Origin: a virus
Length of the DNA stretch: 31,520 bases
Virus record (IMG/VR): IMGVR_UViG_3300020478_001455
Span: 1 to 31,520 of that record
Direction: 5' to 3' (one strand)
The notes beneath the pieces were generated by a model. The model searched no databases. It was not told the origin of the DNA and saw nothing but the letters and a program-made list of their open reading frames with translations. The translations under genes were made by a program, and so were the position numbers. Positions 1-31,520 of the stretch are shown here, one piece after another; positions within the stretch are counted from its first letter, which is position 1, and each line of letters begins with the position of its first letter.

Positions 1-21
1 CGAGTCCAGTATCCTCCACCA
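1..21 (+). tRNA. 3' end of a tRNA (cut by window edge)
   Basis: The first 21 bases read as the end of a tRNA. Bases 1-5 fit the end of a T loop (CGAGT), 6-10 the 3' strand of the T stem, 11-17 the 3' strand of the acceptor stem (ATCCTCC), 18 a discriminator A, and 19-21 an encoded CCA. The spacing to the next tRNA is only 4 nt, as in a phage tRNA cluster. The anticodon lies outside the window, so the identity cannot be given. Confidence 0.75.
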
Positions 22-25
22 ATTA

Positions 26-102
26 GGGGGTGTAGCTCAGTTGGTTAGAGCGCCTGCCTGTCACGCAGGAGGCCGAGGGTTCGAGTCCCTTCACTCCCGC
101 CA
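26..102 (+). tRNA. tRNA-Asp (GTC)
   Basis: A full cloverleaf can be drawn. The acceptor stem pairs 26-32 (GGGGGTG) with 92-98 (CACTCCC) with one G-T pair. The anticodon stem pairs 53-57 (CCTGC) with 65-69 (GCAGG). The seven-base loop 58-64 carries anticodon GTC at 60-62. The T arm holds TTCGAGT, and CCA is encoded at 100-102. It reads Asp codons GAC and GAT. It is the middle member of a three-tRNA cluster. Confidence 0.96.
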
Positions 103-105
103 CGT

Positions 106-180
106 GGTCCCTTCGTCTATCGGTTAGGACAGCGGTTTTTCATACCGCAAAGAGGAGTTCGATTCTCCTAGGGACTACCA
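106..180 (+). tRNA. tRNA-Glu (TTC)
   Basis: The acceptor stem pairs 106-112 (GGTCCCT) with 170-176 (AGGGACT), closed by a G-T pair at the end. The anticodon stem pairs 132-136 (GCGGT) with 144-148 (ACCGC), and the loop 137-143 has anticodon TTC at 139-141. The TTCGTCTA stretch after the acceptor stem is typical of bacterial tRNA-Glu. CCA is encoded at 178-180. It reads GAA and GAG, and GAA is frequent in the neighbouring AT-rich genes, which would explain why the phage keeps it. Confidence 0.95.
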
Positions 181-201
181 CTAACCAAATTAAGTAATAG
201 C

Positions 202-867
202 ATGAAGTACGGATACTACACAGACAGGGAACTACCCGAAGGTAATTATAGATGTCCTAGTTGGGATCCAATGCCTGCAGGCAAAAAGAATGTAGTAGTA
301 CTAGGCTGTTCACACACATGGGGAGTAGGCTCTGCTGATAATGAGCATTGGGTACATTTCCTTTCACAACACAACACAACAAGATTACGTTATTGGAACT
401 TAGGACAACCGGGTGCAAGTGCTGATAAAATTGTTCGTATCTTATACGGAACACAAAAATTGCTTGACCCAAAAATTATAATTGTATGTTGGCCCACAAC
501 AAGTCGTAGAGAAAACCTTGATGCTTATCCAAAAAGTTTAACAAGCGACGATGAAAAATTAAAACTAGAAAACGAACACACAGATAAAAATAATTTTCTT
601 AAGAATGTTTTCTTTGTTGAAAAATTTGCTGAGAATGTAAACGCCAAAGTGTTTCATTGTTTTGCAGAAGAACCACAAGAGTTAAATGCTCCAAATGTAT
701 TAGAACATTATAGTCTTAAAAATTGTTGGCCTTATTGGGATAGTAGAACGCAACGACAATTAATAGACAAGCCTAATTTAGCAAGTGATGGAATTCATTA
801 CGGAGTAGAGCATCACAAAAGATTTGCTTCGTTGTTTTTAGAAAGATTTGGCTCAAAATTAAAATAA
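202..867 (+). CDS. SGNH/GDSL-like hydrolase
   Basis: The 221-residue protein opens, after a short leader, with a beta strand and the GCSHT block (residues 35-39), where S37 would be the SGNH nucleophile. A glycine block GQPGAS follows at 68-73, and DGIH near 196-199 supplies the Asp-His pair expected near the C terminus. SGNH hydrolases are serine esterases or lipases; many act on acyl groups of polysaccharides. No signal peptide or membrane segment is visible, so it should be cytoplasmic. The substrate is unknown; an acyl esterase or acyltransferase partner for the surface-modification genes nearby is an inference. The start ATG has no Shine-Dalgarno sequence but has a TAAGTA box ending 6 nt before it. 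The 3' end overlaps the convergent radical SAM gene by 55 nt. Confidence 0.7.
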   Translation: MKYGYYTDRELPEGNYRCPSWDPMPAGKKNVVVLGCSHTWGVGSADNEHWVHFLSQHNTTRLRYWNLGQPGASADKIVRILYGTQKLLDPKIIIVCWPTTSRRENLDAYPKSLTSDDEKLKLENEHTDKNNFLKNVFFVEKFAENVNAKVFHCFAEEPQELNAPNVLEHYSLKNCWPYWDSRTQRQLIDKPNLASDGIHYGVEHHKRFASLFLERFGSKLK

Positions 868-1871
868 TCGTTTACATTTATCTTACGTAAGTAATCTTGT
901 TTTTTAATATACAAATCTAGCTTTTCTGAATTGTCTTCGGCAGTTGCAATTCTTTCTGCTATATCTCTACATAGTTGATAAGTCGATTTGCTTAATTTTT
1001 CTTTTGCTTGAATTGTAAATCTGTTTTTATATTTTACATCTAACACTGTTGGAGAAGTAAGATATGCCCAATCATGATCAATGTTAACTTCCGTAGCATA
1101 GTCTAATATATTTGGCATATTTGCAACGTTAAGGCAACTAACAGTAGTCCAGAAGTTTAGTTTTAGCAAAGGAAATTGTTTCTGCAATTTTTTATATGCT
1201 TGAACACTTTTAATATATTTTTTCCATTTAATTGGCCAACGTACATAGTCATGAACATCTTCTACACCATCAAAACTTAATGTTACTATAACCATTCTTC
1301 TGTTTCTTAATATGTTTTCTAACTCTGTAATCATACGTGAACCGTTAGTGTTCATTCTAACAATTTTAGTATTAGGTGGAAGGTTCGCTAATATTTTTTT
1401 ATAGTTTTTACTTGCTGTTGGTTCGCCACCATTAACATCTACTTCTAAAATTCTATTTTGAGGTAATTGCCAAAACTTTTCAAGGTTGTTTATACGTGAA
1501 TAGTTTTTTGATTCGAGACTTCCTATCTTAGTACTCAGTCCAGCATTACAAGTTTGACAAGCACTATTGCAAACATTATCTAATACACCTCCTACTACTA
1601 GGTAATCATCTTTTAATGGGTGTAATATTTTATGTCGTTCAATACTTTTAGTTCTAATACTTTCTCCATTTACCTTTTCTGTTTGCATACATCTTACACA
1701 TTCGTTAGGCCAAATGTCAAATTTCATATCAGTTTTAACTCGTTCTAACCATTCGCTGTTTTCTAATTCTGCAAATGAGTTAAATCCTTTATCAGTGGTC
1801 ATATGTCCACATTTACCTATGGATCCGTTTTGATTTAATCTAACAAAATGGTTTAATCTAGGGCAATACAT
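813..1871 (-). CDS. radical SAM protein with N-terminal twitch-like cysteine domain
   Basis: The 352-residue protein has the radical SAM cluster motif C101-x3-C105-x2-C108 and a GGEP-type SAM-binding segment (NGGEPTA). It should bind a 4Fe-4S cluster and cleave S-adenosylmethionine to a 5'-deoxyadenosyl radical. Ahead of the core sit C3, C21, C58 and C61, spaced C-x17-C-x36-C-x2-C, which looks like a twitch/SPASM-type auxiliary cluster site placed at the N terminus instead of the usual C terminus. The ATG at 1871 is supported by AAGGA about 9 nt upstream. The start overlaps the end of the sulfotransferase-like gene upstream by 19 nt, so the two are probably co-transcribed. The substrate is unknown; peptide or sugar modification are both possible. 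Confidence 0.88.
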   Translation of the reverse strand: MYCPRLNHFVRLNQNGSIGKCGHMTTDKGFNSFAELENSEWLERVKTDMKFDIWPNECVRCMQTEKVNGESIRTKSIERHKILHPLKDDYLVVGGVLDNVCNSACQTCNAGLSTKIGSLESKNYSRINNLEKFWQLPQNRILEVDVNGGEPTASKNYKKILANLPPNTKIVRMNTNGSRMITELENILRNRRMVIVTLSFDGVEDVHDYVRWPIKWKKYIKSVQAYKKLQKQFPLLKLNFWTTVSCLNVANMPNILDYATEVNIDHDWAYLTSPTVLDVKYKNRFTIQAKEKLSKSTYQLCRDIAERIATAEDNSEKLDLYIKKQDYLRKINVNDYFNFEPNLSKNNEANLL

Positions 1872-2374
1872 TTTCGCGAGTCCTTTATAACATCTTCAAG
1901 ATTAACTGTGCTATTAAGATAATTGTTCATAATGTATAAGTCAACACCAATATGATCTTCTAATACTCTTACTAGTTTTTTGCCATATGGACTTTTGTCT
2001 TTTCTATTATGTGGGATAGCACTCATCGGCAATAACTTTACATCTTTTTTATAATATTTACTAAGATGTAATAACCAGTACCATTGTGGTGCCCAGTGTC
2101 TATTTGTTAAGCCTTCTTGTTCAATTTTATCTACAACGTCTTCAGGTTTAAGTTTATGCATTTGAGCATACTTGTTTACTCCACTAACAAATCTTGATAC
2201 AGGATGTCGCAAATAAATGTTAATCATGTCAACGTCATTTATTTGTTCATTAAATTTACTTTCTTTTTTTGCTCTTCTAAAACCATTCCAACCATTTTTA
2301 AATATTGGATATATCCAATCTTTATCTATACGAATGATTTCGCAATCAGTTGTTATTAAATTATTCCAGTCCAT
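1853..2374 (-). CDS. sulfotransferase-like protein
   Basis: The 173-residue protein has two segments typical of PAPS-dependent sulfotransferases: a 5'-phosphosulfate-binding-like PIFKNGWNGF near residues 23-32, and a 3'-phosphate-binding-like LRHPVSRFVSG near residues 55-65. Sulfotransferases move sulfate from PAPS to hydroxyl or amino groups of glycans and small molecules. It is short for the family, so it is a minimal or divergent member. It overlaps both neighbours (14 nt upstream, 19 nt downstream), both radical SAM genes, which points to one operon. There is no clear ribosome binding site at the ATG, so translational coupling is likely. The acceptor is unknown. Confidence 0.68.
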   Translation of the reverse strand: MDWNNLITTDCEIIRIDKDWIYPIFKNGWNGFRRAKKESKFNEQINDVDMINIYLRHPVSRFVSGVNKYAQMHKLKPEDVVDKIEQEGLTNRHWAPQWYWLLHLSKYYKKDVKLLPMSAIPHNRKDKSPYGKKLVRVLEDHIGVDLYIMNNYLNSTVNLEDVIKDSRKCIALD

Positions 2375-3530
2375 GTAAATCTAGTTCTTTAAATAGATCT
2401 GTAAAAATTAAACGTCCATTTAAATTTCTTCGTTGATCCATTCTACCAAGGTTGTAGTAAAATCCTTTTAAGTTTTTTTGCCACGGTGTTGTAGTATAAT
2501 ACTGTATTAAATTTTCATAACTATTTTTTAGATAGCCCATAGGGTTTTCGTTTATTCTTGATTTTAAATCTTCAACTATATCGTCAATCATTGGTTGTGG
2601 TAGATTTAAAATGTTTAAATGTCTCGGAGTATATAGAGGTCCTATAATAAAACTATTATCATTAAAGTTTAATGTTTTTAAATGATTTACGCAGTCATGG
2701 ATACTTTTGTAATTAAGAATTAAATGTAACATATTAAAACTTATTTTGTGATCTAATTTAGAAATTACTTTTAAATTTTTAGAAAAATCTTCCCATACAC
2801 CTAGATGTCTTATGTATTCATATTCGTTTTCTATACTTTCAACACTAATAGTCCAATGAACATTTTTAAAAGAACATAATAATTCAAATACTCCTGTTTC
2901 TGTAGTACTTAAATTAGTGTTTACTCGAACACTGCAATTTGGGTTTTTCTCTTTTAGCAAGTTTAAAAACTCTTTATTTTCTTTCATTAGCATTGGTTCA
3001 CCACCAGCTAGATAAACGTTTTCTAGTTCTGAGATGTTTTCAAATACAAAATCTTTTACTTCTTGTCTTGCTTCTTTATTTGATTTAATTTTTTCATTCA
3101 TTTCTTGTGCCCACTTGCTACTGTATTCAGGACCACAATAAACACAGGCTTGGTTGCAAGAATTAGTCCAACGTAAGTCAACGTGCTTTAGTGTAAAATT
3201 TTTAACGTCATCGTATAACTTTAAATCAGTTTTTGAACCAACTTCTTTTAAGTAATATAGTCTACTACTAATACTACTCAAGTCTGATCTATTTTTTTCT
3301 TGTAAGTAACAACCTTCACAATTTTGTGGTTTCATATCTTGCAACATCATTTGTTTAAGATTAATATTTTTATCTCCTTGCATTATATTTTTGATGTTTG
3401 TATGATTAATGTTACCAAGTTTGTGTTTTGAAATAATACAATTCTTTACTTCCCCACTAGGCTCAAGTTCAAAACCTGTCCACGGTAATGTACAAATACT
3501 TTTATTTTTTAAGAAACTTTTAGCATCCAC
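2361..3530 (-). CDS. radical SAM protein with N-terminal twitch-like cysteine domain
   Basis: This 389-residue protein repeats the plan of the gene two positions downstream. C13, C31, C71 and C74 (C-x17-C-x39-C-x2-C) come first, then the radical SAM motif C125-x3-C129-x2-C132 and an AGGEP segment. The near-identical N-terminal spacing in the two proteins suggests paralogues or at least the same permuted family. The start is GTG at 3530, sharing the G of the preceding TAG stop; AGGA lies about 10 nt upstream. The only nearby ATG is out of frame. The reaction is unknown. The auxiliary cluster in such enzymes often binds the substrate or takes up electrons, which fits a peptide or a small polar substrate. 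Confidence 0.87.
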   Translation of the reverse strand: MDAKSFLKNKSICTLPWTGFELEPSGEVKNCIISKHKLGNINHTNIKNIMQGDKNINLKQMMLQDMKPQNCEGCYLQEKNRSDLSSISSRLYYLKEVGSKTDLKLYDDVKNFTLKHVDLRWTNSCNQACVYCGPEYSSKWAQEMNEKIKSNKEARQEVKDFVFENISELENVYLAGGEPMLMKENKEFLNLLKEKNPNCSVRVNTNLSTTETGVFELLCSFKNVHWTISVESIENEYEYIRHLGVWEDFSKNLKVISKLDHKISFNMLHLILNYKSIHDCVNHLKTLNFNDNSFIIGPLYTPRHLNILNLPQPMIDDIVEDLKSRINENPMGYLKNSYENLIQYYTTTPWQKNLKGFYYNLGRMDQRRNLNGRLIFTDLFKELDLHGLE

Positions 3531-4129
3531 TAGAGCGGTATCCTTTGAATTGTATGACCAATTGATAGCTCACTAACGTGAATGTTTTGATGTTGTGTAA
3601 ATGTGTCTATTACACTTTTGACCCAAACATTAACATCTGCCTTTTCTGGACGTTCCGCACAAGACTTTTTAAAAGATTTTTCTTTTTTAATATCAGATGT
3701 ATCAACAGCACCGGGTCGAATTATTGAAATCTTTGGCCAACTGCTTTTGTGTTGTAGTTGTCTTGTTGCTTCTTCTAATGCAAGTTTTTGTGTACGATAT
3801 TCACTCATAGTAATGTCATCGTGATCGTCTGGTATACTGTTAATTGGTTCTTGTGCCATCTTTGAACTAATATTCCATATGTAATGGCGACCAGCCAAAG
3901 TATACCAACGTTTCCAAACTGCATATAATAATTCTGTTTGTGCGTAATAAGATTGTGCGTTGTTAATAAACAAAGTACACGGATCAATTATGTTTGCTGT
4001 ATGTTCAATTCTTCTAATATTTTCACCATCACTTCTTGATATGCCAATAATTTCATGTCCTCTATCTGCTAATTGTTGAGCAAATGCTTTACCAATTCCG
4101 TGTTTGTGACCTGTAATCGCGATTTTCAT
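3530..4129 (-). CDS. short-chain dehydrogenase/reductase (SDR)
   Basis: The 199-residue protein has the NAD(P)-binding TGHKHGIG (residues 6-13), the NNA block at 56-58, a serine at 88-89, and the catalytic Y111-x3-K115. IRPGAVDT (137-144) is the usual segment after the active site. It should catalyse NAD(P)-linked oxidation or reduction of an alcohol or ketone. At 199 residues it is shorter than the usual 250, mostly from a reduced C-terminal substrate region. It is the first gene of the minus-strand run 813-4129, and its stop is fused to the start of the radical SAM gene. A TTTAAATA box on this strand ends 16 nt before the ATG, and GGAA sits about 8 nt before it. Confidence 0.85.
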   Translation of the reverse strand: MKIAITGHKHGIGKAFAQQLADRGHEIIGISRSDGENIRRIEHTANIIDPCTLFINNAQSYYAQTELLYAVWKRWYTLAGRHYIWNISSKMAQEPINSIPDDHDDITMSEYRTQKLALEEATRQLQHKSSWPKISIIRPGAVDTSDIKKEKSFKKSCAERPEKADVNVWVKSVIDTFTQHQNIHVSELSIGHTIQRIPL

Positions 4130-4143
4130 TTGTTGTTCCGTTT

Positions 4144-4155
4144 GTATTTAAATAC
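4144..4155. promoter_or_regulatory. palindromic bidirectional late-promoter-like box
   Basis: GTATTTAAATAC is a perfect 12-bp palindrome in the 31-nt gap between the divergent genes starting at 4129 (minus) and 4161 (plus). Each strand reads TTTAAATA, close to the TAAATA core of T4-family late promoters. On the plus strand the box ends 7 nt before the ATG, which would place transcription start at or beside the start codon. The promoter role is inferred from sequence alone. Confidence 0.5.
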
Positions 4156-4160
4156 TGCGT

Positions 4161-4643
4161 ATGAAGTCATATTTTATTCTGGATTGCAAAAAGCAACAAA
4201 AAATTGCTGATAGTTTGTATGGTTATTACGTAGGATTAACTGCAAACAATACGCCTAAACAATTTTGGACACACTTAACACGTGAACAAATAAAAGATTA
4301 TTTTTCTATACCTAATTTAGAACTAGTTAAATGGTTTGATAGTTTAAACTTAAAAGTTAGAGATATGAGTTTTACTATCACTAATGAACAAATCCAAACT
4401 AGTAAACATCGAGATGAACCTCCAGTAATTGCTAAAATTAACTTTCCTGTGTTAAACACAAAGGATACCTATAACGTTTGGTTTGACGAAGATGGTAACG
4501 AAATAGACAGAGTAGAATGTACAAAACCAATTGTGTTACGTTCTGATATTTTACATACAGTAGAGATAGGAAAGGATGCCAAATTTCCTAGACTTCAGTT
4601 TAGTTTTTGTTTTTACAAAGAACCTCTTCACTTATTAACGTAG
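4161..4643 (+). CDS. 2OG-Fe(II)-oxygenase-like protein
   Basis: The 160-residue protein has an H83-x-D85 motif, a distal H132 and R144, in the order and rough spacing of the iron and 2-oxoglutarate ligands of the double-stranded beta-helix dioxygenases. Alternating beta strands around these residues fit that fold. Such enzymes hydroxylate or desaturate peptides, sugars, nucleobases or small molecules; this substrate is unknown. It is small for the family, so only the minimal fold is present. It is the only plus-strand gene between 867 and 8081. There is no ribosome binding site; the TTTAAATA box ends 7 nt before the ATG. Its 3' end overlaps the convergent gene by 16 nt. Confidence 0.6.
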   Translation: MKSYFILDCKKQQKIADSLYGYYVGLTANNTPKQFWTHLTREQIKDYFSIPNLELVKWFDSLNLKVRDMSFTITNEQIQTSKHRDEPPVIAKINFPVLNTKDTYNVWFDEDGNEIDRVECTKPIVLRSDILHTVEIGKDAKFPRLQFSFCFYKEPLHLLT

Positions 4644-5275
4644 TCAATTATATCCTGAACATTTAGGTTAGCAACATTTTCATACGCAACAACAAAACTG
4701 TTTTGTTTATTTTCTTTTGATAAAGGATCCGGTGTATTGTCCTTTAATAACATTTTTTTGTTTTCATCAGTAGGTAATACACCTTTAGCCATGCAACGTA
4801 TATCACCAAACGTTACATTTTTTATTCTAAAAACTTGAGATGTAAATTCCATAATATCCTCAACTCTTGCGTTTGAATGATACTCACGATATCTATTTTC
4901 ACACTCGCCTGCAAGTTCTAGCATATTAGTTGTTTTATATGAGTAAAAACGATCAAACAGATCTTGTCTATAACTGTCTATATCTTTAGGTGCCTCAATA
5001 CTAACAAAGTATGCGTTTGGAAAATAATTTTTTAAAGTGTCATAAAAATAATGACTAGGTACTACAATGTTATGATCTGTTGGAAGATTTAAAGAAGTTA
5101 TTTCCGGAAACCAACTGTTTAATAATTGTTTCCCAAAAAAATCATTAGTAATAATTGTTCTATTATTAACTGATTGTTTAGATAATGTTCTAAAAAATTT
5201 GTGTGTAGAAATTTTATGACTTAAGAACTCCCCTTTGCAACCATGTTGATAACAAACAAATAATGCTTTAGCCAC
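4628..5275 (-). CDS. hypothetical protein in the modification island
   Basis: I do not recognise this 215-residue protein. It starts with a hydrophobic strand (ALFVCYQHGCKGE) followed by polar alpha/beta sequence, and a second strand FVSIEAPKD sits near the middle. This recalls a Rossmann-like or sulfotransferase-like fold, but no nucleotide-binding motif is clear. The chosen start is GTG at 5275, whose codon overlaps the last codons of the upstream SGNH-like gene; GGAG lies about 8 nt upstream. A TTG 24 nt further upstream in frame has no such support. The overlap with the upstream gene suggests coupled translation and a shared pathway. Confidence 0.7.
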   Translation of the reverse strand: MAKALFVCYQHGCKGEFLSHKISTHKFFRTLSKQSVNNRTIITNDFFGKQLLNSWFPEITSLNLPTDHNIVVPSHYFYDTLKNYFPNAYFVSIEAPKDIDSYRQDLFDRFYSYKTTNMLELAGECENRYREYHSNARVEDIMEFTSQVFRIKNVTFGDIRCMAKGVLPTDENKKMLLKDNTPDPLSKENKQNSFVVAYENVANLNVQDIIDYVNK

Positions 5276-5945
5276 GAAACTTCTCCAGTTTATCTTCAAT
5301 TGGTAACTTAAGAAATTCTTTATTAAATTTACGTGCTAGGTAAATCATAAAATGTTTATTTGGTACAGTGTTTTTTTCTCCTAATGAATGGTCGTGTAGT
5401 TTCCAATATTCGCCTTGTGTATAATCTTCCCATATTTGCCAATTGTGATTAGTGTCAATTTTGTCAGCCCAATTTTTATGAGTCCAGTTAATTTTATATC
5501 CAAGTACTGTGTGTAATTTTATATTTTTTTCGTCACAAAGTTTTTTTAAAAGCATCCATTTGTAAACGATATCACTTTGTTCCATTGCTGGACTGTATAG
5601 GTATTTGTAATATAATTTTTTGCTTTCGTGTTCTTCACTTACACTACTAGGCCAATACCCATCACAAGTAAAATTTCTAATTGTGTCATTTTCAACAAGA
5701 GCTTTTCTTTCGTCATTTATTAATTCTACATCAAGTTTTTTTATGCTTGTTAGTTGACATATTGCTTGTGAATAATTGTTATCCATAACAGATTCAAGCA
5801 TTTTGTTTAAAATTAATTGATTGCTAATTGCCGGACCCGCACGGTCTTCTATGTCAACACCGCACAATTTAAGTACGTTAACCCACGTTGGTCTTTCTTG
5901 ACTTGACCAAGACATTCCACAACCACTAATCAATATTTTTGACAT
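5268..5945 (-). CDS. SGNH-like protein
   Basis: The 225-residue protein begins with a hydrophobic strand leading to GCGMSW, a position matching the nucleophile block of SGNH hydrolases, and a glycine-rich segment follows near residues 38-45. Near the C terminus a stretch with D, H, P and N precedes a helix, as around the Asp-His pair of the other SGNH genes here, but the standard D-x-x-H is not clean. Activity is therefore uncertain. The ATG at 5945 is preferred because AGGA lies 8 nt upstream; an ATG two codons earlier sits too close to it. The start overlaps the upstream radical SAM gene by 20 nt. Confidence 0.6.
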   Translation of the reverse strand: MSKILISGCGMSWSSQERPTWVNVLKLCGVDIEDRAGPAISNQLILNKMLESVMDNNYSQAICQLTSIKKLDVELINDERKALVENDTIRNFTCDGYWPSSVSEEHESKKLYYKYLYSPAMEQSDIVYKWMLLKKLCDEKNIKLHTVLGYKINWTHKNWADKIDTNHNWQIWEDYTQGEYWKLHDHSLGEKNTVPNKHFMIYLARKFNKEFLKLPIEDKLEKFRG

Positions 5946-6747
5946 GAACATTTTCCTTTTTATAATGATCGACTGAATGACTTAATTGTTCAGGACACAT
6001 TGAGCATATGCTTTCTGGTTTATTAATTTGTTTAACTAATCCTTGTACATCTCCATCTGCGTCAACTCCTTTGTAATCATATAGATTGTGTTTCCCCATA
6101 TCAAGTATGTTGGCAATTGGTGCACACTTAAACAATTTATTTTTGTAAAGAATTGGTGTGTCTGGACTCCCACAAATGCTGTGTGCTTTTTTTGGATTGC
6201 TTTTAAATGGAGTAATTTCTCCATTAATTAATTTATAAGGTATAACAAATCTTTTAAATTTGCTTTTGTATATTGTAACGTCATCATGATGTAATTCTAA
6301 TTGTCTATGTCCATCAACTGTGCTTCGTGTTGCTGTCCAACCGTTACGTAGTTTTACAATACGTTTAATTTCTTTTGTAATCATAGGCTCGTGGTCTTGC
6401 CTATGTATACTAACTTGCATTTCCAACGAACCAAACCCAAACCACATCTCAGGATTATATCTACGTAACAAATATCCATTAGTAATAAATCTTATAACTG
6501 CTTCAGGCCATGCTTTTCTAATTGCTTCTAATACTTTTTGTATTCGTGGGTGCATTAATGGTTCACCACCAAATATAGATATTACTGATGGATCAAGTAT
6601 TTTACTCCAAGTATCGCATTGTTCCTGTATATCTTTTAAAGATTCAACTCCTCTACGATCAAAATCGCTTAAACTTATACAGCCTTTACAAGCCAAATTA
6701 CAAGCATAAGCAACATTAAAGTCTAATCTTTTTATTCTATATTTCAT
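5926..6747 (-). CDS. radical SAM protein with C-terminal twitch-like domain
   Basis: The 273-residue protein has C16-x3-C20-x2-C23 close to its N terminus and FGGEP at 59-63. After the barrel come C192, C208, C248 and C251 (C-x15-C-x39-C-x2-C), the normal C-terminal position for a twitch-like auxiliary cluster. It therefore differs in domain order from the radical SAM proteins at 813-1871, 2361-3530 and 6744-7766, although the auxiliary cysteine spacing is alike. The gene overlaps the next radical SAM gene by 4 nt (ATGA type), so the two products may act in sequence or together. The substrate is unknown. Confidence 0.88.
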   Translation of the reverse strand: MKYRIKRLDFNVAYACNLACKGCISLSDFDRRGVESLKDIQEQCDTWSKILDPSVISIFGGEPLMHPRIQKVLEAIRKAWPEAVIRFITNGYLLRRYNPEMWFGFGSLEMQVSIHRQDHEPMITKEIKRIVKLRNGWTATRSTVDGHRQLELHHDDVTIYKSKFKRFVIPYKLINGEITPFKSNPKKAHSICGSPDTPILYKNKLFKCAPIANILDMGKHNLYDYKGVDADGDVQGLVKQINKPESICSMCPEQLSHSVDHYKKENVHVKNID

Positions 6748-7766
6748 TCTAGTGTAGCATACTCCACAAAGTTGTCAGTTGTTTTTATTCGTGCAAACTC
6801 TTCTTGAAACTGTTTATGTTCAGGATGTGCAGGTGCAACAACGTCGTGCCAATTAAAATCTGAAAATGTTTGCCAGTCTGTAATTCTATTAAGCCAAACT
6901 CTATCAGCACCATATTGTTTTCCTAACTCGATTATATCTTCCATCTCATGGTAATTTCCTTTTTGTACTACAAAGTGTAGTATAAATCTAAAATTGTGTT
7001 TCTTTTTTAATTGGGATATACATTCTAAGTTTTCGTTTACTTTGTCCCACTTACCGCCTAATCTTAGTTTTTCGTATGTTTCTTTTGATGCTCCATCAAT
7101 ACTAACTCCTAGTTCTTCCATGTTATTAATAACGTAAGGTACTCGTGTGTGAAACTCTTTAAACATAAGTGCGTTTGTTAATATACTGTATTTGATATTA
7201 TTACGTTCAGGTGTTTGTTCCATGAAGTGTCTATACACGTGCGAAGCAAATGGATCACCATCTGAACCTATATGAACTTGTAAAGGAAATTTGTAATCAT
7301 ATAACCATTCATTAATGCTATCAGCAAGTTTGATTCCTAAATTATATGCAGAACCTTCTTTATGAAAAATTAATCCTGTACGACAACTTGGACATCTTAA
7401 GTTACAAGAATCGTCTATTGCTAATCGCAAATGTTTAATTTTTCTTTCAGGTGTTTGTGTTTTCCATGGTGGAGGATTCTTTTTATCTAGCAACCATGCA
7501 CATTGTTTATTATTACAATAACGATATGTGTTATCAGTTATAGAAGATTGTAAATGCTCTGCCATTTTTGATTGTAGTATTTCTGATAGTGTTTGTATTT
7601 GTAAGTTACCTATACTTTGTGGCAACCACGATTGACATTCACAAGCATAACAACTGCCTTGTTTGTCTATTAGTACAGTATCAAACGGTCGTGGACATCG
7701 CGTTTTGATTTGCAAGTTCTTATTAGTATCGATATCGTAGTGTTCAAATAATCGCTTGTTAATCAT
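6744..7766 (-). CDS. radical SAM protein with N-terminal cysteine domain
   Basis: The 340-residue protein has an N-terminal cysteine cluster (C24, C39, C42, C44, C84, C89), then the radical SAM motif C121-x3-C125-x2-C128. A GSDGDP segment stands in place of GGEP, as in some SPASM-family enzymes, and a later SIDGASKETYE block matches the conserved strand and helix found in SPASM radical SAM proteins. It should generate a 5'-deoxyadenosyl radical for modification of an unknown substrate. It overlaps the small basic ORF upstream by 8 nt and the next radical SAM gene by 4 nt, so it is the first large gene of the minus-strand run 4628-7938. Confidence 0.88.
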   Translation of the reverse strand: MINKRLFEHYDIDTNKNLQIKTRCPRPFDTVLIDKQGSCYACECQSWLPQSIGNLQIQTLSEILQSKMAEHLQSSITDNTYRYCNNKQCAWLLDKKNPPPWKTQTPERKIKHLRLAIDDSCNLRCPSCRTGLIFHKEGSAYNLGIKLADSINEWLYDYKFPLQVHIGSDGDPFASHVYRHFMEQTPERNNIKYSILTNALMFKEFHTRVPYVINNMEELGVSIDGASKETYEKLRLGGKWDKVNENLECISQLKKKHNFRFILHFVVQKGNYHEMEDIIELGKQYGADRVWLNRITDWQTFSDFNWHDVVAPAHPEHKQFQEEFARIKTTDNFVEYATLE

Positions 7767-7938
7767 TCTTATTTGGGTTCGTTAAGTCGTCAAGAGTAAT
7801 CGGCTTGTCCAACGGAACCGTATAGCCTGTTGTTTTAGCAACAACACGTTTTTTACGATTGCGTCTTTCTTCTCTTTTCTGTTGTTTACGCAGATTCTTT
7901 TCCGCCCTAGTACTTTTATAATCGTAGTGTATTCCCAT
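7759..7938 (-). CDS. small basic protein heading the radical SAM operon
   Basis: A 59-residue ORF starts MGIHYDYKST at 7938 and has a lysine/arginine-rich middle (about residues 10-33), followed by a more neutral tail with prolines and threonines. I do not recognise a family. An in-frame upstream extension to 7983 would add 15 hydrophobic residues, but the TGTAAATA box lies inside it and ends 8 nt before the 7938 ATG, so the shorter form is favoured. Its last codons overlap the start of the radical SAM gene. It could be a nucleic-acid-binding accessory protein. A precursor peptide for the radical SAM enzymes is possible but unsupported by any leader motif. Confidence 0.6.
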   Translation of the reverse strand: MGIHYDYKSTRAEKNLRKQQKREERRNRKKRVVAKTTGYTVPLDKPITLDDLTNPNKND

Positions 7939-7945
7939 AGTGCAG

Positions 7946-7953
7946 TATTTACA
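7946..7953 (-). promoter_or_regulatory. late-promoter-like TGTAAATA box
   Basis: TGTAAATA on the minus strand ends 8 nt before the ATG at 7938. If it works like a T4-family late promoter, the transcript would begin within about 2 nt of the start codon. No Shine-Dalgarno sequence is present in the gap. Confidence 0.45.
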
Positions 7954-8007
7954 AACCAAAAATACCACACAAAACTTTTTCATTTACATATTTAGGTTGC
8001 ATTTTAC

Positions 8008-8015
8008 GATAAATA
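8008..8015 (+). promoter_or_regulatory. late-promoter-like GATAAATA box
   Basis: GATAAATA matches the NATAAATA late-promoter consensus of T4-like phages. Unlike most such boxes in this window it lies 65 nt from the next start codon, giving a leader of about 60 nt that contains the hairpin at 8032-8053 and a good ribosome binding site. Confidence 0.6.
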
Positions 8016-8031
8016 TGTGTTACAATCCGGA

Positions 8032-8053
8032 GCGAACATCGGCCGGTGTTCGC
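8032..8053 (+). promoter_or_regulatory. 9-bp hairpin in the 5' leader of the beta-barrel-like gene
   Basis: Bases 8032-8040 (GCGAACATC) pair with 8045-8053 (GGTGTTCGC) around a GGCC loop, with a single G-T pair. It is far more GC-rich than its surroundings. No T-run follows, so it is not an intrinsic terminator. It begins about 11 nt after the predicted transcription start and leaves the ribosome binding site free. A role in mRNA stability or in binding a regulator is an inference. Confidence 0.65.
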
Positions 8054-8080
8054 GACATTCATTAAAGAAAGGAAACTATA

Positions 8081-8449
8081 ATGAAAATAACAAAGAACAA
8101 AGTCGTCCTAGGTGTGGTTGCTATTATCATCTTAGGCGCAATCGCATGGGCATTTAAACCTGCACCAGCGGAGGCGGCGGACGTTGATTTTACGTTTGGT
8201 GCTGAAAGAAAAATAGAAGCAGAGACTAATAAAATGTATTTAGACTCATCAGTAGATCTACCTTTAGGGATCACTGGAACTTCGGGTGTGAACTACTCAG
8301 TAGACAACAGTTTAGACGCTACGTTTGATTCTTTTGAATTAGACTTCTCAAAAGGTTTAAACGATAGGGTATCAGTTTACAGTCAATCGGATTTTGACGT
8401 AAACCTAGATCACACTGACACAACAGTTGGATTTAAATTAAAATTCTAA
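8081..8449 (+). CDS. small secreted outer-membrane beta-barrel-like protein
   Basis: The 122-residue protein has a signal peptide: KITKNK, then a hydrophobic core at about 8-24, then PAPAEAA with likely signal peptidase I cleavage after AEA near residue 31-32. The mature part, about 90 residues, alternates polar and nonpolar residues with glycine turns, as in amphipathic beta strands. It ends VGFKLKF, with a terminal phenylalanine and alternating hydrophobics, matching the C-terminal signal read by the BAM machinery. It is too short for a classical porin, so an oligomer or small barrel is more likely. AGGA lies 7 nt before the ATG. The gene has its own promoter-like box, leader hairpin and terminator. 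A role in modifying the host envelope during infection is inferred. Confidence 0.7.
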   Translation: MKITKNKVVLGVVAIIILGAIAWAFKPAPAEAADVDFTFGAERKIEAETNKMYLDSSVDLPLGITGTSGVNYSVDNSLDATFDSFELDFSKGLNDRVSVYSQSDFDVNLDHTDTTVGFKLKF

Positions 8450-8468
8450 TAATCTAACATACGTAAAT

Positions 8469-8508
8469 GGCGGCCGACTCTTCAAAGGATAGGCCGTCTT
8501 TATTTTTT
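8469..8508 (+). terminator. rho-independent terminator
   Basis: Bases 8469-8475 (GGCGGCC) pair with 8492-8498 (GGCCGTC), with one G-T pair, around a 16-nt loop that can form a short inner stem. A T-rich tract (TTTATTTTTT) follows directly. It lies 20 nt after the stop codon of the beta-barrel-like gene and would make that gene a single-gene transcript. Confidence 0.85.
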
Positions 8509-8552
8509 ACCAAAATGCATACCTCTTATGTTCAAATCACACTACGTTACCA

Positions 8553-8581
8553 TTTACAAATCTGATTAAATATAGTACAAT
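8553..8581 (+). promoter_or_regulatory. sigma70-like promoter for glutamine synthetase
   Basis: TTTACA at 8553-8558 and TACAAT at 8576-8581 are separated by 17 nt, a good host-type promoter. Transcription would start close to the ATG at 8587, so the mRNA may be nearly leaderless. An overlapping ATTAAATA at 8565-8572 could serve as a late promoter. The preceding terminator isolates this unit from the upstream gene. Confidence 0.6.
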
Positions 8582-8586
8582 ATTAT

Positions 8587-9600
8587 ATGGAATCAAAGAA
8601 AGTATTGTTAGAGTATGTTTGGTTAGACGGATATAAACCTGAACCAACATTAAGATCAAAAATTAAAATCATCGACAGATATTGTAGTCACGTTGCTGAA
8701 GTTCCTACTTGGGGATTTGATGGTTCAAGTACGCAACAAGCACAAGGGTCAAATTCAGACTGCATATTAAAACCTGTACGTTTATACGACAGTCCATTTG
8801 AAACAGATCAAATAGTTTTGTGTGAAGTGTTTAATGCAGACGGAACGCCACATATTTCAAATACAAGAAACAAAATTGAAAGCATTAATCAAAAAGAATA
8901 TTGGTTTGGCTTTGAGCAAGAATATACATTAATGAAAAACGATCGTCCGCTTGAATGGCCGGAAGATGTTACTATGTATCCAAAAGAGCAAGGCGATTAT
9001 TATTGCGGTGTTGGTGCTTCTAACATTGGTTCATTAGGTAGAAAGATAATGCACGAACACACTAAAAATTGTTTAACTGCAGGAGTATCAATACACGGAA
9101 CCAACGCAGAAGTTATGTTAGGACAATGGGAGTATCAGGTGTTTGGTAGAGGAGCAAAGAAAGCCGCGGATAATGCCTGGATGGCACGTTACATACTTTA
9201 CAGAACAGCAGAAAAGCATAACGTTGATGTTAACATAGAACCTAAACCAATTAAAGGTGATTGGAACGGAAACGGTATGCATACAAATTTCTCAAACGAA
9301 ATGATGAGATCAGTAGGTGGCGAAGTATACATTAAAAGTTTATGTGATAAGTTCAAACCTACACACGAACAACATATTGCCGACTACGGTAGTAAAAATG
9401 ATGAACGTTTAACAGGGCTACACGAAACACAACACATTGGTAAGTTTAGTTACGGTATCAGTGATAGAGGAGCAAGTATTAGAATTCCTATGGCGTTAGT
9501 TCAAAATAATTGGAAAGGTTATTTAGAAGATAGACGTCCGTCCGGTAATGCTGATCCTTATAAAGTTACAAACAGAATATTAATAACGTTAGAGAGTTAA
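8587..9600 (+). CDS. glnII: type II (GSII) glutamine synthetase
   Basis: The 337-residue protein matches the eukaryote-like GSII family, not the 470-residue GSI usual in bacteria. It has FDGSST (44-49), FGFEQEYTL (107-115, metal-binding glutamates E110 and E112), GTNAEVM (171-177), GQWEYQ (179-184), GNGMHTN (228-234), RLTG (274-277) and RGASIRIP (294-301). ATP-, glutamate- and ammonia-site residues all appear present, so it should make glutamine. GSII is not controlled by adenylylation, so the phage enzyme would escape that host control. It is monocistronic with its own promoter. Its product is the amide donor for the AsnB encoded at 23715-25478. No truncation or frameshift is seen. Confidence 0.95.
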   Translation: MESKKVLLEYVWLDGYKPEPTLRSKIKIIDRYCSHVAEVPTWGFDGSSTQQAQGSNSDCILKPVRLYDSPFETDQIVLCEVFNADGTPHISNTRNKIESINQKEYWFGFEQEYTLMKNDRPLEWPEDVTMYPKEQGDYYCGVGASNIGSLGRKIMHEHTKNCLTAGVSIHGTNAEVMLGQWEYQVFGRGAKKAADNAWMARYILYRTAEKHNVDVNIEPKPIKGDWNGNGMHTNFSNEMMRSVGGEVYIKSLCDKFKPTHEQHIADYGSKNDERLTGLHETQHIGKFSYGISDRGASIRIPMALVQNNWKGYLEDRRPSGNADPYKVTNRILITLES

Positions 9601-9612
9601 GCTCAGGTCGTC

Positions 9613-9669
9613 TTTACGCGAAAAAACGCTTACGCATTTCTATAATTTACGCACTCTAAATTTTACGCG
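9613..9669 (+). repeat. four direct TTACGC repeats at 16-17 nt spacing
   Basis: Copies begin at 9613 (TTTACGCG), 9629 (CTTACGC), 9646 (TTTACGC) and 9662 (TTTACGCG), all in the same direction. The starts are 16, 17 and 16 nt apart, about one and a half helix turns. They fill the gap between the convergent GSII and FkbM genes; the last copy covers the FkbM stop codon. The function is unknown. Iteron-like protein sites or a termination region are possible. Confidence 0.6.
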
Positions 9670-10241
9670 GATAGCTTCGCAACCATTATGTAGTCATGTC
9701 CAAAAGGATCTATACCTTTTAATTCATAACCCCAAGACTTTAATAAATCAACTGAATCGAGGTTGCCTTTGTTTTGTTCTACAACAATTACAGGATTATA
9801 TTTTTTAATTGTTTGTTCAGAACCTTGAATTGCTCTAAGTTCATAACCTTCAATATCGTACTTTATAAATGTAACGTTTTTTAAATTAAACGAATCTAGT
9901 GTTCTAATTTTTACAGCCACGTGGCCTCTATTTTTAATTTTGCCAACCTTAGTACTAGAAGTAAAAGTTTTCTCGTTTTTTTCTCCTATACCTACTACTG
10001 TGTATGTAAATTTGTTAATGTCGTTTACATTTTCCTTTACAAATTTTTTGTGATCAGAACGAAAGTCATAGCAATATATGTGATTGAAATAGTTTTCCAT
10101 TTCTCTAGCAAACCCACCTTCTCTTGCACCAACATCTACACCGTTTCCGTTAGGTTTAATGTACGGAACTGCTAGTTGAAATGTAGTATTCCAGCGGTTG
10201 ATTTTTCTCGCCCAACTATCTTCTGGACCCTTTATTTTCAT
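9663..10241 (-). CDS. FkbM-family methyltransferase
   Basis: The 192-residue protein has a SAM-binding glycine loop in GVDVGAREGGF (about 34-44), TLDSF (114-118) and the FkbM signature IKYDIEGYE (126-134) followed by the IQGSE turn. FkbM enzymes are S-adenosylmethionine-dependent O-methyltransferases found in polyketide and surface-glycan pathways. It is compact but complete for the fold. The ATG at 10241 shares its A with the stop of the gp41-type helicase gene (TAATG), so it is coupled to replication genes although its function looks unrelated. A second FkbM gene lies at 30532-31158. The acceptor is unknown, most likely a sugar. Confidence 0.85.
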   Translation of the reverse strand: MKIKGPEDSWARKINRWNTTFQLAVPYIKPNGNGVDVGAREGGFAREMENYFNHIYCYDFRSDHKKFVKENVNDINKFTYTVVGIGEKNEKTFTSSTKVGKIKNRGHVAVKIRTLDSFNLKNVTFIKYDIEGYELRAIQGSEQTIKKYNPVIVVEQNKGNLDSVDLLKSWGYELKGIDPFGHDYIMVAKLSA

Positions 10242-11668
10242 TACTGTTCTTCGTCTGAGTGTAGTTCGTTTAGTAATTGTCTTAGTTTGCCACCTTCAAC
10301 TGTTGCTTTAATCTTGCCAACCTCATCTCCTTTAGTTGGATCTGGTACTCTTGGTTGTGCATCAGTTTTGTCCTTGCTCACTTTAGATTTTTGTTTTAAT
10401 GAATCATATATTGGACTTTTAGTTTTACCTTGATAATTTTCTTCCTCTTCTAAATCTCTAATTCTTAAACTGTCAACATCAAATTCTAAATCAACTTTTT
10501 GCCCAACACCGCTTGAACTTCTCGTTTTCATAAACTGAATTTGATACCTACCACGTTCTTTCATTGCTCTACTTGTAAAGATACCTATTACGTTGTCTGC
10601 TGTTTGTACTTTGGATAATCCGCCCGCTATGTGAGAATGGTCAAATTCAATCTCTTCAACACTTGCTCTGTTCAACTGTGATGCTGTTGCTAATAAACAT
10701 TGTTTCTCAACTGCTAAATTTCTTAGTTCTTCCGAAACATATTTGTCTTTAATAAACAAATCGCTTGGAGATATTCTTTTTGATTTTGGCATCATTAGAT
10801 CCAGATAATCAATTAATACTCCGTCAAGTTTCTTTTTAGTTTTAAGTTCTAATTCTTTAATATATGTTCTAATATCTAAAACAGTACTACCACTTGGCAA
10901 ATATTTGATATACAGCAATCCAGATTTTTTAGCTAACATTTTAACTTTCATTTCAACATTATCTATTTCTGGAAATACTTTACGTGTTGGAATGTTAGTC
11001 ATCATTGCATCTAATCTCATAGCAGTAAGTTGTTCACTTAATTCAAATGAGATATATGCAACGTTCAAGCCAGCTGTTGCCCAATTCACTGCAAGATTCT
11101 GTAAGAATAAACTTTTACCTGCGCCTGATCCACCTGCAAAAATGTTTAATTCACCTCGGTTAAAACCACCGAACAGTCTCTTATCAATGTTTGGCCAACC
11201 TGTGCTGACCTGTCCGTTAGAGTTTTTCAAAAACTCTAATCTACCTTTTGGATCTTCAAAGTAGTCTGTACCTAGATCTTTTGTCAATCCTACACTTACC
11301 GCGGCCTTCACCATATCTTCTACTGGAGCATAGTCGCCCTTTTCAAGTAAGTCTGCAGATTGTAAAATTGCACTTTCTAGTGCCTTGTGTCTGGAAAACG
11401 TTTCAAATTCATCCAATAACCAATTAAAGTGACTTGGATCTAAATCTTTTGCTGATTTTAATTTAATATCGTGTTTAGCATTAACCTGTTCAACATCAGG
11501 CATAACTTTGTATTCTTCTACATAGTCTTTAATAAATTTTGCAATAGGTTGTAATTTTCTATCAAAACTTTTTGGTGTAAAAATATTTTGTGCTCTAGCA
11601 AATGATTCAGCATCAGCTAATAGCATTTCTAAATATAACTTTTGTACATCTATATTATAATCAGCCAT
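10241..11668 (-). CDS. 41: gp41-type replicative DNA helicase
   Basis: The 475-residue protein is a DnaB/gp41-family hexameric 5'-3' helicase that unwinds DNA at the fork and works with primase. It has a helical N-terminal region (1-130), the RecA-like core with Walker A GGSGAGKS (179-186), SFEL (207-210), and Walker B LIDYLDL (285-291). The later SQLNR segment is typical of DnaB helicases. Length is near that of T4 gp41. GGAG lies 6 nt before the ATG at 11668. The tail after about residue 420 is polar and low in complexity. It lies next to the primase gene as in T4, except that a radical SAM gene has been placed between them. Confidence 0.94.
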   Translation of the reverse strand: MADYNIDVQKLYLEMLLADAESFARAQNIFTPKSFDRKLQPIAKFIKDYVEEYKVMPDVEQVNAKHDIKLKSAKDLDPSHFNWLLDEFETFSRHKALESAILQSADLLEKGDYAPVEDMVKAAVSVGLTKDLGTDYFEDPKGRLEFLKNSNGQVSTGWPNIDKRLFGGFNRGELNIFAGGSGAGKSLFLQNLAVNWATAGLNVAYISFELSEQLTAMRLDAMMTNIPTRKVFPEIDNVEMKVKMLAKKSGLLYIKYLPSGSTVLDIRTYIKELELKTKKKLDGVLIDYLDLMMPKSKRISPSDLFIKDKYVSEELRNLAVEKQCLLATASQLNRASVEEIEFDHSHIAGGLSKVQTADNVIGIFTSRAMKERGRYQIQFMKTRSSSGVGQKVDLEFDVDSLRIRDLEEEENYQGKTKSPIYDSLKQKSKVSKDKTDAQPRVPDPTKGDEVGKIKATVEGGKLRQLLNELHSDEEQ

Positions 11669-12590
11669 TTAAATCTCCACAAAATATTTTACAATAATTA
11701 TTAGCAGTTTCCAACCGTTTTGTCGATTCATAAAAATTTACCACGTCTTTATCCGTTAAAATATCTTTAATTTTTTTATTTTTAATATTGTATTTTTTAT
11801 TTCTAGGGTTCCACATTGTTTTATATGCAATCAAGTAAGTTCCTATATAACAACAAGGATAAAAGTCACCAAACGCCGAAATGAATATAAAGTCTTTTAC
11901 TTTACCGTGCTTTAGACATTGAGGGCTCATTTTTTCAGGTGCTTTACCTTCCATAATCAGAGATCGTGTATTTTCCTCTGTTGATCTATATTTTTCACTT
12001 GGTATCAAATTTTTATCATAATTTGGATCAAAGCCTTTAATACTAGTAATTATTCTGAAGTTATTAATGCCTAAAGATTTTGCCATTGTTTTTGCTTCTT
12101 CAATTTGATGCTCATTGTGTTTAAAGACTATAAATTTCCATACTGATTGTACACCCGAAGCACCAACTATTTTTAAAGCTCTAAGCACTGTTGGCCATTT
12201 AGAATTTACTCTGTACAAATGATTAGTATCCTCAAGTCCATCTATACTAAATTCTATCTCATCAGTTGGTGATAAAATTTCTACAAGATTTTGCCAAAAA
12301 GATTCTCTTTTGCCACTTGCGTTAGTTGTTATTTGCACACGTATTTGCATATTTTTAATTCTTTTGACTAACTCAAGAAACTTTGAGTGGTATATAGCAT
12401 CACCAGTGTTACCTTCAAAATGAACTACTTCTGTGATACCTTCTAAAAAATTACAGAGAACATCAATGTCCATTTCTTGTATTTGTTTCACTTTTGGAAA
12501 TTGTTTTTTAAACCAAGTACGTGGACAACCCGAACAGCCAATTATACATTTATTAGTAATTTCAATATTAAATTTATATTTGTTATCCAT
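11661..12590 (-). CDS. radical SAM/SPASM-type protein inserted between helicase and primase genes
   Basis: The 309-residue protein has C15-x3-C19-x2-C22 at its N terminus, and later cysteines C225, C246, C247, C300 and C304 in the place of a SPASM or twitch domain. The usual GGEP is replaced by FEGNTGDA (58-65), which keeps the strand position. ISPTD-like and SIDGLED (115-121) strands fit the partial TIM barrel. It overlaps the primase gene by 8 nt and the helicase gene by 8 nt, so it is embedded in the replication operon. It is the only radical SAM gene outside the left island. The substrate is unknown; DNA modification is possible but nothing in the protein shows it. Confidence 0.85.
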   Translation of the reverse strand: MDNKYKFNIEITNKCIIGCSGCPRTWFKKQFPKVKQIQEMDIDVLCNFLEGITEVVHFEGNTGDAIYHSKFLELVKRIKNMQIRVQITTNASGKRESFWQNLVEILSPTDEIEFSIDGLEDTNHLYRVNSKWPTVLRALKIVGASGVQSVWKFIVFKHNEHQIEEAKTMAKSLGINNFRIITSIKGFDPNYDKNLIPSEKYRSTEENTRSLIMEGKAPEKMSPQCLKHGKVKDFIFISAFGDFYPCCYIGTYLIAYKTMWNPRNKKYNIKNKKIKDILTDKDVVNFYESTKRLETANNYCKIFCGDLNG

Positions 12591-13650
12591 ATATTTTTCT
12601 TTTCAAATCGATTTTTAACTTATTAGTTTCAGTACTTTTAAGTATCGATTGAATTGTAAATAGTCTGCCATATTTGTTCGTGGCTTCAGCAACGTCATGT
12701 ATTTTTTTATTCCATTCCGGAAATGCAACACCCCAACCAAACTCAATTGCTTGATTAATTAACTTTTGTCCAGGTTTATCTTTGTCTGGAACAATTATAA
12801 TTTGCCTGTTTAAATTCTCAATCAACTCTTTTTGTGTATCATTTATCTCTGATCCTAATATGCTGACACCAGAAACGGCAATAGCATCAAATGGGCCTTC
12901 TGTTACAATTACAAATTTTCTTGTCCAGTCTTGTGCGTCCATATTAAAAACATATCCTGGTTGAACATCTGTATAATATTTTATTCCATCTTTTGGATCA
13001 AAGGAATGTTCTTGTAATCTTCTTCCTGTATATCCAACTACTTCCCCTTTCCAGTAAAACGGAATTATTACTCTGTTCGCCATATCAAAAAAAGGATCAG
13101 ACGAATACATAAAGTCATACCATTCAGCACCAATTCCTCTTCCTTCTAGATATGATAGTAATTTGTCAACTAATTGTTTTTGTTTGCTACTCAACGTTGC
13201 TTTTACAACATATTTTTCACCGTCCCAAACTTTTTTATCAATATATCTATCTAACCACCATTCTAATCTGTGACAATTAGCTGGCAATTTTGTTTTGTTA
13301 AATCCTATAAATCTTTTCCTTTTAAAAGATTCAACATCCGACTCCTCCTGACGTATTGCTTCAATTGCCAACTTTTGTATAGTTTGGTCTGGAATACCAA
13401 GATATCCCATAAGCAATCTCATTCTTTGTGAAAGTCGTCTACCAATTACATAACTTGTTTTAAATCCACAATTGAAACAGTGATAAGATGTGGTGCCATC
13501 AGCACTAGTCATTATTCCCCCACGTTTCTTTTTGTCTTGTGTTTCTCCATTATGAATACAACATGGAGCATTAAATGATATCCACCCAGACGGAGTTTTC
13601 TTTCTAGCCGCAGGTAAAGACGTCAGTATCGTTGACTGGATCAGGTTCAT
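12583..13650 (-). CDS. 61: gp61-type DNA primase
   Basis: The 355-residue protein has a zinc-binding region with C30/C31, H33, C58 and C61 in the CHC2 arrangement, then a TOPRIM domain with EGPFDA (251-256) and PDKDKPG (288-294), the metal-binding acidic motifs. It should make RNA primers on the lagging strand in partnership with the gp41-type helicase. Length matches T4 gp61 (342). The ATG at 13650 is used; a GTAAAATA box ends 8 nt before it and there is no Shine-Dalgarno sequence. The gene is separated from the upstream structural-looking gene by 11 nt. No defect is visible. Confidence 0.92.
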   Translation of the reverse strand: MNLIQSTILTSLPAARKKTPSGWISFNAPCCIHNGETQDKKKRGGIMTSADGTTSYHCFNCGFKTSYVIGRRLSQRMRLLMGYLGIPDQTIQKLAIEAIRQEESDVESFKRKRFIGFNKTKLPANCHRLEWWLDRYIDKKVWDGEKYVVKATLSSKQKQLVDKLLSYLEGRGIGAEWYDFMYSSDPFFDMANRVIIPFYWKGEVVGYTGRRLQEHSFDPKDGIKYYTDVQPGYVFNMDAQDWTRKFVIVTEGPFDAIAVSGVSILGSEINDTQKELIENLNRQIIIVPDKDKPGQKLINQAIEFGWGVAFPEWNKKIHDVAEATNKYGRLFTIQSILKSTETNKLKIDLKRKIYG

Positions 13651-13661
13651 ACAGTACTATT

Positions 13662-14468
13662 TTACTGTCTATATAGGATTTTGTCAATGGTTCCTGTATT
13701 ATCAGTTGCATTATCCCAACTGAATCTTACCGAATGGTAAACACCGGTAAAGTTATAATAGTAGACCATACTTGTAGGCAAAATATACGATACAGTACTT
13801 GATAACTCACCATCTAAGGTAATATCAAAGAAGTCAGCATCAGCAGGACTTGATGCCATAGTACCTTGTACTTTAATATCTCCTGCAAAATCTTGAGTGT
13901 ATATTGCAATAGTATGTAATGCTTTATTATTATTAATACCAGGTTTAGCATCTATGGCACTAGATGTTTTTGCTAAAGGTCCGCCTGTTCCTGTAAATTG
14001 TGTAACAGAAGTACTTGCAACAAATTCTGGATAAGCACCATCTAATACCTCAATACTACCAGCGGCCGCGTATCCTGTATCAGCATAAGTTACTTCTCTG
14101 CTTAAATCTGATTTAACTTCACGTACAGCAAAGTTATAAAATTTAGCATCTAATGGTAATAAATCACCTTCGGTAATTGTGCAAGATGCATCTCCTTTAG
14201 TGCTTACTGTAGACCCATCATCTAAAATAGTGAGTGTTTTGGTTAATACGGACTTTTTGGTCTCTGTATCAATCATATTAAATTCGTAGGTTTTTGAAGT
14301 AATATCCTGTGCCTTTTGATCCTCATTTTTAAAGGTAAAAGTGACAGGGTTTGATACCCCTCTATGTAGTGTTAAACGTCTATCGTACACTTTTGAGTTC
14401 CTTCCGTGATAACCATTTATATAGCATATTACCAAGTTTGATAGTAAATACCTTTGAACTGTTTGCAT
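13662..14468 (-). CDS. possible virion/baseplate-associated beta-rich protein
   Basis: The 268-residue protein is rich in Thr, Ser, Asp and beta-strand patterns. After a short N-terminal stretch (1-30) comes a domain with the rhythm of BppU-like N-terminal domains of phage baseplate proteins (residues about 31-130: RGVSNPVTFTFKN and a YEFNMID strand). A Gly/Thr-rich linker near 155-175 leads to a second beta-rich domain that ends with YNFTGVYHSVRFSW. This suggests a tail, baseplate or head-decoration protein. I cannot name the family with confidence. It has two tandem late-promoter-like boxes and no ribosome binding site, which fits late expression, yet it sits at the head of the helicase/primase operon. 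Confidence 0.55.
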   Translation of the reverse strand: MQTVQRYLLSNLVICYINGYHGRNSKVYDRRLTLHRGVSNPVTFTFKNEDQKAQDITSKTYEFNMIDTETKKSVLTKTLTILDDGSTVSTKGDASCTITEGDLLPLDAKFYNFAVREVKSDLSREVTYADTGYAAAGSIEVLDGAYPEFVASTSVTQFTGTGGPLAKTSSAIDAKPGINNNKALHTIAIYTQDFAGDIKVQGTMASSPADADFFDITLDGELSSTVSYILPTSMVYYYNFTGVYHSVRFSWDNATDNTGTIDKILYRQ

Positions 14469-14474
14469 AGTACA

Positions 14475-14492
14475 TATTTAACAGTATTTATG
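14475..14492 (-). promoter_or_regulatory. two tandem late-promoter-like boxes
   Basis: On the minus strand CATAAATA (14492 to 14485) and GTTAAATA (14482 to 14475) lie head to tail. The second ends 7 nt before the ATG at 14468, the same spacing as at several other starts in the window. The first matches the NATAAATA late consensus exactly. Confidence 0.55.
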
Positions 14493-14500
14493 GATATACG

Positions 14501-14875
14501 ATGAGTGAAATTTTTAAGACATTAAGGGACAAATTTCCTTTTTTAAGCCTAATTAGAAAGGGTGATTTGGAATTTGTTGGTATAGTTCAAAATCAAGACA
14601 ATAATGTAATCAGCTTTTATGATTATGGTAGATTAATGAATCCACAAGATAAAATGAGATATTTGAAATGTGGTGAAATTTGGTGGTACGAGTCTAATAG
14701 AAAATTACCAATTAACATATTCCTTAAAGGAGATTTTAGATATTTCCGTTCAACATTGGTAACTTTAAATTCAAAAGATATTCAAATAGTCGAAGGCCCA
14801 ACTGTTAAGTTATCTGAAATTTCAAAGAAACGGGTAAAAAGAAGAACTATCCAATTAGTCAGAAAACCTGTTTAA
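14501..14875 (+). CDS. hypothetical protein, conserved-looking small phage protein
   Basis: The 124-residue protein starts MSEIFKTLRD and has mixed alpha/beta character. It has a conserved-looking central block (GEIWWYESNRKLP) and a strongly basic end (residues about 108-122). No catalytic motif or membrane segment is visible, and I do not recognise a family. It is a lone plus-strand gene between two minus-strand groups. It lies 32 nt from the divergent start at 14468 and its stop overlaps the end of the small basic gene by 4 nt. No Shine-Dalgarno sequence precedes the ATG. DNA or RNA binding through the basic tail is a guess. Confidence 0.65.
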   Translation: MSEIFKTLRDKFPFLSLIRKGDLEFVGIVQNQDNNVISFYDYGRLMNPQDKMRYLKCGEIWWYESNRKLPINIFLKGDFRYFRSTLVTLNSKDIQIVEGPTVKLSEISKKRVKRRTIQLVRKPV

Positions 14876-15027
14876 ACTTTTCCGTCTGAATTAATATATT
14901 TTGCGTAATATATCGTTAAAGGATTATCTGGTTGATAATGTAATCCTTCATCCATTGATTTTTTTGAGCGATGATTGGAGTTTTTCTTTTTGGGTTTTTT
15001 AGTGGCTTTACGTTTCCTGTGTTGCAC
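14872..15027 (-). CDS. small highly basic protein (51 aa)
   Basis: A GTG-initiated ORF at 15027 encodes 51 residues. The first 24 are mostly Lys, Arg and Asn (opening MQHRKRKATKKPKKK), followed by a neutral, aromatic-rich tail (GLHYQP, IYYAKYI). A GATAAATA box ends 9 nt before the GTG, the same layout as other starts here, and this argues that it is real. It overlaps the DnaE-like gene by 20 nt and the convergent gene by 4 nt. The composition suggests nucleic-acid binding. It is not identified, and its shortness leaves some doubt. Confidence 0.5.
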   Translation of the reverse strand: MQHRKRKATKKPKKKNSNHRSKKSMDEGLHYQPDNPLTIYYAKYINSDGKV

Positions 15028-15598
15028 TAAAACTATATTTATCACGTGATAATAAATTTAGTTGAACTACGATTGCATGAGCATAAGCAACTGCGTGTGA
15101 TTTTTTAAAGAAGTAACTACCATCACTTGGTTTATCCCATACTTCCTTTAATATAATATCCCAACCCATATTCAGCAAATATCTTTTTGCTGGACGTATT
15201 ATAGCTAATACAGCCGCAAGTTGTTCTATTGTTTTTGGTTTTAGTGTTGAAACTATTTTATAATGTCCATTTAAATGAAAAAGTTGGTCAACAATTTTCT
15301 CATCAGTAAGTAAGTCCCAATTTGGTTCTTGTATCATAAGTTCTACAAGTTCCTGTTCTGATTTTATGTTTTTATAGATACCAACATTTAAACAATCAAT
15401 TTTAAAGTAACCTCTGTCTTCAGCATTTTTATAATCTAAAGTTGAATTTCCTGTTATTGGATGTTCTGGTACCGCATGAAAGTAAACACCAGTTTTGTGT
15501 TTTTCGTGTGTTTTGTCATTAATAATAGACGCTGGTGTATGTTTAAATAATTTTAACACACCGTCTCTATCATGAAAATCTATATCTACATCAGGCAT
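15008..15598 (-). CDS. miniature DNA polymerase III alpha (DnaE)-like palm protein
   Basis: The 196-residue protein carries three segments of the C-family polymerase palm in the right order. PDVDIDF (2-8) matches the DnaE motif with two catalytic aspartates. FKIDCLNV (65-72) matches the KFDFLGL motif with the third. IEQLAAVLAIIRPA (124-137) and KSHAVAYA (166-173) match later conserved segments. Real DnaE is about 1,100 residues, with PHP, fingers, OB and tau-binding parts that are absent here. The spacing between the first two motifs is cut from roughly 150 to about 60 residues. The start at 15598 shares TAATG with the upstream stop, and AAGGA lies 8 nt upstream; the ORF could extend 10 codons upstream. 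Polymerase activity is unproven. Confidence 0.65.
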   Translation of the reverse strand: MPDVDIDFHDRDGVLKLFKHTPASIINDKTHEKHKTGVYFHAVPEHPITGNSTLDYKNAEDRGYFKIDCLNVGIYKNIKSEQELVELMIQEPNWDLLTDEKIVDQLFHLNGHYKIVSTLKPKTIEQLAAVLAIIRPAKRYLLNMGWDIILKEVWDKPSDGSYFFKKSHAVAYAHAIVVQLNLLSRDKYSFSATQET

Positions 15599-15849
15599 TA
15601 TTCTGTTCCTTGTGGCCTTTCTTTCCATGATCTAGGCTTATAAGTTCCGTTATGAAGTGCCTCCATGTTTATTGCTAACTGTTTTTTATGTTCGGCTGTT
15701 AATCTTGCTTTTTTCTTTTCCATATTTTTTAAAACTTGTTCCACATTACTTTGTCCTGTAATAATTTGTGCTGTATTCAACATTGCCATCATGGGCAATC
15801 CAAATACAAAAATAAAAAATAATACCATTATTATTACAAAAGTTTTCAT
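15598..15849 (-). CDS. small membrane-anchored protein
   Basis: The 83-residue protein begins with a strong hydrophobic segment (about residues 4-25: FVIIMVLFFIFVFGLPMMAM), followed by a charged helical region (EQVLKNMEKKKARL) that may be coiled coil, and a basic end. It is probably a single-pass inner-membrane protein with a cytoplasmic tail. No family is recognised. Its start and stop codons are fused to those of its neighbours (TAATG at both ends), so it is coupled within the operon. There is no Shine-Dalgarno sequence. A membrane protein inside the replication operon is odd; anchoring a complex to the membrane is a guess. Confidence 0.65.
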   Translation of the reverse strand: MKTFVIIMVLFFIFVFGLPMMAMLNTAQIITGQSNVEQVLKNMEKKKARLTAEHKKQLAINMEALHNGTYKPRSWKERPQGTE

Positions 15850-16091
15850 TAGTGTAAACGTTTTTTTACTTTTTCGTCATGGTATCTTATAAATTCATTT
15901 TTAGTACCCGGCTTTAATATTTCTAAAACTTGTAACATCTTATGATAGCCAACACTTTCTTTTACTTTTGCGTTCATATCTGGCATACAAACTTTACCAA
16001 TATCACCGTTGTGTTTAATGTGTATTATCATATCTCCGTCTTCAAGATCAAAATCTAATTCGTCATCAATGTCGATTTTAACCCTACTCAA
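15849..16091 (-). CDS. hypothetical acidic protein, TTG start
   Basis: The 80-residue protein opens MSRVKIDIDDELDF, continues with an acidic stretch and a strand GDMIIHIKHNGDIGKV, then a helical part and a basic end (KVKKRLH). No family is recognised. The start is TTG at 16091: AAGGAGG, the best ribosome binding site in the window, lies 6 nt upstream. An ATG further upstream (16157) would extend it through the coding end of the zinc-finger gene in another frame and is not supported. It overlaps that gene by 8 nt. Confidence 0.7.
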   Translation of the reverse strand: MSRVKIDIDDELDFDLEDGDMIIHIKHNGDIGKVCMPDMNAKVKESVGYHKMLQVLEILKPGTKNEFIRYHDEKVKKRLH

Positions 16092-16770
16092 CTTTTGCCT
16101 CCTTAGCAGTTTCCTCAACGAATAATAAATCTGCTGGATAACTTTTAAATTTTGCATTCCAATATTCTGGATTAATAAATCTTGCAGTCATTTGTAATTG
16201 TTCGTCTGTAAATGATTTTAGCATTTTTTTACCTGCGTTGCAACCTAACAATAACCATGGAGATATTTTTCCTTGTTGTATATGTTGCACTGCTCTATTA
16301 GTGTTAACTAGTCTAAAATAATCTGACCATTGTGCGTGTTGCTCTTCTGCCCAATCCATCATAGTGGCAATACTTCTACGTAGTGCCGCCTCTACAGGTT
16401 CTACTTTGAGTGTATCAATTAAATATGATTCGTATAAATCGTCTCTAGACCAATGGTCTAATTTTATTTTTGACAATATTACGTAATCAATATATTTTTC
16501 TGGATATAAAGGATTTATATGCATCATGAATCTTCCAAACTTTACAAATGCATTATAGTATGAACTTTTACAAAAATCGTCATACGTTTTTTCTTTCATG
16601 TTATTTTGGTGTATTTGATAAAATCTTTGAAATACCATGAAGCCATTTTGTACCCATTTCTCCCCTTTTTGTAGATATCTCCTTTTTGGTTCACACATAT
16701 GAACTTGTAGTGTTCGTTCACGTGTAAATTCTTTACTACAATAGGTGCATTTATTCAGATTCGATGCCAT
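16084..16770 (-). CDS. zinc-finger protein, possible helicase-loader-like
   Basis: The 228-residue protein has an N-terminal C2H2-like finger: C8, C11, then H24 and C26 in CTYCSKEF...HMC. A large helical domain follows. Segments such as FGRFMMHINPLYPEKYIDYV and GKISPWLLLG recall the two-domain helical layout of T4 gp59, which loads gp41 on forked DNA, but the resemblance is loose and I would not name it. The finger implies DNA, RNA or protein binding. It overlaps the neighbours by 20 nt upstream and 8 nt downstream and lies in the block with UvsW and other replication genes. Start ATG at 16770. Confidence 0.6.
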   Translation of the reverse strand: MASNLNKCTYCSKEFTRERTLQVHMCEPKRRYLQKGEKWVQNGFMVFQRFYQIHQNNMKEKTYDDFCKSSYYNAFVKFGRFMMHINPLYPEKYIDYVILSKIKLDHWSRDDLYESYLIDTLKVEPVEAALRRSIATMMDWAEEQHAQWSDYFRLVNTNRAVQHIQQGKISPWLLLGCNAGKKMLKSFTDEQLQMTARFINPEYWNAKFKSYPADLLFVEETAKEAKVE

Positions 16771-17206
16771 GCGATTTTAGTAATTCCTCCAATTCTCTAT
16801 CCGTGATTACCTTATCTAATGTTTCGAGATCTGTTTCTTTCATAGTTGGATATAGTTGTTGTAATTTTTTTAAACTTTTATTTGGTACACGTTTCATTGG
16901 TTTAATCCATGGATGAAATTGTTGTTTAAGTGCACCACACATAGAAGTTAAAATCCATAATAATTTTTTATGTTTTCCTAAACTAAAACAGTGTTTGTTA
17001 ACACATTCATTAACCATTTCAACATAGTGTTCAACATAAAAAGGATCTTTAGATGAAACATTTGAAGCATATCTCATTAACATATAAGGTGAATACAACG
17101 ATCTTTCGTGATCGTCTATTCGGTCATAATAGTCTTTATTTCTAAAGTCTACTGCTTTAAGACCATTTCGAAGTTCGAAAAATTTCCTTTTGCTTTTCTC
17201 TGTCAT
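16751..17206 (-). CDS. possible gp62-like clamp-loader small subunit
   Basis: The 151-residue protein is helical and basic at the N terminus. The block SPYMLMRYASN (about 39-49), a following Tyr/Asn-containing helix, and LGKHKKLLWIL with a later HPWIK echo the order of conserved segments in gp62 clamp-loader subunits of T4-like marine phages. gp62 pairs with gp44 to load the gp45 clamp. The match is by eye and weak, and no gp44 or gp45 gene is present in the window. It overlaps the upstream gene by 50 nt and the zinc-finger gene by 20 nt. If not gp62, it is an unknown replication-block protein. Confidence 0.4.
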   Translation of the reverse strand: MTEKSKRKFFELRNGLKAVDFRNKDYYDRIDDHERSLYSPYMLMRYASNVSSKDPFYVEHYVEMVNECVNKHCFSLGKHKKLLWILTSMCGALKQQFHPWIKPMKRVPNKSLKKLQQLYPTMKETDLETLDKVITDRELEELLKSHGIESE

Positions 17207-17417
17207 ATTTTAATCCAAACATTGTACACTCTTTTGGTGTTCTAAAACAGAGTGTAAGTTTATTAGTTTTCATTTTTATTTCCGTAAATACCATTTTTTC
17301 TTTTCTCATCCAACCAAATAAATCTTCCGGCCAATATCTATCCATCCAGATGTATGCACCTTGCACTTTCATAATAGGCGCTTCAATACTAACGTGCTTT
17401 CTACCAGACCGAGCCAT
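17157..17417 (-). CDS. hypothetical protein in the UvsW operon
   Basis: The 86-residue protein begins MARSGRKHVSIEAP and has aromatic-rich strands (AYIWMDRYWPEDLFGWM), a central KTNKLTLCFRT strand and a basic end. I do not recognise it. The start ATG at 17417 overlaps the last codons of the upstream gene by 17 nt; a GTG five codons earlier is also in frame and no site separates them by ribosome binding sequence. Its end overlaps the next gene by 50 nt. It is probably a small DNA-metabolism accessory protein, judged only by its neighbours. Confidence 0.6.
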   Translation of the reverse strand: MARSGRKHVSIEAPIMKVQGAYIWMDRYWPEDLFGWMRKEKMVFTEIKMKTNKLTLCFRTPKECTMFGLKYDREKQKEIFRTSKWS

Positions 17418-17904
17418 ATTCAACCATTTCACATTGTCTTGAAATATCTTTTACAAAATAAGCACATACAGGATTTGGACCTTTTGTTAAAGGAACAGCA
17501 AGTAATTGCCCTGATTTTATTTTTGGGAAATACCATTTAACTTCTGTATAGATATCAACAACATCTATTGGAAGAAAATCTGGCTTTGCACTAGATAAAG
17601 GATTAAAAGTAAATGCATCAAATCCTCTATCATTTAAACTTGTGATAGGTAGTACGTGCATTTCCGGTTGTCCTAATTCTCCTATTAACATTTTCCAATC
17701 TAAAGGCATTTTAATTTTATATTTGCCAATTTCTAATATAGCCGCAGGTGCATTAAAACTTTCTAAAAATATTAAAGGTATGTAAAAGAAATCTGGATTT
17801 TCTGGATCTGAGTTATCCATTACTGCAAACCTTAATTGTTCATCAACATATTCAGGTATTCTTTCTAGTGTGTATGTTCTATTTTCCAGTGTAAGGATTT
17901 TCAT
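17401..17904 (-). CDS. conserved-looking hypothetical protein downstream of uvsW
   Basis: The 167-residue protein is mostly beta. Blocks such as FFYIPLIFLESFNAPAA, KMPLDWKMLIG and SLNDRGFDAFTFNPLSS look strongly constrained, and the end has VKWYFPKI, GQLLAVPLT and CAYFVKDIS. I recall proteins of this pattern from T4-like marine cyanophages, without a known function; this is memory, not a search. No catalytic site or membrane segment is clear. The gene starts inside the end of uvsW (26-nt overlap), which suggests coupled expression. Confidence 0.7.
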   Translation of the reverse strand: MKILTLENRTYTLERIPEYVDEQLRFAVMDNSDPENPDFFYIPLIFLESFNAPAAILEIGKYKIKMPLDWKMLIGELGQPEMHVLPITSLNDRGFDAFTFNPLSSAKPDFLPIDVVDIYTEVKWYFPKIKSGQLLAVPLTKGPNPVCAYFVKDISRQCEMVEYGSVW

Positions 17905-19348
17905 AATCTATCTTTTCTATATTATACGGATAATTTGCCTCTTTGTAAAACTTTTTTCTTTGTGTTAAATGCCTTTTTGCAAACTTGCAACTGCTGGTAA
18001 TATCCCAAATTTGTACATTATCTTTATCTTCTGCTTTACGTATGCCTCGTCCTATGCTTTGTATTACACGAACAAAGGATTTACCTGGTTCAATAAGAAC
18101 AAGGTTGAATATCCTAGGAATATTAATCCCCACAGAAGCCACTCCATATGTGGCAATAATGATTTTATTTTGCGTTGTAGACACTTCATCGTAGTGCTCT
18201 TTCCTTTCTAATGTTTTAGTTGATCCTGATATAAACACAGAACCTTTTAATTTTTTTTGTAGTATTTCCCCCGCGGATATTCTGTCTACTAAAATTAGTG
18301 TGTTACCCGATAACGAAATATCTTTTATTGTTTGTGCAATCCAGGTTGTCCTGTTGCTATCCGTAGTTAGCCATTTTAATTCTTCTTGGTAGTTTTTGAA
18401 CATTGGGTGGTCTTGTGTTTGTAAAACATTTACGTGGCAGTTTGCAAGTACTCCTTTGTCTTGTAATTCCTTAGCAGGTAACTTTTTTATTACGTCACCA
18501 ATTGAAACTTTAATCCCCATAAATTCAAATTCTGCTTTAGGTACTGTGCCTGTTAGTCCCCAACGTATACCGCAGTGTGCAAATGGTCCGGTTAATAATC
18601 TTTTAAGCACATCTGCTTTTGCCATATGTACTTCGTCTATTATTACTGTATTAATACCATCACAAAATTCTTTGAACTCGGTACTATGTTCATTTTTTGC
18701 TTTTTTCTCAAGTACGTTTAAACTTTGCCAGGTTGCAATAGTATTATATCTTCCTACTTCTTTCCGGTCACCATAATAAACGCCTGTGTCTAAATTACAA
18801 GCAACAAAGTCTTCTTCTGTTTGTGTAACTAAACTTTTGTTTGGAACTATTGTTATTGTTCTTCCATATGGTTCAACTAATTGGCATAATGCCGCAGTAA
18901 TAATAGTTTTACCTGCTCCAGTGGCAATCTCTTGTATAGATTGTGGATTTTCAATAAACTTGTTTATGGTGTCCACTTGATAGTCTCGTAATTCTATATT
19001 TTTTCCTGCTTCAGGATGATTCTCTGGCCATTGTATATGTGACAAATAATTTTTGTCTATTGCTTTAAATTCAAAATTATGTTGGATTCTTTTGTCCTCA
19101 AAGTCAACATAAACTCCTGCTTCTTCTAGTATTGGAAGTACTTGGTCAACTAGATTTAGATAAGTTGTACCACCTAATCCAAAAAAAGCAATTTTGCCGT
19201 CCCATCTTCCTAATTTAACAGAAGGTAAATGATAGGCATATGGAACTTGATATTTGAATTTATTGTGTAGGCGTTGTCGCCATTTTAAATCTAAATTTTC
19301 AAATTTAACGTTTACTTCGTCTTTTATTACCAGTTTACATGAACTCAT
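17879..19348 (-). CDS. uvsW: UvsW-type superfamily 2 DNA/RNA helicase
   Basis: The 489-residue protein matches T4 UvsW in size and plan. An N-terminal domain (1-115) is followed by the Q-like RDYQ (121-124), Walker A ATGAGKT (142-148), DEVH box (238-241), LTGT (265-268) and motif VI QSIGRGIRK (430-438). UvsW branch-migrates and unwinds R-loops and recombination forks, and in T4 it switches replication from origin- to recombination-dependent. All helicase motifs appear intact. The ATG at 19348 overlaps the upstream stop (ATGA). It is the second gene of the operon driven from the promoter at 20708-20735. Confidence 0.95.
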   Translation of the reverse strand: MSSCKLVIKDEVNVKFENLDLKWRQRLHNKFKYQVPYAYHLPSVKLGRWDGKIAFFGLGGTTYLNLVDQVLPILEEAGVYVDFEDKRIQHNFEFKAIDKNYLSHIQWPENHPEAGKNIELRDYQVDTINKFIENPQSIQEIATGAGKTIITAALCQLVEPYGRTITIVPNKSLVTQTEEDFVACNLDTGVYYGDRKEVGRYNTIATWQSLNVLEKKAKNEHSTEFKEFCDGINTVIIDEVHMAKADVLKRLLTGPFAHCGIRWGLTGTVPKAEFEFMGIKVSIGDVIKKLPAKELQDKGVLANCHVNVLQTQDHPMFKNYQEELKWLTTDSNRTTWIAQTIKDISLSGNTLILVDRISAGEILQKKLKGSVFISGSTKTLERKEHYDEVSTTQNKIIIATYGVASVGINIPRIFNLVLIEPGKSFVRVIQSIGRGIRKAEDKDNVQIWDITSSCKFAKRHLTQRKKFYKEANYPYNIEKIDYENPYTGK

Positions 19349-20688
19349 AGTTTTACTATAATGCTATTATCATTCCAAGAATACTTACTTGGCTCATGAT
19401 CATTATAATACAACGTTTTAGGTAAATTTTCAAGATATAATTTTAGTCTGTCAGTACCAGACGCATAATAACCACCGCCTAATGCAATTAATGACAGTTT
19501 TGGTTTTATTTTTGATTTTACTAATGTTTTTGGTATTCTATTTCTTACAAAAAGCACTTTTGTTTGGTCATCAATGTATTTGAATTGTTTGCTTAATTGA
19601 TGAACTTCAAATAAAGTTTCAAACGTACCATCGCTCATTTTACCTACGATATTATCATTATATTCAAAATCCTCATCATGTCTTTTTGGTTGTTTAATAT
19701 CAAACCCAAATGCAAGATTTTTATTTTCTATACCGTGTCTCTCAAATGTTTTAAGCCAGTTATCCCATTCGTCTGCGTCTTCTTGTGTATTAGGATCGCC
19801 AGATACTGGCATAATAATTGGAAAACAATTTAGTTCCATAAACCCAGCCATAACTTGATCTCTGCTGTATTGATTTTTATCTATCCACATTTTATTATAA
19901 TTTGCATGAGCAATTTTTCCACCTAGTTCAGACCAAGATTTAACTTTAATTCCTTTAGAAGGTAAACCAAAATTTTTTAAACTATCTAGTTGTATTAACG
20001 TTTTTTTATCTTTAAAATTATTATTCCAATATTCAGATAACGATTGTGCCGCATGGTCAATAACAATTTCGTTTCCTACTAATCTTGCTGTTGGGTGTTT
20101 ATATCCTTTAATTTCTTCTCTTACTTGATAGAAATCATCTAAAAGAGTTTTATCAATAAATTTAAAATCGTATCTAATTGCTATTAAAGTTAGATAATAA
20201 GTTGTAACATCAGTTTGTTTAAATAACCATTTTTTACTATCTCCGTCGTAGTGTGAATAACCTGCAGGCAAACCTTTTCTATCTTTTAATATTCTTATCA
20301 AAGAAATAATTTTTTTATTATAAGGAAAACGTACTTCTATTTGTTCTACTTCGTCTTCGTCTATGAATTTTTCTATGCTTTTTTCAAAGCTGATTATTCT
20401 AAACGGGTCGTCATACTGGGGAGTATCCAATAATTTTTTAATATCCATTCCATGTGATTGGAATTTTGTTAGATATCTTTTGAGAATTACTAGTGCTAAT
20501 TTGCCCTGTTTTTCAGTCCAGGCATATTGAGAATCGCATAATGAGTTTACAGTTTCTCTGTCTTTTGGATGTGGGTTGATATGCGATTTTGGCGATTTTG
20601 GACCAGGTGCCCAAAAATAATCGTTATATGCTAATATTTTAAGTGCTTCGTTAATAGTTTTTGGTAAATCTGTGTGCATTTCGCTCAT
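19345..20688 (-). CDS. 447-aa UvsW-operon partner with HARP-like segment
   Basis: I do not recognise the full protein. Residues about 118-175 (FPYNKKIISLIRILKDR, then KKWLFKQTDVTTYYL) have the look of a HARP-type domain, the DNA-annealing module that precedes helicase domains in SMARCAL1-like proteins. This protein has no Walker A or helicase motif of its own. The rest is mixed alpha/beta. Its stop overlaps the UvsW start by 4 nt, so a two-subunit fork-remodelling system is a reasonable hypothesis. It is the first gene of the operon, behind a strong sigma70-like promoter, and the short leader has no Shine-Dalgarno sequence. Confidence 0.65.
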   Translation of the reverse strand: MSEMHTDLPKTINEALKILAYNDYFWAPGPKSPKSHINPHPKDRETVNSLCDSQYAWTEKQGKLALVILKRYLTKFQSHGMDIKKLLDTPQYDDPFRIISFEKSIEKFIDEDEVEQIEVRFPYNKKIISLIRILKDRKGLPAGYSHYDGDSKKWLFKQTDVTTYYLTLIAIRYDFKFIDKTLLDDFYQVREEIKGYKHPTARLVGNEIVIDHAAQSLSEYWNNNFKDKKTLIQLDSLKNFGLPSKGIKVKSWSELGGKIAHANYNKMWIDKNQYSRDQVMAGFMELNCFPIIMPVSGDPNTQEDADEWDNWLKTFERHGIENKNLAFGFDIKQPKRHDEDFEYNDNIVGKMSDGTFETLFEVHQLSKQFKYIDDQTKVLFVRNRIPKTLVKSKIKPKLSLIALGGGYYASGTDRLKLYLENLPKTLYYNDHEPSKYSWNDNSIIVKL

Positions 20689-20707
20689 AAGTTTCTAGAT
20701 AATTAAT

Positions 20708-20735
20708 AGTATAACATAATGGTAATTTTTGTCAA
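20708..20735 (-). promoter_or_regulatory. sigma70-like promoter for the uvsW operon
   Basis: On the minus strand TTGACA (20735 to 20730) and TATACT (20713 to 20708) are 16 nt apart, a near-consensus host promoter. Transcription would begin near 20701, about 13 nt before the ATG at 20688. It implies early or middle expression of this operon by host polymerase. The -35 element lies just before the divergent SprT-like gene. Confidence 0.75.
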
Positions 20736-20738
20736 CCT

Positions 20739-21203
20739 ATGAAAAAACAAGTATTAAGTAGAAGAAAACACTTAAAAAGACAGTTCAAAAAGTCATTAGA
20801 ACTGAAACAAGATATTGCGGGTTATAAACCTACCCTTGCTGTTGCGGCATTTTGGTACAGAAAGTTAAATGGACTATTGTTTAATAATAAATTACCTGGA
20901 TGTTATATTGAAATTAAAAAATTACATTATGACTGGGGTAGATGTGTTGTTGATTGGGACAATAGAAAAACACCAAAAGGAAGATTTAATCAAAGGATAA
21001 TTCCTTATCATATTCCTACAACTTACCGTATTGAGTTACACAGCAAGTATCCAAGATGGAAAGATTTTATTGAAACTTTAGCACACGAAATGGTGCATTT
21101 ATATCAAATGCAAATTATGAAAGATCCTTATTCAAATCATAATCAAAATTTCTATTCTTTTAGAAATAAGTTTAAAGCGGTTGGTTTAAGACTTTATCGT
21201 TAA
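20739..21203 (+). CDS. SprT-like zinc metalloprotease
   Basis: The 154-residue protein has the HEMVH zinc motif (116-120) with catalytic E117, a third likely ligand at H134 in the HNQNF segment, and the FRNKF end of SprT-like domains. The front part (about 32-70) holds the conserved WYRKLN and DWGRCV-type strand. SprT/Spartan proteins cleave proteins crosslinked to or bound on DNA. Its place next to uvsW fits a role in DNA repair or in removing host DNA-bound proteins. No zinc-ribbon tail is present. The ATG lacks a ribosome binding site. The 3' end overlaps the convergent gene by 32 nt. Confidence 0.85.
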   Translation: MKKQVLSRRKHLKRQFKKSLELKQDIAGYKPTLAVAAFWYRKLNGLLFNNKLPGCYIEIKKLHYDWGRCVVDWDNRKTPKGRFNQRIIPYHIPTTYRIELHSKYPRWKDFIETLAHEMVHLYQMQIMKDPYSNHNQNFYSFRNKFKAVGLRLYR

Positions 21204-21930
21204 ATTCTTTGTAAGTCATTAAAAAACTATTTCCAACATCGTAGCCTGTTTGTAAGTTGTGCATATATTCTGGCGGGTTATCGTGTACAATAGTAAATTT
21301 ACAATAAGGTCTTTTCTTTAAATGATCTCTATACCACTTTAACCAATTATCAAATATTGTATCGTCGTTCCTAGGTCCATAGTTTTCAGTATCCTGGTAT
21401 ATATTGTTTAGTTGGTTTCTTCCATATTCTCTAAAATCAAATCCTATTAGATATATGTTTTGGTGTCCATGTACACAGGCAGTCCATATTGCTTGATTAC
21501 CGCTAATGGAATATGGATTATTTGGGATTAAATGCAGTACAGGTGGACCACCCTTAGGGTGTCGATTAACTTCAAGCGACGGAGCATAGTGAATACATTT
21601 TTCATAAACTTTTTCTTTAACCATTTCATTAGTAACTTTTAAATCAATACTAAAAATAAAGTCTGGAACAAAATCTCGATATAAAGCATTACAACCATAT
21701 GTTTGTCCTGTTGCTTTTAAAGTTTCTAAATCAAAGCCTTTACGTGAAGGTCCGTTTCCTATAATATATGCATTACCTCTTGGAACTGCTTTAACTCTAT
21801 CTTCGTAATATCCTTTTTCTAAAATTTTTTCACCTTTTCGAATAATAGTATTAACGACAATAGTTTCACCCTTATAAGGTTTCCATTCTATAGGTTCTAT
21901 TGGTCCACTGCCTCCGATTACTGTTGGCAT
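21172..21930 (-). CDS. DUF115/GT42-like Rossmann protein
   Basis: The 252-residue protein has the strand-loop IIGNGPSRKGFDL (56-68) and, further on, TYGCNALYRDF and NQAIWTACVHGH with LIGFDF. These segments are shared by DUF115/MptE-like proteins and resemble the nucleotide-sugar site of CstII-type sialyltransferases (GT42). The role may be transfer of a sugar acid from CMP, or some other nucleotide-linked transfer; I cannot decide. It is the last gene of the minus-strand glycan operon and shares TAATG with the upstream gene; AAGGAG lies 11 nt before the ATG. No membrane segment is visible. Confidence 0.65.
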   Translation of the reverse strand: MPTVIGGSGPIEPIEWKPYKGETIVVNTIIRKGEKILEKGYYEDRVKAVPRGNAYIIGNGPSRKGFDLETLKATGQTYGCNALYRDFVPDFIFSIDLKVTNEMVKEKVYEKCIHYAPSLEVNRHPKGGPPVLHLIPNNPYSISGNQAIWTACVHGHQNIYLIGFDFREYGRNQLNNIYQDTENYGPRNDDTIFDNWLKWYRDHLKKRPYCKFTIVHDNPPEYMHNLQTGYDVGNSFLMTYKEFNDKVLNQPL

Positions 21931-22799
21931 TACAAATATTTCTCCTTCAATCTATTTTTAATTCTTTCCCATGGTAAACCCTTTTCAATCTCATTTGTCC
22001 ACCATTCAGTATATGCTAACTGATTTGCCCATGTTTGTCTATCTGGCATTTCTGGATTATTAATTTTTGCAAGATCTTTATTACCAACATCATAACTTAA
22101 ACTAGCCTCTGAAACAAATACAGGCACACCATTAAACACAGATTGCATCGCTGGATTGCTAGAATAATTTACAACTGCCCATGCAGAATTAAGTCTTTGA
22201 GAAAAATCTGTATCATCATATGTTTTATTATCTCTAATTGGATATATTATTTTAACATTTTCAAAATTGTTAGTATTAATAGCAATACGGTTTCGTGGAT
22301 GTGGTCTAACTATTATTGGTCTGTTTGTGTATTTTCTAATTTGAATAATTTGTTGTTCAATCCATTTTTGCATTGGTGGATTATTACGCCATTGGTGACT
22401 ATTATGGTGTTGACCACAAATTATTATTTCATTTCCGTTTTGTCTCCATGGCTTTAATTCTATATTAAATTTTCTCCATCGATCATTATCAAAGTTTTGA
22501 TTTGCAAAGTCGGCTTCTCGATTTATACCATTTATTCCAATCTTCCAAGTTTCGTTTCTTTTAATTCCTCCAACTTCAATTACAATAACAGGCTTGTTTT
22601 GTGCTTTATATTTTTCGTATATTGAACGATACTGTGACATTCTTCCTTGCCAAAGCACACTCCAAATTACTGCAACATCACTGTTTGTATTTTTGTTTAC
22701 ATGAACTTCCTCACCAGAGTTTTGTAAACTTTTTATAAATGCTTCAAAGACTGGTTTTGAATTTAAAGGCCCATGCTTTGGCCATATTTCTATTTTCAT
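21930..22799 (-). CDS. KpsC/KpsS-like capsule glycosyltransferase, paralogue 1
   Basis: The 289-residue protein has a GT-B-like layout: an N-terminal domain, then IIVRPHPRN (162-170) and NYSSNPAMQSVFNGVPVF (211-228), followed by a conserved tail (PEMPDRQTWANQLAY, then W..NEIEKG). The RPHP and small-residue-rich helix are seen in capsule Kdo-transferase-like proteins that build poly-Kdo linkers. Three other genes (25478-26461, 26451-27266, 29074-29886) share the same tail, with PDR or DPEP and a final LAY. It overlaps the upstream gene by 4 nt. Donor and acceptor are unknown. Confidence 0.7.
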   Translation of the reverse strand: MKIEIWPKHGPLNSKPVFEAFIKSLQNSGEEVHVNKNTNSDVAVIWSVLWQGRMSQYRSIYEKYKAQNKPVIVIEVGGIKRNETWKIGINGINREADFANQNFDNDRWRKFNIELKPWRQNGNEIIICGQHHNSHQWRNNPPMQKWIEQQIIQIRKYTNRPIIVRPHPRNRIAINTNNFENVKIIYPIRDNKTYDDTDFSQRLNSAWAVVNYSSNPAMQSVFNGVPVFVSEASLSYDVGNKDLAKINNPEMPDRQTWANQLAYTEWWTNEIEKGLPWERIKNRLKEKYL

Positions 22800-23698
22800 A
22801 AACTTGGTGGAACCTTTTTCCAGTAGTCAACATTTAAAATGTCTGCAGGTGCATTTGGATTTGCTTTTAAATCGTTTTTAGCAGACGTACCGTGTTTTTT
22901 TCTTTTTCCTTTCATGTGATCCATGTAAAGTCCTAACTCACTATTAACAAATACATGATGTCCTCTAACACCTTTCCAATACCCAATGTCGTTTACTTTG
23001 ATTGCTTTTTCTGTTTGATATTTTTTAGTTAAATGCCAAAACACAAAAGAGTCGTGCCATTCTAATAACTTGAATACATTATCGGTTACATATAATTGTT
23101 CCCATTCGTTTACAAAATTTTGTACTTCGGGGTGTTTAAGATTATAGCCAACAAATCCGCATTCTGGATATTTGCCCCCATCACGTAGTTTTGGATTTTC
23201 TCTGCCTAAGTAAGTAACCATAGTATCTGTTGGTAACAATGATTCAAAAAAGTTTAATGGAACAGGTCTAAAAGTAAATGTGTCAGCATCAATCCAAACA
23301 ACATAATCATAATCTTTTGAATTACGTACACCGTTAACTACACAAAAAACTTTGTTTGCAAAACGCACAGCCGCCCAAAGATATGATCCTTTATTTTTGT
23401 CCATGCCACCTTTCTTTTGTAACTCTGCTGGACGTCTAACGCCGCCCGGTATTTCTTGCAATTCTCCATTTGCAACAGGATCGTTTTTGTGTTTATTTTT
23501 AAATTTAAAAAGTTCTGGCTCTGCAGAATTTAAATCTATCCATTGCAATCGATCATAATTGCATTTTGGTTTTGGTTCTTCTGCGTATACTACTATGTCA
23601 ATTTCTTTTGGAAATTGTTTGGCCATAGACTCAATTCCTTTACGAGAATATTGTTCCCAAGTACCTGGTTTGTATGATGTTATTACTTTAATTTTCAT
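22796..23698 (-). CDS. GT-A-type glycosyltransferase
   Basis: The 300-residue protein has VVWIDADTFTF (133-143), where D137 and D139 form a DxD metal motif of GT-A glycosyltransferases, and an opening strand VITSYKPGTWEQY. CGFVGYN further on fits the acceptor loop of GT8-like enzymes. It should transfer a sugar from a nucleotide donor. There is no membrane segment, so it works in the cytoplasm or peripherally. It follows asnB with a 16-nt gap, which holds an ATTAAATA box ending 8 nt before the ATG. No Shine-Dalgarno sequence is present. Donor and acceptor are unknown. Confidence 0.78.
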   Translation of the reverse strand: MKIKVITSYKPGTWEQYSRKGIESMAKQFPKEIDIVVYAEEPKPKCNYDRLQWIDLNSAEPELFKFKNKHKNDPVANGELQEIPGGVRRPAELQKKGGMDKNKGSYLWAAVRFANKVFCVVNGVRNSKDYDYVVWIDADTFTFRPVPLNFFESLLPTDTMVTYLGRENPKLRDGGKYPECGFVGYNLKHPEVQNFVNEWEQLYVTDNVFKLLEWHDSFVFWHLTKKYQTEKAIKVNDIGYWKGVRGHHVFVNSELGLYMDHMKGKRKKHGTSAKNDLKANPNAPADILNVDYWKKVPPSL

Positions 23699-23705
23699 TT
23701 TTTAA

Positions 23706-23713
23706 TATTTAAT
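23706..23713 (-). promoter_or_regulatory. ATTAAATA box before the GT-A gene
   Basis: ATTAAATA on the minus strand fills the short gap after the asnB stop and ends 8 nt before the ATG at 23698. It could be an internal late promoter or a non-Shine-Dalgarno initiation element. The gap is AT-only, so chance is a real alternative. Confidence 0.35.
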
Positions 23714-23714
23714 T

Positions 23715-25478
23715 TTAAAAATACATATTATATTTTTTTATCCAGTCACTAAAAATCCAAGCAGGTACTAGAGCTTTTCCTGCCTTTTGACTAGCTCTTA
23801 TAATATCTAATCCGTGTTGTTCTTTCATCCTATCTTTATAAAATTTTTGTAAAGTTGCATCCATATTTTTTGTTAACCAATGGCCAACTGGTACAGTCCA
23901 TCCAGTTTTCATTTTGTTAATAATACTGTTTGGTAGTATGTTTTTATAAGCTCTTTTGGTTAAAATTTTTGTATCAGCCTTACCCTTCCCCATTTTTATA
24001 TCAGAGTGCATACTCATACAATAATTCATAAATGTTTTTGTTGCTAAAGGAAAACGTCCTTCCATACTATATGCCATTCCGTATTTGTCGTTTCTGTTAA
24101 ACATTTCTTCCGGAACCTGTGCAACACAATCAAGTGCCATATACGATCCAATTGGGTCTTCTGGATTCCATAAATCACCAGTATAACATTTTTTAAATTC
24201 TTCTAATAAAATATTATCGTCTATAGGAGTTTCAGTTAACATTAATGGTCTTTTTATTCTATGTAACCAAAGTTTTAATACATCGTCCCAAGTTTTAAGT
24301 CCGTTATCTAAGTTTTGTTTTTTCAGCCATTGTAGGCTTCTCATCTTCCAATATTTTGGATACCCAGCAAGTATCTCATCTCCCATATCACCAGCCATAG
24401 TTACAACTATACCGTGTTGAGATAAAACCTTATTTGTATAATTGTACATAGACATACTAGGATTATATACTGGTTGTTCCATATAGTAGATACTGTCATC
24501 CCAATTCTCAATAAAATTTGTTGGTGTAATTTTTACTTCTGTGTGATTAAAATTATTTTTTTCTGCTAATATTTTTGCACAGTTGGCGTCACTATTATAG
24601 TCTTCGTCGACTACTACATTTGGCTCCATTTTGTTAGTAAAAGAATTTACTTCACCTTTAATTTGTTTTAATTCGTATGCAACTAAACTAGAATCTAACC
24701 CTCCACTTAAGAATACACCAATTTTTCTTCGTCCAATGCTACACATATCAACAGTTTTACGAGCCATAGATTTAAATTCAACCATATCAAATGTTTGATT
24801 ATTGCTAGTTGGTTTAATGTGTATTCTATGATATTGTTTTATTCTTTTATTAGCCACGTCATATATTAGTGTTTCGCCTGCTAATAATTTTTTAATACCT
24901 GTAAAGAATGTATTTCTTAATGCATTAATTCCTGTTTTCCCCATGAAACTTACTGCCAGGTTGTCAAGTTTCCGGCATCCTGGAACTTTGTCTAACATAC
25001 CTTTTAGTTCAGATCCAAAAACTAATCCTTGTTTTGTTTCAGCATAAAATAAAGGTTTAATTCCAGCATGGTCTCTAGACAACCAAAGTTCTTGTTCTTT
25101 AACTTTATAGTATGCAAAGCCATGCATGGAATCTATCTCATCAAGAAATTTTAATCCATACTTGTCTAATCCCCACGCAAGTAAGTCTGTATCACATCCA
25201 GTAATTCCTGCAAAGCCATTACTTTTGTGTTTTTCTTTTAGTTCATAGTAGTTAAAAATTTCACCGTTATATATTAACGCATTTCCTTTAGGAGTTTTCC
25301 ATGGTTGTATTGATAGTTCAGGGTTTGCCATGATACTTAAAAGGTTATGGCCAAGAGTTACTTTATAGTCTGGATCCCACCAAACTTTGTTCCCATCGGG
25401 TCCTCTATGTTTACAAGTTTGAATATAATTGTTAATAAACGTAGGATCGTGATCAGTTATTCCATATATTCCACACAT
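23715..25478 (-). CDS. asnB: glutamine-dependent asparagine synthase-type amidotransferase
   Basis: The 587-residue protein has the class II glutaminase nucleophile C2 (MCGIYG), with RGPDG, NGEIFNY (71-77) and CDTD in the glutaminase site, then the ATP pyrophosphatase loop SGGLDS (258-263) and the later AGDMGDEILAGYPKY block. It hydrolyses glutamine and passes ammonia to an adenylated acid, classically aspartate. Both domains look complete. AsnB homologues in polysaccharide clusters often amidate uronic acids instead, and the neighbours here are glycosyltransferases, so that is a fair alternative. The start at 25478 (TAATG) has AGGA 5 nt before it. The phage GSII could supply its glutamine. 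Confidence 0.93.
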   Translation of the reverse strand: MCGIYGITDHDPTFINNYIQTCKHRGPDGNKVWWDPDYKVTLGHNLLSIMANPELSIQPWKTPKGNALIYNGEIFNYYELKEKHKSNGFAGITGCDTDLLAWGLDKYGLKFLDEIDSMHGFAYYKVKEQELWLSRDHAGIKPLFYAETKQGLVFGSELKGMLDKVPGCRKLDNLAVSFMGKTGINALRNTFFTGIKKLLAGETLIYDVANKRIKQYHRIHIKPTSNNQTFDMVEFKSMARKTVDMCSIGRRKIGVFLSGGLDSSLVAYELKQIKGEVNSFTNKMEPNVVVDEDYNSDANCAKILAEKNNFNHTEVKITPTNFIENWDDSIYYMEQPVYNPSMSMYNYTNKVLSQHGIVVTMAGDMGDEILAGYPKYWKMRSLQWLKKQNLDNGLKTWDDVLKLWLHRIKRPLMLTETPIDDNILLEEFKKCYTGDLWNPEDPIGSYMALDCVAQVPEEMFNRNDKYGMAYSMEGRFPLATKTFMNYCMSMHSDIKMGKGKADTKILTKRAYKNILPNSIINKMKTGWTVPVGHWLTKNMDATLQKFYKDRMKEQHGLDIIRASQKAGKALVPAWIFSDWIKKYNMYF

Positions 25479-26461
25479 TATAATCCTAACTTTTGTTTAA
25501 AACGTTTGAACACTGTACCATCTTTAATTTCTTTTTCAGTCCATTGTTTATAACCCAAGTCATAAACCCATTGTGTTCTGTCTGGATATTTTGGATTTTC
25601 GATATCTTCTAACCTAGTATTTGCCACAGGCCAACAAATTGCAAGATCTGAGGTAACAAAGGTAGGGATTCCACGAACGCAAGAGTCGATACTGGCAGTA
25701 GAATTGTGAGTAATAACAGCATGACAATTATTTAATGCCTCTTGGAAATTGAATCTATAATGCTTTTTCTCATCTCCACTAAAAAATTTTTGTCCTATAA
25801 TAAGTTTACAATCTTTAGGGAATTCATCTTTTCTATTTTCCATTGCCGCCATGTGGTTTGGATGTGGACGAATTAAAAATTTTCTTTTAGTTAATGGTCT
25901 TAATTTTTTATATACGTTGTTAAACCAATCAATTGGATCTAATTCGTTCATGCTCCAGTTGTCTTTTGGTTGCAATACAAATAATATTGGATCGTCAGGA
26001 TTAGATTTTCTCCATGGTTCATATTTTATATTCCATATTTTTTTCATGTGTTCCCATCTATCAGGTGGGCTATTATCACTTAAAAAATTTCCGTTATTCA
26101 TTGGAGAATATAATGCTACACGCCAGTGGTGATTAGGATCTGTTATTGTATTTCCAAAACTAGATAATATACCACCGTCAAATGTAATAATATAAATGCC
26201 TTTTTTCTTTGCACGTTCAACTAAATCTCGTCTACGTCCTTTGGTGTGGTGCATTTGGTTTGATCCACCATAACCAAACATACAACCAATTGGTGCAGTG
26301 GGTTCCATTTCGTCTTGAGTCCAGTCACCGGTTTTGTGTTCGTTAACTGTTACAGGATTATCACCACAGGCCTTAATGCCTGCCGCCATGTGTTGCAGAA
26401 GTTCCCAACTAGCACCTCTGCGTCTATCTTTAACTGTTCTTCTAAATATTTCAACGTCCAT
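25478..26461 (-). CDS. KpsC/KpsS-like capsule glycosyltransferase, paralogue 2
   Basis: The 327-residue protein has LIRPHPNH, then ITHNSTASIDSCVRGIPTF, then the shared tail (DIENPKYPDRTQW, DLGYKQWTEKEIKDG). This is the RPHP sub-type, like the gene at 21930-22799. The N-terminal part has IYIITFDGG and a histidine- and basic-rich stretch. It should be a cytoplasmic GT-B glycosyltransferase for a surface polymer. It overlaps the upstream gene by 11 nt and is fused to asnB by TAATG. A TAAGTA box ends 7 nt before its ATG. The donor is unknown. Confidence 0.7.
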   Translation of the reverse strand: MDVEIFRRTVKDRRRGASWELLQHMAAGIKACGDNPVTVNEHKTGDWTQDEMEPTAPIGCMFGYGGSNQMHHTKGRRRDLVERAKKKGIYIITFDGGILSSFGNTITDPNHHWRVALYSPMNNGNFLSDNSPPDRWEHMKKIWNIKYEPWRKSNPDDPILFVLQPKDNWSMNELDPIDWFNNVYKKLRPLTKRKFLIRPHPNHMAAMENRKDEFPKDCKLIIGQKFFSGDEKKHYRFNFQEALNNCHAVITHNSTASIDSCVRGIPTFVTSDLAICWPVANTRLEDIENPKYPDRTQWVYDLGYKQWTEKEIKDGTVFKRFKQKLGL

Positions 26462-27266
26462 CTAATATACTTAATGCCCACCCGTTTCTAAACTCCTCCT
26501 GAGTGAATTGTCCATATGCTAAACTGTAAAACACAGGTTCTCTATCTTTATACACTGGAGTTTCTATTTTACTAAAGTCTGATTCACAAATAGATCCACA
26601 AGGATTTTCAAAGTTACTAAAACAAGGAACTCCGTTGTGTAATGCTTTAATTGTAATTGAACTATTAAAAGTTACAACTGCATGGACTTGATCCCATTCA
26701 AATGGTCTTTCAGGTTGTTTATTTTCACTAGGTCCTGGTAGCATTCTGCCTTGTTCGTCTATAAAACTTTTTGGGTTATATGGTTTTTCTCTTACAATTA
26801 GTTCTCTATCTGTACTTGCTTTTAAAATTTTTAAAGTATCTTCCAACCAATTAGGAGCACCAAAATGTAATGCCATACTATGACTTGGTGGTACAACTAA
26901 TACATACTTTCCATTTTTATGATAAGGTTTAATTGGGTCACCTTTGTAATACTTTTTATATCTGTCATCAGGTCTGTCCTCAACAAATGTTTTAACGTGT
27001 TCATTTTTTACACATCTCATCCAATAAGGCGTACCCCTACTTTCTCCCCAATAAGGTCTATCAATATAATAAAAATCTTTTTTATTTTGTTTTGCCCAGT
27101 TGTATACAAGGTTAGTACCACGTAAAACGCCCATAAAAGTAACCTTTTCACAGTCAGTTGAATTTAATAGCTCTTGGTAAGAAACAATTTTACCACGCAT
27201 ACCTCTATTCATAGAATCAATATATTTTTGGGTATTCACTCTTTCTGTTTTTACTGCGTAATACAT
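26451..27266 (-). CDS. KpsC/KpsS-like glycosyltransferase, paralogue 3
   Basis: The 271-residue protein has VREKPYNP in place of RPHP, a GPSENKQPE segment, then VVTFNSSITIKALHNGVPCF and the shared tail (KIETPVYKDREPV, YSLAYGQFTQEEFRNG). It is closest in plan to the gene at 29074-29886, which also has REKP and GPSE. The N-terminal half holds DYIDRPYWG-like aromatic segments matching DTPYFGRF in that gene. It starts with ATG at 27266 with no ribosome binding site. The substrate is unknown; an acceptor similar to that of its paralogue is inferred. Confidence 0.68.
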   Translation of the reverse strand: MYYAVKTERVNTQKYIDSMNRGMRGKIVSYQELLNSTDCEKVTFMGVLRGTNLVYNWAKQNKKDFYYIDRPYWGESRGTPYWMRCVKNEHVKTFVEDRPDDRYKKYYKGDPIKPYHKNGKYVLVVPPSHSMALHFGAPNWLEDTLKILKASTDRELIVREKPYNPKSFIDEQGRMLPGPSENKQPERPFEWDQVHAVVTFNSSITIKALHNGVPCFSNFENPCGSICESDFSKIETPVYKDREPVFYSLAYGQFTQEEFRNGWALSILDGR

Positions 27267-27285
27267 ATTGTAATTTTAACTTGTT

Positions 27286-28368
27286 CTAATCTAAATGTCT
27301 AATTAAATCTTTAACATTTACTTTAAAATTAATTAAATCGCTAAATCTTTTTATTCCTGCTGGTTTTTTATTATTTCTTAAAGCAATAGGTACTGTGTCA
27401 GCTAGGTAAATTTGATGTTTTAATCCAAGATGATGTGATAATATTGGATAAACCTTTTTGCTTATCATTTTTTTATCTTGTATTTCTATAACTTTAGTTC
27501 CGGATTTACACCATAATAAATTTGTAAGTCCTGCTCCGTGTGCCGCAACAACATGGGTTGCTTCTGCAAATGTTTTCATTTGTTCTTTTATTGTCATGTT
27601 TTCTAAAGCAACAGTTTCCCAACCTTTTAATGCTAAAATTAATTCATCAGAATTCATAATTCTTCTTGTTTTTGCTCCAGGACGTAATACAATAATTTTT
27701 CTATGAGGCGTAATACCTTTTAGTCCTGTTGAACCTTTAAAATGTCGTAACCACGGTGCTAGGTGCGGAGTGATAACACCGTCCTTTGAATTACTTAAAC
27801 TAGGTACAAGCAAATGTTTGAATTGCCATACTTCGTTTTTTGGCATCACAACAACTTTTACTTCTGGAATTATTTCCTTAATTACTTTGTTAAGATATTT
27901 GCTTTCGTTTGCAATGATAAAACAATATTTTGTAAAATCTGTAGACCATCTTTTTTCCATTAATCTAAATTTAGATATAACATCAATCCATATGTGCCAT
28001 GGATTATTAACACTTTCTTTATCAATGGGCAACCATACGTAAGTGTATCTTTCATCAAACTCTTGGGTTACGTGTGGCAAATCTAATTGTACTTCATCTC
28101 CCCATTCTTTCCAAAGTTTGTGTGATTTGTTGGGTTTAAATTTACTTGCGTGAGTTAATCCCCATATGTAATTGGTAATAAGTTTTTGACTCATTGTTGC
28201 TAGTAAAGGACAACTATGTATTTTACAATTATGAAATTCTGCTACAAAAGTTGGTAAACTTGTAAAATGTGGATCAATATCCTCGTGATAAGGTACAGTG
28301 TAGTCGTAGCTATTGTCTACAATTTCCCATCTATCTAAAAAATACTTTATTGAATCAATGTTTTTCAT
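27286..28368 (-). CDS. GT61-family (DUF563) glycosyltransferase
   Basis: The 360-residue protein has AHGAGLTNLLW (276-286) followed by GTKVIEIQ, and IIVLRPGAKTRRIMN (225-239) just before. These are the hallmark segments of GT61/DUF563 glycosyltransferases. The N-terminal half is less conserved, as is normal in the family. It should be a cytoplasmic nucleotide-sugar transferase. The start is ATG at 28368; a TTG three codons upstream coincides with the -35 of the divergent promoter and is not preferred. It heads the minus-strand glycan operon and is divergent from the SGNH gene. The substrate is unknown. Confidence 0.85.
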   Translation of the reverse strand: MKNIDSIKYFLDRWEIVDNSYDYTVPYHEDIDPHFTSLPTFVAEFHNCKIHSCPLLATMSQKLITNYIWGLTHASKFKPNKSHKLWKEWGDEVQLDLPHVTQEFDERYTYVWLPIDKESVNNPWHIWIDVISKFRLMEKRWSTDFTKYCFIIANESKYLNKVIKEIIPEVKVVVMPKNEVWQFKHLLVPSLSNSKDGVITPHLAPWLRHFKGSTGLKGITPHRKIIVLRPGAKTRRIMNSDELILALKGWETVALENMTIKEQMKTFAEATHVVAAHGAGLTNLLWCKSGTKVIEIQDKKMISKKVYPILSHHLGLKHQIYLADTVPIALRNNKKPAGIKRFSDLINFKVNVKDLIRHLD

Positions 28369-28371
28369 GGT

Positions 28372-28400
28372 TTGCAATAGTCAAATAACTAGTATATAAT
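28372..28400 (+). promoter_or_regulatory. sigma70-like promoter for the plus-strand glycan genes
   Basis: TTGCAA at 28372-28377 and TATAAT at 28395-28400 are exactly 17 nt apart, a near-consensus host promoter. Transcription should start near 28407, 3 nt before the ATG at 28410, so the first mRNA is nearly leaderless. It also overlaps the first codons of the divergent GT61 gene. Confidence 0.78.
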
Positions 28401-28409
28401 TATTAAATT

Positions 28410-29099
28410 ATGCTTACCAATCTATTCATTAATGGTTGTTCTTTCTTAACTTATAGACCTAGAGACGGTGTTAATACCCATTGTGGTATTGAATTAGCTA
28501 AACTTATGGAGTTAGAAATTGCTGTAAATCTTGCAGGAGGTGGAAGAGGATCAAAAAGGTTAATGTGGACAACAAGAGTTTGGTGTGAAAAATTTCCTAC
28601 AGAAGCAAGTAAATGTTTTTTCTTAATAGGCTCTAGTGGCGGTAATAGATTTGACTATCCAACAAATGACGGATATAAAAAACATAAGTTTCCTACAATG
28701 GAAACAACTTGGAAAACTTGGGATCCAAATAGAGATAATCATACTAAAGCATTCGTCAAATATTTGTTTAAAGCAGGTGCAGATTTAGAACAAATGACTC
28801 AAGTAGAATCAATATTGGGTTTATTAGATTTACAAGATTTTTTTGAAAATAAAAAATATCCATATGTTTTTTATAATACATTATCAGATGCAAAAATTAC
28901 TAATCCAGATGTTAAGTTGTTGTTTAATAAAATTAACAAAAATAGATTTTTTAAACCAGAAACCAGTCATTTAGATTATACTGTTGAAAATAATCAACAA
29001 TGTAAATCTGGTGACCCTCACCCCAACACTGAAGGACATAAAGATTGGGCAAAGCAATTAAAGGAATTTATAGATGCTAACAATCTACGCACCATTTAA
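28410..29099 (+). CDS. SGNH/GDSL-like hydrolase
   Basis: The 229-residue protein has INGCSF with the likely nucleophile S11, the glycine block GGGRGS near residue 43-48, IGSSGGN further on, and DPHPN (202-206) with D202 and H204 in the catalytic D-x-H region. All SGNH blocks are therefore visible in order, more cleanly than in the other two SGNH-like genes here. It probably removes or transfers acyl groups on a glycan. There is no signal peptide. It opens the plus-strand glycan operon behind a sigma70-like promoter and overlaps the next gene by 26 nt. Confidence 0.75.
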   Translation: MLTNLFINGCSFLTYRPRDGVNTHCGIELAKLMELEIAVNLAGGGRGSKRLMWTTRVWCEKFPTEASKCFFLIGSSGGNRFDYPTNDGYKKHKFPTMETTWKTWDPNRDNHTKAFVKYLFKAGADLEQMTQVESILGLLDLQDFFENKKYPYVFYNTLSDAKITNPDVKLLFNKINKNRFFKPETSHLDYTVENNQQCKSGDPHPNTEGHKDWAKQLKEFIDANNLRTI

Positions 29100-29886
29100 T
29101 AATCCTAAAAGTAAAGCCTGGGAAGTTTTTAATGGAGTTAAAAAGTCTTGGCCTGAACAAGTTGTAATTAATGATAATAGTGTTGCAACAGAACCTTTAG
29201 CTAATTCTATGTTTTGGGGTTTTGTTAATAATAATTTAGAATTAGTTAAAAAGTTAGAAGCACGTAAACATCAGTTTTGGTTTACTGATACTCCATACTT
29301 TGGAAGATTTGATAACAATAATTTAAAACCTGACAATCATTATTGGCGTATTTGTAAAAATAAAATACACGTTCCTTTTATAAAAGATTGTAAGTCTGAT
29401 AGATTTGACAAGTTTGGAATAAAAATTAAGGCACCAACCTTAACAGGATCTCACATATTAGTTTGCCCAAGTTCAACTGGTATACACAATTATTTAGACA
29501 GTCCAAATTGGACACAAGAAACAGTGGAACAAATTAAAAGGTATACAGATAGACCAATTAAAGTTAGAGAAAAACCTCGAGGTAGAGGAACATCAGGACC
29601 AAGCGAAGCAATAGTTCCACTTTCTGAAGATTTAAAAGATGCATGGGCCTGTGTAACAAGTTGTAGTATCAGTGCCATCGAAGCAGTGTGTATGGGTAAA
29701 CCGGTGTTTTGTCATGAAAAAAGTTTTGCTAAGGCAATGGGTAATTTACATTTAGAAGACATAGAAGAACCTTTTTATGCTGATCCGGAACCATGGTTGT
29801 ATAGTTTAGCATACCAACAATTTACGCCTGAAGAATTTGAGAATGGTAGAGCAGTAGAAATACTAATGGACAAAGGGTTACTGTGA
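29074..29886 (+). CDS. KpsC/KpsS-like glycosyltransferase, paralogue 4
   Basis: The 270-residue protein shares its plan with the gene at 26451-27266: DTPYFGRF, IKVREKPRG, GPSEAIVP, CVTSCSISAIEAVCMGKPVF, and the tail (DIEEPFYADPEPW, YSLAYQQFTPEEFENG). It is on the opposite strand from the other three paralogues. It is probably a cytoplasmic glycosyltransferase adding a sugar in a surface polymer. The 26-nt overlap with the SGNH gene suggests coupled translation. The donor is unknown. Confidence 0.7.
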   Translation: MLTIYAPFNNPKSKAWEVFNGVKKSWPEQVVINDNSVATEPLANSMFWGFVNNNLELVKKLEARKHQFWFTDTPYFGRFDNNNLKPDNHYWRICKNKIHVPFIKDCKSDRFDKFGIKIKAPTLTGSHILVCPSSTGIHNYLDSPNWTQETVEQIKRYTDRPIKVREKPRGRGTSGPSEAIVPLSEDLKDAWACVTSCSISAIEAVCMGKPVFCHEKSFAKAMGNLHLEDIEEPFYADPEPWLYSLAYQQFTPEEFENGRAVEILMDKGLL

Positions 29887-29901
29887 TAGAAGAAATTCTA
29901 A

Positions 29902-30525
29902 ATGCAAGTTGATAGTTTTTCAAAAATGCTTTTTGTACATATTCCAAGAACAGGTGGGTCTTGGTTTGGGTATTCGTGGCCTTCACATAAAGATAATACA
30001 GGCGAAATAAGTTTTATCGCTAATAAATTTTTAATTAATAGAAAAAATGGAAAACAAATAGAGTGTGGAAGACACGGAACACTAATGGGATTGCTTAAAA
30101 AATTTAAAAAAATTGATGCCGATGTTTCTAATTATAAAAAAATTACAATAGTAAGAGAGCCAATTGATAGAATAATAAGTTCTTGGAAATGGTTTTCGAT
30201 TGTAAAAGATACTGCAAAAAGACATGGATGGAAAACCATAGACGATATGCTAGACGAATTTGAAAAGGGACGTGTAAGAGCAAACTATATGCCACAAGTT
30301 GATTGGTTATGTGAACCAGGTGCAAAATTTGATCATATTTTTAAGTTTGAAAGACTTTTAAAAGGACCCGGAAAAGTACAAGCAGTGTTTCCAAAATATA
30401 AACCAAAAGGTAAATTAAGAAGAACACAACCCTTAACAATATCAAAACAACAAGAAAATCGTATTCGTAAATTATATAAAGACGATATTGATTATTTAAA
30501 AAGGTTTTACCCAAAACTTAAATAG
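29902..30525 (+). CDS. sulfotransferase-family protein
   Basis: The 207-residue protein has FVHIPRTGGSW (11-21), a 5'-phosphosulfate-binding loop of the carbohydrate sulfotransferase type, and ITIVREPIDRIISSW (81-95), where R85 and S93 or S94 would bind the 3'-phosphate of PAPS. FDHIFKFERL further on is the usual end of the fold. It should move sulfate to a glycan hydroxyl. It is more typical than the shorter protein at 1853-2374. It lies between a glycosyltransferase and an FkbM gene, so sulfation and methylation of the same glycan is a fair inference. No Shine-Dalgarno sequence is clear. Confidence 0.85.
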   Translation: MQVDSFSKMLFVHIPRTGGSWFGYSWPSHKDNTGEISFIANKFLINRKNGKQIECGRHGTLMGLLKKFKKIDADVSNYKKITIVREPIDRIISSWKWFSIVKDTAKRHGWKTIDDMLDEFEKGRVRANYMPQVDWLCEPGAKFDHIFKFERLLKGPGKVQAVFPKYKPKGKLRRTQPLTISKQQENRIRKLYKDDIDYLKRFYPKLK

Positions 30526-30531
30526 GTAAGC

Positions 30532-31158
30532 ATGAATATTGAAAAAATAAATGGATATTGGGTGCCAAGTAAAGATAAACATCTAGAACAATGGAAGTCT
30601 GGAGGGACTTTTACGCAGAATAGATGTCTTAATAAATTTATAGAACACTGTAACCAACGTAATATAAAATTTGATACTATTTTAGATGTGGGGGCATGGG
30701 TCGGCACTTGGAGTATGGCAATGCAACCATATGCTAAAAAAGTTATCACATTCGAGCCTGATCCTTTACATTATAGTTGCCTAATTAAAAATGTTCCCGA
30801 ATCTATAGAAACACATCAGTTAGCACTTGGATCAGAGCAAAAAATGATTGCACTCGACGATAATGCTCATACACAGGCTAAAAGAGTAATTGGTGAAGGA
30901 ACTATACCTTGTACTACAATTGACAGTTTAGATTTAGAAAACATTGATTTAATTAAAATAGATGTCGAAGGATATGAAATGGAAGTTTTAAAAGGTGCTG
31001 ATAAAACATTAGAAACAACAAAATATATTATGATAGAGTTGAATAGTAATACTGAAAGATATGGATTTACAAGTCTTGAAGTAGCAAAATATATAGTCAA
31101 TAAAGGCTTTAAAGTTTTATTAGAACATTGGCCAGATAAAGTCTTCGTCAAAAAATAA
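30532..31158 (+). CDS. FkbM-family methyltransferase
   Basis: The 208-residue protein has ILDVGAWVGTW (50-60) as the SAM-binding loop, ITFEPDP (72-78) with the acidic residue that holds the ribose, and IKIDVEGYEMEVLKGA (141-156), the FkbM signature. It is a complete FkbM SAM-dependent O-methyltransferase of compact size. CTTAAATA, which includes the end of the sulfotransferase stop region, ends 8 nt before the ATG. It differs from the FkbM protein at 9663-10241 outside the motifs. A glycan acceptor is likely from its neighbours. Confidence 0.88.
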   Translation: MNIEKINGYWVPSKDKHLEQWKSGGTFTQNRCLNKFIEHCNQRNIKFDTILDVGAWVGTWSMAMQPYAKKVITFEPDPLHYSCLIKNVPESIETHQLALGSEQKMIALDDNAHTQAKRVIGEGTIPCTTIDSLDLENIDLIKIDVEGYEMEVLKGADKTLETTKYIMIELNSNTERYGFTSLEVAKYIVNKGFKVLLEHWPDKVFVKK

Positions 31159-31161
31159 AAT

Positions 31162-31169
31162 TTTAAATA
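31162..31169 (+). promoter_or_regulatory. TTTAAATA box before the epimerase gene
   Basis: TTTAAATA lies in the 18-nt gap after the FkbM gene and ends 8 nt before the ATG at 31177, the same spacing as at 7938, 23698 and 30532. It may be a late promoter or an initiation element; no Shine-Dalgarno sequence is present. Confidence 0.45.
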
Positions 31170-31176
31170 GTCATAT

Positions 31177-31520
31177 ATGAAAATTTTTATAACAGGTGTT
31201 GCAGGATTTTTAGGATCTCATTTAGCAGACTTAATGATAGCAAACGGTCATACTGTTGCTGGTAATGACAATATGATTGGTGGTTATTTTGATAATGTAC
31301 CACAAGATGTAGAGTTCCACCAAGTAGATTGTTGTGATTTAGAGAACTTAACTAAAGCGATGGAAGGTTGTGATATTGTATATCACACTGCGGCAACTGC
31401 CTATGAAGGACTATCAGTATTTTCTCCAGTGTTAGTTACAAGAAATATTTTTGAAGCATCAGTTACAACAATTACAGCGGCAATAAGAAACAAAGTAAAA
31501 CGTATTGTGTATTGTTCAAG
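31177..31520 (+). CDS. NAD-dependent sugar epimerase/dehydratase (partial, runs off window)
   Basis: The first 114 codons read MKIFITGVAGFLGSHLAD, with the TGxxGFLG dinucleotide-binding loop of extended SDR enzymes such as UDP-sugar 4-epimerases and dehydratases, then VDCCDLENL and YHTAATAYEG, and RIVYCS at the edge. The catalytic Tyr-x3-Lys would lie beyond the window. It should act on a nucleotide sugar and supply a donor for the glycosyltransferases nearby. It is the last visible gene of the plus-strand glycan operon. The 3' end is missing because the window ends, not because the gene is broken. Confidence 0.9.
   Translation, partial: MKIFITGVAGFLGSHLADLMIANGHTVAGNDNMIGGYFDNVPQDVEFHQVDCCDLENLTKAMEGCDIVYHTAATAYEGLSVFSPVLVTRNIFEASVTTITAAIRNKVKRIVYCS

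Follow-up and report, generated by a model that had tools for sequence, protein, structure and literature searches.

The window, a stretch of viral DNA 31,520 nucleotides long (positions 1 to 31,520 of IMG/VR record IMGVR_UViG_3300020478_001455), carries an enzyme cassette whose conserved unit is a gene pair, SULF-R1. SULF is a predicted compact PAPS-dependent sulfotransferase, and R1 is a radical SAM (rSAM) enzyme. The pair is usually extended by a short-chain dehydrogenase/reductase (SDR) and a second rSAM enzyme (R2), and sometimes by a 2OG-oxygenase-like gene (OG2), so that the cassette counts between two and five enzymes, in every case with a sulfate-transferring and an rSAM enzyme among them. 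The genes and their motifs are intact, the sulfotransferase fold is present in the computed structure, the SULF-R1 linkage is constant, and the overlapping genes are found at two sites in permuted order. The chance is nearly even that one molecule, most likely a surface carbohydrate of the phage or its host, is both oxidised and sulfated by the cassette. It would thus be a viral tailoring operon, kept by the phage inside its DNA-replication operons. Auxiliary genes of phages usually encode single, borrowed steps of host metabolism. The cassette is a small enzyme pathway held as a unit across many viral contigs, having been moved and reordered but never split.

The starts and stops of neighbouring minus-strand genes overlap by 1 to 32 bases, as the sequence-only reading had noticed, except around the plus-strand OG2 gene. 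The stop of SULF (1853..2374, minus strand) overlaps the start of R1 (813..1871, minus strand) by 19 bases in the window, and the two genes overlap in all 153 measurable pairs (153/153). Overlaps were also found for R2-SULF (23/23), R1-SDR (73/75), SDR-R2 (109/122 measurable) and R1-OG2 (21/21). In loci found with SULF alone as the seed, R1 was adjacent in 79 of 80, the remaining one having OG2 in between. Distances co-vary within the pairs SDR-R2 (r 0.81) and R1-SULF (0.62), compared to 0.39 for R1-UvsX. The same genes are contiguous again in well over a hundred further viral contigs, which is well above chance. Relatives with these genes scattered and never co-occurring had been named as evidence against a common pathway; instead, SULF, R1, SDR and R2 were found together, with overlapping ends and co-varying distances. 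The earlier reading of a pathway island is partly supported: SULF-R1, with its optional SDR-R2 and OG2, is the unit that stays together. The island as a whole, however, is a mosaic, in which R4 is specific to the window's phage lineage and R3-SGNHb-UNK is a rarer add-on, complete in locus L112.

These data bear on whether the genes have a joint function at all. They might be unrelated auxiliary genes that have become chance neighbours in a hypervariable phage region, given that such viruses have many rSAM genes (PMC5332604, PMC7029224) and that R3, R4 and UNK vary among relatives. Nevertheless, the same pair recurs, permuted in order, at two genomic sites; its genes overlap in every measurable case and the distances are linked. 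Chance assembly is therefore very improbable overall and is contradicted for SULF-R1 and SDR-R2, although it could still apply to R3, R4, the SGNH genes and UNK.

The majority site is a gp32-[cassette]-uvsX operon, with median gaps of 3 nt between gp32 and SULF and 2 nt between R2 and UvsX, while SULF-R1, R1-SDR and SDR-R2 mostly overlap. In cultured jumbo relatives gp32-uvsX lacks the cassette. The window's lineage has a permuted copy of the cassette downstream of DnaB and forms one group in the R1 tree, according to which the site switched once and SDR-R2 was lost or gained repeatedly. Glycan-type genes are situated near the cassette, both in the window and in relatives. R1 is encoded on at least 584 IMG/VR contigs, and the carriers are uncultured giant tailed phages of seas and lakes. 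A tblastn search with the window's R1 over 50,697 phage records and 72,556 plasmid records gave no matches; among 84,980 genomes of bacteria and archaea it found a single contig, which is phage-like. As the cultured-phage and plasmid records searched gave no close counterpart and the single match in a bacterial genome is phage-like, the cassette appears to be a viral chemical-tailoring pathway that has not yet been described. A published description of a sulfotransferase-rSAM unit in a gp32-uvsX operon was not found in the literature. A T4-like environmental genome carries 12 rSAM genes (PMC5332604) and pelagimyophages have rSAM cassettes within a host-recognition cluster (PMC7029224), but neither passage mentions such a unit in that operon. 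It is conceivable, if somewhat doubtful, that the pathway is virus-specific and has no cellular counterpart. In that case the dedicated SULF-rSAM pair, diversified by SDR, R2 and OG2, would produce a new type of sulfated modification, timed with phage DNA replication and with a surface glycan, phage DNA or a defence nucleotide as its target. The cassette points to unexplored viral chemistry, defines a two-gene target for biochemistry, and gives context to the many aquatic-virus genes that bear an anonymous "radical SAM" annotation.

Four rSAM genes lie within 813-7766, in agreement with the sequence-only reading, and all are intact; a fifth, R5 (11661-12590), had been overlooked. PF04055 scores above the Pfam cut-off and CX3CX2C is kept in all five proteins, R1-R5. 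The motif is present in 78/80 relatives of R1, 83/83 of R2 and 22/22 of R4. R1 (PF04055 9e-8), the constant partner of SULF, and R2 (2361..3530, minus strand), which has a GTG start and is optional, are homologous along their full length and both have an N-terminal twitch architecture. The twitch cysteines are invariant in R1 (C3, C21, C58 and C61, together with CX3CX2C, in 21 relatives) and in R2 (C13, C31, C71 and C74, in 22 relatives). R2 belongs by score to the N_Twi_rSAM family (NCBIfam NF033640, 248.5 bits against a curated cut-off of 170 bits), whereas R1 has the same architecture and cysteine pattern yet falls below it, at 134 bits. To our knowledge the family has no established function. 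Within one phylum, only 3/299 sampled genomes contained members that exceed the cut-off, and one of the three carries the phage-like contig. The cellular N_Twi_rSAM loci L193 and L195, fragments shorter than 4.3 kb, have a weak likeness to R1 and R2 (for L193 about 18-35%, over local stretches). Identification as viperin was dropped: the PADLOC hits are generic matches to the rSAM domain, the strongest scoring 37.9 bits across some 120 residues, and the prokaryotic viperin (pVip) model of NCBIfam gave 36.2 bits against a cut-off of 180, so that the specific pVip family was not matched.

The R1 profile matches the peptide maturase SkfB (1.7e-6), as does R2, and many of the weaker NCBIfam matches are also peptide maturases. 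Furthermore, a small basic ORF, h74 (7759..7983, minus strand), precedes R4 and overlaps its start. It has a probable internal ATG start, and many loci keep its pattern MGIHYDYK...LTLDM(I/L)T(D/N)P ahead of R4. These observations would be consistent with R1 and SULF altering a side chain of a phage or host protein, for example by oxidation and sulfation, in the manner of SPASM/twitch peptide maturases, on a substrate encoded elsewhere. However, h74 is found upstream of R4 in the DnaB-site lineage only, and the SULF fold resembles glycan sulfotransferases more closely than glycopeptide-antibiotic ones. A gene for a RiPP precursor peptide is absent from the gp32-uvsX operon, where genes overlap or are separated by median gaps of 3 nt or less. 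Because the operon leaves no room for a precursor gene, a RiPP-type product is disfavoured, and protein or peptide modification in general appears unlikely. Of the two products preferred in the sequence-only reading, the glycan is plausible and the RiPP-type peptide is disfavoured.

SULF has the motifs FKN (5'-PSB), R56-x7-S64 (3'-PSB) and NRHWAPQ. The 3'-PSB-type pattern is present in 108/110 distinct SULF sequences and the 5'-PSB-type pattern in 96/110. Its AlphaFold2 (AF2) model has a pLDDT of 91, and the best 15 matches in a structural comparison (VIA) are all sulfotransferases, with Z of 4.8-6.1. The nearest folds are the heparan-sulfate 3-O- and N-sulfotransferases (Z 4.8-6.1), a weak ranking, with Z about 6, rmsd above 4 Å and ties among the matches; glycopeptide-antibiotic and other sulfotransferases and P-loop proteins reach Z of 3.4 or less. 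In BFVD, SULF matches a phage protein named "Sulfotransferase family" (E 1e-11, TM 0.80), and by hhalign (E 5e-4) it aligns with a PF03567-type sulfotransferase encoded at 29902-30525 of the window, with which it has a YxPQxxWL stretch in common. SULF has no match in Pfam or NCBIfam, Sulfotransfer profiles included, and for SULF and OG2 alike a profile search of PDB sequences gave nothing useful. A Foldseek search of SULF against the PDB found nothing significant (best E 0.24), so that the sulfotransferase assignment rests on VIA-align, BFVD and the motifs. These support the earlier sulfotransferase-like call, the family fold being present in the predicted structure and the PAPS-binding motifs in the sequence. 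SULF shares the fold and the 3'-PSB R-x7-S with PF03567 and the heparan-sulfate enzymes, but differs from them in being only about 160-220 residues long, in lacking a Pfam hit of its own and in having a gene that overlaps an rSAM gene.

The SDR gene (3530..4129, minus strand), which encodes a protein of about 180-200 residues, was correctly recognised from sequence, as Pfam confirms (adh_short 2.7e-7), and Y-x3-K is present in 88/88 relatives. SDR and R2 resemble the rSAM diol dehydratase AprD4 and its NADPH-dependent reductase AprD3, which act on paromamine and are a precedent for an rSAM enzyme working with a reductase (PMC5461906), in that an rSAM gene lies beside a reductase-type partner and the two overlap and co-vary. 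The likeness serves as a precedent; AprD4/AprD3 come from aminoglycoside producers and have no sulfotransferase partner. OG2 (4161..4643), an optional member, lies on the opposite strand in the window; in the gp32/uvsX lineage it is placed between R1 and SDR and shares their strand. No Pfam family model matched it. The earlier 2OG-oxygenase-like call finds its whole basis in a conserved motif, H-x-D...H...R; across 13 relatives H83, H132 and R144 never vary, and D85 hardly does. OG2 is thus a putative 2OG-Fe(II) oxygenase, with a candidate facial triad and 2OG-binding arginine.

The reactions and their order, a carbohydrate as the substrate and an advantage for the phage are inferred. In this scheme R1 would use its rSAM cluster and auxiliary twitch cluster for the oxidation of an unactivated position, C-H or C-OH, and SULF would transfer sulfate from PAPS onto a hydroxyl of the molecule on which R1 acts. 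Where present, SDR and R2 would form a second pair, R2 performing a radical oxidation or dehydration and SDR an NAD(P)H reduction, and OG2 would add an extra hydroxylation. Joint oxidation and sulfation agrees with the SULF-R1 linkage, the intact cysteine ligands of R1 and R2 and the PAPS-site motifs of SULF. A carbohydrate substrate is suggested by the nearest folds of SULF, by the match of the R2 twitch region to the aminocyclitol dehydrogenase BtrN (E 1e-4) and by the glycan-type genes nearby. On the other hand, the closest-fold argument is weak, R1 also matches SkfB, and the conserved unit, in its minimal form just SULF-R1, has no glycosyltransferase or nucleotide-sugar enzyme. Operons of gp32/uvsX or DnaB are also an odd location for virion-glycan genes, and the late promoter element TATAAATA was found upstream of SULF in 0/58 cases, although late promoters in these phages may differ from so simple a pattern.

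Because the cassette sits in replication operons, the earlier dismissal of nucleic acid as a substrate was premature. In T4, DNA-modification genes lie beside uvsX. The layout with gp32, uvsX or DnaB, and variable tailoring genes that fit an arms race, would suit a cassette that acts during replication to hypermodify either the phage's DNA or a nucleotide signal in host defence. Hypermodification of the T4 type is weakly disfavoured, as a search of three large records with the cassette, 230, 212 and 122 kb long and possibly incomplete, turned up no gene of the thymidylate-synthase family (dCMP/dUMP hydroxymethylases included). Median pI values of 5.8-7.7 make the proteins of the cassette neutral to acidic, but gp32 and UvsX are acidic as well, and the viperin hits are generic. 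Nucleic acid or nucleotide modification is accordingly rather improbable.

Of similarly low probability is a small-molecule pathway with no polymeric substrate, whose product, a diffusible sulfated metabolite or cofactor, would change the metabolism of the host. The enzyme set is self-contained, it lies with replication genes, and rSAM genes are abundant in these viruses (14 matches in a record of 230 kb, 12 in one of 212 kb), all of which would fit. The two-enzyme minimal form, however, lacks a committed scaffold-forming step, so that the cassette can only decorate a pre-existing molecule.

R4 (6744..7766, minus strand; PF04055 5.5e-7, SPASM 1.2e-5), with an N-terminal SPASM/twitch-like domain, heads the operon in the DnaB-site lineage; its relatives (63-91%) adjoin the cassette. 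R3 (5926..6747, minus strand; PF04055 2.2e-9), with a C-terminal Cys cluster, is a rare accessory: 12 loci were found with it, three of them close (52-92%). UNK (4628..5299, minus strand), likewise a rare accessory, has a degenerate Walker A and a predicted P-loop kinase/sulfotransferase-like fold (AF2 pLDDT 82), matching small-molecule kinases best (VIA, Z 8.3) and sulfotransferases up to 7.6. Its few relatives (L112, L138, L141 and L008) came from other scans, an UNK-seeded scan of viral contigs having given none. Kinship of SULF and UNK was rejected, since profile comparison shows no relation (hhalign probability 0.2), and a second pair of the SULF-R1 type, R3-UNK, therefore rests solely on a shared P-loop-like fold.

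The two SGNH-like calls of the sequence-only reading are weak. SGNHb (5268..5951, minus strand), a rare accessory that accompanies R3 and UNK, matches no Pfam family and has a GCGxSW-like motif only; its relatives, among the loci examined, are in L008 and L112. SGNHa (202..867, plus strand) is GDSL/SGNH-like at a sub-threshold E of 0.0013 and falls mostly outside the island of 813-7938 that had been drawn. It is convergent with the cassette and bounds it in the DnaB-site lineage, where relatives of 51-68% occupy the same position in most loci.

The window is a fragment (31,520 bases, IMG/VR) of a T4-like phage, probably a jumbo phage; the closest match of its DnaB helicase, at 55%, is in PA5oct-type jumbo phages. 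Its open reading frames were listed and compared with Pfam, PHROGs and NCBIfam. The CX3CX2C motif is intact in the radical SAM proteins R1 (813-1871), R2 (2361-3530), R3 (5926-6747) and R4 (6744-7766), all encoded on the (-) strand. A fifth radical SAM gene, R5 (11661-12590, -), lies between the primase and DnaB genes and overlaps both; in many relatives this slot has no R5 match. R1 and R2 are homologous over their full length and have an N-terminal auxiliary "twitch" cluster, whose cysteines are invariant in 21 relatives of R1 (C3, C21, C58, C61) and in 22 relatives of R2 (C13, C31, C71, C74).

The sequence-only reading had taken the island at 813-7938 for a biosynthetic pathway, and the core of that set does travel together: nearly all loci found with R2 have R1, the sulfotransferase-like gene SULF (1853-2374, -) and the short-chain dehydrogenase/reductase gene SDR (3530-4129, -) beside it. 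Searches gave 197 viral relatives of R2, 382 of SULF and at least 584 of R1, and 80 R2 loci and 80 SULF loci were fetched. R1 adjoins SULF in 79 of the 80 SULF loci, the 2OG-Fe(II) oxygenase-like gene OG2 (4161-4643, + in the window) intervening in the remaining one. With starts picked by rule and some contigs counted in more than one locus, the genes overlap in 153/153 SULF-R1 pairs (median 14 nt), 23/23 R2-SULF pairs, 21/21 R1-OG2 pairs, 73/75 R1-SDR pairs and 109/122 SDR-R2 pairs. The distance correlation is 0.81 between SDR and R2, 0.62 between R1 and SULF, and 0.39 between R1 and UvsX.

The cassette occupies two genomic sites. Most relatives have the order gp32-SULF-R1-(OG2)-SDR-R2-UvsX, in which the median spacing is 3 nt between gp32 and the next gene and 2 nt between UvsX and the gene preceding it. 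In the cultured phages CBB and Vibrio phage 2.275.O, which lack the cassette, a single-stranded-DNA-binding gene is followed directly by a UvsX-like gene; in Phosso, a cultured relative with a cassette-less backbone, a "hypothetical protein" occupies the gp32 position. The lineage of the window has the order R4-(OG2)-SDR-(R2)-SULF-R1 downstream of DnaB, and SDR-R2-SULF-R1 is also found at the gp32/UvsX site in two loci (L042, L164). The R1 tree unites the DnaB-site loci in a single group (support 97/77), with one change of site. Loci with only SULF and R1 (L154, L156, L168, L181, L125 and others) are scattered in this tree; SDR-R2 has therefore been gained or lost repeatedly. In four gp32-uvsX operons (L085, L100-L102) c87, a 184-residue protein without a Pfam family, replaces SULF ahead of a distant R1-like gene.

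SULF (173 residues) has no Pfam match, and its structure was therefore predicted, from a 21-member alignment (pLDDT 91). Foldseek gave no significant match of the model in the PDB. In the VIA comparison the top 15 rows are all sulfotransferases (3-O-sulfotransferases, NDST, 3rnl; Z 4.8-6.1), whereas StaL, Teg12 and other P-loop proteins score 3.4 or less. Among viral structures the best match (E 1e-11, TM 0.80) comes from a phage and carries the name "Sulfotransferase family". PAPS-site patterns are conserved, and an hhalign comparison (E 5e-4) relates SULF to the PF03567-type protein encoded at 29902-30525. We regard the sulfotransferase fold as well supported; the activity is inferred.

The layout implies that the cassette is expressed together with the replication genes. 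SULF and R1 would act on one common substrate, SDR and R2 would form an oxidation-reduction pair, and OG2 would be a hydroxylase. The substrate favoured here is a carbohydrate, because the SULF fold is closest to glycan-type sulfotransferases, the R2 twitch region matches BtrN, AprD4/AprD3 provide a precedent (PMC5461906) and glycan genes are nearby. The close packing of the genes argues against a RiPP with a precursor encoded inside the operon. Modification of DNA is possible; a thymidylate-synthase-family gene was not found in three large, perhaps incomplete, records, which argues weakly against it.

There are earlier reports of T4-like viruses rich in radical SAM genes (PMC5332604) and of radical SAM cassettes in pelagimyophages (PMC7029224), and a Baltic survey calls its own inference on virus-borne "ahbD" radical SAM genes speculative (PMC9301287). 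No description of a sulfotransferase-radical SAM unit was found in the open-access literature searched, a coverage without most subscription papers and preprints. By tblastn, the window R1 matched none of 50,697 phage records (E 1e-5) and none of 72,556 plasmid records (1e-3); a SULF relative (from L046) likewise matched no phage record. A divergent R1 relative (L095) matches radical SAM proteins of KVP40-type Vibrio phages at 21-25%, and R2 matches Vibrio phages at 20-24%. Scanning cellular genome contigs with two short peptide patterns, which distant cellular relatives could escape, gave one locus, L111. This is a 10 kb phage-like contig within a Porticoccaceae MAG, with an R1 nearly identical to that of the viral locus L022; it may be a host hint or a binning error. 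NF033640 matches above cut-off occur in 3 of 299 genomes of that phylum, including the MAG itself. One cellular genome (G082 contig 19, L193) has four tandem N_Twi_rSAM genes.

The genes below fall outside the conserved unit. R4, h74 and SGNHa (an SGNH-like gene, 202-867, +) are cassette neighbours in the DnaB-site lineage only. The full set of R3, SGNHb (5268-5951, -) and UNK (4628-5299, -) stands beside the cassette only in L112 among the loci examined; L008 has all three but no close SULF or R2. The predicted UNK fold is P-loop kinase/sulfotransferase-like (pLDDT 82, best Z 8.3), with a degenerate Walker A. The small basic frame h74 (7759-7983, -), conserved at both termini, lies directly 5' of R4 in the DnaB-site lineage and is possibly its partner or substrate. 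A glutamine synthetase homologue at 8587-9600 (+), with Gln-synt_N and Gln-synt_C above the Pfam cut-off, has a close relative (81%) in L117 and L118. A long glycan-type cluster (21172-31520) encodes an AsnB-type amidotransferase, GT61, an FkbM methyltransferase, the PF03567 sulfotransferase, an NDP-sugar epimerase and several glycosyltransferase-like proteins. Two single viral records hold 14 (L078, 230 kb) and 12 (L166, 212 kb) radical SAM matches.

What the first reader, a model, noticed from the sequence alone, without database searches (positions are those of the whole stretch)
15008..15598. A 196-aa miniature of the DnaE (C-family) polymerase palm in a T4-like phage
The protein keeps PDVDIDF, FKID, the LAAVLAIIRPA-like helix and SHAVAYA in DnaE order, including the three aspartates expected to bind metal. 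It lacks the PHP, fingers, OB and tau-binding parts. T4-like phages normally use the B-family gp43 polymerase. The protein could be a stripped-down polymerase, a nucleotidyltransferase with a new role, or a decoy that binds host clamp or loader.
Basis: partly seen in the sequence, partly recalled or inferred. Interest (0 to 1): 0.72.

Follow-up and report, generated by a model that had tools for sequence, protein, structure and literature searches.

The report
C-terminal half of split phage DnaE
This small phage gene makes one half of a bacterial-type DNA polymerase active site; the other half is made by a gene far away in the same kind of phage, and this split mini-polymerase had already been described in other giant phages, so the find is a new, marine member of a known oddity.

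Summary
Window 15598→15008(−) encodes a 196-aa DnaE-related protein with D3/D5/D7, K66/D68, an IIRPA helix and a SHAVAYA helix, in DnaE order. The catalytic residues are invariant in 207 distinct relatives. It belongs to PHROG 11778 (E=2e-65). AlphaFold gives a confident model (pLDDT 92), and its 12 best PDB matches are all Pol III α/C-family entries.

It is not a self-sufficient mini-palm. It is the C-terminal half of a split C-family catalytic core. The N-terminal half, with the GS/NTP-binding motif GxGRGS, is a separate ~173-aa protein (PHROG 11127) that ends where DnaE residue 392 lies; this protein starts at residue 399. In isolate phages the halves occur together (59 of 60 listed C-half records), with a B-family polymerase in those tested. 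Iyer et al. 2021 (PMC7824862) already reported this split minimal Pol III in group 2.2 jumbo phages.

New here: abundance in marine phages, presence in a 141-kb phage, the fixed split point, co-inheritance of the halves, and a nearly invariable convergent neighbour gene. The N-half is not in the 31.5-kb window; its presence in this phage is inferred. No activity has been measured.

The parts
15008..15598 (-). C-terminal half of split DnaE-like polymerase core (PHROG 11778), 196 aa plus stop
   Evidence: TAATG coupled start; AF2 pLDDT 92.1, Foldseek top 12 all C-family Pol III alpha
15578..15592 (-). D-x-D-x-D motif (residues 3-7), equivalent to E. coli DnaE D401/D403, on the first strand of the model
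   Evidence: profile alignment to E. coli DnaE 399-420; invariant in 207 sequences
15395..15403 (-). K-x-D motif (residues 66-68), equivalent to K553/D555 of E. coli DnaE by motif; aligned with KVD of the phage 563-aa DnaE
15191..15220 (-). LAAVLAIIRP, start of the fingers (E. coli DnaE about 632-640)
15083..15109 (-). FKKSHAVAY, end of the fingers (E. coli DnaE about 755-763)
14501..14875 (+). convergent 124-aa ORF of unknown function (PHROG 11637), conserved neighbour of the C-half
   Evidence: found convergent in 214 of 216 C-half loci with room for it
15598..15849 (-). 83-aa ORF with an N-terminal hydrophobic stretch, stop overlapping the C-half start (TAATG); no family match
   Evidence: no counterpart in G007 by blastp
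17879..19348 (-). UvsW-type DNA helicase, upstream in the same syntenic block
   Evidence: PHROG 16 E=3e-78; same order in G050 and jumbo phages
12583..13650 (-). T4 gp61-type DNA primase, downstream in the same block
   Evidence: PHROG 47 E=5e-34
10241..11668 (-). T4 gp41-type DnaB helicase, downstream in the same block
   Evidence: PHROG 19 E=5e-75

Best explanation
The protein is the C-terminal half of a split, minimal C-family (Pol III alpha/DnaE) catalytic core. It carries the three metal-binding aspartates, the active-site lysine and two short fingers elements. A second phage protein (PHROG 11127, about 173 aa) carries the GS/NTP-binding part of the same nucleotidyltransferase fold. Shown: homology of both halves to complementary parts of DnaE, a fixed split point, invariant catalytic residues, co-occurrence and co-inheritance. 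Inferred: the two chains assemble into one active site of about 370 aa that transfers nucleotides to a DNA 3' end. Also inferred: because it lacks the thumb, most of the fingers, the PHP domain and the clamp- and tau-binding parts, it works as a short-patch accessory or repair polymerase with the T4-type recombination and priming machinery (UvsW, gp61, gp41, clamp loader), while the B-family enzyme replicates the genome. The N-half itself is inferred for this phage; it is not in the window.
For: PHROG 11778 E=2e-65. N-half PHROG 11127 with Pfam DNA_pol3_alpha E=5e-9. N-half profile aligns with E. coli DnaE 322-392 and the C-half starts at 399; 151 of 160 N-halves end exactly 29 residues after GRGS, and all 255 C-halves checked are standalone with at most about 60 open residues before DxD. 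Invariant D3/D5/D7/K66/D68/R135/H168 in 207 sequences. AF2 models with pLDDT 92.1 and 91.7; best PDB matches of both are Pol III alpha. 59 of 60 listed isolate C-half records also hold the N-half; 4 of 4 contigs of at least 250 kb found by the C-half also hold the N-half. Mantel r=0.67, p=0.0001 over 20 pairs. B-family polymerase present in all 15 contigs or genomes of at least 250 kb tested. Same gene order as the window in G050 (328 kb, both halves). Marine N-half contigs (G095, G119) belong to the same phage type as the C-half contig G007, which is colinear with the window.
Against: No contig with a C-half at least 75% identical to the window's also holds an N-half; linkage in this lineage is by colinearity of separate contigs. 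Three of the 11 N-half contigs of at least 250 kb lack a recognisable C-half. Complex formation and catalysis are untested, and a two-chain model could not be run. The parts of DnaE that grip DNA and the incoming nucleotide are mostly missing. Foldseek E-values are only 1e-3 to 1e-2.
Confidence: 0.82

Rival explanations
1. The C-half works alone as a stripped-down polymerase or a nucleotidyltransferase with a new role.
For: Confident isolated fold and intact metal ligands; no N-half in the window or in the 121-kb contig G007.
Against: The GS/NTP-binding element of the fold is missing from it and present in a separate gene that ends where this one begins; the two co-occur in isolates.
Confidence: 0.08
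2. The split pair is a catalytically inactive or structural factor, for example a decoy for host clamp or clamp loader, or a scaffold.
For: DNA-gripping parts are lost; no activity is known.
Against: All catalytic residues are invariant over 207 sequences with about 45% mean identity, and the clamp- and tau-binding parts of DnaE are absent, so nothing is left to mimic them.
Confidence: 0.05
3. The C-half partners in this marine lineage with the linked single-chain 563-aa DnaE rather than with the N-half.
For: The 563-aa DnaE lies within about 7 kb of a C-half in 16 of 16 fully flanked loci.
Against: That protein already has GS, DVDIDF and KVD in one chain; it is absent from the window and from most C-half contigs (5 of about 45 have it), and was not detected in the isolate genomes searched.
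Confidence: 0.04
4. The gene is a decaying remnant of a full dnaE.
For: It is short and lacks most DnaE domains.
Against: 207 distinct sequences keep the same ends, length (180-210 aa) and catalytic residues.
Confidence: 0.01

Closest known systems
Split minimal DNA polymerase III alpha of group 2.2 jumbo phages (Iyer et al. 2021, PMC7824862); PHROG 11778 (C-half) and PHROG 11127 (N-half)
   Same: Same two-gene split into an NTP-binding N-part and a metal/template-binding C-part, far apart in the genome, next to a T4-type replication set and a B-family polymerase; same family by HMM.
   Different: Window protein is 40-53% identical to the isolate members; marine, uncultured; N-half not in the window. 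Iyer et al. looked at isolated jumbo phages; here it is also in a 141-kb phage and abundant in marine contigs.
Bacterial DnaE / Pol III alpha (E. coli, Taq)
   Same: Catalytic aspartates and lysine, the beginning of the fingers (RP) and the SHAxAYA helix, in the same order; fold match.
   Different: No PHP, thumb, most of fingers, HhH, OB or tau/clamp parts; two chains instead of one.
PF07733-only proteins of marine jumbo phages (Weinheimer and Aylward 2022, PMC9123017, cluster PGC_A, 51.9% of members)
   Same: PF07733 is the Pfam family that the N-half hits, so these are probably N-halves.
   Different: Reported only as a domain count, without recognising the C-half or the split.
PHROG 405 full-length phage DnaE and the 563-aa PHP-less single-chain DnaE of marine phages (L091, L093)
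   Same: Homologous catalytic core.
   Different: Single chain with both halves and the fingers.

Membership tests
Split minimal Pol III alpha of phages (Iyer 2021) | Member of the C-half family | tested here: met
   PHROG 11778 E=2.3e-65 over residues 3-188
Split minimal Pol III alpha of phages (Iyer 2021) | Mg2+-binding aspartates conserved | tested here: met
   D3, D5, D7, D68 invariant in 207 sequences
Split minimal Pol III alpha of phages (Iyer 2021) | N-terminal NTP-binding half encoded elsewhere in the same genome | tested here: inconclusive
   Met in isolates and large contigs; not in the 31.5-kb window or in near relatives, which are fragments; inferred from colinear marine contigs with the N-half
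Split minimal Pol III alpha of phages (Iyer 2021) | Accompanied by a B-family polymerase | tested here: inconclusive
   Met in all 15 contigs or genomes of at least 250 kb tested; the window and its close, short relatives show none
Split minimal Pol III alpha of phages (Iyer 2021) | Jumbo phage genome (over 200 kb) | tested here: inconclusive
   The record is a 31.5-kb fragment; G095 plus G007 coordinates suggest at least 220 kb; not a strict criterion, since Slicko01 (141 kb) has both halves
Bacterial DnaE (Pol III alpha) proper | Complete single-chain polymerase with PHP, thumb, fingers and clamp/tau-binding parts | tested here: not met
   196 aa; only DnaE regions 399-420, the K-x-D strand, 596-641 and 752-767 are recognisable
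C-family DNA polymerase | Template-directed DNA synthesis | not testable with these tools
   needs biochemistry

The most novel reading that the evidence does not exclude
The two chains form an obligate heterodimeric nucleotidyltransferase of about 370 aa, the smallest C-family enzyme, that has left replication: it adds or fills in a few nucleotides at recombination intermediates or genome ends in T4-type phages, possibly controlled by the PHROG 11637 protein encoded convergently beside the C-half.
Probability: 0.3. Interest if true: 0.65.

Novelty: new member of a known kind. Interest (0 to 1): 0.36.

Why it matters
It shows that the split mini-Pol III, known so far from isolated jumbo phages, is a common gene pair of marine T4-type phages. 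It also defines a two-chain C-family active site of about 370 aa, with an exact split point, that can be expressed and tested. If active, it would set the lower limit for a C-family polymerase and bear on the proposal by Iyer et al. that such forms resemble the ancestor of bacterial replicases.

Tried and rejected
Single-protein searches of Pfam, NCBIfam and PDB found almost nothing. Looked for the N-half inside the window and in marine contigs G007, G020, G002 and G023 with two profiles and a motif scan: only the single-chain DnaE of G023 came up. Looked for both halves on one contig of the window's close lineage: none in 34 N-half contigs up to 180 kb. Searched those short contigs for a B-family polymerase: none, which is uninformative because they are fragments. 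Split-intein trans-splicing of the halves was considered and rejected: neither half has extra sequence at the split ends. A two-chain model of N-half plus C-half could not be run with the tool.

Full report
1. Observation. The ORF at 15598→15008 on the minus strand encodes 196 aa. An in-frame ATG lies 10 codons upstream (15628), but the ATG at 15598 overlaps the stop of the upstream 83-aa ORF in a TAATG, and close relatives start at that Met, so the 196-aa form is the likely product. PHROG 11778 ('DNA polymerase', 197 positions) matches with E=2.3e-65, and the full-length phage DnaE family PHROG 405 with 1.3e-7. Pfam, NCBIfam and the PDB give only marginal or no hits with the single sequence. 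A profile of 69 relatives finds only Pol III alpha chains in the PDB at E below 0.4.

2. Correspondence with DnaE. Profile alignment places residues 3-7 (DVDID) on E. coli 401-405 (D401, D403), the LAAVLAIIRPA stretch at the end of 596-641, and FKKSHAVAYA in 752-767. The K66-x-D68 pair corresponds to the VKFDF motif (K553/D555) and aligns with KVD of a single-chain phage DnaE. The catalytic role of D401, D403 and D555 in E. coli is established knowledge. What is missing is the PHP domain, the whole thumb, about 110 residues inside the fingers, and everything after the SHAxAYA helix.

3. Conservation. From three scans of IMG/VR plus isolate phages, 207 distinct proteins were aligned (62 clusters at 70% identity). 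D3, D5, D7, H34, G37, K66, D68, R135, P136, K138, F164, H168, Y172 and N181 are 100% conserved. D3, D5, D7, K66, D68, R135 and H168 hold in all 68 sequences from the scan whose patterns do not contain DxDxD, K66 or D68; that scan's patterns do contain H168. Of 260 loci found, 255 were measured for frame length: all encode a standalone protein of 180-210 aa with few open codons before DxD. This is not a decaying gene.

4. The missing half. The nucleotidyltransferase fold also needs the GS/NTP-binding element, which in DnaE lies just before D401. Iyer et al. [quoted passage not shown] I found that N-half in Atu_ph07 as gp316: PHROG 11127 E=1.7e-70, Pfam PF07733 E=4.6e-9. A profile of 60 N-halves aligns with E. 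coli DnaE 322-392. The C-half begins at 399. In 151 of 160 N-halves the protein ends exactly 29 residues after GRGS. The two chains are therefore complementary, with only about six residues unaccounted for. The first ~95 residues of the N-half have no DnaE counterpart.

5. Co-occurrence. Of 60 isolate records listed with a C-half, 59 are also listed with an N-half; the exception is a 109-kb record not among the rows shown. The pair is also in Alishewanella phage Slicko01, 141 kb, so it is not confined to jumbo phages. In metagenomic contigs of at least 250 kb, 8 of 11 with an N-half have a C-half, and 4 of 4 records of at least 250 kb found by the C-half (two metagenomic, plus the CBB- and GAP32-sized records) have an N-half. 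B-family polymerase (PF00136) is in every contig or genome of at least 250 kb tested. Distances between N-halves and between C-halves of 20 genomes correlate (Mantel r=0.67, p=0.0001). There was no control gene pair, so this shows joint inheritance, not contact.

6. The window's own lineage. The window is a 31,520-base viral record with no N-half and no B-family polymerase. It is colinear with G007 (121.8 kb), which has the C-half at 99.0 kb but no N-half. Another marine contig, G095 (165 kb), carries the N-half at 11 kb and a B-family polymerase at 43 kb, and its structural genes at 103-152 kb are colinear with G007 1-55 kb at roughly 25-79% identity. G119 (180 kb) is colinear with G095. In these coordinates N-half and C-half lie almost 200 kb apart, which explains why none of 34 N-half contigs up to 180 kb shows the C-half. 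G050 (328 kb) carries both, and its C-half (62% identical) sits in the same gene order as in the window: uvsW, two short genes, a C2H2-type gene, C-half, convergent ORF, structural gene, gp61, gp41. I infer, but have not shown, that the window's phage has the N-half and a genome above 200 kb.

7. Structure. AlphaFold2 on 68 aligned sequences gives mean pLDDT 92.1 and pTM 0.81 for the C-half, with strands at 4-8, 21-26, 31-39 and 67-71 that carry the aspartates. The 12 best PDB matches are all Pol III alpha or C-family entries (E 1.5e-3 to 0.9; probability up to 1.0; TM normalised by query 0.34-0.50). The N-half model (pLDDT 91.7, pTM 0.70) also finds Pol III alpha in ranks 1-8. The E-values are modest, as expected for fragments of a large protein.

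8. Likely mechanism. Shown: two DnaE-derived chains with complementary catalytic parts and full conservation of catalytic residues. Inferred: they form one two-metal nucleotidyltransferase active site. Inferred and less certain: a repair, gap-filling or end-processing role. Grounds are the loss of DNA-gripping and clamp-binding parts, the presence of a B-family replicase, and the location of the C-half between uvsW and gp61/gp41 and of the N-half next to the GroES-like gene and the clamp loader in most jumbo phages. Iyer et al. suggested cooperation with the B-family enzyme in synthesis of one strand or in repair. I found no paper in the held library that tests it.

9. Novelty. The family and the split are published, and marine jumbo phages were already reported to carry PF07733 in about half of one cluster (PMC9123017). 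Verdict: new member of a known kind.

Noticed in passing
window 14501-14875 (+): Convergent ORF of unknown function (PHROG 11637) lies immediately downstream of the C-half in 214 of 216 loci with room for it, from marine contigs to RaK2 and Atu_ph07. Such a fixed convergent partner suggests a functional or regulatory link.
   Followed up: partly
L091:91-1782(-), L093:1495-3186(+), L494-L573: A 563-aa single-chain, PHP-less DnaE (GS, DVDIDF, KVD, RP and RAHAVN in one chain) sits next to gp41 in a subset of the marine phages, at least 333 IMG/VR stretches; 16 of 16 fully flanked loci also have the C-half within about 7 kb. These phages would hold up to three polymerase systems.
   Followed up: partly
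N-half proteins, residues 1-95 (e.g. L242:5001-5285): The N-terminal ~95 residues of the N-half have no DnaE match but are predicted with confidence as a helical region; possible interaction module.
   Followed up: no
L209 / W01:3529-5033; G054:381447-390099; L088 gp276/gp277: The B-family polymerase of Slicko01, of contig G054 and of Atu_ph07 is itself split over two ORFs.
   Followed up: no
window 8587-9600 (+): A 337-aa ORF that reads as a glutamine synthetase lies in the phage record (weak match PHROG 21628); also an asparagine-synthase-like ORF at 23715-25478.
   Followed up: no
window 813-1871, 2361-3530, 5926-6747, 6744-7766, 11661-12590 (-): Several radical-SAM-like ORFs with CxxxCxxC motifs, one inserted between gp61 and gp41 (11661-12590, PHROG 21308), plus many glycosyl- and methyltransferase-like genes.
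   Followed up: no
window 20739-21203 (+): SprT-like metallopeptidase motif (HEMVHLYQ) in a 154-aa ORF (PHROG 6361).
   Followed up: no
window 26-180 (+): tRNA-Asp(gtc) and tRNA-Glu(ttc) side by side at the window's left end.
   Followed up: no
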